Assembly: GCA_903930455.1 (NCBI GenBank)
Contig: CAIYYT010000235.1
Coordinates: forward strand, 64,771-122,922
Direction of reading: 5' to 3'
Length of the DNA: 58,152 nt
DNA from: an uncultured bacterium
Lineage (GTDB): Bacteria; Zixibacteria; MSB-5A5; CAIYYT01
In this document: positions 1 to 58,152 of the stretch, in pieces
Position numbering within the stretch: position 1 is the first letter of the stretch
Layout of the letters: every line of letters starts with the position of its first letter
The notes under the pieces: generated by a model
What the model was told of the DNA's origin: nothing
The model's input: only the letters and a program-made list of their open reading frames with translations
Database searches by the model: none
Made by a program: the position numbers and the translations under genes

Positions 1-2933
1 TTGATAGATTCGTTTACAGGAGTCGAATTTAGAAATCCGGTGATGTAGTCAGCCTCTTCTACGTCTTGGAAATCGGCGCGGTAAAGTGTGTGGTCATTCA
101 CAAACTGTGTTGCCAATTGGGACGTGTCCACCCGCGTTGCACAAACATCTGTACCGGCTGCATTATAGAGCACGATGCAGCGCGCATCGGCGTCTTGAGA
201 TGTGAGTTCGCGATTATAGTCAAGGCGTTCATAAACATTCTGCTTTTCAGCCTTGCTGCCTCGCTTGGTCTCCCAGATCTCTTCGGCTTGTTGCATCCAC
301 TTGGCGAATTCGCGATACCCTTGTTTGCGCAGAGCTGCGGCATTCACTAACTGCACCTTGCTGTGAGTAACTGACACCGGTAGAACCACTGTTGCTGGTT
401 CCAGCATGACGAACGGCAGGACATGCTTGGAAATGGCGGTGAAGAAGATGAAGCGTCCTTCGACTTGCCCTTTCAGATTTACATCGTCGTAAGGAGCCTT
501 CGCCTGTTTAGCCTGTTCAGAATCGGTCTCCGCCGAATAGAGCCGATCGGGATCAATTTGCTTGTCCAAATCCTTGACGTGGACAAAATAGAAACTGCGA
601 GGGACAATTGTCGCGCCCTGATTAAAGCGACTGAGGTACTCGCTCGGTAAACTCGGTTCGGTGGCACCGTATGACGTAGACAAGGCGTTTCTCTTTCCGA
701 TGTAGATCAAACTCGCCCTCGTCTCGCGTTTTTTCAGGTCAATTTTGGCCTGCATCCAACCGACATCGCGATGCGGCAGGCGACCGGACCATTCAGTTGC
801 CGGTATACTGTAGCTCGTGGTTACGGTCGGCTGTTCCTTTATCCTGGTCGCAAAGAGGACACACGAAGGCACACTAAACACAGGGGCTACCTCTTTAAGG
901 TCCCAGTATTCATTGATCAAAATGGGAGCGCGATATTTTCGTCCTCGCAGTGACTCGTGTTGATCTGCCGAAAGAACACTTCGAGGCATGACGAAACCGA
1001 GACGCGCGCCGAGTTCTCCAAATGTTGACAGCGTGTGGGCAAGAAAGACTGTGGCCAATTCCATTTGAGTGAACAGTTTCTGGGACTTAGGCGCGATGGC
1101 ATATTGTTGGACTGCACGGAATTTGATTTCGGTTTGATAGTTCGCGTCGGCAATATACCGATATGACAGCCAAGGCGGGTTGCCCAGAATGTATTTGAAC
1201 TTTTCCCGAAGCATCGCTGGGCGATATCCATTGCGGACTATAAAGGCCCAAATGGAATTCTGCTTCTTCTGGATGAGTCGACTGAGTGTTTCCGTGAAAT
1301 CCCACAGTGCTGTCACAGCTTCTTCGGAATCTTTGAGATCAGTTAAGCCGGGTACTGCCTTATCCAAGTATTTCGCCAGACTCTTTCGGTTCTCCTTGCC
1401 GCTTTTCGCGTGATCTATTGCAACCTGCGCACAGGCGTTAATGGCCGGATCGAACAGTTCTGCACACGTGATAAGTTCGTTTGGAATAATCACTGACTGG
1501 CCGCCAAATCTCACTTCGAAACCTGGCTTTCTGCCCAGCACCAATTGCTGGACTTCGCCCGGGAGAAATAGCGAGTCAGCCAGATAAACAGGTACTTGCA
1601 CTGGACGTTTGGCCGACTTCACGAGCGGCAAGATGGCTAACAAGTATGTCGTCTTGGCGATCGTGACCGCCAGAGGGTGAATGTCAATTCCAACTACGTT
1701 GTTGAGTATGCCTTTCAAGCGGTCCGAATCACTACAAGAGGAGTTCGCTGAGAGCTGGTGTGCGATAGCGGCGTGCAAGAAACTCCCCGAGCCGCACGAC
1801 GGATCAAGGACGCTTACGAATCCCTCTTTCGGCAGGAGGTGATCGACAATGCGATCACAAAGCCAGTCCGGCGTATAGTATTCGCCCAAATCGTGTCTGT
1901 CCTTTGGGTCAACTAGCTCTTGGTATACTCCCTTGAGGACGTCTTGGCCAATCCTGCCAAGATCGTAAGTACGCATTTGCGAAATGATTCTCTCCCAAAT
2001 TGGCTTGAGAATATCGTTGGCTTCGCGGTGTCTGACCCACTGGAAGAAATCGTCTTCAACCAGATTCTCAATTCCTTGCGTCCGAAAATATTCCCCGGAA
2101 AGAATCTCGGTTGCGATATCGCCAAAGCTGCCGCGGGTCTTGCCGGAAGATAGAGCGGCCCAAACCAGAAAGCGGGCGATACATGCCAAGTAAGTGTGTT
2201 TAAGGAATAGGGTAACCAGTTCCTCCGACTCGTTCCCTACATTTCCGTATGTGACGGCCAAGTAATTGCGCCACGTTTCAATGGCCAGCTTCGGTTCGGA
2301 CGAAGCACCGATTTCCTTCCATGCCCGACGCAATGACTCAAGGGCGTCGGTGTATGCCGGGCTGATAGCTCCGAAATCGAAACTGAAGCGTTCCGCCGTT
2401 GGAAGAACGGCTTCCGATCTGAACAGAAGGCTTGTCAACCAAATCCAGAATTCACGCAATTTATCAGATGAAAGACTCAATTCATAAAACGGCTCAAGCT
2501 TAATATCATCGGGATTGGGTACTCGTCGTAGGTCGGGTGAGTACCGAGGCAGATAGGCTTTCCATTCGATGCCATCGGTAGCTACACAGAGTAGAGCGCG
2601 AAACGGCCTTCCCTCTTTTGCCCAAACGCCTGATGCATATTCCTGTAACTGCCTTTTGGCAGTGGCTTCTGTCGCTCTGATTGAATTCTCAAATTCGATT
2701 ACAACGTTACCGTAGTACGCGTCTATTCGACCTCTCTTCACGCGATCCTGCAAGTTGATTCTTACAACTTTTTCGATTCCTTGGGCGAAGTCGATTGACG
2801 CGGACGTCCCTGTGAATAGGTCGCTGATGAGACCCATGAATCGATGAGTCTTGGCAGCTTCATTGGGCAGTCTTGGAATTTCCCTCAGATAGCCGGCGAG
2901 AATACCCTCAGTCCTTTTGTCTATTCCTTCCAA
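1..2933 (-). CDS. Type IIG-like N6-adenine DNA methyltransferase/restriction protein, C-terminus off the window
   Basis: One reading frame stays open on the minus strand from about 2950 to the left window edge, giving roughly 977 residues without a stop. The N-terminal 130 residues hold a nuclease-like segment with an Asp in 'GRIDAY' and an E-x-E pair in 'VVIEFENS', reminiscent of PD-(D/E)XK folds. Further on come a SAM-binding motif I region ('EYYTPDWLCD...LDPSCGSGSF') and the catalytic motif IV 'ILGNPPW'. The remainder would be the target-recognition region of Eco57I-like enzymes. The start chosen is TTG at 2933, preceded by AAGGAAG about 6 nt upstream; TTG at about 2957 is an alternative. 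Family knowledge: such proteins methylate adenine and, when fused to a nuclease, restrict unmodified DNA. The nuclease assignment is weaker than the methylase assignment. No partner specificity or restriction gene is visible beside it. Confidence 0.85.
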   Translation of the reverse strand, partial: MEGIDKRTEGILAGYLREIPRLPNEAAKTHRFMGLISDLFTGTSASIDFAQGIEKVVRINLQDRVKRGRIDAYYGNVVIEFENSIRATEATAKRQLQEYASGVWAKEGRPFRALLCVATDGIEWKAYLPRYSPDLRRVPNPDDIKLEPFYELSLSSDKLREFWIWLTSLLFRSEAVLPTAERFSFDFGAISPAYTDALESLRRAWKEIGASSEPKLAIETWRNYLAVTYGNVGNESEELVTLFLKHTYLACIARFLVWAALSSGKTRGSFGDIATEILSGEYFRTQGIENLVEDDFFQWVRHREANDILKPIWERIISQMRTYDLGRIGQDVLKGVYQELVDPKDRHDLGEYYTPDWLCDRIVDHLLPKEGFVSVLDPSCGSGSFLHAAIAHQLSANSSCSDSDRLKGILNNVVGIDIHPLAVTIAKTTYLLAILPLVKSAKRPVQVPVYLADSLFLPGEVQQLVLGRKPGFEVRFGGQSVIIPNELITCAELFDPAINACAQVAIDHAKSGKENRKSLAKYLDKAVPGLTDLKDSEEAVTALWDFTETLSRLIQKKQNSIWAFIVRNGYRPAMLREKFKYILGNPPWLSYRYIADANYQTEIKFRAVQQYAIAPKSQKLFTQMELATVFLAHTLSTFGELGARLGFVMPRSVLSADQHESLRGRKYRAPILINEYWDLKEVAPVFSVPSCVLFATRIKEQPTVTTSYSIPATEWSGRLPHRDVGWMQAKIDLKKRETRASLIYIGKRNALSTSYGATEPSLPSEYLSRFNQGATIVPRSFYFVHVKDLDKQIDPDRLYSAETDSEQAKQAKAPYDDVNLKGQVEGRFIFFTAISKHVLPFVMLEPATVVLPVSVTHSKVQLVNAAALRKQGYREFAKWMQQAEEIWETKRGSKAEKQNVYERLDYNRELTSQDADARCIVLYNAAGTDVCATRVDTSQLATQFVNDHTLYRADFQDVEEADYITGFLNSTPVNESI

Positions 2934-3549
2934 ATATCTTCCTTTCCAAAGCCCTTGTCGATGAGACAACCCAATTTACGACTTACTTAACTGCCATGCA
3001 ATTGTTTGATCACGCCACTGATTGGAAATTACTGAACTAAATCGGTGACGTTCTTTCGAATATTTCCTAATGGATCAAGATGACTTGGAAACGAAGGAGC
3101 GACTACAAGGTATTGAATGTGACGATTGTAAGACTGACTTGTGCCTCGATGCCTGACTCGGTTCAAAGAACTCGCACTCAACAAATTGTCGGTCGTGTCC
3201 GGTGTAGTAATCACAGAGTTAGACAGCATTGTGGTGAGGTATAATACACCTCATTTCCAATGGTCGGGCATATTGGCTGTAAGGGTTTGGGTCTTGGTTA
3301 CTTTTCCAATTGTGCAGTTTTTCCAGTTGCTTCTTCTCTTTCTTTCTTTTCTATATAGAAAACTATATATATATAATACTTCTTTCTGTCAACGTTGGGA
3401 GTATTGGAAATGGGGTGATATACACCTTGATTGTCACGGTCTTAATGCGTTAAGTGAATGAGCACGCGAAGAAATCGGCCGACAGGACTATCTCTTGCCG
3501 GTTGAGCTGGCGCCAATGAGTCTAGACATTGGCTGAAAGGTGAAGGATC
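2934..3549. other. Intergenic region, 616 bp
   Basis: No convincing gene. It contains a pyrimidine-rich stretch followed by an alternating AT run near 3358-3382, which could hold promoters for the divergent methyltransferase and the small gene at 3550. The short open frames here lack ribosome binding sites and read as random sequence. Confidence 0.4.
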
Positions 3550-3951
3550 ATGATCTCTTTTGATCTAAACAACGGGCGAAATGTTTATGTAGACGCCCTA
3601 TATTATGACCGCACTTATTCAGGCCTGCTGGAAGGTAAGCCGACCAAACAAGTCAACGACGCTATCCTTGAAGACCTGGAACACAGAGTGGGGAGGATTT
3701 GGAGTGATAGAAGACATCACATAATCCCACCAGTCATTGACGATACTGATCCGGAGCATCCTCAGCTACCTCCAGTGATTATCAGTGTCATGCTAACGTC
3801 CTTCAAGCCGGTCAGGGAGAAGGCTGATTCTTCTCTCCTGATCGTTTCGTTCTTCTGTGAGGAGATTACTGACAAGCCCCTTCCCAAGATCATTTATGAA
3901 TATGTTCGGTCTATTTCCTGGGATGATTTGGCGCAAGACTTCTACTGGTAA
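3550..3951 (+). CDS. Hypothetical protein, 133 aa
   Basis: I do not recognise the family. The start is supported by a good ribosome binding site (AAGGTGAAGG ending 3 nt before the ATG). The product is acidic and soluble, with no signal peptide or membrane segment. It has a Pro-rich middle ('PEHPQLPPVI') and a C-terminus ending 'SWDDLAQDFYW'. It stands alone between a divergent restriction-type gene and a 512-bp gap, so it could belong to the neighbouring defence locus, but nothing in the sequence proves that. Codon usage and protein-like composition make it a credible gene. Confidence 0.6.
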   Translation: MISFDLNNGRNVYVDALYYDRTYSGLLEGKPTKQVNDAILEDLEHRVGRIWSDRRHHIIPPVIDDTDPEHPQLPPVIISVMLTSFKPVREKADSSLLIVSFFCEEITDKPLPKIIYEYVRSISWDDLAQDFYW

Positions 3952-4463
3952 GCTCACAGACCGGCTCGGCTTCGGTGGGGGGATGATCCTTGGTCATCAA
4001 GTCATCGAAACCACGATTATCTATGCTCATCAAACGGATGAGCATTTGAAAAGGTCAATCAGGAAGATCGACTTGAAGTGACGGATAGCTTCGCTGGCGC
4101 TCAGGGTTGGTGATAGGTCAATCGATAACTGATAAGAGTGGGGCTCCCGATAATTGATGTTTCAGTTGAGGCGGCCGAGGACCTGACTCTTAGGCATAGT
4201 GAGCATGGCTTGACTTGCCGTCACCTCTCCCTTATCCTATTGGAAAGACACCCTGGTGGCTATGGAAGTTGCCACCGCGAGTGTGCTTTCTTGTCCGTGC
4301 AGTCGGCACCCGTTGTCTGTAAAAGAAGCACTTTCTTTCAAGGTTCCTTTTGACCCATGTGGGAGTTAGAAATGCGCTTCCATCAGCCAACTCTGGAAAG
4401 GCCGGTCCTGGCCATTTGCTTGACAGTGATACCGGTACTGATCTTGGTAGGAGAAGTGACACT
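3952..4463. other. Intergenic region, 512 bp
   Basis: Short open frames on both strands occur here but none has a ribosome binding site or recognisable protein content. No repeat or hairpin stands out. It may contain the promoter of the phosphoesterase gene that follows. Confidence 0.35.
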
Positions 4464-5291
4464 TTGCGATTAGCCTGGGCAACTGATGTTCATTTGAATT
4501 TCGTCGATGAACGAGGCGTCGATGCTTTCATTGGTGCCGTTCAGAAACTAGGAGTAGCTGCGTTGATCCTGTCGGGGGATATTGGTGAAGCTGAGAATGC
4601 TGACTACTTCCTGACCAGAATCGGAGACGGCGTAGCGATACCCACTTACTTCGTTCTTGGTAATCATGACTTCTACGGGGGTACATTCAAGGAGACGAGG
4701 CACAAGGTCAAGAGACTCACTGCCGAAAAACCCAATCTTTTCTATCTGAGTGCCAGCGATCCAATCGTATCTGGGGTCGATCTGGCAATTGTGGGCCATG
4801 ACGGCTGGGCAGACGGCCGCCTGGGAGACTACGACGAATCGGACCTCGTACTTAATGATTACGTACTTATCACTGATTTTAGGCCAATCAAAGTGACAGA
4901 GGGGTCGCTGCCGTTGAGACCCAAGTCGGAACGGTTGAAACTGATGCAAGCGCAGGCCGACGAGGCAGCCCGGCACCTGGAGTGGCAGTTTTCGGTATTG
5001 GCTGCCTCCACAAAGCATATCGTTGTCGTTACTCACGTTCCACCCTTCCGCGAAGCATGCTGGCACAACGGCAGGATTTCGGATGATCGGTCCCTGCCAC
5101 ATTTTGCCAATAAGGTTGTTGGAGACATGCTGCTGCGCGAGGCGGAGAGACGAGCAGATTGTCAGTTGACTGTTCTGTGCGGACATACTCATAGTGGTGG
5201 CGAGGCCAGGATAACGGACAACCTCACAGTCATCACTGGTGGAGCGGAGTATGGAAAACCTAAGATCCAGCGCGTCATTGAAATCAGTTGA
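4464..5291 (+). CDS. Calcineurin-like metallophosphoesterase, 275 aa
   Basis: The protein carries the ordered metal-binding motifs of the calcineurin-like phosphoesterase fold: D-x-H in 'ATDVHLNF', G-D in 'ILSGDIGE', 'VLGNHDFYGG', a later His in 'VVTHVPPF' and the final 'CGHTHSGG'. These residues bind two metal ions that hydrolyse phosphomono- or diesters. The substrate cannot be read from the sequence. I place the start at TTG 4464 because AGGAG lies 9 nt upstream and the protein then begins directly with the first beta strand ('MRLAWATDVH'). A longer frame from TTG 4350 adds 38 residues of unconvincing sequence. A HAD-like gene follows 148 bp downstream on the same strand, so the two may form a phosphatase pair. 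Confidence 0.85.
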   Translation: MRLAWATDVHLNFVDERGVDAFIGAVQKLGVAALILSGDIGEAENADYFLTRIGDGVAIPTYFVLGNHDFYGGTFKETRHKVKRLTAEKPNLFYLSASDPIVSGVDLAIVGHDGWADGRLGDYDESDLVLNDYVLITDFRPIKVTEGSLPLRPKSERLKLMQAQADEAARHLEWQFSVLAASTKHIVVVTHVPPFREACWHNGRISDDRSLPHFANKVVGDMLLREAERRADCQLTVLCGHTHSGGEARITDNLTVITGGAEYGKPKIQRVIEIS

Positions 5292-5439
5292 TGCAGCCTC
5301 TATGATTCAGTCTCGAGAACGAGCGATCTCTTTCTGAAGCTAAAGGCATGTCACGCATTCTATAGATGTACATAGGCGACATTGGAGCCGAGGCGATTCA
5401 GTCACCTGAGACACACAATCACAGTCATCGAGAGCGACA

Positions 5440-5913
5440 GTGAAAGAGAAGATTTTCTACTTTGATATTGACGGTACTGTACTGGAGGGCGATACGGGGC
5501 GCTGCAAGAAGGCTTTGGCCGGTGGAGCACTTGAGCGGTCAATAAGAGCGTGTGGCTTTGATCAAGTTATCTGTGTCGGTAACCTCTGCTATGTCATCAG
5601 CTTTCTTGAAGAGATGGGCGAACGGATAGAGCCAATGCACATGGTCTTTGAAATCTGCGATGGAGCCTTTGTGGACTTAAGATGGATGGAGCAGAATCTT
5701 CAACTGGTGAAAAATCCCACCGCTCGCGGTTCCTACATCGACTTTCAGAGTAGCTTCTATTATGTAGACGACTTGGCCGAGCATTACTTGAGAATAGCCG
5801 GTCTGTCGAACGTGTTTGAAATACACGCTGGCACGCGCATTCTCGTGCCTGAGCCCAATTCAACAGGCACTGAGATTCTATGCTGGCTCGACTGGTGTGC
5901 AAGGCAAGAGTAA
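5440..5913 (+). CDS. HAD-like hydrolase domain protein, 157 aa
   Basis: The N-terminus 'IFYFDIDGTVLEGDTG' matches HAD motif I (DxDGT), with the nucleophile Asp and general acid Asp in place. Motif III/IV is less clear: 'FYYVDDLAEHYL' could supply the acidic pair. The protein is short (157 aa) and has little cap domain. It starts at GTG 5440. Typical members are phosphatases or nucleotidases acting in the cytoplasm; the substrate is unknown. It follows a metallophosphoesterase on the same strand and converges on the receiver gene, with a terminator hairpin between them. Confidence 0.7.
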   Translation: MKEKIFYFDIDGTVLEGDTGRCKKALAGGALERSIRACGFDQVICVGNLCYVISFLEEMGERIEPMHMVFEICDGAFVDLRWMEQNLQLVKNPTARGSYIDFQSSFYYVDDLAEHYLRIAGLSNVFEIHAGTRILVPEPNSTGTEILCWLDWCARQE

Positions 5914-5992
5914 CTCTTGATACTCGTCGGCGGGTGTTTATGTTGCTCCTCAAAGAACGTGATTCCGTCTCGTTCTCTTCGCCATAAGAAAA

Positions 5993-6022
5993 AGCCGGGA
6001 GCTTGGCAAATCACTCCCGGCT
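5993..6022 (-). terminator. Rho-independent terminator of the receiver gene
   Basis: A perfect 9-bp stem, AGCCGGGAG (5993-6001) pairing with CTCCCGGCT (6014-6022), lies between convergent genes. Read on the minus strand it is followed by a T-run (A-run at 5988-5993 on the plus strand), so it best serves the gene ending at 6059. Confidence 0.75.
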
Positions 6023-6058
6023 AGCAAAAGGAGGGCAAGCGAGTCTTCTAGTACTGAT

Positions 6059-6448
6059 TTAACGGAGGTTAGCGAGTTCCTTGGCCCGCGACAGTACCAC
6101 CTGAAGATCAGACACCCTCAGGGGCTTTGGCAAGTAGAAGTCAGCACGATTCGTGACCACGATCCCGCGAGTTGAGGCTGAATCCCCGATTGAAATTACC
6201 GCGATCGGTATCTGGGGGTAGTTCTGCTTGATGTGCTTCAAGAGCTCAAAACCCGAGACTCCGGGCATATGGGTATCCGCGATGACCAAGAAGTACTCGT
6301 TCTCTTTGAGCAGTTTCATGGCTTCGCCACCATCCGAGGCGATCTCACTTTCTAGATCAAAGAGATTAATCATCTGTCGTAGACTATCGGCAGCTCTGCC
6401 ATTGTCTTCCACAATCAGGATCTTGCCGGAATCGGGTCTCTTCGTCAT
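6059..6448 (-). CDS. Stand-alone response-regulator receiver (CheY-like), 129 aa
   Basis: A single receiver domain fills the whole protein. It has the acidic pair in 'ILIVEDNG', the phosphoacceptor Asp in 'FLVIADTHMPGVSG', a Ser in 'AVISIGDS' replacing the usual Thr region, and the conserved Lys in 'FYLPKPLR'. There is no output domain, so it would act by protein-protein contact after phosphorylation by a histidine kinase. None is adjacent; the only kinase in the window is 20 kb away and has its own regulator. The next gene upstream on this strand encodes a PilZ protein, and together they suggest a small signalling unit. Confidence 0.85.
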   Translation of the reverse strand: MTKRPDSGKILIVEDNGRAADSLRQMINLFDLESEIASDGGEAMKLLKENEYFLVIADTHMPGVSGFELLKHIKQNYPQIPIAVISIGDSASTRGIVVTNRADFYLPKPLRVSDLQVVLSRAKELANLR

Positions 6449-6744
6449 GTTTACTGCCCTGTAAAGGTCACTGTAGTCATGTTATCGGAACTTGGAGGTT
6501 TTCGCTTTACCTCCTCATAACTCTCATCCATCCGGTGAGAATGGGTTCCAGCTAATCAGATCTGTCATTCTGTCGACAATAAGTGCTGCAGAGAGTCTCC
6601 CCCTTCACAAGAGAATGGAAGCCGTTGAACCGGTAATTGCGAGGCTCTCTGCTTCCTGTTTCTCTCAACAAAAAGTGCTGCAAGGAATGCTAAAGAAAGA
6701 CTACCATTAACCAATCGTGATAACAAAGTGCTGAGCCGTGGAGG

Positions 6745-7104
6745 TCAAGGCGTATAGTGAAGAACAGTCCCGTGCCACTCCACCAGATACTTGCCGAGAA
6801 GCTCTTTGTCATTCTTGGACATGCTCAGAAACTTGAATCCAACTTCCCAGGTTTCAAAAGCACCGTCCCGCTCACTCCACATACTTCTCGCGCCAAAAGC
6901 GATTTCCGCTGGTTCTTCCCCCTGGCAGGGTATTGCCAGCCTACAGTTGAAAAAAGTCAAGTCTTCAATCGGCTGATCGCACCAAACCAGCATTCCCCCT
7001 AAAGAGAGGTTCATGACCCGGCCAATTGACACTTCGCGATCGGCATCGATCAGATAGCAAATCTCTTTGACTCGTTTTCTTGGGTGCTTGCGATTCTCTG
7101 TCAT
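6745..7104 (-). CDS. PilZ-domain protein, 119 aa
   Basis: The protein begins with the 'RKHPRKRV' arginine motif and continues with 'VMNLSLGGML', matching the RxxxR and (D/N)xSxxG signatures with which PilZ domains bind cyclic di-GMP. The rest is the expected beta barrel ('WEVGFKFL'). There are no other domains, so it is a stand-alone c-di-GMP receptor/adaptor. The ATG at 7104 has GGAGG about 8 nt upstream. About 300 bp separate it from the receiver gene downstream, so co-transcription is possible but not shown. Confidence 0.85.
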   Translation of the reverse strand: MTENRKHPRKRVKEICYLIDADREVSIGRVMNLSLGGMLVWCDQPIEDLTFFNCRLAIPCQGEEPAEIAFGARSMWSERDGAFETWEVGFKFLSMSKNDKELLGKYLVEWHGTVLHYTP

Positions 7105-7225
7105 TCAGGGCCTCCGCGTATTCTTGAGTGCTTACACCGTATCCTCAGTTCAGTTGATCGGCAAACAAGTCCAGGCTCTTGACGTCAATTTGCGTCCCAA
7201 TGGGCATTACTTCTCCCCGAAGATC

Positions 7226-7354
7226 GTCTCTGCGCCCAATCCTCTGCTTGCCGGAGACGAGAACTGTGACAGCATGGTTGACATCTCGGATGTGGTTTGC
7301 CTGATTGCCTACATCTTTAGCGGTGGACTGGCGCCTTGTGCCGGGTGCAAGTAA
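7226..7354 (+). pseudogene. Orphan dockerin-type C-terminal fragment
   Basis: The frame ending at TAA 7354 reads 'LLAGDENCDSMVDISDVV' and continues to 'SGGLAPCAGCK', which is nearly the same as the C-terminal half-dockerin of the large repeat protein at 46734-49625. Upstream the frame has no propeller, signal peptide or ribosome binding site. It is therefore a detached gene end left by recombination or deletion. A terminator hairpin like that of the intact gene follows at 7409. Confidence 0.7.
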
Positions 7355-7408
7355 AACGAATAGTATTCCCCCCTGTTAGGCGTGTCACGCCCCCGACACG
7401 CAGACATA

Positions 7409-7430
7409 CCGGGAGTCGAGAGGCTCCCGG
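7409..7430 (+). terminator. Terminator hairpin after dockerin fragment
   Basis: CCGGGAG (7409-7415) pairs with CTCCCGG (7424-7430) and is followed by CTTTCGTTT. The loop sequence resembles the hairpin downstream of the intact dockerin gene (46688-46709), supporting common ancestry of the two gene ends. Confidence 0.6.
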
Positions 7431-7848
7431 CTTTCGTTTGCCGAAATGAATTAGAGCTGAGCTGGTCGCTCAGGATTGGTGAGGGGTCAATTGACAACTG
7501 CAAGAATAGTGGGAGCACGGGTGGTAGATTCACGAGTATCGGCGGACTCCTTCCAACCGCCACATTTACTCGGGCTCAGCCACTTATGCGCTCAACAGAA
7601 CTTCCCATGAGGTTAGTATTTTGTACCAGTCCTTGGCCAAAGACAGGACTCTGCTGCGTACGACACTCCAAATGTGCCACATGTAATCATTCGTCCTTCT
7701 GTTAAGTCTGACAAGTATACGAGGGCGGAGGTCGTCAAGTAAGCTTCATTGTGTTCTTTCTATCGATTTGCTGATCAGTCTCAGGAGTACTGGGAGGGTG
7801 TTGGTATGGTCCGGCTGCATTGGCAATCGCGGTTTGGTGTGCGGGCTT
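7431..7848. other. Intergenic region, left edge of foreign block 1
   Basis: No gene is supported. The stretch separates bacterial-style sequence (dockerin tail) from the first block with archaeal-like promoters. I see no clear direct or inverted repeat that would mark an integration site. Confidence 0.35.
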
Positions 7849-8292
7849 TTAGCTCCTCGTTTCGGAGGAGCGTGCTTCCCTTGTGTTGGAGAATGATTGG
7901 AGGATGACCTCCTCCAGAAAGATTCTCAGCACTTCTTGTTCGGCTGGGCTTAGTTTTTTGCTTTGGTCGTCGACTTTGATGATGAGGCTGTCTTCGTTTT
8001 TGTTGATCCAGATTTTGGTGTTTTTGTTGTTGAAGCTATGGAAGAAGCTGGCTGCCTCGGTCTTTGAGGCTATGACTCTGATGATCTCTGCCGCCTCCAC
8101 ATCTTTGAGTTTGGCATTTCCCCAAGTCCAGTCGTTGTTGCTGCCCTTCTTGCCTACACCGAGGTAGATTCTGTTGGTTTCTTTGTCGTACTGGACTTTC
8201 AGGGCACTTTCCTTGCCGAAGAAGCACTTGTCCAGTCTGTTTCGATGCTGGCTTTCCGCTGCTACTACTTCTTGTTCGTATGTGTTTTCCAT
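7849..8292 (-). CDS. Hypothetical protein, 147 aa
   Basis: Unknown family. The start at ATG 8292 is fixed by AGGAGG about 10 nt upstream; a longer frame (to 8319) would include the ribosome binding site itself. The protein is soluble, charged and lysine-rich, with a predicted beta region containing 'KIWINKNEDSLIIKV' and a C-terminal helix 'AEQEVLRIFLEEVI'. It has no signal peptide, zinc ligands or known motif. It lies at the left end of foreign block 1 and runs with the small gene at 8440-8646. Confidence 0.65.
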   Translation of the reverse strand: MENTYEQEVVAAESQHRNRLDKCFFGKESALKVQYDKETNRIYLGVGKKGSNNDWTWGNAKLKDVEAAEIIRVIASKTEAASFFHSFNNKNTKIWINKNEDSLIIKVDDQSKKLSPAEQEVLRIFLEEVILQSFSNTREARSSETRS

Positions 8293-8439
8293 TTTGTTTT
8301 TTCCTCCTGAAGCTCTCACTTCTTTGAGTGGAGTTTCTTTTCTGACCTGGGCGGGAAAGAAACGAAGCGAGAATTCAACAAGCTGATGAATGCATGTTCA
8401 GAAGGGCATCTGTGGAGGTTGAGTGGTGGGGTTCGTTCG

Positions 8440-8646
8440 TCAGATTATCTCTTCATCGTCGTGGTTGTTTTCTCGCAGTAGTTCCAGCTCTGATTTGAGA
8501 AGTGTTCGTTCCAGTGGGTCTGTGGTAGCGGCTAGTTTCGATTCAATTGAGTTTACCCGGGCGTGGTTGCTGTGGTGCCTGAGGATGTCTGTCCAGGTGA
8601 GGTCTGGTCCGTCGAGAAAGCTTTGTCTTGGTATGCGTCTGTTCAT
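8440..8646 (-). CDS. Small acidic hypothetical protein, 68 aa
   Basis: The product starts 'MNRRIPRQSFLDGPDLTW' and ends with a helical acidic tail ('SELELLRENNHDDEEII'). I place the start at ATG 8646 rather than the upstream alternative at 8736 because a TATA-like element lies at 8675-8680, about 31 nt upstream, leaving almost no leader. No Shine-Dalgarno sequence is visible. Function unknown; it may be a small DNA-binding or coiled-coil protein. It is divergent from the zinc-ribbon gene at 8766. Confidence 0.5.
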   Translation of the reverse strand: MNRRIPRQSFLDGPDLTWTDILRHHSNHARVNSIESKLAATTDPLERTLLKSELELLRENNHDDEEII

Positions 8647-8674
8647 TGTTCCGCAAAAGTGGAACACTCTGAGT

Positions 8675-8682
8675 CTATAAGC
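8675..8682 (-). promoter_or_regulatory. TATA-like element for 8440-8646
   Basis: The minus strand reads CTTATAG here, centred about 31 nt before ATG 8646, with no bacterial -35 at the right distance. This is weaker than the other TATA elements in the window. Confidence 0.35.
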
Positions 8683-8735
8683 CTTTCGGTTCCAATTCCT
8701 CTGGATAGCTTCGTGAGACTTGTGCAATCGACACA

Positions 8736-8745
8736 TTTATAAATA
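8736..8745 (+). promoter_or_regulatory. Archaeal-type TATA box, leaderless start
   Basis: TTTATAAATA is centred 25-26 nt upstream of ATG 8766. There is no Shine-Dalgarno sequence before that ATG and no matching -35 element. This is the geometry of an archaeal TATA box serving a leaderless transcript. A bacterial -10 element with a short leader is the alternative. Confidence 0.5.
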
Positions 8746-8765
8746 CTGGCGAGTTCCGGTAATGT

Positions 8766-9494
8766 ATGACGCATTGGAAGACAGACTTGCTTTCGCGGAT
8801 GGCAGCTGTAGAAAACGTCATCGAGTCCTACCGAGCAAGTGTGCGAAACTTCTACTTCAGCGTTTTGCTTTCGAAGTTTCGGTGTCCGCAATGCCAGGGG
8901 CAATTTCAAGTGGTCGGACCGTCGGCGGCGCTCTGTGGTTGCGGTGCTGCTTTTGATCCAACTGTCACTTTTCAGAAGAGCGGATGCTGTGGCGCAGTCT
9001 TGGTGAAGAGGCAGTGTCACTATGCTTGCAACGTGTGTGGTGACGTTGTGCCTTCGATCTTTCTCTTTGATGAGGTCCTCTTTGATAGTGAGTATTTTCG
9101 TGAGAAGATGCGGCTATCAAGGGAGCAGAGGAGACGTGAGCAGGCCGAGACGCGAGTGATTCTTCGGGCTGAGAGGTCGGGTACTCTTTCGATCTTCGAT
9201 GAAGTCGATCTGAATGCTCTTCCCGGATTGATGGCTGATCTCGACGGCTTGATTGGTGCGAAGAACACAGACGAACGCGTTCAGGAGTGGGAGAACAGTC
9301 TCACACTTAATGATTACCGATTGCACATCGTTGGACTGCTTCAAACTGAGGTTCTCTTCAGTTCCATTGTGCCTTTGATCTCTGAGGAGCGTCGGGACAA
9401 GGTCTATCGTTTCATTTCGCTGATTTTCATGGAGCAGGATCGAGAAGTCATGCTCTCTCAATATGGCGAGGACATTTTGGTGGAGCGAAGATGA
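8766..9494 (+). CDS. Zinc-ribbon protein of unknown function, 242 aa
   Basis: The N-terminal third contains two Cys-rich knuckle sets: 'FRCPQCQG' with 'ALCGCGAAF', and 'SGCCGAVL' with 'YACNVCGD'. This is consistent with one or two zinc ribbons. The rest is a charged helical region ('LSREQRRREQAETR') and an acidic C-terminus. There is no signal peptide or membrane segment. The gene starts leaderless behind a TATA-like box and overlaps the next gene by 4 nt (ATGA at 9491-9494), so both are translationally coupled. A nucleic-acid-binding role is plausible but inferred only from the zinc ribbons. Family not recognised. Confidence 0.7.
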   Translation: MTHWKTDLLSRMAAVENVIESYRASVRNFYFSVLLSKFRCPQCQGQFQVVGPSAALCGCGAAFDPTVTFQKSGCCGAVLVKRQCHYACNVCGDVVPSIFLFDEVLFDSEYFREKMRLSREQRRREQAETRVILRAERSGTLSIFDEVDLNALPGLMADLDGLIGAKNTDERVQEWENSLTLNDYRLHIVGLLQTEVLFSSIVPLISEERRDKVYRFISLIFMEQDREVMLSQYGEDILVERR

Positions 9495-9880
9495 ATCTCT
9501 CAGAGAAAGACAAGGTCTTCCTGGAAAGGCTCAAGAAGCTCTGTGATGAACGTCAGCTGGAGATCGAGATCAAAGATGTCGGGGTAAAGTACATGGTTTT
9601 GAGGCAGAACTATGGCGACAAAGTCGAGTTGCGTTTTAGCATGACTCGCCAAGGGGTCAGATGGCGTTTCCATCGCCTGTTCAATGAGATCTACGTCTCG
9701 TCTTACGAGACGATCTATTGGGTTGAGAGCAGCTTTGGAACCGGCCTGAGAGGCATGGCATTGGAGATCGTGAAGGAGCGAGTTGAAATGCGCAGGAAGG
9801 TCAACAAAGTGGCGTTTTTCGGTACTCCTCGACGAGAATACGGTGACTCGGAGTATAAAACACGGGGTCAGAGATTGTAA
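9491..9880 (+). CDS. Hypothetical protein coupled to zinc-ribbon gene, 129 aa
   Basis: The start overlaps the stop of the upstream gene in an ATGA, with GGAGCG just upstream, so it is the second gene of a two-gene operon. The product is basic and mostly alpha/beta: an N-terminal charged helix ('KDKVFLERLKKLCDERQL'), a beta region containing 'VELRFSMTRQGVRWRFHR', and a C-terminal basic tail. It lacks signal, membrane or metal motifs. It could be a nucleic-acid-associated partner of the zinc-ribbon protein, but this is only positional inference. Confidence 0.65.
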   Translation: MNLSEKDKVFLERLKKLCDERQLEIEIKDVGVKYMVLRQNYGDKVELRFSMTRQGVRWRFHRLFNEIYVSSYETIYWVESSFGTGLRGMALEIVKERVEMRRKVNKVAFFGTPRREYGDSEYKTRGQRL

Positions 9881-10122
9881 AGGGATTTGCCCTCCTAACA
9901 AAACAGGCAGTCCAGACCGCATTTGTCGTCTGAGACCCGTTTTCAAAGGCGTGTTTGTTGGTGAAGTGGCTTCCAACAGCAGGGTTTGCCCGGTTTCGCC
10001 CGGTTTTCGGTGCAAGGCGATTTCGAGAAAACGGGGCAATGTCATTGTAGTTTTTTAACAAGGCCAAGATCAGGTGACTTCCTTTGGAATGCCCTGTTTT
10101 GATCAAGAAGAGTGGGGTAAAT

Positions 10123-10539
10123 ATGAAGAAGTGCACAAAGATTGAGTTCGGCTTCAATAAGATTTGCCTGGTTGAGTCTCTGGATGAGTTCGCCGAGTTG
10201 CTCTTCCCTAATAATAGGAACCATCAGAAGTTGTTTCTGGCTATTTTCGTCGAGCTAAAATACGCTGACGGTCAGCATTTGAAGTCCCTGGAGTGGGTGG
10301 CTGACAGGTATGGCTGTAGCCGGCGGGTTCTGGAGGCCGTGAGGGCTAAGATGCGACGGTTGGGTTTGATCGACCATGTTTCACGCTTCAGCAACAAGTA
10401 TGGTTATCGGGAGGGTTGGGTGTTCTCGAGCCGCTTCGCCAAATCTGCCGTGGCATTGTCTGGTCTACCTGATAGGTTTCGCGAGATCAGGGATGCCAAG
10501 CAGGAAGCCAAAGACAGGGATTTGTTCAAATACCTTTGA
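10123..10539 (+). CDS. Winged-helix-like DNA-binding protein, 138 aa
   Basis: The central region 'LEWVADRYGCSRRVLEAV' has the spacing of a helix-turn-helix, followed by 'LGLIDHVSR' and a wing-like 'YREGWVFSSRF'. This fits a winged-helix regulator or replication initiator of a mobile element. I start at ATG 10123 (GGGGT about 5 nt upstream) instead of the upstream alternative at 10084. The tail is Lys/Asp-rich. Its 3' end overlaps the convergent gene 10526-10741 by 14 nt. Such tight convergent overlap is typical of plasmid or virus genomes. No close family is recognised. Confidence 0.65.
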   Translation: MKKCTKIEFGFNKICLVESLDEFAELLFPNNRNHQKLFLAIFVELKYADGQHLKSLEWVADRYGCSRRVLEAVRAKMRRLGLIDHVSRFSNKYGYREGWVFSSRFAKSAVALSGLPDRFREIRDAKQEAKDRDLFKYL

Positions 10540-10741
10540 AGCGGTTGTACTCGTTTCGGTCATACCGGCAATCACTGTTGTCATCGACACGTGCGGGTTT
10601 GGTTTCATCGACGATTAGTCGGAAGATGATGTGATCTAGCTTCTCGTCCATATCCTTCTGCCGTTTCTCAACGGTTTTCAGCCTTCGTTCCAGATTCTTG
10701 AGCACTCTGATGTACTCCATTAGCGTTTGTTTGCCGTTCAT
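10526..10741 (-). CDS. Small coiled-coil protein, 71 aa
   Basis: The first 40 residues form an amphipathic coiled coil ('LKNLERRLKTVEKRQKDMDE') followed by a short charged tail. The ATG at 10741 has no Shine-Dalgarno sequence but has a TATA box centred 26 nt upstream, so it would be translated from a leaderless mRNA. It converges on and overlaps the winged-helix gene. Such short coiled-coil proteins are common in archaeal plasmids and viruses, where their roles are mostly unknown. Confidence 0.6.
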   Translation of the reverse strand: MNGKQTLMEYIRVLKNLERRLKTVEKRQKDMDEKLDHIIFRLIVDETKPARVDDNSDCRYDRNEYNRFKGI

Positions 10742-10762
10742 GAATGTTGGGAATATTCACTA

Positions 10763-10772
10763 CTATATAAAG
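10763..10772 (-). promoter_or_regulatory. Archaeal-type TATA box, leaderless start
   Basis: The minus strand reads CTTTATATAG, centred 26 nt before ATG 10741. The sequence immediately before that ATG has no ribosome binding site. This is the clearest example in the window of archaeal leaderless promoter geometry. Confidence 0.55.
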
Positions 10773-10808
10773 GTTACGGTTCGTGAGGACTGACGGGTAG
10801 TGACACTC

Positions 10809-10852
10809 TGGGAGGCGGGGGGAATCGAACCCCCGACTCGCGTCGTCAGATG
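10809..10852 (-). other. 3' end of a tRNA or tmRNA (fragment), possible attachment site
   Basis: On the minus strand the sequence contains a full T arm (GGGGG-TTCGATT-CCCCC) followed by an acceptor-like CGCCTCCCA. It is preceded by a short GAC...GTC stem (10835-10847) like a long variable arm. No matching 5' acceptor strand (GGAGGCG or GGGAGGC) occurs upstream before the TPR gene begins at 10982, so only a 3' portion is present. Such 3' fragments are the usual footprint of integration into a tRNA or ssrA gene. It lies exactly at the right edge of foreign block 1. Confidence 0.5.
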
Positions 10853-10891
10853 AAGACCTATTCAGACTCTCCTACCGCTGTCCGGAACAGG

Positions 10892-10962
10892 GGTCTCTTC
10901 CATCGACTCAAACCAAATACTTGCCTGACCCCCGTATATCCACATTTAGCTGATGGCAAACA
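10892..10962 (-). mobile_element. Remnant of the left end of an IS3-family element
   Basis: Read on the minus strand from 10962, TGTTTGCCATCAGCTAAAT, the later CGGGGGT and GGTTTGAGT align with the left terminus of the intact IS at 17086 (TGTTTGCCGTCAGCTAAAT). The match fades after about 70 nt and no transposase follows. It is a solo, diverged IS end lying 20 bp beyond the stop of the TPR gene. Confidence 0.65.
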
Positions 10963-10981
10963 AGCGCTACGGTCTCCTGTG

Positions 10982-12394
10982 TTATTGTGATAGGAGTTCC
11001 TCAAGCGTATTCGCCAGGTCCCTGTCTAGTTTGGCAAGGGTTTTCTTGCGGCGCTCCGCGGTCGCCCTATCCCCGATGGCGAAGTAAGATGATCCAAGGC
11101 TGAACCACGCTCCGGCATCTTCCGGGCTGATTTTGACAAGTTGTTCAAACACCTGGATCGAGGCCTGGTGCTTTTCCGAATTGTGGTACGCAGTTCCAAG
11201 CTGAAAGAGGGCCTTGGGGTTCGTCGGATCAGTGTCAAGAAGGCTCAGTAATACTGTGATTGCCTCGTCGTATCGCTTCAGCAGACTCAGAGACAACCCT
11301 AGATTGTAGCGGGCCTTTTGGTGTCCCGGCTGGAGTACTAATGTCATTTCGTAGCATTTCGCTGCAATCTGAAGATCTCCCAACATGCCCCGCGCGACAC
11401 CCAGATTGTAGAGTGCCTCGGCATTTTGTGGGTTCATCTTGACAACATCTTCGAAAGCATGCGCCGCGGCAGGGATGTCTCTCTTGTGCACGTAAGCTAT
11501 TCCGAGATCAAATGTCGTATCTTCATCAGGAAGAAGTGACCGCCGTATATAGGAAATTCCTTCTTCGATCTTTCCGCATTTAAGAAGTGCCCGCCCCATT
11601 ATCCCCGGAAAGACCAATGCGTCGTAACCGTGTTCCTCGGCCATTGTGAAGTAGTGCACAGCTTGCTCGAACCGTTCGTATTTGAAATGGAACATTCCAG
11701 CCATAAAACACGCACTCCCCTTTTCAGAGCATTCACTGATCGCTCTTTCACAGAGCCTCGCCGCCGCATCTTGCGCATTTGCATCTATGTAGGTACCATA
11801 TACGTCTAGGTACTTGTGTACATCGGCACTATCCAGATCAATCAGTCGGTCAAGGATTTCTTCAGCTTTCTTCGATTCATTGCACAGGAAATAGGCGCGA
11901 CCAAGGTGCAAGTACGCAGTGCGGTTGCTGCTCTCCAGATCGATCGTCATAACCAAGTGTGGAATTGCCTTTGCCGGCTCTTTGCAGGCGAAAAATGCGC
12001 TTGCCAGCAGGAAGCGCGCTCCGGCGTCGTCAGGCTTGAGGTCTACTGCACGTTGCAGTGGTCGACGTGCATTGGCGTAATCATGCTTATTACCGCGGGC
12101 TACTCCCAGGCCAAAGTGCGCCTCAAAACTCCCAGGCAAGACCTCAGTGACCCTCTCCATGTACCTCTCGGCTTCAGGCCAGTTACCCGCGCTGCCGTAA
12201 AGGGTTGCCAGCGCAAACAAGGCCGGAGCATAATCTGAAGCCCTTTTAATAATCTTCGTATACGCCTGAGTCGCTCCAGCGACGTCACCAGCTCTCTCGA
12301 CCGCTTGCGCTCGTTCGAACAATGCACTTGCCTCGCGCTGATTTCCTATTGAAGGGTGACCTTTGAAGTCTAGCAATCTTCGAATCCAATTCAT
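10982..12394 (-). CDS. Tetratricopeptide repeat protein, 470 aa
   Basis: Almost the whole protein consists of about a dozen 34-residue TPR units with the W/LG/Y/A/F/A/P pattern, for example 'AEALYNLGVARGMLGDLQIA' and 'ALFQLGTAYHNSEKHQASI'. There is no signal peptide or transmembrane segment, so it is likely cytoplasmic, or anchored through the N-terminal 'MNWIRRLLDF' helix. TPR arrays are protein-interaction scaffolds; the partner is unknown. The next gene upstream on the same strand is a protease that also ends in TPRs, so the two may act together. An IS end remnant abuts the 3' end. Confidence 0.85.
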   Translation of the reverse strand: MNWIRRLLDFKGHPSIGNQREASALFERAQAVERAGDVAGATQAYTKIIKRASDYAPALFALATLYGSAGNWPEAERYMERVTEVLPGSFEAHFGLGVARGNKHDYANARRPLQRAVDLKPDDAGARFLLASAFFACKEPAKAIPHLVMTIDLESSNRTAYLHLGRAYFLCNESKKAEEILDRLIDLDSADVHKYLDVYGTYIDANAQDAAARLCERAISECSEKGSACFMAGMFHFKYERFEQAVHYFTMAEEHGYDALVFPGIMGRALLKCGKIEEGISYIRRSLLPDEDTTFDLGIAYVHKRDIPAAAHAFEDVVKMNPQNAEALYNLGVARGMLGDLQIAAKCYEMTLVLQPGHQKARYNLGLSLSLLKRYDEAITVLLSLLDTDPTNPKALFQLGTAYHNSEKHQASIQVFEQLVKISPEDAGAWFSLGSSYFAIGDRATAERRKKTLAKLDRDLANTLEELLSQ

Positions 12395-12551
12395 ATGAAC
12401 TTCTGTCTGTTCTTTATTTGTTCCACTTGGTAGGGAGCTTATTCGGCGATATGTCCTTCGTTATCGAATGGCTCTTACGAGGCAATGTGCGTCATTGTCG
12501 CTCAGAGAACAAGATCGATGAGTTCTCTCACAAACGATCATGCCAATGATA

Positions 12552-14567
12552 TCATCTCTTCTCAACACCGAGTTTCTTCCAATCATGAAGTTCGGCCAAA
12601 CTATCGGTTGGCGCTTGAATGAACTCGGGATACTTAACCGGCCCATCCTTCCATCGCAGGTCCGAAGCGACAATTTCTTGGAAAAGGTCCCGCGCCTCAA
12701 CCGACCGACCTTGCCGCAACAGCACCCTAGCGAGCCCAAACTGGTAGTGGCACATACTTGCACTATAAATGGAGTCGCGGTCGACACTGCTCTTCTCCAA
12801 TAGTCGAAGTGCTATTCGGTAGTCCTGCTCAGCTTCTCTGTAGCGCCGCATGTTCCTCCGAACTGCCGCACGATTACCGTAGGCGATGGGGTCGTCCGGA
12901 GACAACATAGTTACGCAATATGTCAAAAGCGATTCGGCGGCAGCATAGTTGTCAATCATAGACGATGCCGTTGCGAGACTGAGATGATCAGTTTCAAGAT
13001 CATCTGCATCGTTCGTCCATTTGAGGCACTCCTTGATCAATGGAATGGCCCGTCTTGGTTCCCTGTCGACTCTAAGTTCGTGCAAATACAGCGATCTAAG
13101 AAAGGACGCTATTTCGGCTGGATTCTCTGCCGCAGAGTCGGAACTTCCTACACCGGGCTCCTGAAACCTATAGAAAGGATCGATCTTAACGACACCTTCG
13201 CTGCGCATTCCATCTAGGATTCCCAGTAGCTTACGCTGTGTTAGACTTGGCTCTTGCAGCAGATCGCTAGATGGCTGTACCCCTTCAATGAATCGAAAGA
13301 CACGCACCCCGTTCAGACCATATCTACCCAACAGATGGTGCTCAACTACCCCTAGGCCTTCGGTATCAATGGAGTTGTTTGGCACTTCCGCGGATCTGCC
13401 CGTGACTTGGAGTTGAATCCGATCATTGAGCTTTCGTAAGCAAACGAGAAGACTATCCGCTTGGTTGTTGTTGAGTGATTTAAGGAAGTTGTAGTAGAAG
13501 GAGACACTGTCACACGCCTCTGATAGCGAGACCGAATCCGTAGCTGCTAAGGCCGTCCAAGCAAGTCCCTTCAAATATGCAATTTCTGCCCTGTTTTCGC
13601 TGTCCGTTTTCATCTGGCCAAGCAGTTGCTGCGCCGAAAAGGGGTTCTGTAGTTCTATGTCGCAGCGTGCGAGCAGAAGTCCGGCCTCGGGGATTGCGCT
13701 GCATACCGAAGGCATCTGGAGAAGTATTTGAGCGGCGTCTTTCCAATCTGCCGATCCCTCCTCCCTGTTCAAAAGGGATCTGACGGACACCAACTGGTAA
13801 AAGCAGATGGGCGGAAGCATGTGCGTTGTGTCTTCAGGGAGTCTAATGTGGTTGATGGGAACAGCGAAACAGAGATTCGATGCAGGTTCTGCCAGCGACG
13901 CAAATGCCATCGTATTGATGCCCATCAATCCTGCATGCTGGTCATAGAGACCTCCACCACTGTTACCACCTGTAATTGTAGCCCCGTGTCGAATTACAGG
14001 AACAGAAAACTCTGAAAGCATTTCTACGGGATTATGCACCGGACCAAACGACGGTGTATTCACGTATCCAGCACCGTTACCTATAGCGACAACTGTTTCC
14101 CCAGGTTCCAAATGAGCTGGTTGTCCAACGCGGGCAAACGAGATCGGAGTATTGTCCCCCTTTGGCCGACCTACTTTGATGGTTACCCAGTCGTTGCGCA
14201 GGTCGAAGGTCAGAATGCCCTGGATTTCAAATGGATGCCTTTGCCAGTCCAAGATGCGGACGTCGTTTCCCTCGCATTCCTGAATTACGTGGATATTGGT
14301 GAGCAGAACACCCGCAGGATGTACCATGACTCCGGAACCGATCACCAGTCCTGAATCATCTACAAGAAGGCAATTAGCGGGCAGACAGCGAGCCACTACC
14401 TGTTGAACGGTAAGTAGCTGCCCGCTTCTCGGAGTTTGTGCATACGTGAGCCCGGCCGCCTGACAAGTGGTCGCCTTCGGCAAACATGTCCCGAACAGCA
14501 GAAGTGTCGCTATCAGGCTACATCTGCAATATCCTATGGTGAGCTTGGTTCTGGATCGCGCTGGCAT
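12552..14567 (-). CDS. Secreted trypsin-like serine protease with TPR region, 671 aa
   Basis: A basic N-terminus and hydrophobic stretch ('LIATLLLFGTCL') form a signal peptide. Residues of about 60-250 are a trypsin-like/HtrA-type protease domain with a plausible triad: His in 'LLTNIHVIQE', Asp in 'LRNDWVTIKV' and Ser in 'TGGNSGGGLY'. There is no PDZ domain. The C-terminal half (about 270-671) is helical and includes TPR-like repeats ('PIAYGNRAAVRRNMRRY'). It would act in the periplasm or at the surface. The same strand continues into the TPR protein at 10982-12394, 157 bp downstream. A degraded transposase fragment lies just upstream. Confidence 0.8.
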   Translation of the reverse strand: MPARSRTKLTIGYCRCSLIATLLLFGTCLPKATTCQAAGLTYAQTPRSGQLLTVQQVVARCLPANCLLVDDSGLVIGSGVMVHPAGVLLTNIHVIQECEGNDVRILDWQRHPFEIQGILTFDLRNDWVTIKVGRPKGDNTPISFARVGQPAHLEPGETVVAIGNGAGYVNTPSFGPVHNPVEMLSEFSVPVIRHGATITGGNSGGGLYDQHAGLMGINTMAFASLAEPASNLCFAVPINHIRLPEDTTHMLPPICFYQLVSVRSLLNREEGSADWKDAAQILLQMPSVCSAIPEAGLLLARCDIELQNPFSAQQLLGQMKTDSENRAEIAYLKGLAWTALAATDSVSLSEACDSVSFYYNFLKSLNNNQADSLLVCLRKLNDRIQLQVTGRSAEVPNNSIDTEGLGVVEHHLLGRYGLNGVRVFRFIEGVQPSSDLLQEPSLTQRKLLGILDGMRSEGVVKIDPFYRFQEPGVGSSDSAAENPAEIASFLRSLYLHELRVDREPRRAIPLIKECLKWTNDADDLETDHLSLATASSMIDNYAAAESLLTYCVTMLSPDDPIAYGNRAAVRRNMRRYREAEQDYRIALRLLEKSSVDRDSIYSASMCHYQFGLARVLLRQGRSVEARDLFQEIVASDLRWKDGPVKYPEFIQAPTDSLAELHDWKKLGVEKR

Positions 14568-14696
14568 TTAAGTCCCACGTATTCGGACTGTGATATACCA
14601 CTTTCCTTGAGACAATTCCACGGTTATTCTCAAAGATTTCTGAGCGCTTCGTACGGTGTTTTTCCGCCATGGGCTCTGTGAGGGCGACTGAAGTCG

Positions 14697-14810
14697 CAGA
14701 ATCGCTACAGTCTGATCGCTGATCCCCTGCCGGTGAAACTCCTTCGACCGGCCCGCCGACTGCTCCACTTCATGCAAAATTGCCAACATCTGCCCCGGGG
14801 TGAACCCCCT
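14697..14810 (-). pseudogene. Degraded IS3-family OrfA fragment
   Basis: The translation 'RGFTPGQMLAILHEVEQSAG' followed by a short linker and 'RQGISDQTVAIL' resembles the helix-turn-helix start of IS3-type OrfA proteins of the 'RRFTPEQI...LREAE...LGVTEQTYYRW' kind. The frame continues into unrelated sequence and has no OrfB. It is therefore an old transposase scar in the 325-bp gap between the protease and the membrane-protein gene. Confidence 0.45.
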
Positions 14811-14893
14811 ACTGACTATCCGGTCTCTCTCCTTTCTGCCAAGCAAAACCAACATTCCCGTAGCTCGGATCAAAGGGGAAAGGTCACCTCAAG

Positions 14894-15961
14894 TTAGTGG
14901 CTTTTTCGACGCTCTCGTATGATTTCGGTTGCCGCACTTGGGTCGGAATCCCACAAACGATCTAGGTCCTTGTCATAACCGTCCAGCACCCATGGAGCTT
15001 GAAGACCGAACACCAATAGAAACGCCAATGCATTCCCAAAACGGAGATCAAACTCATGGGACCGGCCGTGATTATCTCTCAACACTACTGAGTAAGAGCT
15101 GCTCATAGGTACGTGAAGTCTCGTGATCTTTTGATACGTCCAGATCACATCCTTAATCATGATCAGATCAAGACCAAAAAAGGTCGAATAGATAAGCCAG
15201 GAGGGCGTCATCGTCAGACGACCATACCGCTTCACACAAGATGGGACCGAATACTCTGCGTCGATATTCGCAGCTAGTTCTAAGGCGGCCCCACGTTGTG
15301 AGAGTCCTTTCCAAATGGGATGGATCACAGGGTTAGCTCCGCGACGTATTCCTACCAGGATATTACGAATCGAGACAATGAGGGACAGTATAATGAGAAC
15401 AAGCAACACGTAACCTGACTGGTTCATCTCCTCGGTCGCGTCCAACATGACTGGAAGTATGTGACCTTTGATTCTGGGAATGGAGTCTTCGAGGCGCTCC
15501 AGATACTCAGACTTGATCTCGTCCGGAATACTTCTCAAGGTGCCTGTGAACTGTAGGTTGGTAGTTTTCGGCGGTGACTGCACGAGTAAGACTGAATTCC
15601 CAAGTGACAACATCAAGTACTTAGCTGTTACATTGCCATATGGAATCGTTACTCCCAAGTCCTCACTGGCTTGTTCAATGAACGGATTGAGTTGGTGTTC
15701 GTAAAGGCGGTATCCTGTATCGTGGAAACTCATCCCTTTCAGAGTCACATAGTACTTGAAATAATCCTTGTCTACCCGGTCAGAGGAGAAGCAATCCTGA
15801 TTGACTCTAAAAGGTCCAAATGCAAAGTTGAGCAGATACCTGCCACTCAAGCCAATCAAAAAAACCACCATAAGCGCGACGGCTGAGTTCACGTATAGCA
15901 GGTTTCGGTTACATCTGTCAATCTCGCGTCGGACGAAGTTGGAGGCTGGCACATGCGTCAT
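14894..15961 (-). CDS. Hypothetical two-TM membrane protein, 355 aa
   Basis: I do not recognise the family. The first membrane segment is at about residues 24-45 ('LYVNSAVALMVVFLIGLSG'). A roughly 130-residue extracytoplasmic region follows, and a second segment lies at about 185-205 ('GYVLLVLIILSLIVSIR'). The C-terminal 150 residues are cytoplasmic, with beta-rich sequence around 'TPSWLIYSTFFGLDLIMI'. Small membrane-protein genes lie upstream on the same strand, suggesting an envelope-related cluster. No enzymatic motif is visible. Confidence 0.65.
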   Translation of the reverse strand: MTHVPASNFVRREIDRCNRNLLYVNSAVALMVVFLIGLSGRYLLNFAFGPFRVNQDCFSSDRVDKDYFKYYVTLKGMSFHDTGYRLYEHQLNPFIEQASEDLGVTIPYGNVTAKYLMLSLGNSVLLVQSPPKTTNLQFTGTLRSIPDEIKSEYLERLEDSIPRIKGHILPVMLDATEEMNQSGYVLLVLIILSLIVSIRNILVGIRRGANPVIHPIWKGLSQRGAALELAANIDAEYSVPSCVKRYGRLTMTPSWLIYSTFFGLDLIMIKDVIWTYQKITRLHVPMSSSYSVVLRDNHGRSHEFDLRFGNALAFLLVFGLQAPWVLDGYDKDLDRLWDSDPSAATEIIRERRKSH

Positions 15962-16161
15962 TGATCAAACCTCATTCACACTGTTGTCCTCAAAAGGTAG
16001 ACGTCATTGACCTAGACTCTGTGCGTCGCCAGAAAATTCCGACCTGGCGATTCATGAATCTAAGATGCTCTTTGCCTGATAGCAATGGATTTCCGCTCCC
16101 AGAACGCAACTATTCGTTTCGAAGTAATAGTGTTATAACTTCTATCGGCCACTAAGAGGTA

Positions 16162-16350
16162 TCATGCAGACGCCAACCCAATAAAGAACTTCAGAACTAT
16201 CACAAAGCAACCGACCTGACTCTCGTAGTCAGGATGCACCTGCATATCCGGGAATAAGGAGTAGCGCATCCAATATATAATCCAATATATGGTTGCACCG
16301 ACCATGTAGAGTAACACGATACCTTTGAAGACGTTTAATGCAACCAGCAT
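16162..16350 (-). CDS. Small membrane protein, 62 aa
   Basis: Two hydrophobic helices ('FKGIVLLYMVGATIYWIIYW' and 'GCFVIVLKFFIGLAS') account for most of the product. The ATG at 16350 has AAAAAGGA a few bases upstream. It sits between two other membrane-protein genes on the same strand. Function unknown. Confidence 0.55.
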   Translation of the reverse strand: MLVALNVFKGIVLLYMVGATIYWIIYWMRYSLFPDMQVHPDYESQVGCFVIVLKFFIGLASA

Positions 16351-16425
16351 CGATTCCTTTTTCGCCTATAGGTACGGCCGGATATGATCAACAATCGATC
16401 TACTTGCGATTAAAACATTTGCAGC

Positions 16426-16773
16426 TTAATCTGATATGCTTAAAGCAATGTAAGCTATAATAATGACCAAACCACGATAGTACCATGCCAAGTACTTGAG
16501 AAGCGTGGGATTGTTGAGCTGACGCTTGTCTCTAATGGCCCAGTATAGAGCTAGCGGCCACAAGCCCGGAAACAAAAGCGCCATCGCTGCTACAAAGCCT
16601 GTTAAGAAACGTGCGCAGCCCGAGGGCTCTACGTCAGTCGACCATTCCTCCCAATGTGGCCCGCCACGCCCAGTAGTGTACATGTTAAGCGGGTGATCGA
16701 CCATGTATTTGTAGAACTTTACCAACCACACGATCAGCCACAGCAGCAATAGCAGAACAATAACCACGATCAT
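16426..16773 (-). CDS. Small membrane protein, 115 aa
   Basis: Three hydrophobic segments are visible: an N-terminal 'VVIVLLLLLWLIVWLVKF', a middle 'FVAAMALLFPGLWPLALYWA' and a C-terminal 'GLVIIIAYIALSI'. GGAG lies upstream of the ATG. Its size and layout resemble the neighbouring gene split by the insertion sequence, so the two may be paralogues. No known family is recognised. Confidence 0.6.
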   Translation of the reverse strand: MIVVIVLLLLLWLIVWLVKFYKYMVDHPLNMYTTGRGGPHWEEWSTDVEPSGCARFLTGFVAAMALLFPGLWPLALYWAIRDKRQLNNPTLLKYLAWYYRGLVIIIAYIALSISD

Positions 16774-16895
16774 CTATCTATTCTCCGAATTGGATCATCT
16801 CATGTATAACTCCCGATTTCGTGGCACGACGGAGGAGTTCTGGAATCTATCCACCCTGATCTTTGTCTACTAACGTCTGATTGGTCAGACCATGA

Positions 16896-17085
16896 TCACA
16901 GGATTCTGTTCAGCATCCTAAACAACCCAATCCACAGAAGGAACGTAACAGCAATCATAATCCATAGGAACCCTTCGTCGACAAATGCCACTACCGTAAG
17001 CAATGCTCCTCCCCACTTTACGACCGCATAACTGCATGACAAGCTGAACAGCGCATAGCGCTTCACAATGAAAACGGCACACCAG
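16896..17085 (-). pseudogene. 3' half of a membrane-protein gene split by the IS
   Basis: From the left IS end the minus-strand frame reads 'WCAVFIVKRYALFSLS', then a hydrophobic stretch containing 'GFLWIMIAVTFLLWIGLF', and stops at 16896. It has no start of its own. The matching 5' half lies on the other side of the IS at 18630-18786, so the insertion interrupted a gene of roughly 115 codons. Confidence 0.65.
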
Positions 17086-17228
17086 TGTTTGCCGTCAGCT
17101 AAATCTGGACACCGGGGGTGCTTGAGTTAAGATACGGTTTGGGTAGATTGTTGAGGTCTTGGAGCCGGCTCGCTGGGGGGAGAGCGAGCCGGCCCCAAGC
17201 GACGATATTCGCAAGAAAGGATTAAGTC

Positions 17229-17579
17229 ATGGTATCGTCCAAACAGAACCCGGAAGCCGTTGTCAAAGAGATCCGTCGCCAGACGCGGCGGAAGTTTTCC
17301 ACCGAAGAGAAAATCAGAATCGTCTTGGAGGGTCTCCGCGGCGAGGTCAGTATCGCCGAACTCTGTCGCCGGGAAGGGATTGTCGCTAATCTCTATTACC
17401 GCTGGAGCAAGGAGTTTCTGGAGGCGGGCAAGAAGCGCTTACAGGGGGACACGGTACGGGAGGCTACCAGCACCGAGGTAGTAGAACTGCGTCAGGAGAA
17501 CGAGCAGTTGAAACAACTAGTGGCGGAATTAAGCCTGAAGAATCGCCTGCTGAAAAAAAGTCTGACGGGCTTGGAGTAA
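17229..17579 (+). CDS. IS3-family transposase OrfA, 116 aa
   Basis: The N-terminal helix-turn-helix ('RRKFSTEEKIRIVLEGLRG' followed by 'IAELCRREGI') is the HTH_Tnp_1 type that binds the IS ends. The C-terminus is a leucine-zipper-like coiled coil ('ELRQENEQLKQLVAELSL') used for multimerisation. It ends just before OrfB, with AAAAAAAG near its end allowing a -1 shift into the OrfB frame. Length is normal for the family. Confidence 0.92.
   Translation: MVSSKQNPEAVVKEIRRQTRRKFSTEEKIRIVLEGLRGEVSIAELCRREGIVANLYYRWSKEFLEAGKKRLQGDTVREATSTEVVELRQENEQLKQLVAELSLKNRLLKKSLTGLE
17553..17560 (+). promoter_or_regulatory. Slippery A7G site for -1 programmed frameshift
   Basis: Seven A and a G occur 20 nt before the OrfA stop. 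After a -1 shift the frame runs without a stop into OrfB ('KKKSDGLGVRQRYMRCSQ'). This matches the A6G-type signals by which IS3 elements make the OrfAB transposase. Confidence 0.7.
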
Positions 17580-17590
17580 GGCAACGATAT

Positions 17591-18589
17591 ATGCGTTGCA
17601 GTCAAGGCGAGAAGCTGGAAGTGATCAAAGTCGTGGAAGACTCGCAGATCGGAGTTAAGCGGACACTTCAGGAGTTGAATATCAATCGCAGCACGTTCTA
17701 TCTCTGGTATCAGCGTTATCGTGAATTGGGGTGCGATGGTTTGGCTTGTAAGTCATCATCTCGTCGACGGTTCTGGAACGCGATCCCACCCTGGGAGCGC
17801 GAGAAGGTCGTCGAGGTTGCTTTAGAGTATCCGGATAAGACGCCACGCGAACTGGCTTGGCTGATTACGGATCAGCGGGGATACTACATCTCCGAGTCGT
17901 CGGTCTATCGCATCCTCAAGGCCAACGACCTGATTGCCAGTCCAGCGTTTACGGTCTTGACCGCTCGGGATAAGTTTATCAATCCGACCCAGCGGGTTCA
18001 TGAGTTGTGGCAGACCGACTTTACGTATCTCAAAGTTATCCAATGGGGCTGGTACTTCCTATCGACAGTTCTGGATGACTACTCGCGTTACATCATCTCC
18101 TGGCGGCTTTGTTCAGGGATGGCGGCCAGCGATGTCAAAGAGACCATCGAAGCGGCGATTACCGTGTCGGGAGTCAAAGATGCCAAGGTCATCACACGAC
18201 CGCGTTTGTTATCGGACAATGGTCCCTGCTATGTTTCGGGAGAGCTCAAGAGCTACCTGTCTGATTATGGTATCGGTCATGTTCACAGCAAGCCGTATCA
18301 TCCGATGACGCAAGGCAAGATCGAGCGTTATCACCGCTCGATGAAGAACATCATCCTGCTGGAGCACTACTACTCGCCGGACGAACTGAAGGAGCGCATC
18401 GGCGCCTTTGTTGACTACTACAACAACGAGCGCTACCACGAATCGCTCAAGAATGTCACTCCGGCAGATGTTTACTTTGGAAGGGATCAACAAATCCTAG
18501 AGAGAAGAAAACAGATCAAAGAACGGACCCTAAAACAGAGGAGGAAACATTACCGAAAAATGATTGCCACCGCTCAAACCGTATGTTAA
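17591..18589 (+). CDS. IS3-family transposase OrfB (DDE integrase), 332 aa
   Basis: The catalytic DDE triad is visible: Asp in 'ELWQTDFTYLKV', Asp in 'RLLSDNGPCYVS' and Glu in 'TQGKIERYHRSMK', with the usual 35-residue spacing between the last two. An N-terminal helix-turn-helix ('GVKRTLQELNINRSTFYLWY') precedes the HTH_21 and rve domains. The full-length transposase is probably the OrfAB fusion made by frameshifting, though OrfB also has its own ATG. The 3' end runs into the right terminal repeat. The gene appears intact. Confidence 0.93.
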   Translation: MRCSQGEKLEVIKVVEDSQIGVKRTLQELNINRSTFYLWYQRYRELGCDGLACKSSSRRRFWNAIPPWEREKVVEVALEYPDKTPRELAWLITDQRGYYISESSVYRILKANDLIASPAFTVLTARDKFINPTQRVHELWQTDFTYLKVIQWGWYFLSTVLDDYSRYIISWRLCSGMAASDVKETIEAAITVSGVKDAKVITRPRLLSDNGPCYVSGELKSYLSDYGIGHVHSKPYHPMTQGKIERYHRSMKNIILLEHYYSPDELKERIGAFVDYYNNERYHESLKNVTPADVYFGRDQQILERRKQIKERTLKQRRKHYRKMIATAQTVC

Positions 18590-18629
18590 CTTTTGGCATC
18601 CCGAGTCCGAGTTGGTTTGACGACATACA

Positions 18630-18786
18630 GCATGTACCTGCAATAGAAAATGGCTAACCACGTTAATAAGGACAACCAGACTGAATTGGTCCAAAACAGG
18701 GAGTAACTAAGTTGAAGGACAAGTGCAGGCGCAAACACCAACCAAGCTGGAGTTCCCTGAACTAACTTGCTTTTGGCTAGCTGCAA
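18630..18786 (-). pseudogene. 5' half of the membrane-protein gene split by the IS
   Basis: The frame starts at TTG 18786 and reads a hydrophobic protein ('WLVFAPALVLQLSYSLFW', 'LLTWLAIFYCRYML') until it meets the IS right end at 18629. Its continuation is at 16896-17085. The TTG start has no strong ribosome binding site, so the true start is uncertain. Confidence 0.55.
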
Positions 18787-18950
18787 GAAATCACGCCTTT
18801 AATTTTGCTCGGCATCCGAACCGGTGTGCTCGCTCCTCCGGTTGTTTGGATCTTTGTCATTGTCATTTGCCATGTGCTACTCCAATTGCAGTGTTGTCAC
18901 ATCCAGGCCACTATACCATGGGGGAACTACCCATAGATCGTCTTACGCTC

Positions 18951-19130
18951 TCAAACTCGCCAATCTCCACAGGCAAGTCCAAATCTGCCTGTTGACATAG
19001 CTTTGACTCCGTCGCTGTTAGCTACTTTAACCTCAATCTTGGCCCCCCTCACAATCTCGTGCACCGCAGTTGCATTCGCGCCAGCGTAGGACAGAAGAAC
19101 GCCACCCTCGTTTATCAACGGTGCGAACAT
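18951..19130 (-). CDS. Small hypothetical protein, 59 aa
   Basis: The frame reads 'MFAPLINEGGVLLSYAGANA' followed by a beta-like 'AKIEVKVANSDGVKAMSTG' and ends at 18951. AGGTGGA lies 3-4 nt before the ATG. The sequence is protein-like but no family is recognised. In another frame just upstream, 'LAEYLEWLGEVEHV' also looks coding, so this may instead be the 3' part of a frameshifted gene. It lies 70 bp downstream of the FCP1-like gene on the same strand. Confidence 0.4.
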   Translation of the reverse strand: MFAPLINEGGVLLSYAGANATAVHEIVRGAKIEVKVANSDGVKAMSTGRFGLACGDWRV

Positions 19131-19200
19131 GCTCCACCTCGCCCAGCCACTCGAGATACTCGGCTAACAAATCTAACTCTCCGTTCTGTTCAGCGCCTTC

Positions 19201-19671
19201 CTACGGCTTCACGAAGACGCAATTGCCATAATTGCGATCCAGCTTCTCCAGCGAATCATCCACCATGATTATGCTCTCGCGCCGATATCCTCGTCTCGCA
19301 AGCTTCTTTACATCTTTGTAGGCCACAATTTGTTTGCCGTATCGATCATACTTGCGGCTGCAGCGCAATGATGTCCAGACGAAGGCTAGACGGGAATCAT
19401 CCCCAAACAGCTGATCTACGACGACCTGCGCATACTGATCTCCTGATGATGTCCAGACCCCAATCGTAAACCATTCCAAGCATGTCTGCAGAAACTGCTC
19501 CACACCCGGTCGCTCGTGAACCAGATAGTCACATGCTTTGAAGTCGGACATGCGAGACACGCCACCTACAGACGCATGGATCAGCGTTTCGTCGAGATCC
19601 AAAACAGGCAGCTTGTCAAAACGCGGCATAGAAATCAGATCATCGTCATGAAGCCCAGACTCTACTATCAC
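19201..19671 (-). CDS. FCP1/NLI-interacting-factor-like phosphatase, 156 aa
   Basis: The core 'LPVLDLDETLIHAS' is the DxDx(T/V) HAD motif of the FCP1/SCP family. It is followed by 'ERPGVEQFLQTCLEWF' and a Ser/Thr motif II in 'VWTSSGDQYA'. 'IIMVDDSLEKLDRNYGN' supplies the conserved acidic pair near the C-terminus. In eukaryotes these act on phosphoserines; bacterial substrates are unknown. The GTG start at 19671 lies 3 nt after the TGA of the upstream propeller gene, so the two are translationally coupled. ATG 19629 is an alternative start directly before the catalytic core. Confidence 0.8.
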   Translation of the reverse strand: MIVESGLHDDDLISMPRFDKLPVLDLDETLIHASVGGVSRMSDFKACDYLVHERPGVEQFLQTCLEWFTIGVWTSSGDQYAQVVVDQLFGDDSRLAFVWTSLRCSRKYDRYGKQIVAYKDVKKLARRGYRRESIIMVDDSLEKLDRNYGNCVFVKP

Positions 19672-19674
19672 AGC

Positions 19675-21462
19675 TCAAGGCAAATACTTAACACGATATA
19701 GATTGTTGTCCCTAACAGCCAAGAACTCAAGCGTTCCGTCATCATGAAAGGTCGGGCCACCTGTCATAATCCTGTCATACGCCGGTCCCGGCTCGCCATC
19801 TACAACCACTACCCACTCATCATCCATCCATATGGGAAGCCCTCTGGTAAACTCCAGTCCCAACAACTCATTTACTTTCAATGCAGCATATGCTACATGC
19901 TTACTGTCTGGGCTGAATATGGGTGTGCCCTCCGTGATCGCTTGATACTCCGGCCCTGGCTGGCCGTCCACCACTGCAATCGCATATACCCGGTGCCCCA
20001 TCATGACACCCCCTAATCCTCTGGTGACCACAGCCCAATACCATTCGTTCATAGCCCAATTCCGGCAGCTATCCCCCTTTTGTGCGACATATGCCACGCG
20101 CTTGCTGTTTGGACTGAATTTCAGTGAGTTCTTCACAATCCCCTCATACTCCGGTCCCAGCACGCTGTCTACCACCACTACGCACTTATTGGAAAATTCA
20201 GGTAATGGACGGTATTTGGCGACGCGCGTCCAAGCGGAATACGCCACAAGCTTACTGTCTGGACTAAATATGGGACCCGCCGTTATCACGTCATATATAT
20301 CGTCATACTCTGGCCCCGACTGGCCATCCACGACCACGATCCTCTTTCCATCAATCCGGGCGTCATATGCCATACGCTGACCATCCGGACTGAATATGGG
20401 GTTGCCTTCACCGATCCCGTCATACTCCGGCCCCTGTTGGCCGTCCACCACCACTCTCGCCATTCCGATGTCCACTACGGCATACGCTACTCGCATACCG
20501 TCAGAACTGAATATGAGTGAGCCCTCAGCAATCCAGTCATATTTGGGCCCCGGCTGGCCGTCCACTACCACCACCAGCTTTTCGCCAATCCAGCCCTCAT
20601 ACGCCACTCGCTTACCGTCTGGACTAAAGATGAGTGCATCGGTCCAGTCATACTCAGGCCCCACCTGGCCGTCCACCACCATTGTCATCTCCCCGCCCTT
20701 GTGAGCAGCATACGCCACTCGCTTACCGTCTGGACTGAATATTAGTGAGCCCTCAGCAATCCAGTCATACTTCGGCCCCGGCTGACCGTCCACTACTACC
20801 ACCATCTTTTCACCAATCCATGCCTCGTATGCCACGCGTTTACTGTCAGAACTGAATATAGGCGAGCCCTCGAAACTTGGTATCGCGATCCATCTATATC
20901 CCGGACTCGGCTGACCGTCCACCACAACCACCAGCTCTTCACCAATTCCAGCCTGATACGCCACGCGCTTACTATCAGGACTGAATATGGGTTTATCGAG
21001 TTTGTCATACTCCGGTCCCGACTGACCGTCCATCACCACCGTCCACTTCTCGCCATTCCGAGCGGCATATGCTACTCGCATACCGTCAGGACTGAATATG
21101 GGTGAGTCCTCAGCGACCCCGTCATACTCCGGACCTGGCAGGCCATCCACTACCACCATCCACTCATCGCCCTTCTGGGCAGCATACGCCACGCGCTTGC
21201 CGTCTGGACTGAATATGGGGACACCGACCCCATCATACTCTTGCCCCGGCTGGCCGTCAGTCTCCACATGAAATTTGTCCTGATGCCGGACGACAAATGC
21301 CACATGGCAGCCGTCAGTGCTAACCACCGTCTTCTCAACATCTGGCGGCATGGGGCCCAAACGCTCTTCCTGAAAGCGGAGTGGCGGTTGGTTGGATTGC
21401 GCAAATACTGTCATAGAGAAGACCACAAGGCCGAGTGCAATCAGTGCTGTCTTGAGTCTCAT
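19675..21462 (-). CDS. Secreted TolB/WD40-like beta-propeller protein, 595 aa
   Basis: A signal peptide ('ALIALGLVVFSMTVFA') is followed by about twelve repeats of roughly 43 residues of the form 'PIFSPDGKRVAYAAxxG' plus 'VVVVDGQPGPEYD'. The 'FSPDGKRVAY' core is that of PD40/TolB-type propellers, so the protein probably folds as one or two propellers in the periplasm or at the surface. An insertion near residue 470 breaks the repeat spacing. The gene is coupled to the FCP1-like phosphatase downstream. Its function is likely binding rather than catalysis. Confidence 0.82.
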   Translation of the reverse strand: MRLKTALIALGLVVFSMTVFAQSNQPPLRFQEERLGPMPPDVEKTVVSTDGCHVAFVVRHQDKFHVETDGQPGQEYDGVGVPIFSPDGKRVAYAAQKGDEWMVVVDGLPGPEYDGVAEDSPIFSPDGMRVAYAARNGEKWTVVMDGQSGPEYDKLDKPIFSPDSKRVAYQAGIGEELVVVVDGQPSPGYRWIAIPSFEGSPIFSSDSKRVAYEAWIGEKMVVVVDGQPGPKYDWIAEGSLIFSPDGKRVAYAAHKGGEMTMVVDGQVGPEYDWTDALIFSPDGKRVAYEGWIGEKLVVVVDGQPGPKYDWIAEGSLIFSSDGMRVAYAVVDIGMARVVVDGQQGPEYDGIGEGNPIFSPDGQRMAYDARIDGKRIVVVDGQSGPEYDDIYDVITAGPIFSPDSKLVAYSAWTRVAKYRPLPEFSNKCVVVVDSVLGPEYEGIVKNSLKFSPNSKRVAYVAQKGDSCRNWAMNEWYWAVVTRGLGGVMMGHRVYAIAVVDGQPGPEYQAITEGTPIFSPDSKHVAYAALKVNELLGLEFTRGLPIWMDDEWVVVVDGEPGPAYDRIMTGGPTFHDDGTLEFLAVRDNNLYRVKYLP

Positions 21463-21918
21463 CCAGAGACCTCACTTTCTTCAACTATCCACATGAACTT
21501 TGCTCGATACGGAACTACATCCCAAGCTTCTTACTCTCGGACGTCCGACAGAACTATAGGGCCTTTCTTCCAACCTACTCCCGCGCCCATGCCACAGACG
21601 CCATCATCGGCAGCCACGCCCAGCGCCAATTCGACGTCGTCCCCGCCAAGAGAACGACAGCCATGGTCGCTGAACCCACCCGACGCTGCGCGTTGGATAG
21701 GGCTACTGAACTGTCCATTCTTCCGATTTCGGGTCAGCTCACAGTCTTGCTGAAGCCCAACTCACCTATGAGAATCAGCAAAAGGCCAAGAATCGACAAG
21801 GCAGTCCGACTTGGTAAGAAAAACAGTGCGCCAATTGCCATCAGAAAGAGAAAACCAACGTATTTGCATTGCTACAATCCTTCGCTTTACCTGTTTCCTT
21901 GTCTACAAATTGCATTCC
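21463..21918. other. Intergenic region, 456 bp, with a possible small membrane-protein remnant
   Basis: Most of this gap shows nothing recognisable. On the minus strand about 21734-21870 reads 'GFLFLMAIGALFFLPSRTAL' and 'ILGLLLILIGELGF', a two-helix hydrophobic peptide. It has no good start codon, so it is either a very small membrane protein starting at an internal ATG or a gene remnant. Confidence 0.3.
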
Positions 21919-22188
21919 TCAATGTCCAAAACAGCTCTTTGCCAGTGAATAGATGATAACAAATCCCAGTCCATATAACGCCCACTTGAAGTACCCAGCA
22001 ATAGCTTTGTTAAGGGGGGAATTGGCGGCTCTGTGGAGTTCATCCTGTGTCTCAAGGTATTCTCTCGCAGTGTACTTGGGACGGCATTCATCGCAGAGCC
22101 ATCCGATTTGTTCAAGTATAGTAGGGTCGAGATAAGAGTACTCCCTCCCACAACGGGGGCATTTCGCCCAGAATGTTCTGTTGTCCAT
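21919..22188 (-). CDS. Zinc-ribbon membrane protein, 89 aa
   Basis: Two CxxC knuckles, 'AKCPRCGREY' and 'WLCDECRPKY', form an N-terminal zinc ribbon. A C-terminal hydrophobic helix ('FKWALYGLGFVIIYSLA') should anchor it in the membrane. It follows the zinc protein at 22191 after only 2 bp, so they belong to one operon. Function unknown. Confidence 0.65.
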   Translation of the reverse strand: MDNRTFWAKCPRCGREYSYLDPTILEQIGWLCDECRPKYTAREYLETQDELHRAANSPLNKAIAGYFKWALYGLGFVIIYSLAKSCFGH

Positions 22189-22190
22189 AA

Positions 22191-22406
22191 TCAGTCTCCG
22201 TTACACCTCGGACACACGACTTTGCTTGCCGCATTGAGCGAAGTGACCATCTTTGTGCCCTTAGGAAACACGCCGCAGTTGCTGCAGAACGTGATTCCAC
22301 AGGTGGGGCATGTTTTCACCTGAAATACCGACCCTCCACCAGTCAGCAATTTCCCCAGAAATCCTCGATCATCGCCTTGACCACAAATCTCACAGATTGT
22401 TCCCAT
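22191..22406 (-). CDS. Small Cys-rich zinc protein, 71 aa
   Basis: Four CxxC pairs are visible ('ICEICGQG', 'KTCPTCGI', 'FCSNCGVF', 'VCPRCNGD'), enough for two zinc sites of the double-zinc-ribbon type. The start at ATG 22406 is chosen because AAAGGAG lies 7 nt upstream; an earlier frame start at 22442 would contain that site. There is no membrane segment. It lies between two other zinc-ribbon genes in the same direction. Confidence 0.65.
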   Translation of the reverse strand: MGTICEICGQGDDRGFLGKLLTGGGSVFQVKTCPTCGITFCSNCGVFPKGTKMVTSLNAASKVVCPRCNGD

Positions 22407-22466
22407 CACGATTCTCCTTTCCATGTGTTCCATGGGATGCATATCTTCCGGCGCTGTCTGCTTGCG

Positions 22467-22790
22467 TCAGTAAGGTTCATTAACTGTGCTTTTTCCTTGG
22501 CACGTCAAGACGATCTTGAATGCCGACGGATACGGATATGCAGTCCTGCATTCCAGGCATACTGACTTCTTCGTGCCAGTAATCGCCTTGAACATTTGCA
22601 GACCTGGAACAAGTTTGTCTAGTAGCTCATGTTGTCCGACGACTTGGTGCCCATTGGGACACTGAAGCTTGGTGTCCAGGACAATCAGGCACTTCGGGCA
22701 ACGATAGTCCCCTCTCATGGTCTGGCCGAAACCATCAAACAGTGAAAATCCGGCTCCACTGTGATTGCAACTGGGACAAATCCAGTTCAT
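22467..22790 (-). CDS. Zinc-ribbon protein, 107 aa
   Basis: The real start is ATG 22790, preceded by AAGGGAG; the longer frame upstream is non-coding. Cys pairs 'WICPSCNHSG', 'YRCPKCLIV', 'LQCPNGHQVV' and 'SVCLECRTAY' indicate two zinc ribbons. It has no signal or membrane segment. It heads a run of three small zinc proteins on the minus strand, suggesting a shared, still unknown function. Confidence 0.65.
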   Translation of the reverse strand: MNWICPSCNHSGAGFSLFDGFGQTMRGDYRCPKCLIVLDTKLQCPNGHQVVGQHELLDKLVPGLQMFKAITGTKKSVCLECRTAYPYPSAFKIVLTCQGKSTVNEPY

Positions 22791-22884
22791 CGTAAACTCC
22801 CTTCGCAAGATCCTTCTTCTGATTGCCGCACTTGACCTCCAAGCTCTCTCATCATCAGCATTTCTGCCAGTGCAAGGCTGCCTG

Positions 22885-24024
22885 TCACTTCGATGCAGAC
22901 CAAGGATAGCTCCCCTGCCCTTTTTCGCTGAATGTGCCTCCCATTGTCCCGTCGGAATTGATAGTGCCGCTATAGTCATCGTAGAATCCATTCCAGCGGC
23001 GATCTGGAATCGTCCGCCTGAATTTGACTGAGTCACCATCAATCTTTCCGCTAATTCTCGAATAGAGACTGCCTGCGGGAACGTTAGTACCACCCTGAGG
23101 ATTGTGATCAATAACGCAGATTCCTTTGAAAGAGCTGTCACTTCTCACAATAATGCTATCCAAAAATCCGTGCCAACCGTTTGAAACGAAAGTGCTCCAT
23201 CTGCCGCTCAGCAGCCGCGCTGCGTTGAAGGCTTCAAAGTAGCCGGAATCCGTCGAATGCCTCACGTTACCGCTTATGATGCCCGTTAAGCAGTCTATCG
23301 TGCCAATCAAAGTGTCATTCCACGCTGATTCTTTGCAGTGCCGGCGAATCTCAATTTTGCTTCCTTGAATTGTGCCGTCCACCCAGCCGTTGGCCTTGGA
23401 TGAGACTCTGGGCCCACCAGCCTTAGCATTGCGGGAAAAACTGATACTACCGGAAAACCTTCCTCCCACTGACGAATCGATCCTAATGGTTCCGCGCCAA
23501 TCACCTTCTTTATTGACCAATGACAGATTCCAAATGCCAGAGACACAGTCCCCATCGCTCATCTCGTGCGGAGGAGGAGCAATCTCATTATGCTCTTTTG
23601 GCATAATTCTGTTGCTCAGAGTCGTCACAATATCACCGCGTATCCGAGAAGAAGTATCAATTGCAGGTGTCCAAGTCGTACATGCAACCGGATCGGCGGC
23701 AATGGATATGCCCTTGCCGTTGTAGGCCCAGACAACAAATTTGTAGCGTGTAGCTGGTTTCAGGTTTGAGATTCTGTGTGTCAACGGACTAGAAGGAATG
23801 GTCGCTACCGTATCGAATCCTCCTGTGTCGCGCTGTTGCCCTATCTTGAAGCCAGAAATGTTGTCCGTCGGGGATTCCCAAGTCAGTTCAGCGGCCGTAC
23901 TATCCACATATGCCACTCTCAAGTTAGTCGGACTTGAAGGAGGCTTCCCACAGGCCAAGAATAGACTTGCCAGCGAGAGAAGGGACAGACTTGTTCGCGT
24001 CAAGATCGTGGTGCATTTCATCAT
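22885..24024 (-). CDS. FN3-domain lipoprotein, 379 aa
   Basis: The N-terminus 'LLSLASLFLACGKPP' is a signal peptide with a lipobox Cys, so the protein is membrane-anchored and exported. Residues of about 33-120 form a fibronectin type III domain ('PTNLRVAYVDSTAAELTWES' to 'VVWAYNGKG'). Two similar beta-rich modules of about 110 residues follow, each with 'GRFSGSIS' or 'GIISGNVR' turns. The lipoprotein at 35503-36690 has the same plan, so the two are probably distant paralogues. No catalytic motif is visible. Confidence 0.75.
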   Translation of the reverse strand: MMKCTTILTRTSLSLLSLASLFLACGKPPSSPTNLRVAYVDSTAAELTWESPTDNISGFKIGQQRDTGGFDTVATIPSSPLTHRISNLKPATRYKFVVWAYNGKGISIAADPVACTTWTPAIDTSSRIRGDIVTTLSNRIMPKEHNEIAPPPHEMSDGDCVSGIWNLSLVNKEGDWRGTIRIDSSVGGRFSGSISFSRNAKAGGPRVSSKANGWVDGTIQGSKIEIRRHCKESAWNDTLIGTIDCLTGIISGNVRHSTDSGYFEAFNAARLLSGRWSTFVSNGWHGFLDSIIVRSDSSFKGICVIDHNPQGGTNVPAGSLYSRISGKIDGDSVKFRRTIPDRRWNGFYDDYSGTINSDGTMGGTFSEKGQGSYPWSASK

Positions 24025-24140
24025 TTTGTATTCCTCCCAAAGGTACTCGGTTCATCGTTCTGTTCGTGTCCACTATTTCGGGAGAAGGCCAATCCTATCG
24101 CCCGTTCCTTATCAAACATAGGTTCTGTATCACCACCCGG

Positions 24141-25034
24141 TCAGATTGTTGACTTGGGAAGGCGTTCTGACACCATTGTTCTCGTCTTGCAGGCCGGACA
24201 GGTGAACTGTCTTGTCTTCCTCTCCGTGTCGTCAAGTGATAGCTCAGCACTGCAGTTAGGACAGACCACTGACTCGGGAAGACGCTCTGGTCTAGCTACC
24301 ATTGCTGGACGGATCGCTACTGGCCCTTGAGCGAGACCGAAAGTCGCCCTCACTCGCTTGGATCGGTTTAAGTATCGATACCACAGCCCGATAATGGCCA
24401 GGTTCGGACCTAGTTCTGGCAAACTCAGCGCCATTACTGCGGATAGCACTTCCTCCGAAAATCCCGCAAGGAGTAGTAGGAGCATATTGACAATCGCCAC
24501 AACCCCCGCGAGGATTAGAAAGTTCTTTGCCGAGTCAACGGCATTGGGTCTCACCCTCCAGAGTCGGATGCCAACGTATATGCTGTAAACAATATTAACC
24601 GCGAGCACCAGAACATCACCGATTATCTCAATCGGCAGATAGGATGGATAGCGCTTCGATACGACCGTTGCTTCTGCGAAGCTGGCAGAGATGATCATCG
24701 CGTTGCCGATGGGGCCAAGGATTGTGAGATTTACGCAAAGAAAGAGCAGCCAGCCCCTGACCCCTTTGTATCGAACGTCAGGCGGGGAGGAAGCGGCAGA
24801 GGTAGTAGGGCTCTGCATTGCTCGCGTTTCCCGATTGAGGACTTGGCTAACATCATGCTTGTCAGTTGCCAAGTTATCGGCGAACCGTCGTTGTTCGTCT
24901 TCACTGGCATTTGCTGCGTTTTCGGGCACTTTCACGGCTGCTCCACAATTATGGCATTTTGCTTTATCACCCACTTTGAGGAATTGAACAACAATGTCCG
25001 TGCCGCAATTCGTACATGTGAACTTGAGTGCCAT
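24141..25034 (-). CDS. DUF2569-like membrane protein with zinc ribbons at both ends, 297 aa
   Basis: An N-terminal zinc ribbon ('FTCTNCGTDI', 'AKCHNCGAAV') is followed by a linker and a four-helix membrane region that starts 'GVRGWLLFLCVNLTILGPIG' and ends near 'LWYRYLNRSKRVRATFG', the DUF2569 pattern. A second zinc ribbon closes the protein ('VVCPNCSAEL', 'FTCPACKTRT'). The start at ATG 25034 has AAGGAG upstream. It is preceded by a sigma-54 promoter (25097-25112) and two activator sites, so it is a probable target of the NtrC-type regulator encoded just upstream. Confidence 0.78.
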   Translation of the reverse strand: MALKFTCTNCGTDIVVQFLKVGDKAKCHNCGAAVKVPENAANASEDEQRRFADNLATDKHDVSQVLNRETRAMQSPTTSAASSPPDVRYKGVRGWLLFLCVNLTILGPIGNAMIISASFAEATVVSKRYPSYLPIEIIGDVLVLAVNIVYSIYVGIRLWRVRPNAVDSAKNFLILAGVVAIVNMLLLLLAGFSEEVLSAVMALSLPELGPNLAIIGLWYRYLNRSKRVRATFGLAQGPVAIRPAMVARPERLPESVVCPNCSAELSLDDTERKTRQFTCPACKTRTMVSERLPKSTI

Positions 25035-25096
25035 CCGGCGTTCTCCTTGGTTTGAACCAGACTCGTGCATTCTTAGTTTCTTCAAGCTGCAACGAG

Positions 25097-25112
25097 AGCA
25101 ATTGGTGTGCCG
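25097..25112 (-). promoter_or_regulatory. Sigma-54 promoter (-24/-12) for the DUF2569 gene
   Basis: The minus strand reads CGGCACACCAATTGCT, matching TGGCAC-N5-TTGC with the strict GG-N10-GC spacing. It lies 63 nt upstream of ATG 25034. Two palindromic sites stand 87 and 120 bp further upstream. Confidence 0.75.
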
Positions 25113-25198
25113 ATTGAAACCGGGTTGCAGTAGAGATGCTGGAGGACGGAGTCTCATTGCTTCTTGGATGAATTGCCCGCCTAGTCAGATATAGGTTT

Positions 25199-25247
25199 GT
25201 TGCAATTTTGCAACGATGAGAGTCTTGATTTGTGGCGAACTTGCGAC
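25199..25247 (-). promoter_or_regulatory. Pair of activator-binding palindromes
   Basis: A perfect site GTTGCAATTTTGCAAC (25199-25214) and a weaker one GTGGCGAACTTGCGAC (25232-25247) are 33 bp apart, about three helical turns. The same pair geometry occurs before the second sigma-54 promoter at 29439. They are likely the enhancer sites of the NtrC-type regulator. Confidence 0.7.
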
Positions 25248-25261
25248 AAGTTTGCTCGGGA

Positions 25262-26647
25262 TTATGTTATCAGGTGCTTCAACTCGAGTTCGGTGAGATA
25301 GCGGTATAGTGTTGTTCTGTCAATACCGAGAAGTCGGGCCGCCCTTTCGACTTTGCCTTCGGCTTCATTCATTGCCATGATGATTTCCACTCTCTGAAAC
25401 TCCGACATCTTTTCCTTCAGTGGCTTTCTGGCAGCGGAGGTCTTTGATTGAAAAACGCTTCCCTGTAGATTTCTGAGGTCGTTCGGAGTGATTTCGTTCC
25501 CGGGTTCCGAACAGACCAGGGCGGCCTGAATCGACAGCCGGAGTTCACGGACGTTGCCAGGCCAGTCATGCTCAAGGAGGAGCGAAAGGGCTTCCGACGA
25601 CAACAAGCGCTCATACCCGAGCTGCTGAAGAGATTCCTGCCTGGCGAAGTGCTGAGCCAAGATGGGTATGTCCTCCTTTCGATCCCGCAAGGGAGGCAGC
25701 CGAACCTCTACGGCCTTAAGGCGGTAATATAGATCTTGGAAGAATTTGCCTTCCCTGACCATTTCGGGAAGGTCACGGTTAGTGGCAGCGACTATCCTGA
25801 TGTCAGCGATTCGCTCTTCATTCTCACCGACACGCCTAAAGACCTTGTTGTCAACGAGCGTTTTGAGTTTTGCCTGAATGTCCTGTGAGGCATCTGAGAT
25901 TTCGTCCAAGAAGAGGGTTCCGCCCTTCGCTTCCTCTACCAAACCCTTGCGATCCTCAATCGCCCCCGAGAAAGCACCTTTGCGATGGCCAAACAGCATT
26001 GAATCTACCAAGTCTCTGGGAGTGAGATTCATATCAAGTCTAACGAACTTCTTGTCCCTGCGTTTGCTATAGTAGTGAATTTGTCCCGCTACCAGAAACT
26101 TTCCCGTTCCGGTCTCTCCAGTAATTAGGACAGTGCTTTCAAAAGGCCCGAATCGGCGGATATTCGCCATTATCGTCTGTATCGCCTGGCTGTTGCCTTT
26201 GATTTCGTACTTGTCTCGCAATTCCTGCAGAAACGAGTCATTCTGCCTCCTAAGCCTCCCGAGCTCGATGGAATTCGCTATGATAAGCATGGTCTTGTCT
26301 CGATCAAAATTCTTCTCTATGTAGTCGAGCGCTCCCCCTTGGATAGTCTTGACGACGTCCCTCACATTACTAGAACTTGTCAGCACGACGATTGGGGTCC
26401 AGGGATCTGATGCTCGCAGTTTCCCAAGCAAGTCGACTCCACTGAGCTTGGAGTTTTCCCAATTGAGGTCTAGCGTAATGAGGTCAAAGTTGCTCTCCGA
26501 AGTCTTCCGGAGGACATCCATGGCAGACGTCACTGCCACTGTTTCGTATCCACGAAGTTGCAGCATAGAAGAAAACGCTGAAGCCCAAACTGGGTCATCA
26601 TCTGCTACAAGAATCAGACCCTTCGATGGTTCTTGAGTATCGTTCAT
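25262..26647 (-). CDS. NtrC-type sigma-54-dependent response regulator, 461 aa
   Basis: Three domains are visible. The N-terminal receiver has acidic residues in 'VADDDPVW', phosphoacceptor Asp in 'LITLDLNW' and Lys in 'YIEKNFDR'. The AAA+ domain has Walker A 'GETGTGKFLVA', the sigma-54 contact loop 'GAFSGA' (a Ser variant of GAFTGA), Walker B 'GGTLFLDEIS' and an arginine-finger region. The C-terminal Fis-type helix-turn-helix is 'KVERAARLLGIDRTTLYRYL'. The start overlaps the kinase stop by 4 nt, so the pair is coupled. It would activate sigma-54 promoters when phosphorylated; two such promoters with matching binding sites flank the operon. Confidence 0.93.
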   Translation of the reverse strand: MNDTQEPSKGLILVADDDPVWASAFSSMLQLRGYETVAVTSAMDVLRKTSESNFDLITLDLNWENSKLSGVDLLGKLRASDPWTPIVVLTSSSNVRDVVKTIQGGALDYIEKNFDRDKTMLIIANSIELGRLRRQNDSFLQELRDKYEIKGNSQAIQTIMANIRRFGPFESTVLITGETGTGKFLVAGQIHYYSKRRDKKFVRLDMNLTPRDLVDSMLFGHRKGAFSGAIEDRKGLVEEAKGGTLFLDEISDASQDIQAKLKTLVDNKVFRRVGENEERIADIRIVAATNRDLPEMVREGKFFQDLYYRLKAVEVRLPPLRDRKEDIPILAQHFARQESLQQLGYERLLSSEALSLLLEHDWPGNVRELRLSIQAALVCSEPGNEITPNDLRNLQGSVFQSKTSAARKPLKEKMSEFQRVEIIMAMNEAEGKVERAARLLGIDRTTLYRYLTELELKHLIT

Positions 26648-29184
26648 TTTCCTCCATGGTCGACGGGAATTCTGATCGTGAATAGTGAACCTTTGCCAAC
26701 CACGCTTTCGACGCAGACGGTCCCGCCGTGGTTTTCGATGATTTCTTTCACCAGTGCGAGTCCGACTCCCGTACTGCCGGACCTACTGAACCCCAAGCCC
26801 CAGATTCGCTCCAAATCCTCCGGTTCAATACCGGTCCCCGTGTCCTGTACCTCAATCTCTCCCACTCTCACAGACGACGTATTAAGCAAATTGCCTGCCA
26901 TACGCGAGCGAACTGTAATCACTCCGCCATTTTTCACTGCCCTAGCCGCATTTGACAAGAGGTTATGCAGCGCTTCTCCAATTTGCTCACCATCTATCAT
27001 CAAGAGGGGTAGACCCACTTGTAGCTCTTTTGCGACAACGATCTCTGGTGACACGAGGTGAACTTGTTGTGTCACTGACCCGATCGCGAGTTCAAGAACG
27101 ACATTGATGTCGGCCAACTCGAACCTGGGTCTTCTGTTGGAAGCGTAGTGAAGGATACGTTCGCACATCCGAGCTATCTGGTTTGTCTGATCTGCTAGGG
27201 AATTCAGGTGATGTTCCGCCTGAGGCAAAGCTGCCACTTCTGATAAGGCAGGGTCTTCTTTCATATTCCCAATTCCACAAGAAATCGCGCCTAACCGAGT
27301 CTTCATTCCATGCACAATTCGTTGCATATCGTCGTTCAAGAATGCCTTTCGGAGGTTCGCCTTTGCACCTAAATCCTCGATAAAAATGATCTTACCTATG
27401 GACCTTTGATCTCGACCGAGGTGTGGGTAGGTCGAGACCCAGATTCTGAGTGATTCGTTTTCAAACTCAATCTCAAACAGTTCCTGTGAGATAGTGAATT
27501 GCTCTTGGCAGGCATTGTTCAAGAAACTCATCATTTCAGGATATCGGGCCAACATCGATCTTGACAACTTCTGTCTTCGTTTTGAGTTTTCACCCAGCAG
27601 CTTGACCGTCAACGGATGCCGATTGTGGTAGACGATTGTTCTCTTTCTATTGAGTACCATGACCATCGCATTCATGGTATCGATAGAGGGAAGTCCCTGC
27701 AAAGAGAAGTAGACGCCTGTCAACCGTCGACCCGCGACAACTGCAATTGCAATCATCACTGCTGCAAATGCCATCGCGAGGGGCCACTTGTGTCTTGAAT
27801 AAAACAATTTCCAGTAAGGCTTTTTCGCCACAGACAACATCAGATATCTATCGCTCAGTGGTACAACCAATGAGCGCTGCCATTGCGAACTATTGGGGGG
27901 CTCGCCTGAGGTTCTCCCTAATAGACTAAAATCATCATCCAGTACTGCAATTCGATCTTCCTTTGTTCTTACCAGAAGGTCGTAGCGTCCGTCTCTAGTA
28001 ATTCTGGAGAGAGAAAGGAGACTAGCACCAGAACACGATCCAATTATCTGAAGAGCACTGTCCAACCTAGTGATGACTTCTGAATCAAAAGCTAACCCAG
28101 AAACTAGGATCGAGACCGTGCCCGTACTGCTGTCGTGATCGGCAAACAGATATGCCTCTCGATTCACAAACGCTTCGGACCTCTTTAGAAGAGAGCCATT
28201 TATTGGGTTATAGCAGTCAACCGTTATTATCTGCTCCTCAAGTGTGTTTTCGATTCTGTGTGTAACTAGAACTTCTTGAGACCCATCGCCATTGATGTCG
28301 ACTACTACAGAGGTGGGGTAGAAGAAGGCATCTCCAACTTCATGTCTCCACAGCTCGCGACCCATGCTATTGATGCCGATAATGTACGCATGCTCACTAT
28401 CCATGCCATTTATTGAAGAGTAGGCATTTGCGCAAGATACCGTATTGAAGACAAGTATCGGCTTTCCTCTAGATTGATCCACAACATGGAAATTCGGAAA
28501 CGTCACTGCATCAGCAGTGGGATAGAGCCACAACTCTCTTTTGTTTCTCAAATCATAGGCAATTACTCCTCGTTGAAAGGCGGAGTCAGGTTTTGCACTT
28601 CTGCTGTAAATCAGCTCTCTGTAGGAGTCGTTGTTAACGTCGATTTCAGCCAAAGCACTAACTACCACCGCTCGCCATCCAGTGACGGCATCAACATTAT
28701 ATCCTACAGCAGCCTGAATTACCGTTGAACCGGACACCCTGCCTTGGCAGCCATAGGTTATGCTCTCAAGAAGGATCGTGTCGGCTACAGTCCTGGTGAT
28801 CACGAGATCCCTGAGCGAATCATCGGACAGTGCAAGCAACCGCCAATCCCAAATTTTCGCCTGTGAAAGCGGTCCACGATACTCATCGATGGGCATTGCG
28901 CCGCTCGGAAGTTCGTAAAAGGTAATGGCGCTGACATACTTGCAGTCTTCTCCCGGATTACAGTAACTCTTGAGGAATCTATACGTAGCATCCGCACAAA
29001 ACTCCACTGCAATACGTTGCACGTCGGCCCCGATCGACTTTGAATCGAAGCAACTCATATCGTACGGTAGTTGATCGACAGGAGTGGAAAAGTCGACATT
29101 CTTGATCTTGAGATCCGAAGTTGCACTTACCGTACCTGCTAACATCAAGACAATTATGAGTGTTGAGAGATATTTGATCTGCAA
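26644..29184 (-). CDS. Sensor histidine kinase with large extracytoplasmic domain, 846 aa
   Basis: A signal segment ('YLSTLIIVLMLAGTVSA') precedes an exported sensor of about 450 residues with FG-GAP/VCBS-like units ('DINGDGSQEVLVTHR', 'RDGRYDLLVRTK'). One membrane helix follows ('WPLAMAFAAVMIAIAVVAG'), then a PAS-like region, a dimerisation helix with His in 'QRIVHGMKTRLGAIS', and an HATPase domain with N-box 'NLLSNAARAVKNGG' and G-boxes 'DTGTGIEPED' and 'GSTGVGLALV'. It should phosphorylate the regulator encoded directly downstream. The beta-propeller-like sensor suggests it binds a protein or polysaccharide outside the cell; the ligand is unknown. Confidence 0.9.
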   Translation of the reverse strand: MQIKYLSTLIIVLMLAGTVSATSDLKIKNVDFSTPVDQLPYDMSCFDSKSIGADVQRIAVEFCADATYRFLKSYCNPGEDCKYVSAITFYELPSGAMPIDEYRGPLSQAKIWDWRLLALSDDSLRDLVITRTVADTILLESITYGCQGRVSGSTVIQAAVGYNVDAVTGWRAVVVSALAEIDVNNDSYRELIYSRSAKPDSAFQRGVIAYDLRNKRELWLYPTADAVTFPNFHVVDQSRGKPILVFNTVSCANAYSSINGMDSEHAYIIGINSMGRELWRHEVGDAFFYPTSVVVDINGDGSQEVLVTHRIENTLEEQIITVDCYNPINGSLLKRSEAFVNREAYLFADHDSSTGTVSILVSGLAFDSEVITRLDSALQIIGSCSGASLLSLSRITRDGRYDLLVRTKEDRIAVLDDDFSLLGRTSGEPPNSSQWQRSLVVPLSDRYLMLSVAKKPYWKLFYSRHKWPLAMAFAAVMIAIAVVAGRRLTGVYFSLQGLPSIDTMNAMVMVLNRKRTIVYHNRHPLTVKLLGENSKRRQKLSRSMLARYPEMMSFLNNACQEQFTISQELFEIEFENESLRIWVSTYPHLGRDQRSIGKIIFIEDLGAKANLRKAFLNDDMQRIVHGMKTRLGAISCGIGNMKEDPALSEVAALPQAEHHLNSLADQTNQIARMCERILHYASNRRPRFELADINVVLELAIGSVTQQVHLVSPEIVVAKELQVGLPLLMIDGEQIGEALHNLLSNAARAVKNGGVITVRSRMAGNLLNTSSVRVGEIEVQDTGTGIEPEDLERIWGLGFSRSGSTGVGLALVKEIIENHGGTVCVESVVGKGSLFTIRIPVDHGGK

Positions 29185-29303
29185 TAATTGATCCTTTGTC
29201 GTTACGTGGGATAACTTATCATTCTTGCGTCCTTTGTCAAGGCGTTGTAAGCTTCTCTGCTTCCTGCCATCACAGCTTCACACACCGTAGTTCCGCACCT
29301 TCT

Positions 29304-29352
29304 GTTGCGAGTTTGCTACAACAAACCTTGGCTTTTGTTGCAGTTCTGCAAC
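29304..29352 (+). promoter_or_regulatory. Pair of activator-binding palindromes
   Basis: GTTGCGAGTTTGCTAC (29304-29319) and the perfect palindrome GTTGCAGTTCTGCAAC (29337-29352) are 33 bp apart. The proximal site ends 87 bp before the sigma-54 promoter at 29439. Spacing and consensus match the pair at 25199-25247. Confidence 0.7.
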
Positions 29353-29438
29353 AAAAAGACTCAGCCTTGAGACCCTCCGTTTCGTTACTGGCCGTCAAAG
29401 ATTGCTGTAACCTATCGTTGAAGGGTTTCACTGCCTGT

Positions 29439-29454
29439 TGGCATCTTTGTTGCT
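29439..29454 (+). promoter_or_regulatory. Sigma-54 promoter for 29604-30095
   Basis: TGGCATCTTTGTTGCT fits the sigma-54 consensus with GG-N10-GC spacing. It gives a leader of about 140 nt before ATG 29604, a gene with its own SD sequence. Activator palindromes lie at the usual enhancer distance upstream. Confidence 0.7.
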
Positions 29455-29603
29455 TTGAGATATGACCTGAGAGGAGGGCCGGACTCAGAGAACACAGAGA
29501 TTGGACAGCATCCTCTATTCGCATCAACTTTCTTGAATAGGCCGCACTCGTCGAGCTGGGGTTGGGGAGAATAGTATATACCAACAAAAGAAAGGTGTAA
29601 ATA

Positions 29604-30095
29604 ATGACAGAAACGACAAATCCATCCGTTAAAAGGTCACTGCCTGATGTTCTCAAATATCTTGGTGCGATTGTTGTTCTTTTTGTGATCCAGGCAATTG
29701 CCGCGAGCGTGATTCCTGATTTGAGCGTTCTCCGGTGGATCCAGCTAGCTGCCAGCGTTTGCATCTTGGTCACTTTGATTTTGCTGTACCGACCTGTGCG
29801 AGGGTTGGTACTCGGTTTTATCAGCGAGAACATCTCGGATCAGAAAATTCTCGCCGATATTGGTCCTCACACTTCGGTCGCTACCGGATCGCTTGTCGTC
29901 ATGGTCATAGCGGTGCTCGCCTATCAGCAGTGGGGCACAATCAGTACTGTCTTTCCGGTTCCACCGTCGTTGGACAAGCTTGCCAAGATAGTATACTTAG
30001 TAATAGCGGTCGCTTCACTGGTTCTTCTGGCAGCGAAGCTCATCAAGATTGTATCCATCCTGACGAGCAAACTGAGCGACACATCATCTACATGA
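29604..30095 (+). CDS. Multi-pass membrane protein, 163 aa
   Basis: Four hydrophobic segments are visible: 'YLGAIVVLFVIQAIAASVI', 'LAASVCILVTLILLY', 'LVVMVIAVLAYQQWG' and 'IVYLVIAVASLVLLAAKLI'. AAGGTG precedes the ATG. There is no recognised domain. A sigma-54 promoter and enhancer sites upstream place it under the kinase/regulator pair. The next gene (30178) encodes another small membrane protein and may be in the same transcript. Confidence 0.7.
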   Translation: MTETTNPSVKRSLPDVLKYLGAIVVLFVIQAIAASVIPDLSVLRWIQLAASVCILVTLILLYRPVRGLVLGFISENISDQKILADIGPHTSVATGSLVVMVIAVLAYQQWGTISTVFPVPPSLDKLAKIVYLVIAVASLVLLAAKLIKIVSILTSKLSDTSST

Positions 30096-30177
30096 CAAAC
30101 AAGGGAGCAGGAGCGAAGACGAACCCTATTGGATCTGGGTTGCAGCAACATATTTTCTTAGATCGGAAGGAGCTCTT

Positions 30178-30531
30178 ATGGGACAGTACTCACTGGCGAG
30201 CGTAATCCCCAGCATTCTTGGATTGATAGTCCTGCTGGCATTTGCCTATTTCGCCATTCGACTCGGGATCAACCTGCTAAGAACGGCCTGCAGCAGGGCA
30301 GGCATGGGGAACGAAGAAGCCAAGATTACTCTCGGATTTTTCGGCATGCTTCTATGGATCTTCGTGATACGCAGGAGTGCCGATCTATTGGGTGGTATCG
30401 TGCCCCCTTTCAAAAGCATGCTCGGACTCCTCGCACCGGCCTTGGGCAACATGTCTGACCTATTAGGACAGATGGTGTGGCTGATTCTTGTTGTAGCGGT
30501 GCTGACCGTGGGCTGGAAGAAGAATCTGTAA
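30178..30531 (+). CDS. Membrane protein, 117 aa
   Basis: Three hydrophobic stretches ('SILGLIVLLAFAYFAIRLG', 'LGFFGMLLWIFVIR', 'MVWLILVVAVLTVGW') separated by short polar loops. The ATG has AAGGAG upstream. It lies 82 bp downstream of the sigma-54-controlled gene on the same strand. Family not recognised. Confidence 0.65.
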   Translation: MGQYSLASVIPSILGLIVLLAFAYFAIRLGINLLRTACSRAGMGNEEAKITLGFFGMLLWIFVIRRSADLLGGIVPPFKSMLGLLAPALGNMSDLLGQMVWLILVVAVLTVGWKKNL

Positions 30532-30862
30532 GTATCGTGGTGGTAACGACAATGAAATCGTTAAGGCAGGCTAAGGTGAACCTCCCCCTCTTTAGTGGAC
30601 ACTGAGAAAGGATAGAGTTATGGTTATGGGCGGAGGAAACTATGTTGTGAATTCAAGCGCAAAGTGCCGGGGTTTTGATCGGGGGTGTGTTGACGACCGA
30701 TGTCATCTTCCTAAGAGATCTGCTTACGGAGTGCCAAATCACTTAGGAGAATTCAAGAACTCTCGTAGGGAGGGTTGGGTGAATGGCGTGGGATCAGCTC
30801 CATCGAGACGGCGGCACGAGACACTAGTTCATTTCTTGGATGTTGACGGCGATCAACGGTTG

Positions 30863-31813
30863 ATGGCAACAGTCTGGACGGTGCTGACGACAAGAGTGCT
30901 TCAGCAAGTCGGATTGGTGCTGCTGATGCTCATTCTGGATCCTATGCCACTCTCTGCAACCAACATCAACGATTTCTTCCAGTATGATGCAAGTGCAAAA
31001 GAAGCCGCTATTTCACACTCCAGCGTGGCATCACCCAATGACCTTGGTGGAGTGTTCACAAATCCCTCCTCCGTGGCCGGAGTCACCGGTGCTTCATACT
31101 CAGAACTCTTTATGCCCCTGCAAGATTCCAACCTGTACATACATTCTATAGCCGCCGCGCTAACTCAAAGGCGGTGGACAGTATTTGGAGGTTGCAGAAT
31201 GGCATTCAACTCCGACCTAGATTCCAGGAGGTATATCGATTTCGTCATTCCCAACGACAACATCCGAGAAGGCTGTCTGGGAATTGCTGTTATTCCCTGC
31301 AGCAATGTAGCTGTTGGACTCTCGGGTCAATTCTACGGCAGTAGTATTATGAACTATCCTCAAGGTTTTGCAACGGCAGGCATTGGAATCCGAGTGCGAT
31401 TCAAACGGGTCGCATGCGGTGTCTATGGAAATAGTCTTGGCCACAAGATGAAGAGAACGAGTCAAGGGCAGTCTACGCCAAGCAGAACGAGATATGCATT
31501 CGGTTCATCCGTGTGCGATACACGCGGGACATCGTTCTTGGCCAGCCAAGTCGAATTCGATTACGCTGGCAGATTCGTTGAATGTGATCTCGGTACAGAA
31601 GTCTCGTTTTCAAAGGTGCTCACAATTCGATTGGGATACAATGCCACCAGCCTGGAGAGTATGGAGATACTCAAGAACCACATTTCCGCCGGCATTGGCG
31701 TTTCGATTGGTCGTGTTAGGTTGGATTACGCAGCCAAACACGATGCTCTTGCTTATAATGGATACGTACATTGGGTGACCCTCAGCATGTGCGGATCAAA
31801 CGAAGGTAGATGA
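30863..31813 (+). CDS. PorV/UPF0164-like outer-membrane beta-barrel protein, 316 aa
   Basis: The protein resembles the PorV/PorQ-type barrels that often accompany type IX-like secretion: a signal peptide ('LQQVGLVLLMLILDPMPLSA'), then 'GGVFTNPSSVAGVTG' in the place of the usual 'NPAGL' motif, then alternating beta strands with Gly and aromatic residues. The start is uncertain. ATG 30863 starts directly at the signal peptide but lacks a good ribosome binding site. ATG 30620 has AAAGGA upstream but adds 81 residues of poor composition. The next gene starts 2 nt after the stop, so the two are one operon. Confidence 0.6.
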   Translation: MATVWTVLTTRVLQQVGLVLLMLILDPMPLSATNINDFFQYDASAKEAAISHSSVASPNDLGGVFTNPSSVAGVTGASYSELFMPLQDSNLYIHSIAAALTQRRWTVFGGCRMAFNSDLDSRRYIDFVIPNDNIREGCLGIAVIPCSNVAVGLSGQFYGSSIMNYPQGFATAGIGIRVRFKRVACGVYGNSLGHKMKRTSQGQSTPSRTRYAFGSSVCDTRGTSFLASQVEFDYAGRFVECDLGTEVSFSKVLTIRLGYNATSLESMEILKNHISAGIGVSIGRVRLDYAAKHDALAYNGYVHWVTLSMCGSNEGR

Positions 31814-31814
31814 T

Positions 31815-33638
31815 ATGCAGTCAGCATTATGTGACAGAAGGTTTGACGTGACTGTGGTCAAGGGAGCGATCGCAACTGCTATTGGGCTCTTGCTCGTTCT
31901 TCCAATACTGCTACTAACAGGCTGTGGAGAAGAAAACCCGGTTGCGCCGACCGGGAATGAGTCGATTGTGCTTGGTCAACTCACTCATCTAATAACACCA
32001 GATGACACGCTTTATCTGAGGTCCGTATCAGTCAATCTGGACACAATCGTATTCGCTAGTGCTGCACCCCTGGTAAGTGTGGTCAAGCCAAATGATATTA
32101 TTATGAATGGTTGGGCACATAATGGGTTCTTGTGCCGCGTACTTAGTGTTCGCTTTGATCAAGGTCAGGCTATTTATCAAACCCAGCCGGTAGCACTCGA
32201 TGAGGCGATAAAGAGTGGGCGCCTGTATTACTCAGGTCCAGCCACTTTTCCTGATTCACTCTATAATTATCAATCGTTGTCGGGCGTCCTAGTGAAGCGC
32301 GCTTCAGGAACGAGCAAGGAAATCTCTGTTGAGATTCCAAACGTAGTGATATATGATCAGGACCACAGTCCGCTCACGACCGATGACAGGATAACAATTG
32401 ATGGCTCTCTGACTTTGTCAATTGATCAAATAACATTCGAATGCGTCTTGGATGGTATTAGTCTTAGGAAGTTTGAATATGGTCAAGTAATATCGTTATC
32501 GCCCTCTGTACGATTGGCGAGCGCTGGCAAGGCGAAGCTTTCAGGAGAAGCCCTTGACATGGAATTACTCGCCATCAACTCGTCTCCAATTCCCATATCG
32601 CTAACACCTCCGATCTACATCGTACCTAGGCTCTATCTGTGTGCCCGAGTTGAGGGTAGTATTAATGGAGAGCTAAGCCTACAATTTGGACTTAGAACGA
32701 CAAACACCGTTGACATCAAGTTCCAGAACGGAAGCTGGACTCCCGCTACGGATCAAAACACCTCCTTTGACACTCCAAAACTTGATTGGAAGCTCGGTGT
32801 ATCTGCGAAAGCTGGAGTGGGACCACGTATTAGTGTGCTGTTGATGGGGGTCACGGGAATTTCAGCAAAGGTTTTGGGCTTTGGGGAGGCAGAGGTGACA
32901 CCGCTGCAGCAGCCGACATGCAAAGTCTATGTCGGCGGTGACTTGACGCTGAGCGTGTTGGCGGACGTGTTTGGCCATGAGGTTTTCAAGTACGATCTTC
33001 CACATTTCGTCTATCGAGAGTTGATTTGGCAATACTGGCCCGCCGACGTGTATGGCCTCGTTGTCGACGCATCTTCCGGTCTCCCGTTAGCAAATGCGAG
33101 CGTCGAGCTTTATGGATTAAGCATGAACACCATGACTGATGACACTGGAGGATATGCCTTCCACGATGTGCCTGAGGGAACCCAATATGTCCGAGCAACT
33201 CAACAGTGTTTTACGACAATGACTCATCAAATTAGGGTAACATCCGGAACCAAGTCCTATGATACCTTGAGAATGCCTTATGTTGGACCGGATGAAAGCT
33301 GTACCGTCTCAGAGAACTGCATAATAAGGTACTGGCCGTCACCCGAACAGACTGACACATTTTCGCTTTGCCTGACACCTGGGGCTGCGAACGTTAATGT
33401 GCACTTCGTCCGCGCTCAAGGGACTCAGTGGAATCTCTTCGGAAGTACGGGATGGATCAAGATGATTGATCAACGAGATGGCAAAGTGGTATGGAGCGCC
33501 AGTGGTGGCGCCAACGCTTATATTTTGAACAACTTCTGGACAGGATGGCTTAATGCTACTCGAATAACGATCATCTGCCACACGGGTGCCGGCAGTGGTG
33601 ATGGCTTTGAGATAGACAACTACAAGTATTACAGATAG
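31815..33638 (+). CDS. Lipoprotein with a carboxypeptidase-regulatory-like domain, 607 aa
   Basis: The N-terminus has a lipobox ('PILLLTGCGEENP') after a hydrophobic signal, so it is a lipid-anchored exported protein. Most of the length (about 50-400) is beta-rich and unrecognised. About residues 410-490 match the carboxypeptidase regulatory-like fold ('YGLVVDASSGLPLANASVEL' to 'DDTGGYAFHDVPEGTQYV'). It starts 2 nt after the barrel gene and is probably co-translated with it. It may be a surface protein working with that barrel. Confidence 0.75.
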   Translation: MQSALCDRRFDVTVVKGAIATAIGLLLVLPILLLTGCGEENPVAPTGNESIVLGQLTHLITPDDTLYLRSVSVNLDTIVFASAAPLVSVVKPNDIIMNGWAHNGFLCRVLSVRFDQGQAIYQTQPVALDEAIKSGRLYYSGPATFPDSLYNYQSLSGVLVKRASGTSKEISVEIPNVVIYDQDHSPLTTDDRITIDGSLTLSIDQITFECVLDGISLRKFEYGQVISLSPSVRLASAGKAKLSGEALDMELLAINSSPIPISLTPPIYIVPRLYLCARVEGSINGELSLQFGLRTTNTVDIKFQNGSWTPATDQNTSFDTPKLDWKLGVSAKAGVGPRISVLLMGVTGISAKVLGFGEAEVTPLQQPTCKVYVGGDLTLSVLADVFGHEVFKYDLPHFVYRELIWQYWPADVYGLVVDASSGLPLANASVELYGLSMNTMTDDTGGYAFHDVPEGTQYVRATQQCFTTMTHQIRVTSGTKSYDTLRMPYVGPDESCTVSENCIIRYWPSPEQTDTFSLCLTPGAANVNVHFVRAQGTQWNLFGSTGWIKMIDQRDGKVVWSASGGANAYILNNFWTGWLNATRITIICHTGAGSGDGFEIDNYKYYR

Positions 33639-33806
33639 CTGTTGAAGACTCTTATCCGGACCGGAGCCTTAGGAGGACGTTCGTGAAGCGGATCAACTGT
33701 TCGCAGTCTGATGGATCACAATATCCCCGCATCAGAATTCCCGAGCCACGCTTGGGGGCTTTCCTGCGGCGTCGTCTTTCCTGAATCGACGTTTTGAGGA
33801 TATGTA

Positions 33807-33944
33807 ATGAATGCATCTGCGATCCTTTTCTTTTCTGACGCTCACTCTAATTCCGCGGCTATTTCAGCAGTGATAAAACTGACGGAGGCGTGCAGACCGC
33901 TGTCGAAGCTGGTGCTCTTGCGAGATGCCATCTGGTACAGGTGA
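33807..33944 (+). pseudogene. Truncated metallophosphoesterase paralogue
   Basis: The frame starts with GAGGA before an ATG and reads 'SAILFFSDAHSNSAAISAVI' to 'LSKLVLLRDAIWYR', then stops. It aligns with the first 45 residues of the intact gene at 34026 ('SLLIVSDAHAMPLALEKVM' to 'RIFLGDAIGYG'), but the key Gly-Asp is changed to Arg-Asp. It is a cut-off duplicate of the downstream gene. Confidence 0.65.
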
Positions 33945-34025
33945 GTGATACTACTTACCTTTGGGTTGGTTAATGTCGCTGTTGCCACGCGCAAGATAAT
34001 TGCTTGGGAAGAAAGGCCTGACAAT

Positions 34026-34742
34026 ATGGCTTGCTCACTGCTCATCGTTTCCGATGCTCATGCCATGCCATTGGCTCTTGAGAAGGTGATGGAGATGGCG
34101 GATTCATTGTGCCCAATATCCAAGCGGATCTTCCTGGGCGATGCGATTGGATATGGCGATGATCCAGTCGGCGTGCTGGAATTGCTGAAGAAGTTCGATG
34201 TTCGCATTATTGGTAATCATGAAGCCTTGGTATTGGGGTTGGAGAGCCGTTGGAAGTACAACGGGCGTGCTGCCAGGATCATTGATCAACATGCGGAGTT
34301 AATCGGCACTGAAGGAAATGAATTCCTCGCCACCTTCAGGAGAAACTACGAGCTTTCCAGAATGCTCTTCTTCCACGGCATGCCTGCCAGTTCCACAGAG
34401 TATCCTTTCAATATTAACGATATTGATGGGCTTTTCAAAACATACAAAGAGTTTGACCTTTTCTTTGGCGGCCACCTGCACTTCCCAAGGCTGGTGGCTT
34501 GCGATAAAGTAACTCTGGAAATTACCTTTGAAGACGTAGGTGAGCATGGAAGCCGACACTTATTGGACTTAGAGCACAATCGCTACTTCATTAATTGCCC
34601 TTCGGTAAGGCTAGGGCGACTCGGCTATGTTCTTCCCGGTGCATGTCTGCTGACGGATACGACCAATTCGCAGAAAGTCCTTGAGTTCGTCTTCCTGGAG
34701 GAAGACTGGCAGCAGCAAACGCAGAGTATGGAAAAGTCATGA
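34026..34742 (+). CDS. Metallophosphoesterase coupled to RNA ligase, 238 aa
   Basis: Calcineurin-like motifs appear in order: 'LLIVSDAHAM', 'IFLGDAIGYGDDP', 'IIGNHEALVL', a His in 'LFFHGMPA' and 'FFGGHLHFPR'. The start at ATG 34026 puts the first motif near the N-terminus; a longer frame from 33945 adds 27 poor residues. The stop overlaps the RNA-ligase start in ATGA, which means tight coupling. Related pairs elsewhere link a phosphatase that heals RNA ends with a ligase that seals them, so an RNA 2',3'-cyclic-phosphate or 3'-phosphate processing role is a reasonable inference. Confidence 0.85.
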   Translation: MACSLLIVSDAHAMPLALEKVMEMADSLCPISKRIFLGDAIGYGDDPVGVLELLKKFDVRIIGNHEALVLGLESRWKYNGRAARIIDQHAELIGTEGNEFLATFRRNYELSRMLFFHGMPASSTEYPFNINDIDGLFKTYKEFDLFFGGHLHFPRLVACDKVTLEITFEDVGEHGSRHLLDLEHNRYFINCPSVRLGRLGYVLPGACLLTDTTNSQKVLEFVFLEEDWQQQTQSMEKS

Positions 34743-35386
34743 CAGCAAGTCGACTTGTCAAATGTCCGAGAACACCGCATCTCCCGTGGTCACTTGGAAA
34801 CACCTCTGATGACATCGTGCTAAACTCAGTTCAGCATCTCGCGTTGCTGAGTGATGTGGTTGTAACGGAGAAGTTGGACGGAGAGAATACGACATTCTAT
34901 TGTGACTACTTGCACGCTCGCAGTTTGGACTCTGGAGCACATCCGTCTCGCGATTGGGTGCGTCGACTCCACGCTTCGGTGAGCTTTAACATTCCGGAAA
35001 CCATGCGCGTTTGTGGCGAGAACTTGTACGCGAAGCATAGCATCTACTACGATCATCTTCCTTCTTACCTCCTGGTTTTCGCCATTTACGAAGGCAACAA
35101 CTGTCTTTCCTGGGATGAAACTGTAGAGTGGTGCAAGCTATTGGAACTTGAACACGTGCCTGTGCTCTACCGTGGATTCTGGAATGAAGACTCTATCAAG
35201 GCCTGCTGGTCAGGTAAATCGCGCTTTGGCGATGAGCAAGAAGGCTACGTCGTGCGTAACGCAGAGAGTTTCGTGGCTGGCGATTTCCAGCAGAACGTCG
35301 CCAAGTTCGTTCGCACAGGGCATGTGATGTCGAAAGAGCACTGGATGGCGAAGGAGCTAGTACCAAATGGGCTCATTAGTAGTTGA
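34739..35386 (+). CDS. RNA ligase, DRB0094/Rnl-type, 215 aa
   Basis: The nucleotidyltransferase motifs are present: motif I 'VVTEKLDGENTTF' with the adenylated Lys, a motif III-like region around 'LVFAIYEG', motif IV 'EQEGYVVRNAE', and motif V 'NVAKFVRTGHV'. At 215 aa it is close to the minimal ligase core. It would join RNA 5'-phosphate to 3'-OH ends using ATP. It overlaps the metallophosphoesterase by 4 nt; no polynucleotide kinase is adjacent. The combination suggests a small RNA repair module. Confidence 0.85.
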   Translation: MTASRLVKCPRTPHLPWSLGNTSDDIVLNSVQHLALLSDVVVTEKLDGENTTFYCDYLHARSLDSGAHPSRDWVRRLHASVSFNIPETMRVCGENLYAKHSIYYDHLPSYLLVFAIYEGNNCLSWDETVEWCKLLELEHVPVLYRGFWNEDSIKACWSGKSRFGDEQEGYVVRNAESFVAGDFQQNVAKFVRTGHVMSKEHWMAKELVPNGLISS

Positions 35387-35502
35387 TTGGAGCATTATAT
35401 GCGGAGGAAATGTCGTGTATATGCGATCTTGTCTCCCTACGCCGCCTGTAGTTAGGATAGAAGCGCTTTTAATACCAAGATCCCGTAGGAAAGGAAGAAC
35501 CT

Positions 35503-36690
35503 ATGAACAACCATGAAGGCAAGAAACGACCTTTGACTATCGTGTTACTCATGAGAGGGGCCATGCTGGTTGTTGCCACACTACTTTCGATCGCATGTGC
35601 TCCCAAGCCGCCTAACCCTCCTGCTGTTGTCGCAGCAACTCCGACGGACTCAGTCACGATACTCGTGAGTTGGACGCCCACTCCGGGAACAAACGGATAC
35701 CTGATCTGCTATGATAACGGCCCGAATACTCTCAAGACTGCACTGGACACAGTCTGGGGTTGGCAAAAGAACAGCCAGATCTTTCCGAGACTTCAACCGG
35801 GAACATACTATCGTTTCTCCCTGAGATCTTTCGTGGGATCCGATAATGCGCATCTTCGGATGTCTAATACCATTCAAGCGGACACGACAACACCTCAACC
35901 TACGAAAACCCCGCGTGATGATGTGCAACCGATGAGGCACAAAGAGGTGACGAGTGATTCGCAGTCAAAGACTATAACCACCACGGGAAATCAGCATGCA
36001 GCCACTGCCAAGGACTGCTTCCCCGGCACGTTCTGGCTCTCTGATGTTCATGTTCATTCTAAGGGGCAAAAGTACTATGCAAAGGCAACACTGAGAATGG
36101 ATAACAATGGCAGAATTGTAGGCACTTACAAGAGTTGGGAAGTGAATGGAGTCTGGGGCAATGGTAGCACGGTCGTTGAAGGCACGCTGAACGGTGAGAA
36201 AATCTCGTTGTTCCGTAAGACCACGGCTGGAACGCCGCAAAACTTTACGGGTAACATAGATCCTTCAGACTGCAGCTTGACAATTGATTGCGATAAAGTT
36301 CCGGAGTGCAATCTCACTGGGGGAGAAGCAACAGACTCTGTTGTCAGTTCCAATTGCCTCCCCCATGACACGCCTGTCACTTTTGAAATGGCAGACATCC
36401 ATCCTGATGGAAAGGAATACCATGCCCGAGCCGTACTCACGCTCGATAGCGACGGATGCATCTCAGGCACCTACACGTCGTGGGAGGTAAACGGTGTGAA
36501 GGATGTTGACAGCCGGCCAGTAACCGGTTACTTGCTGCAGGATCAACGCATATCGCTCACACGAAGTGAAGAAAAGGGTCATGATCGCCAGCATTACAAT
36601 GGTTCTCTGGATTCCAACTGCAACATCCAGATCGACTGTAGTGAAATAAAAACAGTCAATTTGAGAGGACAGAGAGTGGGGAACCGATGA
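35503..36690 (+). CDS. FN3-domain lipoprotein with duplicated C-terminal module, 395 aa
   Basis: The signal and lipobox are in 'VVATLLSIACAPKPP'. An FN3-like domain covers about residues 40-130 ('TILVSWTPTPGTNGYLICYD'). After a Thr/Pro linker come two homologous modules of about 110 residues. Each has a 'GTYKSWEVNGV' or 'GTYTSWEVNGV' turn and ends with a Cys-containing 'IDC' strand. The ATG is preceded by AAAGGAAG. It shares its plan with the lipoprotein at 22885-24024. Confidence 0.75.
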   Translation: MNNHEGKKRPLTIVLLMRGAMLVVATLLSIACAPKPPNPPAVVAATPTDSVTILVSWTPTPGTNGYLICYDNGPNTLKTALDTVWGWQKNSQIFPRLQPGTYYRFSLRSFVGSDNAHLRMSNTIQADTTTPQPTKTPRDDVQPMRHKEVTSDSQSKTITTTGNQHAATAKDCFPGTFWLSDVHVHSKGQKYYAKATLRMDNNGRIVGTYKSWEVNGVWGNGSTVVEGTLNGEKISLFRKTTAGTPQNFTGNIDPSDCSLTIDCDKVPECNLTGGEATDSVVSSNCLPHDTPVTFEMADIHPDGKEYHARAVLTLDSDGCISGTYTSWEVNGVKDVDSRPVTGYLLQDQRISLTRSEEKGHDRQHYNGSLDSNCNIQIDCSEIKTVNLRGQRVGNR

Positions 36691-36941
36691 GCAGGAACCC
36701 TCGATTGCTTGGCATGTGTGCACTATTGTTGGTGGTTGCCCGTGGCATCAACCGCGATTCAGCCCACTGCTTCTGGCTGGCGGACATATCCACACTAGAT
36801 GACAAGTACGATGGCCTCGCTAGATACAATTTGCTCAACCAACTGCCTTTGCTTGCTGGCGGTGATAACGCAGCCCTTTTTCTTACGAAAGGAGTGCTAA
36901 GATGGAAAACCGTTTCTATTCTGACAAATGCGGTATTTTGA
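36687..36941 (+). CDS. Possible small secreted protein, 84 aa (weak)
   Basis: The start overlaps the stop of the lipoprotein in ATGA, which argues for coupling, and the N-terminus could be a signal ('LGMCALLLVVARG'). The rest has no clear features and its 3' end overlaps the well-supported gene at 36902 by 40 nt. It may be spurious. Confidence 0.3.
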   Translation: MSRNPRLLGMCALLLVVARGINRDSAHCFWLADISTLDDKYDGLARYNLLNQLPLLAGGDNAALFLTKGVLRWKTVSILTNAVF

Positions 36942-37813
36942 ACCTGCTTACGACGTTGACGTGGCTTGTACTCGTAATAGGGACTATTTCCAGTCATGTA
37001 TACGCGTCCGGTGTTGATGACGCTCTTGGCATGGCAATCGTCGACCTGAGCACTGGAAGGGAAGCATCAGCCATTCTTCGTTTGCGTGACAGCCATTCGC
37101 AAAACGCAAAAGCATTGCTCGAGAGATTGAAGAAGTCTGCTGGTCCGTTCCAATTCACTTTCGATTATGAAGATCCTACTTTCCTGGGTTTTTATGATTA
37201 TGTCAAGCACCTGTCCTCTAACAGCAATTACTCATTTTTCCACGAGATTCTGCTAGAAGTGGACGCGCGAAACCCGAACAAAGAGTTGGGCACTCTTGGT
37301 GGATTGTTGGAAGCCTGCTTTTCTTCGAAATCGAAGCACCTCCTGATTCACTCCACGCAGATGTCAGTTGTATTGGAAACCCGGACCGCGAATACAATCT
37401 TCTTTACAAAACTTGATGATCGGATCATTGATCAGGTTGAATTCTATTTTTCTCAAGATGAAGAGAGGTTGTTGATTATCATGCCGGTCAACCCAGACAG
37501 CATCAAAAACAGCCTGACAACTCAGTACTCAATCGTTGATACACAAACGCCAAGAACTGAACTGCACTGGAACACAACAAAGAGTCGTCAAGATGTTTTT
37601 GCGGATACGAAAGTTGTGTCCATTCTTGGTGAGGCAAAGGAGCCGTCAAGCACCTGTATTAGTTACTCAAAGTCAGGTGCGACCCCGTCAATGTTGAGCC
37701 CTGACAGGAAATACCGATTTATGGGCGATTATGGCTCGGGAATCTTCTTACTAGCCAAGAATCGCAATGGTGAAGTGATCAGGAAATTCTGGTTTGCCTC
37801 TGACATAGAATAA
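36902..37813 (+). CDS. Exported hypothetical protein, 303 aa
   Basis: The ATG has AAAGGAG 7 nt upstream. An N-terminal hydrophobic helix ('LTWLVLVIGTISSHVYA') is a signal peptide. The remainder is a mixed alpha/beta domain without known motifs; several Tyr/Phe-rich strands such as 'FQFTFDYEDPTFLGFYDY' stand out. It may share a transcript with the FN3 lipoprotein upstream. Family not recognised. Confidence 0.65.
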   Translation: MENRFYSDKCGILNLLTTLTWLVLVIGTISSHVYASGVDDALGMAIVDLSTGREASAILRLRDSHSQNAKALLERLKKSAGPFQFTFDYEDPTFLGFYDYVKHLSSNSNYSFFHEILLEVDARNPNKELGTLGGLLEACFSSKSKHLLIHSTQMSVVLETRTANTIFFTKLDDRIIDQVEFYFSQDEERLLIIMPVNPDSIKNSLTTQYSIVDTQTPRTELHWNTTKSRQDVFADTKVVSILGEAKEPSSTCISYSKSGATPSMLSPDRKYRFMGDYGSGIFLLAKNRNGEVIRKFWFASDIE

Positions 37814-37893
37814 TTGAAATTGGCTGGTGCTCACAGGGAGGAGAAAGTATCGACCACCCGATGGAAGATCACGAAGGAGGTGCTTAAGAAGCA

Positions 37894-38223
37894 TTGAGAA
37901 ACGCGCTAGGATTGATCTGGTTACTGGTCTTTCTGTACTATCTCTGGTGGTGGTTTCGGGTGTTCCTCAGACAGTGGGTCCTTTACGCGGAATTGACCCA
38001 GGCTGGCTGCCTGTTTGCGCTCGTAGGCGGCGGTGTCTTGGGAAGGGTGTTTGTATCACTCGCGCCCGGAATTAACATCCTCCTCGGGTTAGTCTACTGG
38101 CCGGTCGAACAAGCTCGATTTGGCAAAGCAATCCTATTCGGTATGTATCTAAGATATGATGTCGGGCTGGCCGGCTTAGGCGCTCTGGGATGGCTCATAA
38201 ACCTGATCCCGCTGGGCCGATAA
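37894..38223 (+). CDS. Multi-pass membrane protein, 109 aa
   Basis: Hydrophobic throughout with several helices ('LGLIWLLVFLYYLWWWFRV', 'GCLFALVGGGVLGRVFVSLA', 'GLAGLGALGWLINLI'). The TTG start at 37894 lies 12 nt after a strong AAGGAGGTG, a slightly long spacing. It is the last gene before foreign block 2. Function unknown. Confidence 0.55.
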   Translation: MRNALGLIWLLVFLYYLWWWFRVFLRQWVLYAELTQAGCLFALVGGGVLGRVFVSLAPGINILLGLVYWPVEQARFGKAILFGMYLRYDVGLAGLGALGWLINLIPLGR

Positions 38224-38449
38224 TCTGTCCCCAAGAGTTCATCACGATTTTCAAAGAAAGATATTTGACGACTGTGCGTATGCGCATGATTTCTTGATCA
38301 GTAGTTAATCGAGATGTTTTCGAGGAGATCGTACATCCTAGCCGTTTCGAGTCTGGTGTCGCTGGCTTGAGAAGCTCTTTCGGGGAGGAGGACGCCTCAG
38401 GGTTAGGTGATTACGTGCTCTCAATCGGGGGTTCCCGCGATTCTCCGAT

Positions 38450-38494
38450 GAATCTTGGAATCTTTATAGTCATTACTGTGTGATTCCAAGATTC
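38450..38494. repeat. Perfect 13-bp inverted repeat
   Basis: GAATCTTGGAATC (38450-38462) and GATTCCAAGATTC (38482-38494) are exact reverse complements separated by 19 nt. It lies 82 bp beyond the stop of the HerA-like gene, so it could be a terminator or an operator. There is no strong T-run on either side. It marks the left edge of foreign block 2. Confidence 0.65.
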
Positions 38495-38575
38495 TTCTTA
38501 TAAGGAGGTTGAGAACGCCTGGTGTTGATGAATTCGAAGGAATTGGCTTTGGAAGTGGTGAAATAGGCTTGTCTC

Positions 38576-40552
38576 TCAGAGTTTCACGAGTTGTTGAGCC
38601 GAGGTAAGCATGACCCTCGATCCATCGGGATCTGTACTCAGTTGGTTCTGGATCTGGATTAGGCATTCTGGTGTTGTTGCCATGATGATTATTGATTCGA
38701 AGTTCTTTTTGAGGTTCTTCTGTAGGTTTTTCTTCCAGTCTGATTTTCCTGTTTCGATTTCTACTGCCGTCCTCTTGCCGTCTTTTGTGATGATGATGTC
38801 GGTGTAGCCGTTTACTGGTTCTTCGATGAGGACTTTGTATTCCAGGGTTTCATAGTGTTGTGCTGCTTTTTGTTTCCAGAATCGGTGTTCGAGTCCTTCG
38901 TTGAATCGGACTGGCGGCTTCTGGTGTCCGAATTGTGACAATTGCTGCCAGCCTTCATCTGTGATGTCGAGTAGCACCATTCTTCCACTTCGTGTCAAGA
39001 TGCTGACCGGTTCGATCAGTTCCTTTTCGATTAAGGATCTTTTGATTGTGTCGCCGTTTCTTCTGCTGACTCTCAATCTTCTGTAGCGTTCAACAACTCC
39101 CGAAAAAGGGTGCTCGGCGATCTCCAGTAGTAGTGCTTCTTCTCGCTCGTTGAGCTCTATGGTGAGGACCTTTTTCGGAGGCGGCGGCATCTGGACTGCT
39201 TGATTGTGGAGAACGTTTCTGCAAGCCATCATCGCCTTGAGTTTTTGGTCGTCTACTGCTCCCTTAGGTACTTTGCAGTGAGGAATGACAACCTCAAATG
39301 GCTGAAGCCATCTTCCCTGCAATTTGACTACTGCCGCCCCAATTGGCAGTCGTCCGAGCAGTTCGTTGTCTTCGTCCTTCATCAGCATTGCCGCCGCGAC
39401 GGCATTGACGTCGAGTCGGTGTTTCAAGTTCATCGTGATGGTAGTGTAGGAGTTGCCAAGTGCGGGTATGGAGATGAGGCTGGGGTGTTGGTCGACGAGG
39501 ACTATGGCTTCTCCGAGTTCTCTGATTTCTCTCAAGATGGTGTCGGTTACTGCTTCTCCTCCTGATCCGCCAGGTTTCTTGAGTAGTATGTGGTGTGCTT
39601 CTTCGATGAAGATTACGTGTTTGAAGCATTCCCTGTCCGGCTGGACTAGGCGATAGTGGTGGATCCAGAGGAGCATTGATTCGATGATCAGGTTCTTGTC
39701 ATTGTTAGTCAAGGCATCTAGCTCGAGAATCACGTTTTTGTCAAGTAGCATTGCAAGGTTTGGCTGGTTAGAGGTGTTGACGACTTCCCCCATGGGGCCA
39801 AAGCAGATTGACTTGATTCCTCTCATGGTTGAGTCCATCCAAAGAGCTTTTCGACCTTTGACCGGGTTGTCCTCCAGCCACTTCAAAACGTCAATGAAAG
39901 TGGGGTACCTCTGAGAGGTTCCCTCATAAACGCCGAACTGCTCGTAAACAGCATTCAATGCTTCTTGCAGCAAGAACATGACTCCCTCACCCAGGTAATA
40001 GGCGCCGGCGATGATCTCGATCAACTTCTTGAGCCAAACCTTTGGGTCGGTGCCAGTTGGCGGGATCAGGGGGTTGAAGACCATGGGTGAGGTGTTTCTG
40101 CCGACCGTGTACACCAAGATGTCCTCCTTTGTCATGGCTAAGAGGTCTCGGTAATTGCGCTTCCAGTCAAAGATCAAAAACGGCTTCTTCTTCGCCAGGA
40201 GGCTCTTGAGAAGGATGAAAACCGTATTCGTCTTGCCAGCACCACTTCTACCAAAGATGGCTGTGTGCTGTATCCATTCGTCTTCCCGCAAGCCAAACAG
40301 GTGATAGTCTCGTCCAGAGTAGTGAACTGTTCCGACCGGGTATTCGCCGTGGGCGGCGTCCTTTGGCGGGACTGAGAGATACGTCTCGGGGCTGTCAACT
40401 GTCGAGCCAAGGCGTTTTACTGCCATGAGCCGTATGGCCGCTTCGATGTCTCGCCTTCCGTCTTGGTCTTCGGTGAGGTAGGCCAAGTAGTACTGGTCGG
40501 CCTTCTTGCCAATGAGTGGCTTTAGTTGTCTGCAGAGTTCTTGGACGTCCAT
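38576..40552 (-). CDS. HerA/DUF87-type hexameric ATPase with C-terminal nuclease-like domain, 658 aa
   Basis: Walker A 'AIFGRSGAGKTNTVFILL' and the Walker B/HerA signature 'HVIFIEEAHHIL' define a HerA/FtsK-superfamily DNA translocase (about residues 70-430), with 'AIVLVDQHPSLI' as sensor region. The C-terminal part has a winged-helix-like segment ('RRNGDTIKRSLIEKELIEPV') and then 'VNGYTDIIITKDGKRTAVEI', whose D...ExE spacing resembles a PD-(D/E)XK nuclease fold. The start at ATG 40552 follows the stop of the partner gene by 2 nt. Roles could be DNA translocation in conjugation or maintenance, or defence. The nuclease reading is tentative. Confidence 0.85.
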   Translation of the reverse strand: MDVQELCRQLKPLIGKKADQYYLAYLTEDQDGRRDIEAAIRLMAVKRLGSTVDSPETYLSVPPKDAAHGEYPVGTVHYSGRDYHLFGLREDEWIQHTAIFGRSGAGKTNTVFILLKSLLAKKKPFLIFDWKRNYRDLLAMTKEDILVYTVGRNTSPMVFNPLIPPTGTDPKVWLKKLIEIIAGAYYLGEGVMFLLQEALNAVYEQFGVYEGTSQRYPTFIDVLKWLEDNPVKGRKALWMDSTMRGIKSICFGPMGEVVNTSNQPNLAMLLDKNVILELDALTNNDKNLIIESMLLWIHHYRLVQPDRECFKHVIFIEEAHHILLKKPGGSGGEAVTDTILREIRELGEAIVLVDQHPSLISIPALGNSYTTITMNLKHRLDVNAVAAAMLMKDEDNELLGRLPIGAAVVKLQGRWLQPFEVVIPHCKVPKGAVDDQKLKAMMACRNVLHNQAVQMPPPPKKVLTIELNEREEALLLEIAEHPFSGVVERYRRLRVSRRNGDTIKRSLIEKELIEPVSILTRSGRMVLLDITDEGWQQLSQFGHQKPPVRFNEGLEHRFWKQKAAQHYETLEYKVLIEEPVNGYTDIIITKDGKRTAVEIETGKSDWKKNLQKNLKKNFESIIIMATTPECLIQIQNQLSTDPDGSRVMLTSAQQLVKL

Positions 40553-40554
40553 TT

Positions 40555-41115
40555 TCAATCATTAATCAGTTTTTGTCTGTTCGATTGGGTGTCGATCTGC
40601 TGTTTGAGCTCGAGCAGCTGCCCTTGCAGCCGGCTGACGTCTCGCCAACACGCAACTTGCTCAAAGCGCTTTTCCTGTTCAAAGGTGATCAGTTCCTTTT
40701 CGAAGAAGGATTTGCGCTTGTCAATGACCGGCAAGGCCCCGAGCTCGAAAACGTCAAGTTGATCCAACACCGAGTTTGCGCGACAGATTCTTCCGTCAAT
40801 CTCGTAGAGATTGCTGTCTCGGATGGAGAGGCGCTCGTAAATCTGCTCCAGAATCCCCTTGGAGGAGTTCAGCAGTACTTCCTTCTTAGAATCAAGAAAC
40901 ATGTCAATAGGGTCACCGCGTGTGACGATGGAATCGAGATCAAGATTATCACTGGCCGATTTTGGACTTGCGACTGGCAGGTAGCTGTCATCGATGCCGA
41001 GAAGATAAGGGTGGCCGAGAAGTCTTGAAAAAGTGGAGAAAGTCTGTGGAGCTGCATCTAAAGCGACTTTCTCGTGTCCCGTGGGGTCGTAAGGATTGAC
41101 ATAGTTGAAGATCAT
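40555..41115 (-). CDS. Coiled-coil partner protein of the HerA-like ATPase, 186 aa
   Basis: Starts at ATG 41115 with AGGTGG upstream and a TATA box at 41162-41170. The first 60 residues are globular, beginning 'FNYVNPYDP'; the C-terminal half is a long coiled coil ('LITFEQEKRFEQVACWRD', 'LQGQLLELKQQIDTQS'). It ends 2 nt before the ATPase start, so they are translationally coupled and probably form a complex. Family not recognised. The longer frame to 41256 would run through the promoter. Confidence 0.7.
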   Translation of the reverse strand: MIFNYVNPYDPTGHEKVALDAAPQTFSTFSRLLGHPYLLGIDDSYLPVASPKSASDNLDLDSIVTRGDPIDMFLDSKKEVLLNSSKGILEQIYERLSIRDSNLYEIDGRICRANSVLDQLDVFELGALPVIDKRKSFFEKELITFEQEKRFEQVACWRDVSRLQGQLLELKQQIDTQSNRQKLIND

Positions 41116-41161
41116 AGTTACCACCTGAATTCTCTTGACTATCCAGTGGTAATCAGCGCGA

Positions 41162-41170
41162 GTATATAAA
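41162..41170 (-). promoter_or_regulatory. Archaeal-type TATA box for the HerA operon
   Basis: The minus strand reads TTTATATAC. Transcription would begin about 25 nt downstream, near 41140, leaving a short leader with an SD (AGGTGG) before ATG 41115. No bacterial -35 element is seen at the right distance. Confidence 0.5.
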
Positions 41171-41334
41171 TGTTGCGATTCAGCAGTAGTAACACACCAC
41201 TGGGTGTCATACAGCTTCGACGCCTCGTCAAGAAGAAAACCGGAAGCCGCCCTCAAAACTCCCGCTCTAGCATTCGACTCTATTACCAGCCATTCCTGTC
41301 CCGCGCAGGGTGCAGGATCACCGATGGAAGAAAC

Positions 41335-43812
41335 TCACTTCAGCATCACCATTTTCTTGCTTATGACAGACCCGCCTGCCTTAATCTGATAGAAATAAAC
41401 GCCGGATGCTAGAGCCTTTCCTTGATCGTCACATCCGTCCCAAGTCCATTGGTGTGCGCCGGCAGCTTTGCGGCCAAACCGTTCCCATCTTACTTCCTGG
41501 CCAATTAAATTGAAGATCTTCACGTCAACGTCAGAAGGTCGATCAAGACTAAAACTGATGATCGTTGAGGAATTGAATGGGTTCGGATAATTCTGGCCAA
41601 GATCGAATCCCTCAGGAATTGTGGCACCGTCATCAAAAACGTCAGCCGGATCTGCTAAAGCACTCAGCTTGGTTACGAAGCCATCACCGTAATCGCCGCC
41701 GTCGTTAAAAGTAGTATCATAGGCGTTCTGCGTGGGGAAGTCGGAAGACCGAGTATACCCCGTCACATAGGCGTTGCCGGAACCGTCGACGGCGATGCCA
41801 TAGCCACGATCGAAGTCTCCCCCGCCCAAGAAGGTGCTGTAGATCAGCGCGTTGCCCACTGCTGAAAATTTGGTCACGAAGGCATCGTAGTCGCCGTTAG
41901 AACTGGCATCATAGGCGTTCAACGTGGGGAAGTTGAAATAAGAGTGAGTTACCCCCGTCACATAGGCATTGCCGCTCCCATCCACGGCGATGCCGTTGCC
42001 CCAATCGCCGTTTGCCCCGCCGAGGTAGGTGCTGTAGATCAGGCTGTCGCCGGTACTGGAGAACTTGGTCACAAAGGCGTCGTAGCCGAAGTAGGGGTAG
42101 TCGGCGTTGAAACTGGCGTCATAGGCGTTGTGCGTGGGGAAGTCGGAAGACACAGTCTCCCCCGTCACATAGGCGCAGCCGGAACCGTCGACGGCGATGC
42201 CCCTGCCATAGTCATTACTCGATCCGCCCAGGTAGGAGCTGTAGACCAGCGAGTCGCCCGCAGCGGAGAGCTTGGTCACAAAGGCGTCGTAGCCGACCTG
42301 ATCCGTCTGATAGGGATTCAAAGTCGGGAAGTTGGTAGAATAAGTCTGCCCCGTCACATAGGCATTGCCGCTCCCATCCACGGCGATGCCGATGCCGACA
42401 TCGTCGATTTCCCCGCCGAGGTAGGTGCTATAGATCAGGATGTCGCCGTCAGCCGAAAGCTTGGTCACAAAGGCGTCGGTAGTGTCTTGGTTCGTCTGAT
42501 AGGGATTCAGAGTTGGGAAGTTGGTAGAAGTAGTCCACCCCGTCACATAGGCATTGCCGCTCCCATCCACGGCGATGCCGTAGCCCTCATCGCCGCCTCC
42601 CCCGCCGAGGTAGGTGCTGTAGATCAGGATGTCGCCGTCAGCCGAAAGCTTGGTCACAAAGGCGTCCATGCTGCCGCCCTGAAGTGTCGCTTGATAGGGA
42701 CTCAAAGTCGGTAGGTTGGTAGAAGCAGTCCACCCCGTCACATAGGCATTGCCGCTCCCATCCACGGCGATGCCGTAGCCCTCATCGAAGTCTCCCCCGC
42801 CGAGGTAGGTGCTGTAGATCAGGCTGTTGCCGGTAGCCGAAAGCTTGGTCACGAAGACATCGACGCTGTTATAACTTGAATCATAGGCGTTGTGCATGGG
42901 GAAGTCGGTAGAGTACTGGGTATACCCCGTCAGATAGGCGCAGCCGGAGCCGTCAACGGCGATACCAAAGCAATAGTCATAACCCGATCCGCCCAGGAAG
43001 GTACTGTAGACCAGCCCAACTGCCTTCGTGCCCGAAGCCTGCTGATTCGCGCCATCGGCCTCAAATTCGGTTGTCTTCTTGGATAACTGCAATAAGGTGA
43101 CATTGCCTGATAGATCACCATTGGTGGGTGGCATGATGGCTGGCGTCATATCTCCCCACTTGGTTGTTAGAACCACTCTGCCATCAGCATCAATTGAAGT
43201 CTCTTCTGCGCCTTCGTATTCAACCTTGATTTGGGCAATTCCCGCGCCCGGCGTGGCTATAAACTCATACGCCACCTGACCGTTGCCGTCACCCGAATAT
43301 TTCAGGTCGACGCCGGGGTAGATGTCTATGAGAGTGATTGATGAGTAGTTCGGAACATCGGCATGCCACTTGGCCGGATCATTACCGATGAAGTAGTTGC
43401 ATTTGTATTCCATTTGGCCTTCGGCGATAACGCGGGGATTTGCTTTTGCGCCGATGAACTTGGCGGTCAACAACAACTGCTGAACGCTGTCTGGCTCGCG
43501 ATCGAACTTATCGAACGATCCCAATCCTGCCAGATCATGGGTGCCATTCAAGCGTGCAGCCATTCTTTCTTTCGAATCAGATTTCGGGATACGTTTAAGG
43601 AACTGATAGGTGATGCCTTCTCTGGTGAACCACAGCGTCGCCCCGCCAGCCGTGGCACGGAACAAGACGCGCTCATCCCACTGCCCAATGTTTCTAGTGA
43701 ATGCTAGCGGTATCTGATTCATCTGCTGAATAGCGGTTGATGGACCTGGAGTTGCACCTGCCATTGCCGGCAGCAGAAGCAGCCCCGTGATCAAAGTCAT
43801 TAACCTTTTCAT
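41335..43812 (-). CDS. Secreted SBBP-repeat beta-propeller protein with sorting domain, 825 aa
   Basis: After a signal peptide ('LMTLITGLLLLPAMAGA') comes an N-terminal domain typical of SBBP proteins ('FTRNIGQWDERVLFRATAGG'). Seven SBBP repeats of the form 'IYSTYLGG...YGIAVDGSGNAYVTG' follow. The C-terminus has 'GFDLGQNYPNPFNSSTIISF' and ends 'GVYFYQIKAGGSVISKKMVM', a FlgD-like/type IX-type sorting domain. It is therefore exported and probably surface-attached. The paralogue at 43999-46467 lies directly upstream. Start ATG 43812, one codon inside the frame, follows GAGGTT. Confidence 0.88.
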   Translation of the reverse strand: MKRLMTLITGLLLLPAMAGATPGPSTAIQQMNQIPLAFTRNIGQWDERVLFRATAGGATLWFTREGITYQFLKRIPKSDSKERMAARLNGTHDLAGLGSFDKFDREPDSVQQLLLTAKFIGAKANPRVIAEGQMEYKCNYFIGNDPAKWHADVPNYSSITLIDIYPGVDLKYSGDGNGQVAYEFIATPGAGIAQIKVEYEGAEETSIDADGRVVLTTKWGDMTPAIMPPTNGDLSGNVTLLQLSKKTTEFEADGANQQASGTKAVGLVYSTFLGGSGYDYCFGIAVDGSGCAYLTGYTQYSTDFPMHNAYDSSYNSVDVFVTKLSATGNSLIYSTYLGGGDFDEGYGIAVDGSGNAYVTGWTASTNLPTLSPYQATLQGGSMDAFVTKLSADGDILIYSTYLGGGGGDEGYGIAVDGSGNAYVTGWTTSTNFPTLNPYQTNQDTTDAFVTKLSADGDILIYSTYLGGEIDDVGIGIAVDGSGNAYVTGQTYSTNFPTLNPYQTDQVGYDAFVTKLSAAGDSLVYSSYLGGSSNDYGRGIAVDGSGCAYVTGETVSSDFPTHNAYDASFNADYPYFGYDAFVTKFSSTGDSLIYSTYLGGANGDWGNGIAVDGSGNAYVTGVTHSYFNFPTLNAYDASSNGDYDAFVTKFSAVGNALIYSTFLGGGDFDRGYGIAVDGSGNAYVTGYTRSSDFPTQNAYDTTFNDGGDYGDGFVTKLSALADPADVFDDGATIPEGFDLGQNYPNPFNSSTIISFSLDRPSDVDVKIFNLIGQEVRWERFGRKAAGAHQWTWDGCDDQGKALASGVYFYQIKAGGSVISKKMVMLK

Positions 43813-43998
43813 CACATAACCTCTTCATCCTATGATCTTTTCTCTGATGATGACTGTCGTCTTGCTCGAAACTTGGTTCAAATGTTTATTTCCTTTTGAT
43901 CGGAAGGGTTCTTCTCCTTTCAATATGGTCTTGTCCCCTGTCGACCATCGATTAAGAAGACAGAGCGGTTTTCTTTGCCATCAATCCGCATGACCCGA

Positions 43999-46467
43999 TC
44001 ACTTCAGCAGCACCATCTTCTTGACTTCAACATGATCGCCAATTCGCAGCCGATAGAAATAGACTCCGGATGCTACCTCTGCTCCCGTGTTGTCCCTGCC
44101 GTCCCATTGGACTTGCTTGCTCCCGGCTGTGAGATGCTCGTTTATCAAGGTCGACACTTTGCGACCCAAGACATCATAAATATCCAAAGATACAAAGGAG
44201 GGTTTGGGAAGGTCGAAACCAATTACCGTGTTCGGATTGAACGGATTGGGATAGTTCTGGTCGAGAGCTGGTTTCCCCGGAAGTGAGACAGGAATCATTT
44301 CGTCAGATACGTCGTTCGGGGGACCTTCATAGTGCAGTTTGGTCACAAAAACATCCCCGCCATTGTATCCGCCGCCTTGATACGTCAACTGATAGGGATC
44401 CAAAGTCGGGAAGTCGGAAGACCAAGTCGTGCCCGTCACATAAGCATTTCCACTGCCATCGATCGCGATGCCGAATCCATAATCGCCATTTCCCCCGCCG
44501 AGGTAGGTGCTGTAGATCAGGCTGTTGCCGGAACTGGATATCTTGGTTACAAAAACATCTGCGCCGTCTTGAAAGGTATGAAAGGGATTCAAAGTCGGGA
44601 AGTTGGAAGAATTAGTAAGGCCTGTCACATAGGCGTTGCCGCTGCCATCGACCGCGATGCCGTTTCCCTGATCGTCGCTTCCGCCACCAAGGTAAGTGCT
44701 GTAGATCAGGCTGTTACCCGGACTGGAAAGCTTGGTCACAAAAGCATCACCATAATAAGTGCCGCCATTATAACTCGTATCATAAGCGTTCTCAGTCGGG
44801 AAGTCGGAAGAGTAGGTACAGCCCGTCACAAAGGCATTGCCACTACCATCGACCGCGATGCCGAATCCATGGTCCAAGCCTAAGCCGCCGAGGTAGGTGC
44901 TGTAGATCAAGCTGCTACCCAGACTGGAGAGCTTGGTCACGAAAGCATCAGCCCAGCCGCTTGGGTCGTCCTGATACGTCTGAAAGGGATTCAAAGTCGG
45001 GAAGTCGAAGGACCCAGTGATGCCTGTTAAATAGGCATAACCACTACCATCGACCGCGATGCCAAATCCATCGTCTTCGCCTGAGCCACCGAGGTAGGTG
45101 CTGTAGATCAGGCTGTTTCCGTAACTGGAGAGCTTTGTCACAAAAACATCATAGACGCCTTGAAACGTCGACTGATAGGCATTCAAAGTCGGGAAATTGG
45201 AAGACGTCGTATAACCCGTCACATAAGCGTTGCCGCTCCCATCGACCGCGATACTCTGTCCCCAATCGCTGCTTCCCCCACCGAGGTAGGTGCTGTAGAT
45301 CAGACTGCCAGAACTGGAGAGCTTAGTCACAAAGACATCCCAGTAGCCAGTTGGGCCTTGATGCGTCTGATAGGGATTCAAAGTCGGGAAGTTGGAAGAC
45401 GCAGTCGCGCCCGTCACATAGGCATTTCCACTGCCATCAACCGCGATGCCGTGTCCAATATCGTAGTCTCCCCCGCCGAGGTAGGTGCTGTAGATCAGAC
45501 TGTTGCCGGAATTTGACAACTTGGTCACAAAAGCATCACCGGGACCTTGATACGTCTGATAGGGATTCAAAGTCGGGAAGTCGGAAGAAACAGTCTGGCC
45601 CGCCACATAGGCATTGCCGCTGCTATCAACCGCGATGCCGCTTCCATAATCCCAATTTCCCCCACCGAGGTAGGTGCTGTAGGACAGCACGACTGATAGC
45701 GTACCCAGCGCCCGTTGGGTCGAACGATCGGTTTCAAATCCAATCGCCATCTCTGACAACTTCGAGAAGCTGACTTCACCGGACAGAATATCATTTGTGG
45801 GCATCTTGATCGCCGCAAGTACATCGCCCCATTTGGTCTTCAGAATCAGTCTGCCATCAGCATCAGTCGAAGTCTCTTCCGCTCCTTCGTATTCAACCTT
45901 GATCTGCGCGATATCCGCACCCGGCGCGGTGACAAACTCGTATGCTGCCTGACCATTGCCGTCGCCGGAGTATCTCAAATCTATGTTGGGATAGATGTCC
46001 TTGAGCGTGATCGCTTCGAAGTTCGGAACATCGGTATGCCATTTCGCCGGGTCGTTGCCGAGGAAGTAGTTGCACTTGTATTCTATCAGCCCTTCGGCGA
46101 CAACTTCAGGATTTGGATTCGCGCCGACGAATTTGGCGGTCAGTACCAACTGCTCAACGCTGTCCGGTTCCGTGTCATTCCCGCGCATGTGGGAATCCAG
46201 ACCCTTCATAGGGTTAGTACCATTCTTGTCAATTCGTCGGGTGAATTGATACGTTATGCCTTCTTTGGAGAACCACATCGTAGCGCCCCCGGCGCTGGCA
46301 CGGAACAGGACGCGCTCATCCCATTGGCCCATGTTTTTTGTGAAGGTCAAGGGCATCTGGTTCATTTTCTGAATCGCAGTGGATGAACCTGGATTAGTCG
46401 TTGCCATGAGGGTAGAAACCAGAAGCAACAAGAGAACTGTTAGGATCAAAGCTTTTCTGCAGAACAT
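43999..46467 (-). CDS. Secreted SBBP-repeat beta-propeller protein with sorting domain, 822 aa
   Basis: Same plan as the gene downstream: a signal peptide ('LILTVLLLLLVSTLMA'), the 'FTKNMGQWDERVLFRASAGG' domain, seven SBBP repeats and a C-terminal 'LDQNYPNPFNPNTVIGFDLP' sorting region ending 'YRLRIGDHVEVKKMVLLK'. The start at ATG 46467 is fixed by GGGAGG 6 nt upstream. The two proteins are tandem duplicates that have diverged throughout, with repeat-to-repeat variation in the propeller tips, as expected for binding surfaces. Confidence 0.9.
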   Translation of the reverse strand: MFCRKALILTVLLLLLVSTLMATTNPGSSTAIQKMNQMPLTFTKNMGQWDERVLFRASAGGATMWFSKEGITYQFTRRIDKNGTNPMKGLDSHMRGNDTEPDSVEQLVLTAKFVGANPNPEVVAEGLIEYKCNYFLGNDPAKWHTDVPNFEAITLKDIYPNIDLRYSGDGNGQAAYEFVTAPGADIAQIKVEYEGAEETSTDADGRLILKTKWGDVLAAIKMPTNDILSGEVSFSKLSEMAIGFETDRSTQRALGTLSVVLSYSTYLGGGNWDYGSGIAVDSSGNAYVAGQTVSSDFPTLNPYQTYQGPGDAFVTKLSNSGNSLIYSTYLGGGDYDIGHGIAVDGSGNAYVTGATASSNFPTLNPYQTHQGPTGYWDVFVTKLSSSGSLIYSTYLGGGSSDWGQSIAVDGSGNAYVTGYTTSSNFPTLNAYQSTFQGVYDVFVTKLSSYGNSLIYSTYLGGSGEDDGFGIAVDGSGYAYLTGITGSFDFPTLNPFQTYQDDPSGWADAFVTKLSSLGSSLIYSTYLGGLGLDHGFGIAVDGSGNAFVTGCTYSSDFPTENAYDTSYNGGTYYGDAFVTKLSSPGNSLIYSTYLGGGSDDQGNGIAVDGSGNAYVTGLTNSSNFPTLNPFHTFQDGADVFVTKISSSGNSLIYSTYLGGGNGDYGFGIAIDGSGNAYVTGTTWSSDFPTLDPYQLTYQGGGYNGGDVFVTKLHYEGPPNDVSDEMIPVSLPGKPALDQNYPNPFNPNTVIGFDLPKPSFVSLDIYDVLGRKVSTLINEHLTAGSKQVQWDGRDNTGAEVASGVYFYRLRIGDHVEVKKMVLLK

Positions 46468-46687
46468 GTCAGCCTCCCACGGGTGCACGGGTGAGACAAT
46501 GAGTTATGTAATCAGAAATCAATATAGTACGGTTATGCCAGTTTGTCCAGTGAATTCGTGCGGTCAGATGGAGCTCTCAGCTACGAGCGAGCCGCTGTCC
46601 GACACAGTCGCTGAGACGCCTGATTCCTTGCGAGGGACGAAGTGTTGACGTACTGTCAAAGCGATCAATATCATCCCAACATGAAAA

Positions 46688-46709
46688 CCGGGAGTGTCTC
46701 GACTCCCCG
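46688..46709 (-). terminator. Terminator of the dockerin propeller gene
   Basis: On the minus strand GGGGAG pairs with CTCCC(G) around an 8-nt loop and is followed by GGTTTTC. It lies about 25 bp after the stop at 46734. Its loop resembles the hairpin at 7409-7430. Confidence 0.6.
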
Positions 46710-46733
46710 TCATCAGTCATTCATCACACTCGC

Positions 46734-49625
46734 TTATTTACACCCCGCGCACGGTTGAGGCCCACCACTAAAGATGTAGGCGATCAGATATACCGCATCC
46801 GAGATATTGACCGTTCCATTGCAATTGGCGTCACCGGCGAGCAATGGCGATGGCGCCGGACCGCCTGAAAAGATGTAGGCGATCAGGTAGACAGCATCAG
46901 AGATGTTGACGGTGGCATCAGCGTTGGCGTCACCGCACTTATAGTCGCAGGCGTCGCCGATGCCATTGTGATTACTGTCGAGCTGTGAAGGATTGGCGAT
47001 TGTCGGGCAATTGTCGCAGGCATCGCCAAAGCCATCGGTGTCAGTGTCAGTCTGCGTGGAGTTAGCGACAGTTGGGCAGTTATCGACGACACAGGTGTTC
47101 GCCGCAAAACCGGGGTTACCAAAGCCATCACCGTCCGTGTCAGTACACGGGTCGCAAGCATTTCCGATGCCATCGTGATCGGTATCAGCTTGATCGGAAT
47201 TGGCAAGCGTCACGCAATTATCACAGGCATCACCGACACCATCGGCATCACCATCAATCTGCGTCGGGTTGGCAACAAACGGGCAATTATCGACTACATC
47301 GAGGATGCCGTCAATGTCAGTATCCAATATTGAAGTCCACCGCGCCAGAAAAGCCGAGACCTTATTTCCGGCAATCGTAAAATTGCCCCCTGCTATCAGT
47401 TTCCCATCGTAAACGGTCAAGGCCGGAGGAAAGCCAGAAAAAAAAGGAACTATCCCCGATCCCAACACCGACCAACTGCTCCCATCCCATGAGGCTATCG
47501 TGCTCGCCGCTACACCGCCAGCCGTTGTGAAACGGCCGTACGCTATCAATTTCCCGCCGTACACGGTCATGGACCAGACCATGCCATTCATTCCCGCGCC
47601 CAACGGCGACCAATTGCTCCCATCCCAGGAAGCGATGTTATTCGCTGCCACTCCACCGGCTGTTGTGAAACCGCCACTCGCTATCAGTTTACCATCATGC
47701 ACTGTCAAAGCCCAGACGCTGCCGTTCATTCCCGACCCCAATGGCGACCAATTACTTCCATCCCACAAAGCTATGCGATTTGCCGTCACGCCACCCGCTG
47801 TCGCAAAAGAGCCCCCCGCTATCAATTTCCCGTCGTATACAGTGAGTGCCAAGACATCGCTATTCATTCCCGACCCCAATGGCGACCAATTACTTCCATC
47901 CCACAAAGCTATGCGATTTGCCGTCACGCCGCCAGCCGTTGTAAACTCGCCCCCCATTATCAGTTTTCCGTTGTATGCGGTTAAAGCATAAATCCAGCCA
48001 TTCATTCCAAGCCCTAATGGCGACCAATTGCTCCCGTCCCACGAGGCTATGTAACTTGCTGGCACGCCCCCAGCCATTGTGAACATGCCCCCCGCTATCA
48101 GTTTCCCGTCATACTGGTTCAGTGTCAAGACTGATTGATTCAACCCCAAGCCCAGAGGCGACCAATTGCTTCCATCCCAGGACGCTATCTTGCTTGCCGC
48201 CACGCCCCCCGCCGTAAAGAAAGGTCCTCCCACGATCAATTTCCCGTCGTACACAGTCAGGGCCCGGACTTCGCCCCCCATGCCCGACCCAAGAGACGAC
48301 CAATTGCTCCCATCCCAGGATGCTATGTTGGCCGCTCCGACGCCGCCAACTTCATTGCAACTTCCCGCCGCTATCAGTTTCAAATCATACAGGGTCAGGG
48401 CATTGATAACGGGTGACGTCGAGGTCGTCAATGTGGAACCCAAAGGCGACCAATTGCTCCCATCCCAGGAAGCTGTTCCTCTCACCAACACACCACCAGC
48501 CGTTTCAAACCACCCCCCCGCTACCAGTTTCCCCCCGTACGCAGTCATGGACAAGACCCTGCTATTCACCCCCGCTCCTAACGGTAACCAACTACCCCCA
48601 TCCCAAGAAGCAATGTAGTTCGCTGCTACGCCTCCTGCCGTTGTGAAATCGCCCCCTGCTATCAGATTCCCACCATATACACTCAGGGCTCGGACAATGC
48701 TATTCGTCCCTGACCCCAACGAGTCCCAGTCGCTCCCGTCCCACGAAGCTATGCGGTTCGCCGACACTAAGCCAGCCGCTGTAAAATCGCCCCCCGCTAT
48801 CAGTTTACCGTTGTATGCGGTTAAAGCATTGACCCCGCCACTCATTCCAATCCCCAACGGCGACCAATTACTCCCATCCCAGGAAGCTATCCTGCTCGCC
48901 GCCACACCACCGGCCATTGTGAAACCGCCCCCTGCTATCAGTTTCCCGTCGTACACGGTCATGGATGAGACAGTGTTATCCATTCCCGATCCCAGCGGCG
49001 ACCAGTTGCTCCCATCCCATGAGGCTATCCTGTTCGTCACCACGCCGCCAGCCGTTGTAAAACGACCCCCTGATATGAGTTTCCCGTCGTACACGGTTAA
49101 GGAATAGACCGTGGTATCCATCCCCGATCCCAATGGAAACCAGGAGATACCGTCCCAGGCGGCGACGTTGTTGGCTTTTATATTGCCGGCAACCAAGAAC
49201 ATCCCTCCGACGACAAGTTTACCATCATAAACGGTTGCCGCATAAACTGTGCCTCCAACGCCGGCAACCGAGGGGGAGATGCTGTTGTCCCAGTAAATGT
49301 CATCAGGGTCATCGGTTGGCGAAGCGGGAGAAGCCGGGCGAAATATCGGCTGACCGGTAGCCGGATCAATTGACGACTCAAATCCCTTCAAATCCAGCGA
49401 TCCTTCATACCCTGATTGCCGCGCGGCCTCCAGATCAAATCTGCCATCAGGGGTAAGAAACTCCCCAAGACTTCGTGCCGAATCCAATTTGCTTGGCATT
49501 GATTGTAACCGGTCATTCTTGACGTTGCCACTTGGCAAATCGTTGGCGAAAACTGCAATTGCCAGCATCAACACACCGGTCAAAATGAACACAGTTATAC
49601 GCCGGGGCATTCTCCAACCTTTCAT
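46734..49625 (-). CDS. Secreted repeat propeller with thrombospondin-3 and dockerin modules, 963 aa
   Basis: A signal peptide ('[18 protein letters not shown]') is followed by about fourteen 40-residue repeats with '[21 protein letters not shown]' and '[16 protein letters not shown]' cores, a kelch/delta-60-like propeller. Near residue 770 begins a run of Asp-rich thrombospondin type 3-like calcium repeats with CxN and 'DxDxDGxGDxCDNC' patterns. The protein ends with two dockerin EF-hand units ('[20 protein letters not shown]', '[20 protein letters not shown]') and 'CAGCK'. Start ATG 49625 has AGGAG upstream. Dockerins usually bind cohesins, but no cohesin is in the window; in this lineage they may serve cell-surface attachment. 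Confidence 0.88.
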
Positions 49626-49943
49626 GGTTGCACTCCTATTTGTAGTTCTAGCACAGTTGTCTTCCGCACGTTGTCTGGTCCAAGGCAAGTAACGCAGGAC
49701 GCTTGGCGTCCCGATCAAATTCCACTCGCTAACTAGACAAAGATAGGCATCATGCCGGTTTTGTCAAGATGAATCTGCCCGCTTCCGGGTACCTCCTGTA
49801 GTAAATTCTGCTAAACAAGGATGTACCCGATAGCTTTCTCAATACCTAATTTCCACATAAGAATTTACGCTATGCGTCCTCTTCGGGGATTGCTCGCCGT
49901 GGTTCGCCAAGAGGTGGTTGGCGGGTGTTTGGTGTGGGGGTGA

Positions 49944-49969
49944 GAAGGGGCCGTTTCTTTGGCCCCTTC
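49944..49969. terminator. Strong hairpin between convergent-edge genes
   Basis: GAAGGGGCC (49944-49952) pairs perfectly with GGCCCCTTC (49961-49969). On the plus strand it is followed by CTTGTGCTTTT. It sits just beyond the stop of the SAP-domain gene (49984) and marks the left edge of foreign block 3. Confidence 0.65.
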
Positions 49970-49983
49970 CTTGTGCTTTTGGG

Positions 49984-51363
49984 TTATGCTTCGACGTTGA
50001 GATATGCTCCTGTTGCGGTCACTTCTCCTTTGATGAGCGCCGTTGCAAGAGATACCAAGTCGTAGGTATCGTTGTCGTGGCTGGCCTCCAGGACTGTGTT
50101 TCCTCTGAGGTGTTTGGTGGTGTACATGGCGAGGATGAACTCTTTCAAGTCGCAGTCGTTGATTACGTTGAATGGGTGTGATTCGCTTAGGCCGGCTGTG
50201 GTGTTGATGTAGTGGTTTTGGTTGAAGTAGTTGTCTAGTTCTGGTTCCTTTTCTCGGTAGACTTTGGCTGCCAGCTTGGCAAGTTTCTCCAACAATTCCT
50301 CCTTTCGGCCAGTCATGGCGACGTCGTGGTTCTTGAGCATCTCTTTGATCATCTCCCCCGAAGCGTTGGCTCGGATGAATCCGCCGATCGAATAAGTATG
50401 TACTCGATGTTCGGTGAAGGCGGCGTTGGCAACGCCGGCCTCTTTTGGGGCGAGGTAGTTGAGGTTGGGGAAGCCGATCTGGAAGTTGCCTTTCTCAATC
50501 ATCATTTCGGCTGTTTCGATGTCAGTGGTGAAGCAGTATCTGCCTTTGTCGTTGCGCCAGCGCTCGGCGATTTGCCTTGCTTGTTCTCTGATGGCGTGGC
50601 GGGGAACCAAGGATGGTAGCATGCGGATGGATTCGCCTTTTCGTGTGCAGGTGTAGATGATGCTTTCCGAGTAGGCGATGTTGCGATAGCCGTCTGAGCG
50701 CATCTGGAAGTGGCTGATTGAGTCAGTTAGTTTGAGTTTTCCTTGGTCGTCGGCGATCTGCGCGAGTACGCTTGCCGGTCTGAAGTTCGTTATGGGCAAG
50801 GCCTGGCTGATCAAGACACTTTCCTCGTCTTGGAAGTCTTCCAACGTGAGTATCTGGCTCAAGTCGTAACTATTGATGTCGTTGTAGCCGGATAGCTTGA
50901 TCTGCTTGCTCTTGCCCTTCAGGAAGTCCCTGAGCGAGTTGAAGTCACTGTAAACCCTCGAAAGGAGATTGTACACTGTCTGGTGGTTCCAGTTGGCTGC
51001 GAGGGTCCTCTTGGCGATAGCGACCAGCTGCAAGTAGCCGAGCCCGTCCACAAAGTAGAGATGGTCTCGGATGTCGGCAAGCAGCCTTTCGAACATGGTT
51101 CCTTCCCGATAATAAGTTCGTTCAGTTGAATAGCTGATTTCGTGGCTGTAGCCCAGCTCTTTGAGTTCCGAAATCAGTTGATCTGGCGCATTTAGTCTTT
51201 GCAGGGTGGCTTCGATAATGTGGCTTGAGTGATCGCTACACCCCCAAGGATGGACGCCCCTGAGCAAGACGTCAGCAAGCGAAACTTCATTAATCTTGAA
51301 GGTTAGGCGTTTGAATTCGGGTACTTGCTCATCTGGTATTAGTGACAGCTGGATAGTTTGCAT
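49984..51363 (-). CDS. SAP-domain protein of unknown function, 459 aa
   Basis: A SAP-like motif is visible at about residues 330-365 ('MIKEMLKNHDVAMTGRKEEL' then 'LEKLAKLA'), the leucine-rich helix-turn-helix with TG and K that SAP domains use to bind DNA. The rest is a mixed fold with no known signature. The ATG at 51363 has GGAGGTG upstream and overlaps the end of the MoxR gene by 25 nt, so the two are coupled. It would be the last gene of the AAA/VWA operon. A DNA-binding or targeting role is inferred from the SAP motif alone. Confidence 0.75.
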   Translation of the reverse strand: MQTIQLSLIPDEQVPEFKRLTFKINEVSLADVLLRGVHPWGCSDHSSHIIEATLQRLNAPDQLISELKELGYSHEISYSTERTYYREGTMFERLLADIRDHLYFVDGLGYLQLVAIAKRTLAANWNHQTVYNLLSRVYSDFNSLRDFLKGKSKQIKLSGYNDINSYDLSQILTLEDFQDEESVLISQALPITNFRPASVLAQIADDQGKLKLTDSISHFQMRSDGYRNIAYSESIIYTCTRKGESIRMLPSLVPRHAIREQARQIAERWRNDKGRYCFTTDIETAEMMIEKGNFQIGFPNLNYLAPKEAGVANAAFTEHRVHTYSIGGFIRANASGEMIKEMLKNHDVAMTGRKEELLEKLAKLAAKVYREKEPELDNYFNQNHYINTTAGLSESHPFNVINDCDLKEFILAMYTTKHLRGNTVLEASHDNDTYDLVSLATALIKGEVTATGAYLNVEA

Positions 51364-52853
51364 ACAACTTCACCTCCATTTGCGGTTGACTGGTGATGGT
51401 TGGAGATCAATAATTCAAAGGTCTCCAGGTCCTTTTCGATTGCTTCTCGGGTCCGCTCGATGTCATTGAGTTGAAGGTTCTGCTTTCTGGCGAGCTCGGC
51501 GACATGGCTGTAAGCGACGATCTTGGCCAAGTCAGACTGCTGATCCAGCAACTCCTCAACTTCCTCAACAAACTCGATACATTCTCCTTGAAGGTTCGGG
51601 ATGCACTTGCTGGAGAGCTTCTCGCCAGAGACCTTGCGGCTCAAACCTTCCAAAAGCTCTCTCGGAACTGTGCCGGGACGGCGTGCCTCAACCTGCAATG
51701 CGGTGTAGGCTAGCAAGGTGATGTCTTGCTCGCCGTTTATTAAGTCATTCCAAGCTTTGGAAGCCGCAAACTCTCCCAAGTTGGCTGTGAGTAGGATTTC
51801 GGCTTTGCGCATCAAGTCCTTCGACGTAAACAGCTCATAGATAGTGTTGACCTTCTCCATATCCGAGCCCTCGGCGAAAAAGCTGCTGAGTAAGTCAAAG
51901 CAGATTTCCATCCTGTGAACGGCTTCTTCTTTCTTGAGTGATTCATCGTTCAAACCGACGGGAATGCTGGATTGGACGACGTAGCGAGCTGACTTGACAA
52001 AGTCTGGAGTTGCCGCGCTGAGTACTTCGGATTTGGCGATTTCGATGGCCCGGTTGGAGAGGATGTTTCGGTAGATGAAGCCCAGCCTCCTACCGTCAAG
52101 TGAGATGTCGCCCTTGGATTCCCGCATCAGGAGGTCGGCGAAGCGAGCCAGGAATAGGGAAAGCGTTGAGTACTGTTCTCTCAGGGCGTTGAAGTGCCTG
52201 GCTGCAGTGTGGAATATCTGTGTCATCTTCTGACCGATTTCCTTCACTTCCTGCTTGTCAACTGTGCCACTGGTTTGTCCGTTGTTCCAGACTGAGATTG
52301 CCGGGGCGTCATCGCCGTTGATGTGGCCGGTGACTTTAATGCGGTCTTCTTCCTCCATCTGCAAGACGTCGGGAGGGTAAACAAACAAGGCGAAGCGTCC
52401 GATCAACGCTTCATCCAATGCCTGGGTGGCTGAGTAGCTCATGGGGTTCATGGCTGCCCAGACCCATTTGACCTTGGTTTCGAAGCCCATGATCTTGCGG
52501 CTGCGGATGATTTCGAGCCATTTGCTTTGTAGTTCGGGGACGGCACGATTGAGCTCGTCTATCAGGACTAGTTCTTTGTCCCAGATGGTAACATTGCTCG
52601 GAACGTACTCCACGACGCCCTGTCTCAGTTTTTCGATATTCGGGAAGCCAAGTATATCCTCAAACATGCACTTGCTTGCGTCGTAGACGAGTGACTTCCG
52701 GTTGAGTGCCTGGCCGATTTTGTTGGCAACGTGGGTTTTTGCGCAACCGTGATTGCCGATCAGCAGAAGCGGGTCGCCAGTCAAGAGCGATGACAGGATT
52801 AGGTTTTCGTCTTCGTCTTTCCAGCCGTAGATGCCGAGTGTTTCGAGTATCAT
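51339..52853 (-). CDS. MoxR-type AAA+ ATPase, 504 aa
   Basis: Walker A 'LLLIGNHGCAKTHVAN', Walker B 'LVLIDELNRAVPEL', a sensor Asn in 'WVWAAMNPMSYSATQ' and an arginine-finger area 'DEALIGRFALFVYPP' define a MoxR-family AAA+ module in the first 230 residues. The C-terminal half is helical and unrecognised. MoxR ATPases act as chaperone-like remodelers together with VWA-domain proteins. The gene upstream on this strand encodes exactly such a VWA protein. The start is ATG 52853 with AAGGAG; the longer frame to 52946 is not supported. Confidence 0.88.
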   Translation of the reverse strand: MILETLGIYGWKDEDENLILSSLLTGDPLLLIGNHGCAKTHVANKIGQALNRKSLVYDASKCMFEDILGFPNIEKLRQGVVEYVPSNVTIWDKELVLIDELNRAVPELQSKWLEIIRSRKIMGFETKVKWVWAAMNPMSYSATQALDEALIGRFALFVYPPDVLQMEEEDRIKVTGHINGDDAPAISVWNNGQTSGTVDKQEVKEIGQKMTQIFHTAARHFNALREQYSTLSLFLARFADLLMRESKGDISLDGRRLGFIYRNILSNRAIEIAKSEVLSAATPDFVKSARYVVQSSIPVGLNDESLKKEEAVHRMEICFDLLSSFFAEGSDMEKVNTIYELFTSKDLMRKAEILLTANLGEFAASKAWNDLINGEQDITLLAYTALQVEARRPGTVPRELLEGLSRKVSGEKLSSKCIPNLQGECIEFVEEVEELLDQQSDLAKIVAYSHVAELARKQNLQLNDIERTREAIEKDLETFELLISNHHQSTANGGEVVCKLSSCH

Positions 52854-52906
52854 TTGTCTTCTCCTTGCCCTTCTTTGTCCCAAAAGAGGGTGACAAAAAA
52901 GGAAAA

Positions 52907-52937
52907 GGGGAGATCCTCGCTGATGAGGATTCTCCCC
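52907..52937. terminator. Stable hairpin between VWA and MoxR genes
   Basis: GGGGAGATCCTC pairs with GAGGA-T-TCTCCCC, 12 bp with one bulge. It lies in the leader of the MoxR gene, after the small gene at 52960. It could be an attenuator or mRNA-processing stem rather than a full terminator, since no T-run follows on the minus strand. Confidence 0.5.
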
Positions 52938-52959
52938 GTGGTTCAAGTGTTTTTGGTTG

Positions 52960-53118
52960 TTAGTTGTTGTTAAGTCGAAATGAGTGGATGTGCGCTATGT
53001 GGATTGTGACCCCTTTTCCGTTACGACGTCGAGCCTCAATCAACATAAAATGACTGTTGCCGAGGCTGACAGTGGCTTGTGGTTTCTTCCTGGTTTTCTC
53101 CTTTCTATTCGCAGACAT
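52960..53118 (-). CDS. Small basic protein between VWA and MoxR genes, 52 aa
   Basis: The ATG at 53118 lies inside the last codons of the VWA gene in another frame (14 nt overlap). The product starts with a basic tail ('MSANRKEKTRKKPQA') and continues with 'TVSLGNSHFMLIEARRRNGK' and 'GVTIHIAHIHSF', which looks like a small beta fold. There is no Shine-Dalgarno sequence, so translation would rely on coupling. It is conserved-looking but unconfirmed. Confidence 0.45.
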   Translation of the reverse strand: MSANRKEKTRKKPQATVSLGNSHFMLIEARRRNGKGVTIHIAHIHSFRLNNN

Positions 53119-54400
53119 CTGAGAGGTTGACGACGTCGCCGAACTTGGCGAAGTCTTCGCAGGTGGTTGTGCCGTCGAAGAGGATCGTCAACGTGACGAG
53201 CCCCATGGCTTTAAGCTGCTTTGCTAATTCCTCCGACATGTCAGCGTAGCCGTCAGTGATGATGATTGCCTTTTCGAATCGTCTTTCGATTATTGAATTG
53301 GCTATGCAGTTGAAGTCGGTTCCATAACTGGTCCTGATTTTGCCTTTGATCAAATCTTGCATGGTGGTTTCGACGACGATGTTCGAAAACAGGAACAACG
53401 AGGTGACACTGTTTTTCAACTTTGACAGGACTCCGATGATTTGCGGCAAGTATTCGTTTACGCTCCCTGAGACGTCAAGGTAGATCGCCAATCCTTTCTC
53501 TTCAGTTGTTGGTTTGGATGTGTGGTTGTGGAAGTACCCCGGATAGAACCCCGAAGCTAATAGTACCAGGTCGCGTTTGGAGGGATACAATGGAATGGGT
53601 GAAACACCCACACGCTGAACCCGAAAGTACTCCCTAAAACGATCAAGTTTGCGCTTGGTCAGAAATTTCTGCAGCAAGACCTTCTTGATCGACAGGTGCG
53701 TTTTCAACGCCTCCATAAACAGATCAAGCAGTTCAGAGCTGAATCCGGCGTACTTTCCCCCTCTGCCGGCAACGCTACGCTTCAAATCTTCGGCGATCCT
53801 AGAAAGCAGCTCGTTTGGAAAAGCGGCCTCTTGACTCGCTGCGTTCCCGTCGTGGGAGTGGCTACCAATCAAGACAACCGTGGAAAGCCTTTCGCTTTGC
53901 GTCAGAATCTTCAATGTCTGGATCAACTCACCTGTGGTGAAGGAGTCGTGTTCGTCGCTTTGGCTGTACAGCCTTTCGTAGACCTTGCTGTATTTGCTGC
54001 GCGACATCTCGCTCATAGGCCGTAATAGCCCAGGAAGTCCTCGATCCGGATAAAACTTGCGGAACAGATTACCGTTGCGTGAAGCTTCAGAGTATACTTC
54101 GCTGATTACGGCATTGATGATTGCATCAGCAGCGATGTTCTCCAGCTCGCCATTTTCGTAAATGAAGTGGCCGAACATCGGATGCAACAACTCGTGAAAG
54201 ACCAAGCTGAACAAGTCTTCCTTGCAAGTGATGTGTTTCTCGACGAACCCAGGATTATATGACAGTCTGCCTTCGATGTTGATTGACGCCGTCGGAATAG
54301 CGGCATCCTCCACCACTTCAGTAATAAAGCCGGCGACGAAGCTGTCAAAACCGAGAGCATCTTTGAGTACTTCTCTCACGGTTTCGAGATTGATTTTCAT
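53105..54400 (-). CDS. VWA-like putative metallopeptidase (DUF2201-type), 431 aa
   Basis: The N-terminal half carries a zinc-peptidase motif HExxH in 'SLVFHELLHPMFGHF' with a downstream acidic region. The C-terminal half is a von Willebrand A-like domain with a MIDAS 'IYLDVSGSVNEYL', a Thr in 'RTSYGTDFNC' and 'AIIITDGYADM'. This fusion is the plan of DUF2201 proteins, which typically sit beside MoxR ATPases, as here. ATG 54400 has AAAGGAGGT upstream. The protein could be a protease or a metal-dependent adaptor remodelled by the AAA+ partner. Confidence 0.88.
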   Translation of the reverse strand: MKINLETVREVLKDALGFDSFVAGFITEVVEDAAIPTASINIEGRLSYNPGFVEKHITCKEDLFSLVFHELLHPMFGHFIYENGELENIAADAIINAVISEVYSEASRNGNLFRKFYPDRGLPGLLRPMSEMSRSKYSKVYERLYSQSDEHDSFTTGELIQTLKILTQSERLSTVVLIGSHSHDGNAASQEAAFPNELLSRIAEDLKRSVAGRGGKYAGFSSELLDLFMEALKTHLSIKKVLLQKFLTKRKLDRFREYFRVQRVGVSPIPLYPSKRDLVLLASGFYPGYFHNHTSKPTTEEKGLAIYLDVSGSVNEYLPQIIGVLSKLKNSVTSLFLFSNIVVETTMQDLIKGKIRTSYGTDFNCIANSIIERRFEKAIIITDGYADMSEELAKQLKAMGLVTLTILFDGTTTCEDFAKFGDVVNLSDVCE

Positions 54401-54865
54401 GTTTACCTCCTTTCAAGGCACAAAATGAAAATGCCAGATGGTCTGCTTGAGCAAGCCGTCAGGCGGTTGATTTGTGTTCTTCTCGATGAATTCATCGCGA
54501 AGAGCTATTGGTGAGATTTATCAGAAAAGACTAAAGCGCGCTCTTAGAGCACAACTAAACAGGATACATTGGAGCGTGATATCTACTTAGCGTCGCCTTT
54601 GCTTTCGCTCGTCGCCCAGCGACGAAAACGAGGGTAGCCAATTTCAATTCACTCTCACCAAGACGGGCAGAGGTGAAGACGATTATTGGTTCTCGGTTAG
54701 TCTGGGTATCAGATCAACTCTTACGAGGATCACAAACCAGATTGTTACTATCACACAGTGGGAATGAGCCAATGCTTATAAATCTTTCGATCATACAACC
54801 TTAGCCCCATTTGGAAAATTGACAAGCCCGAACAAACGGAAACTCCAAGAGCCAATAAGCAAACC
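54401..54865. other. Long 5' region of the VWA operon
   Basis: No gene is supported. It contains the TATA-like element at 54775-54789 and a GC-rich hairpin near 54606-54625 (CGTCGC stem around TGG). If transcription starts near 54750, the VWA mRNA has a leader of about 350 nt, long enough for regulatory structure or an unrecognised small gene. Confidence 0.4.
54775..54789 (-). promoter_or_regulatory. Archaeal-type BRE/TATA element
   Basis: The minus strand reads CGAAA (BRE-like, 54789-54785), two bases, then TTTATAAG (54782-54775). This is close to the archaeal BRE-TATA consensus and is oriented toward the VWA/MoxR/SAP operon. On the plus strand the same bases read CTTATAAAT. Confidence 0.5.
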
Positions 54866-54867
54866 AT

Positions 54868-55005
54868 GAGGAAAAAGAAGAAAAGGAGAAGGAAGAGAAG
54901 AAAAAAAGAGGAAAAAGAGGGAGAAAAAAAAGGGGGAAAGAGGAGGGAAAGAGGAGAAAAAGAGGAAAAAAAGAAGAGAGAAAAAGAAAGGAAGAAAAGG
55001 AAAAA
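54868..55005 (+). repeat. Uninterrupted 138-nt polypurine tract
   Basis: Every base on the plus strand from 54868 to 55005 is A or G, with near-pure purine continuing to about 55035. The plus strand also has an open frame of 52 codons (54866-55024, 'MRKKKKRRRKRRKKEEKEGE' onward) made almost only of Lys, Arg, Glu and Gly, with no ribosome binding site. The minus-strand frames give Phe/Ser/Leu-rich nonsense. A DNA-structure role (triplex or H-DNA, replication) seems as likely as coding. Confidence 0.8.
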
Positions 55006-55090
55006 CGAGAAACGAAGAAAATGAACGAAAAGCAACGGACCACATCAAAACAATACATCCAGAACTGAATCAAAAAAATGAATCCAGGTC

Positions 55091-55375
55091 CTAAATCCAA
55101 GGAACGATCCGAACGTTCCACCACTTGATCGAAGTGCGATTCTCAACCACCATCACCCTTTCCTCCAACGACTTCACCCTTCGACATCCAGGATCCTTCC
55201 AAACCACCGAGTAGACCGCGACAAGAGGACAACGACCAACCCACTTGTGAATCTGCCAGGAAAACACCCTATCGACCTTCCGAGGTGCCTGCGCCTCCAA
55301 AATCGCCGCCTTGATCACCTGACTGTAATCAATCTCATACATACCAAATCTTCTCTTCTGTTTGTCTGCTTCCAT
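55091..55375 (-). CDS. Small basic hypothetical protein, 94 aa
   Basis: ATG 55375 follows GGAGGTG at good spacing. The product is basic and Trp-rich near the end ('SIKWWNVRIVPWI'), with a central 'VFSWQIHKWVGRCPLVAVYS'. No motif is recognised. It stands alone between the polypurine tract and the inverted repeat at 55399-55443. Confidence 0.55.
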   Translation of the reverse strand: MEADKQKRRFGMYEIDYSQVIKAAILEAQAPRKVDRVFSWQIHKWVGRCPLVAVYSVVWKDPGCRRVKSLEERVMVVENRTSIKWWNVRIVPWI

Positions 55376-55398
55376 CTTACACCTCCAGGAGCTCTCAC

Positions 55399-55443
55399 GT
55401 GAACTCCGTTTTATTTCAATTTTTCAAAAAAAACGGGGTTCAC
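55399..55443. repeat. 14-bp inverted repeat with A/T-rich spacer
   Basis: GTGAACTCCGTTTT (55399-55412) and AAAACGGGGTTCAC (55430-55443) match at 13 of 14 positions. It lies immediately upstream of the 55091-55375 gene and beside the structured element at 55461, so it may be an operator for the gene or a terminator for the RNA. Confidence 0.6.
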
Positions 55444-55460
55444 CAATCACACGGAGACCG

Positions 55461-55568
55461 GCTTGCTGCCAGGACGGGGAGCGACCCCGAAGGGGGAAAG
55501 CTTTACTAAATAGTTCGCGATGAGCGAATCTATTAGCTAAAGCTTTAGCCCCCGGCCCAGCAGCAAGC
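55461..55568. ncRNA. Candidate structured RNA or hairpin origin, about 108 nt
   Basis: An 8-bp closing helix, GCTTGCTG (55461-55468) with CAGCAAGC (55561-55568), encloses two hairpins. The first is CGGGG (55475-55479) with CCCCG (55485-55489). The second is a long rod from GGGGG (55492-55496) to CCCCC (55549-55553) with segments of 5, 9, 4, 3 and 5 bp separated by small bulges, including AAAGCTTTA with TAAAGCTTT and TTCGC with GCGAA around a GATGA loop. No open frame crosses it. It matches no RNA family I know. Either strand could be the transcript; a replication origin is the main alternative. Confidence 0.6.
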
Positions 55569-55594
55569 AGCGCCAACCGTTGAACATACTTCCT

Positions 55595-55837
55595 TCAGGA
55601 TAACGTGCATTTAAGTCCTGCAAATAGGTGCTGTCCATGCTTCCCTCTAGATCCCGAGCTCCAACTCCCATCGATCGTCAACCCATTCTGTCCGGCGCCC
55701 TCTATTGCTATCTTCCCATCCAATCTCTTCTTTTTCCCTTTTTCCCTCTTTTCTCTTTCCCCTTGTTCTCTTTCCTTTTTCTTCTTTCTCCCTCTTTTCC
55801 CTTTTCTCTTTTTTCTTTTATTCGATTTCTGATACAC
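55595..55837 (-). CDS. Possible Lys/Arg/Glu-rich protein, 80 aa (weak)
   Basis: The frame from GTG 55837 starts 'MYQKSNKRKKRKGKRGRKKK' and becomes Gly/Ser-rich toward the end. Its purine-rich part is the complement of the pyrimidine tract at 55724-55819. No ribosome binding site is visible. It may only reflect low complexity, but it parallels the Lys/Arg/Glu frame at 54866. Confidence 0.25.
   Translation of the reverse strand: MYQKSNKRKKRKGKRGRKKKKEREQGEREKREKGKKKRLDGKIAIEGAGQNGLTIDGSWSSGSRGKHGQHLFAGLKCTLS
55724..55819 (+). repeat. 96-nt polypyrimidine tract (one interruption)
   Basis: All bases but one G at 55765 are C or T. It is therefore the reverse orientation of the polypurine tract 700 bp away, so the two tracts form an inverted pair around the 55091-55375 gene and the structured element. 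Confidence 0.75.
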
Positions 55838-55949
55838 TTGACAAGTCGTTACCTACCACAAGATTCACAGTATCATAATCGTATCATTATTCCGGAGGAG
55901 TGAAGCAATTTCGGCACCGTTTTCAGGCGATTTTGTTACGTCAAAATGG

Positions 55950-56840
55950 CTATTCTGAGGGGTCCAGAGGGCAGTCGAATGCTAGTGAGGGGCCGAGGAT
56001 TGAGTGGCGCTCCCCCTGGAAGTCGCCGGCCTTCGCCCAGATTGTTGCTGATGCGCCCCTTTGAAAAAGGGAATCTGAATCGGTTAGCCAGATGAAGCCT
56101 ATGTTCGGCATTGCCGCCACGAGATGGCAAAGCTGGTCAAGTCGTTTCCTTGACGGCGCCAAAAACAAGATCCTGAACCCGTTGAAAGTTCCCCCGAGGG
56201 GCCCCTCAAGTTCCTTATAGCGGTTGTCCGTGAACATGTGCTGGTAGGAGATGATCTTTTTGCGGATATCCTTTGTTTGGGGATTGCTGCTCGACAGCGT
56301 CTCTGTGCCCATATCAACTTCCAGAAAGAACAACAACGACTTGCCATGGTTTGCCTCGCTGATCGCGAATATTCCGTCCGGAATCACATTGGCCACTGAA
56401 TCGGAACCGGAATTGGCTGTCACATACCAAGCGCCGTCTCTCGCTAGTGACAGAAAGCTGACCGTTAGAACGGACTGAAAACGGCTGAGAATGCTCAAGT
56501 TGATTCTAAACCAGTTCGTCAGAAGCTGATGCCCCAAAGTGCGCAAATCAATCCTGGTGAATAGTTCGGTTGGCGTCGAAGGATCGAGTGCTCCCTGCTC
56601 TTTCAGAGTCTGCACGCCATCTGCCCGAAGGTAGACGACGTTTTCGGGTCGTCCGGCGGAACCACCGAGTGGTTGACGCATGACCTCGATCAGTGCCACT
56701 TTCGACAGTTCACCGACTTTTCGGCGTATCATCTGTTGACTGGAAGATAAGAGGAATGAAAGTTGGCTGATATTCAATACTCTGTATTCCGCTATTGCCG
56801 ATAGCAGCCCGAGTTCTCTTGGTGACAGCGTTTTCCTCAT
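55950..56840 (-). CDS. Replication-relaxation family protein, 296 aa
   Basis: An N-terminal winged-helix region ('LGLLSAIAEYRVLNISQLSF' to 'KVGELSKVALIEVMRQPLGG') is followed by the family's core with 'VIPDGIFAI' and 'LLFFLEVDMGTE', the D...ExD pattern of replication-relaxation proteins. These occur in plasmids and integrative elements of bacteria and archaea and are tied to plasmid replication or mobilisation, though their chemistry is unclear. It is the rightmost gene of foreign block 3 and the best evidence that the block derives from a plasmid-like element. Confidence 0.82.
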   Translation of the reverse strand: MRKTLSPRELGLLSAIAEYRVLNISQLSFLLSSSQQMIRRKVGELSKVALIEVMRQPLGGSAGRPENVVYLRADGVQTLKEQGALDPSTPTELFTRIDLRTLGHQLLTNWFRINLSILSRFQSVLTVSFLSLARDGAWYVTANSGSDSVANVIPDGIFAISEANHGKSLLFFLEVDMGTETLSSSNPQTKDIRKKIISYQHMFTDNRYKELEGPLGGTFNGFRILFLAPSRKRLDQLCHLVAAMPNIGFIWLTDSDSLFQRGASATIWAKAGDFQGERHSILGPSLAFDCPLDPSE

Positions 56841-56950
56841 CCCAAACTATTGCGGATGAGTCGAGGAAGTAGTTTCAGGTGTTTGCGGATAACAGCGGAA
56901 GCAGTCAGGCCGGATCATGAGCCGCGCCGGTGCGAATGGGCGTCACTTAC

Positions 56951-56973
56951 ACCGGCAAGATCGTACTGCCGGT
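56951..56973. repeat. Short inverted repeat ACCGGCA...TGCCGGT
   Basis: A perfect 7-bp inverted repeat with a 9-nt loop (56951-56957, 56967-56973) lies between the replication-relaxation gene and the IS remnant. It could be part of an element end or a terminator for rightward transcription. Confidence 0.4.
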
Positions 56974-57005
56974 ATGACCGTCGGGGAGGGGACTTCAAGG
57001 TCATG

Positions 57006-57154
57006 GGTGATATCAATAGACCTTAGAACGAAGGAAACAAATTAAAGAACAAACACTGAAACTGAGGAAGGGTATTACCGAAAAGTGATTACTACTGCTC
57101 GAACCGTCCCTTGGCTTTCAGCACTGCGAGTCCAGATGGGTTTGACGACGCACA
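57006..57154 (+). mobile_element. Remnant of the right end of an IS3-family element
   Basis: This stretch aligns with the last 145 bp of the intact IS (about 18485-18629). It includes codons for 'RKQIKEQTLKLRK' (OrfB C-terminus), 'ITEK' after a frameshift, the inner repeat region, and TTTGACGACGCACA matching the terminal TTTGACGACATACA. It is diverged and frameshifted, and its tip faces the bacterial genes on the right. Confidence 0.75.
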
Positions 57155-57238
57155 CACCAACACCTGCCCGAGGATTACAATCCTCTTTCCGTTTATCTAA
57201 TGGTCCTCTGCAATCGGGGTTGGAGTTCGCGAGCCGAG

Positions 57239-57589
57239 CTAAAACACAATGACCTTATCAGCCCAGATGGTCCAGTCGGTAAGTTCATCCATGGAACTCT
57301 TGCGGACGCCTTCAATGAGTTCAGCTTCCATGATGCCTCGGGCTTCCATACATGATCTGCAAGCACCAACCAGTACTTTGCTTTGTGCAAGGCTCTTGAT
57401 CATTCGCTCAAGATTGTAATAGCCGGACGGTGTTTTCTGCACCGCTTTGGCACAGCCAACCGAATCGGCCATGAGAAACAGGCACAGTTCCACGTCTTCT
57501 TGTTTGCAGAGCGACATGGCGAGTCGCAGTCCGTTGTATGATCTCTCCGTCCCGTAAGGAGGGTCGTTTAGAATCAGCAGGTATTTCAT
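57239..57589 (-). CDS. DsrE/YchN-family protein, 116 aa
   Basis: The protein starts 'KYLLILNDPPYGTERSYNGL' and contains 'LFLMADSVGCAKAVQKTPSG' and 'ACRSCMEARGI', the layout of small DsrE-like sulfur-relay proteins. The Cys pair in 'CRSCMEARG' is in the usual position for a persulfide-carrying Cys. They act in the cytoplasm as homo-oligomers. The divergent neighbour is a DUF134 regulator, a pairing consistent with sulfur or Fe-S metabolism. Confidence 0.85.
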   Translation of the reverse strand: MKYLLILNDPPYGTERSYNGLRLAMSLCKQEDVELCLFLMADSVGCAKAVQKTPSGYYNLERMIKSLAQSKVLVGACRSCMEARGIMEAELIEGVRKSSMDELTDWTIWADKVIVF

Positions 57590-57754
57590 TTGTCAACCTC
57601 GCGAGTTTCAATTCGTTTATTATCTGGCCCACAGATGAAGCAACCTTCATGCGAGGGGACTATCACAATGTCCGACATGCTGTTTGTTTCTCTCACCAGT
57701 AATCTCCTTATGCCAGTATGGCCCATTCGTCAATCAAAAACGATGATTTTCCGC

Positions 57755-57783
57755 TTGACAGATTATGAGCATATGCTTATAAT
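57755..57783 (+). promoter_or_regulatory. Consensus sigma-70 promoter
   Basis: TTGACA (57755-57760), a 17-nt spacer and TATAAT (57778-57783) are a perfect bacterial housekeeping promoter. It serves the DUF134 gene starting at 57802, which has GGAGA upstream of its ATG. Confidence 0.85.
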
Positions 57784-57801
57784 GTACGCCGGAGAGAAAA
57801 T

Positions 57802-58152
57802 ATGGCAAGACCCAAATGCGCCCGACTAGTAAACGAATTTCCCAACACGACCTTTTTCAAACCCCGGGGAATCCCCCTTGTGGAACTGGAGGAAATCACG
57901 CTGGCATTTGATGAGTATGAGGCACTGCGGCTTGCTGATCTTGAAGGTCTTTATCAGGAAGATGCAGCCCTGAGAATGAATATTTCTCGTCCGACATTTG
58001 GCCGCATCATAGAGTCTGCCCACAAAAAAGTGGCAGACGCTCTGATCAACGGCAAAGCGATAAAAATCGAAGGAGGTGTCGTTACAATGGCACAAAAGCG
58101 AACATTCGAATGCTCTGATTGTGAGCATTCTTGGGGGGTCCCGTTCGGTACC
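57802..58152 (+). CDS. DUF134-family helix-turn-helix protein, C-terminus off the window
   Basis: The first 117 residues are visible and no stop occurs before the window edge. The N-terminus 'MARPKCARLVNEFPNTTFFK' followed by 'EEITLAFDEYEALRLADLEG' and the helix-turn-helix 'EDAALRMNISRPTFGRIIES' is the DUF134 signature. After it begins a Cys-containing tail ('FECSDCEHSWGVPFGT'), perhaps a zinc site or the start of a fused domain. DUF134 proteins often sit with NifX/NifB-like or DsrE proteins and are thought to be DNA-binding regulators. Confidence 0.88.
   Translation, partial: MARPKCARLVNEFPNTTFFKPRGIPLVELEEITLAFDEYEALRLADLEGLYQEDAALRMNISRPTFGRIIESAHKKVADALINGKAIKIEGGVVTMAQKRTFECSDCEHSWGVPFGT

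Follow-up and report, generated by a model that had tools for sequence, protein, structure and literature searches.

The window, the whole analysed stretch of 58,152 nucleotides, carries a minus-strand group of genes encoding a MoxR AAA+ ATPase, a metallopeptidase-VWA protein and a 459-aa protein, with a Replic_Relax gene upstream. This arrangement raises the question of whether these proteins form one machine, whether that machine is new, and what it acts on. A preliminary description had proposed a coupled gene set with a SAP-domain protein as the DNA-targeting component of an undescribed system for element maintenance or defence. The positions and strand of the four open reading frames were verified, and the features are listed in Table 1.

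Table 1. Features of the module and its element in the window
Feature	Position	Strand	Basis or remark
Three-small-gene region	9194..10834	+	kept with the element in three copies
HerA/TraD-like ATPase, 660 aa	38576..40558	-	same element, three copies
233-aa partner gene of HerA-like ATPase	40555..41256	-	
Conserved module, copy 1 of 3	49923..56990 (right end ~56990)	-	~88% identical to two other copies
Terminator-like hairpin, left boundary of module	49944-49969		terminator scan
459-aa third component, undescribed family	49984..51363	-	dN/dS 0.08-0.11
MoxR AAA+ ATPase, 504 aa	51339..52853	-	AAA_5/AAA_3, phrog_1297, alignment
Terminator-like hairpin then T-run, between VWA/52-aa ORF and MoxR	52907..52937	-	in 3/3 copies
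52-aa ORF, probably not a gene	52960..53118	-	dN/dS 0.8-1.1; start lost in copy 2
Metallopeptidase-VWA protein, 431 aa	53105..54400	-	dN/dS 0.08-0.11
Conserved non-coding leader upstream of VWA, ~460 nt	54401..54862	-	~90% identity between copies
Polypurine (+)/polypyrimidine (-) tract	54866..55030		
94-aa ORF	55091..55375	-	kept in 3/3 copies
Long hairpin	55461..55568		z = -7.6
Polypyrimidine (+)/polypurine (-) tract	55720..55820		
Replic_Relax (MOBC-type relaxase family) protein, 296 aa	55950..56840	-	PF13814

Conservation and layout of the module

Analysis of the genome (G000) revealed that the block is present three times; the other two copies lie at G000:C2 23763-29382 and at G000:C199 1336-6726 plus C205. 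MoxR, the VWA protein and the 459-aa protein are encoded together in each of these paralogous element copies, and the VWA protein is 91 to 92% identical in all of them. The dN/dS values of the three genes ranged from 0.03 to 0.11 across the copies (0.03 to 0.05 for MoxR) at a dS of ~0.5. These values indicate that the copies are old and under strong purifying selection, and recurrence in three copies at such values is far beyond chance. MoxR, the VWA protein and the 459-aa protein are one conserved, genuine three-protein AAA+ module.

The MoxR and 459-aa genes overlap by 25 nt (51339-51363), as described before. In another genome of the same class (G084), a homologue of the 459-aa protein with 52% identity was found, and the C-terminus of MoxR again overlaps its start. 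The 459 family thus stands beside MoxR at four of four loci, the three copies here and the independent G084 locus, which speaks against the possibility raised earlier that the SAP-like protein never accompanies such a pair. The start of MoxR most likely is the ATG at 52853 (504 aa), because this start is common to all copies. The proposed coupling of the whole set needs a correction for VWA and MoxR: the terminator-like hairpin between these two is conserved in every copy, which indicates that they are not simply coupled. The overlapping 52-aa gene of the preliminary description was rejected as a fourth subunit, since its dN/dS is near neutral (Table 1) and its ATG reads ACG in copy 2.

Upstream of the VWA gene, the leader is far more conserved than the ~63% identity expected for neutral sites, and its fold by itself is not strong (z -1.7). 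The 94-aa ORF matched no family. Both the leader and this ORF were absent from the first account. The structured element and the purine/pyrimidine tracts that it did mention are present, and the two tracts are imperfectly complementary. Three further loci in this genome carry the core of the long hairpin, with compensated changes at two base pairs, and the hairpin is a candidate oriT or replication site. Neither hairpin nor leader matched Rfam at gathering scores; a mir-965 match (E=0.86) was discarded as chance.

Sequence features of the three proteins

The MoxR protein has intact Walker A, Walker B and sensor residues (P-loop GNHGCAKT, Walker B LVLIDE, sensor-1 N136). The VWA protein consists of an N-terminal HExxH domain followed by a VWA domain that runs to the protein end. 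Its metallopeptidase motifs (H69ELLH73PMFxH78 and N88xAxD92xxxN96) and its MIDAS (D309xSxS313, T361, D383) are all intact. It matched phrog_1314 strongly (E=4.9e-24, residues 32-395), and Pfam gave weak matches to DUF2201_N, DUF2201 and VWA_CoxE. The HExxH-VWA architecture noted earlier is borne out, and the Pfam scores for DUF2201 (PF13203/PF09967) stayed under the curated cutoffs (17.8 versus 23.2 and 17.1 versus 26.4 bits).

The 459-aa third component is the new part of the module, as the MoxR/VWA pair is already known from phages. Searches of Pfam, NCBIfam, PADLOC and PHROG with this protein gave no match, and its family was found beyond the four loci in nothing that was searched, including genome contigs, phages, plasmids and viral contigs. 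The only genome-contig match (L017) was due to chance: it covered a single short motif in an ORF of 162 aa that is unrelated to the family. Searches with all three proteins in phages, plasmids and viral contigs yielded nothing useful, and PDB profile searches with them returned zero matches. The AlphaFold models of the 459-aa and VWA proteins (pLDDT 36 and 33) were too poor for fold searches.

The most conserved stretch of the 459-aa protein comprises residues 421-450, and a possible SAP-like segment lies at residues ~336-362. This segment was the best recurring sub-threshold match of the protein: relatives or the isolated segment scored 12.2 to 16.4 bits against Pfam SAP (PF02037; cutoff, 23.9), the full window protein had no match to this profile, and the SAP of yeast Tho1 gave E=0.7. 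A SAP region is plausible, and of the SAP domain claimed earlier a recurring resemblance below threshold is what stood. The putative link of the 459-aa protein to DNA derives from this match and from the gene neighborhood.

Mobile-element setting

The Replic_Relax protein matched PF13814 with E=4.5e-17 (63.2 bits; cutoff, 25.3), a family listed as MobC-type relaxase (PMC5357655), and phrog_9381, "replication initiation by nicking." The HerA/TraD-like ATPase matched DUF87 and TrwB_AAD_bind over cutoff and is CedD-like; its C-terminus, read by eye, resembles a winged-helix/nuclease-like region. Its 233-aa partner matched no family, and one gene of the three-small-gene region weakly resembles replication initiator O. 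The HerA/TraD-like gene keeps its place in the gene order of each of the three copies, and the stable neighbors of the module are the putative relaxase, the HerA-like ATPase and the 94-aa protein. The module is carried by a mobilisable-type element, in agreement with the mobile setting proposed earlier, with the relaxase and HerA/TraD functions predicted from family membership. No type IV pore gene or integrase was recognised in the parts common to the copies. HerA-type elements without the module were found in the same genus and class (G001, G108 and G007), which indicates that the module is dispensable for the backbone. On the G084 contig, which is just 3.2 kb long, relaxase and HerA-like protein were not found.

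Possible functions of the module

We favor, with a probability of roughly 40%, the reading that the module is part of the mobilisable-type element and remodels or processes a target protein, most likely one bound to element DNA. A MoxR hexamer would grip the VWA protein and drive remodelling of the target with ATP; such a twisting/remodelling mechanism is known for NorQD, a MoxR-VWA pair (PMC13036017). The HExxH domain may cleave either this target or its own VWA protein, and the 459-aa protein would act as an adaptor that recruits the machine to the target. This target would most likely be a protein on element DNA, in the relaxosome, the replication complex or the coupling complex. The three syntenic copies with their low dN/dS values, the MoxR-459 overlap kept in G084, the intact motifs, the phrog_1297 and phrog_1314 matches, the SAP-like segment and the link to a relaxase and a DNA pump argue for this reading. 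Against it stand the HerA-type elements that lack the module, the missing relaxase and HerA-like protein on the short G084 contig and the sub-threshold level of the SAP match. A bolder version appears doubtful: the SAP-like adaptor would direct a new element-borne AAA+/metalloprotease machine to DNA. While a MOBC-type mobilisable element is being transferred or established, this machine would clear or process DNA-bound proteins (relaxase, replication proteins or defence proteins of a host), and the hairpin would be its site or that of the relaxase.

Defence genes are often carried by mobile elements, and the module might instead be a conflict system that protects host or element, with a third protein that detects foreign DNA or attacks it. 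MoxR-vWA ternary conflict systems are on record, with VMAP, iSTAND, FtsH and beta-propeller types (PMC7159879); the MoxR protein here falls just short of the bpMoxR cutoff (25.8 versus 27 bits), and its Ala-Lys P-loop recalls their GXXXTAKS variant. However, variable effectors are a hallmark of these systems (PMC7159879), whereas the paralogues here are conserved and not diversified, and a diversifying system was rated lower because of the dN/dS values. No effector domain is fused to the VWA protein, with nothing C-terminal of its VWA domain, and no VMAP, iSTAND, FtsH or beta-propeller component was found within the module. PADLOC, which covers known anti-phage defence, gave no match for MoxR, VWA or the 459-aa protein and only weak HTH matches for Replic_Relax. 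The defence role suggested in the preliminary description is therefore not supported so far, and we consider it possible but unlikely.

A chaperone for cofactor insertion or protein maturation of the NorQ/NorD, RavA/ViaA or CobS/CobT type, serving an enzyme of the host or of the element and having no role on DNA, would match the job of the characterised MoxR-VWA pairs (PMC13036017, PMC3893208). It seems rather unlikely, as the module encodes no metalloenzyme or respiratory complex and its stable neighbors are those named above. Large secreted proteins that end in sorting or dockerin tails, SBBP/DUF5122 beta-propeller proteins among them, are encoded directly downstream of the module in 3/3 copies, and virion assembly and structural-protein processing have been proposed for a phage pair (PMC7824862), so that assembly or proteolytic maturation of these surface proteins could be the task. 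This is improbable, because the secreted cargo between module and HerA-like gene varies among the copies and similar secreted genes also flank HerA copies that lack the module (L060, L061). A decayed or neutrally hitch-hiking block with no present function would fit a terminal remnant of the 459 gene, of which there is one on contig C2; this reading is contradicted by the selection test on the three main genes and, with every catalytic motif intact, has next to no probability.

MoxR/metallopeptidase-VWA pairs occur in many phages, including N4, and the cited literature names no target for them. A pair with a conserved partner beside a relaxase and a DNA pump provides a concrete, testable hypothesis on targets, and three natural paralogues with all three proteins strongly selected make functional residues readable.

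Comparison with known systems

The claim of an undescribed system applies to the third component; the pair itself has been reported. In group 2.2 jumbo phages, a MoxR AAA+ protein is encoded beside a vWA protein with an N-terminal metallopeptidase, proposed as chaperone/co-chaperone for the virion (PMC7824862). Compared by description, the module here differs in its relaxase-bearing element and its conserved third protein. Both MoxR and VWA match the families of phage N4 gp24/gp25 (Schitoviridae; PHROG 1297 and 1314). The two N4 genes likewise adjoin in one direction, and the HExxHxxxxH, NxAxDxxxN and MIDAS pattern of gp25 recurs here with equal spacing. The sequence match is remote (hhalign probabilities, 77% and 57%), the order is MoxR-VWA in N4 but VWA-MoxR here, and the N4 MoxR has 352 aa and a GMGKS-type P-loop, in contrast to 504 aa and GNHGCAKT. 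No gene of the size of the 459-aa gene lies directly beside the N4 pair.

Like the module, the ternary conflict systems have a single operon for a MoxR, a vWA protein and one more conserved protein, and the MoxR here is near the bpMoxR profile. Their third component, effectors and diversification are missing here, as is the fused beta-propeller, which in bpMoxR systems is C-terminal to vWA in one protein (PMC7159879). Cellular DUF2201-VWA/MoxR, NorQ/NorD, RavA/ViaA and CobS/CobT likewise combine an AAA+ ring with a VWA partner; DUF2201 shares the HExxH-VWA architecture, but its Pfam scores here are under the curated cutoffs, and no cofactor enzyme is encoded near the module. As in MOBC-type mobilisable elements (PF13814), a Replic_Relax protein and a TraD/HerA-type ATPase are encoded on one element here; what is new is the module that lies between the genes for the relaxase and the coupling-type ATPase.

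Genes of the block and motifs of the module proteins

Analysis of the block bore out the ORF placement of the preliminary description, with all genes on the minus strand. The module comprises a MoxR ATPase, a 431-aa HExxH-VWA metallopeptidase-type protein (VWA protein), and a 459-aa third component (459). The MoxR and 459 genes overlap by 25 nt. The MoxR ORF reaches 52946 with TTG, and the protein length was taken as 504 aa because alignment revealed that ATG 52853 is common to all three copies of the module. The observed gene set is real, with corrections: the MoxR start was moved, a 94-aa ORF was added, and the 52-aa overlapping ORF is probably not a gene (dN/dS of 0.8 to 1.1; start ATG lost in copy 2).

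Features of the block, the surrounding element, and other hairpin loci
Feature	Position	Strand	Remark
Three small genes	9194-10834		First part of element
HerA-like gene and partner	38357-41256		660-aa HerA/TraD-like ATPase; 221- to 243-aa partner
Secreted beta-propeller proteins	41335-49718		Three, large (SBBP/DUF5122)
459	49984-51363	-	ORF, 459 aa
MoxR	51339-52853	-	504 aa
Terminator-like hairpin	52907-52937		Conserved; between 52-aa ORF and MoxR
52-aa ORF	52960-53118	-	Listed previously; probably not a gene
VWA protein	53105-54400	-	ORF
VWA leader	54401-54862		~460 nt
94-aa ORF	55091-55375	-	Absent from previous list
Hairpin	55461-55568		Candidate site
Replic_Relax	55950-56840	-	ORF, Pfam match
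Hairpin core, other elements	L035 801-863; L036 809-878; L037 1501-1563		Compensated base pairs

In Pfam, MoxR matched AAA_5/AAA_3, with a bpMoxR score just below its cutoff. The VWA protein matched VWA_CoxE, DUF2201_N, and DUF2201, each under cutoff, and the Replic_Relax protein (PF13814) scored far over its cutoff. PADLOC profiles gave no match for 459, MoxR, or the VWA protein. PHROGs assigned MoxR to phrog_1297 and the VWA protein (strongly) to phrog_1314. The VWA protein carries an invariant metallopeptidase motif (H69-E70-L-L-H73-xxxx-H78), an invariant second motif (N88-x-A-x-D92-xxx-N96), and an invariant MIDAS (D309xSxS313, T361, and D383). MoxR contains GNHGCAKT, LVLIDE, sensor N136, and R153.

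No family match for 459 was found in Pfam or PHROGs, and no relative in PDB. The best match that recurs among its relatives is SAP, around residues 336 to 362. Against a cutoff of 23.9 bits, SAP scored 13.7 bits for copy 3 and 12.2 bits for the full-length homolog of genome G084, where it was the only Pfam match; the isolated G084 segment reached 16.4 bits (E = 0.007). The PDB search hit the yeast Tho1 SAP (E = 0.7) over matching positions. The resemblance is a lead, not a result. Between the window and G084, the best-conserved stretches of 459 are 151 to 180 (70%) and 421 to 450 (73%). Many of the conserved residues in the latter are D, H, R, K, N, and E, so the working surface may lie in the C-terminal region.

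Copies of the module and their conservation

Further copies of the 459, VWA, and Replic_Relax proteins were found within the same genome (G000). Window positions 49923-55574 show 88% DNA identity to contig C2 (23763-29382; copy 2). Positions 49923-55339 are likewise 88% identical to contig C199 from base 1336 to the contig end, and contig C205 resumes at 55326-56985 (92% identity). C199 and C205 meet at corresponding points, and the truncated secreted-protein ORFs found where C199 and C127 end complete one another, so C127-C199-C205 very probably represents a third copy. The Replic_Relax gene of copy 2 is of a more divergent type (48% identity); the copies are therefore mosaics. A scar on C2 (L005 10934-11265), in which the tail of a 459 gene is joined to the first part of the 233-aa HerA-partner gene between two secreted-protein genes, suggests that element units have recombined with each other. 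At 55173-56423, copies 1 and 3 are 95 to 98% identical, compared with ~88% for most of the module, and a recent exchange between them is likely.

Between copies, dN/dS was 0.08 to 0.11 for 459 and the VWA protein and 0.03 to 0.05 for MoxR, at a dS of about 0.5 to 0.8. The copies are old, and each one has been kept. Since the terminator-like hairpin separates them, MoxR-459 and the VWA protein may be produced in different amounts. The VWA leader is 90 to 91% identical in all copy pairs, against about 63% expected at neutral sites at a dS of 0.5. It is thus non-coding DNA or RNA under constraint, and its conservation is not accounted for by an ORF or a strong fold. Two long tracts, purine and pyrimidine in opposite orientation (54866-55030 and 55720-55820), flank the 94-aa gene and the hairpin at 55461-55568. 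Their composition is retained among copies, while length and sequence drift; they could pair in the transcript or form triplex DNA.

The preliminary description had proposed that 459 be sought next to MoxR and DUF2201. Among 133 genomes of the phylum, 459 occurs in only two, both of the same class, G000 and G084 (52% identity over 455 residues). The 3.2-kb G084 contig ends within a gene overlapping the 459 start, whose last 36 residues correspond to the MoxR C terminus (47% identity). The VWA protein was not found in G084, but this carries little weight, as the assembly also lacks the AAA part of that MoxR gene. Wherever a neighbor is visible, 459 follows MoxR.

The surrounding element and the hairpin

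All three copies show the same order of parts: three small genes, the HerA-like gene with its partner, secreted/surface proteins, and the module. Gaps between the small genes and the HerA-like part are 27.5, 13.4, and 1.4 kb. The secreted proteins of the window end in sorting-signal or dockerin tails; in the other copies, this slot holds similar secreted/surface-type genes of differing content. The backbone is read as mobilizable-type, because PF13814 is listed as a MobC-type relaxase family in streptococcal mobilizable elements (PMC5357655) and the HerA-like protein scores above cutoff for both DUF87 and TrwB_AAD_bind. Among the parts common to the three copies, neither an integrase nor pore genes were recognized. 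HerA-like proteins occur in 15 of the 133 genomes, with the module in only one of these; in the sister species G001, a HerA gene of 90% identity is present, whereas all three module proteins are missing. The module is thus an optional but stable part of the element.

Compared with shuffled sequence, the hairpin at 55461-55568 is much more stably folded (z = -7.6), and three further loci, C44, C92, and C235:56647, carry its core. Across six copies, pairing was found in 97.6% of cells, with two pairs changed on both sides, whereas sliding the partner by one column reduced pairing to ≤48%; this constitutes modest evidence for the structure. Because it adjoins a relaxase-type gene, the hairpin is a candidate oriT or replication site. 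The C235 copy (56.6 kb) sits just upstream of an AEP-TOTE primase gene, with a Cdc6-like ATPase and a tyrosine recombinase encoded nearby. The integrase-bearing element there (C235 54-59.5 kb; L008 9356-14730) encodes an archaeal-type Orc1/Cdc6-like protein (Cdc6_lid and Cdc6_C). In another genome, a Cdc6-like gene adjoins a HerA-like gene (L061 5454-6497).

Possible role and comparison with known systems

The preliminary description had left the role as element maintenance or defense. Mainly the neighbors and the conservation favor maintenance or transfer (probability about 0.4). Defense is the less probable reading: MoxR is close to the bpMoxR profile of the MoxR-vWA ternary conflict systems, but those depend on a VMAP, iSTAND, or FtsH component or on a fused propeller, and variable effectors are typical of them (PMC7159879); the module has none of these. 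The evidence permits a DNA-directed ATPase/protease but does not prove one. Work on NorQD (PMC13036017) supports a model of a MoxR ring that pulls and twists its VWA partner.

PHROGs 1297 and 1314 include phage N4 gp24 and gp25 themselves. N4 gp25 and its Delftia relative share the VWA protein's pattern (HExxHxxxxH, NxACDxxxN, and DxSGS). Profile comparison aligned the VWA domain with gp25 (77% probability) and the AAA core of MoxR with gp24 (57%). The PHROG 1314 label "HNH endonuclease" for the gp25 family (gp25, L066 3165-4307) looks wrong, because members, including the VWA protein, show HExxH metallopeptidase and VWA motifs. A MoxR and metallopeptidase-vWA pair has been described in group 2.2 jumbo phages, with a proposed role in virion assembly/processing (PMC7824862). 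The two-gene core is filed with the MoxR/metallopeptidase-vWA pairs, and the three-gene module as a variant thereof.
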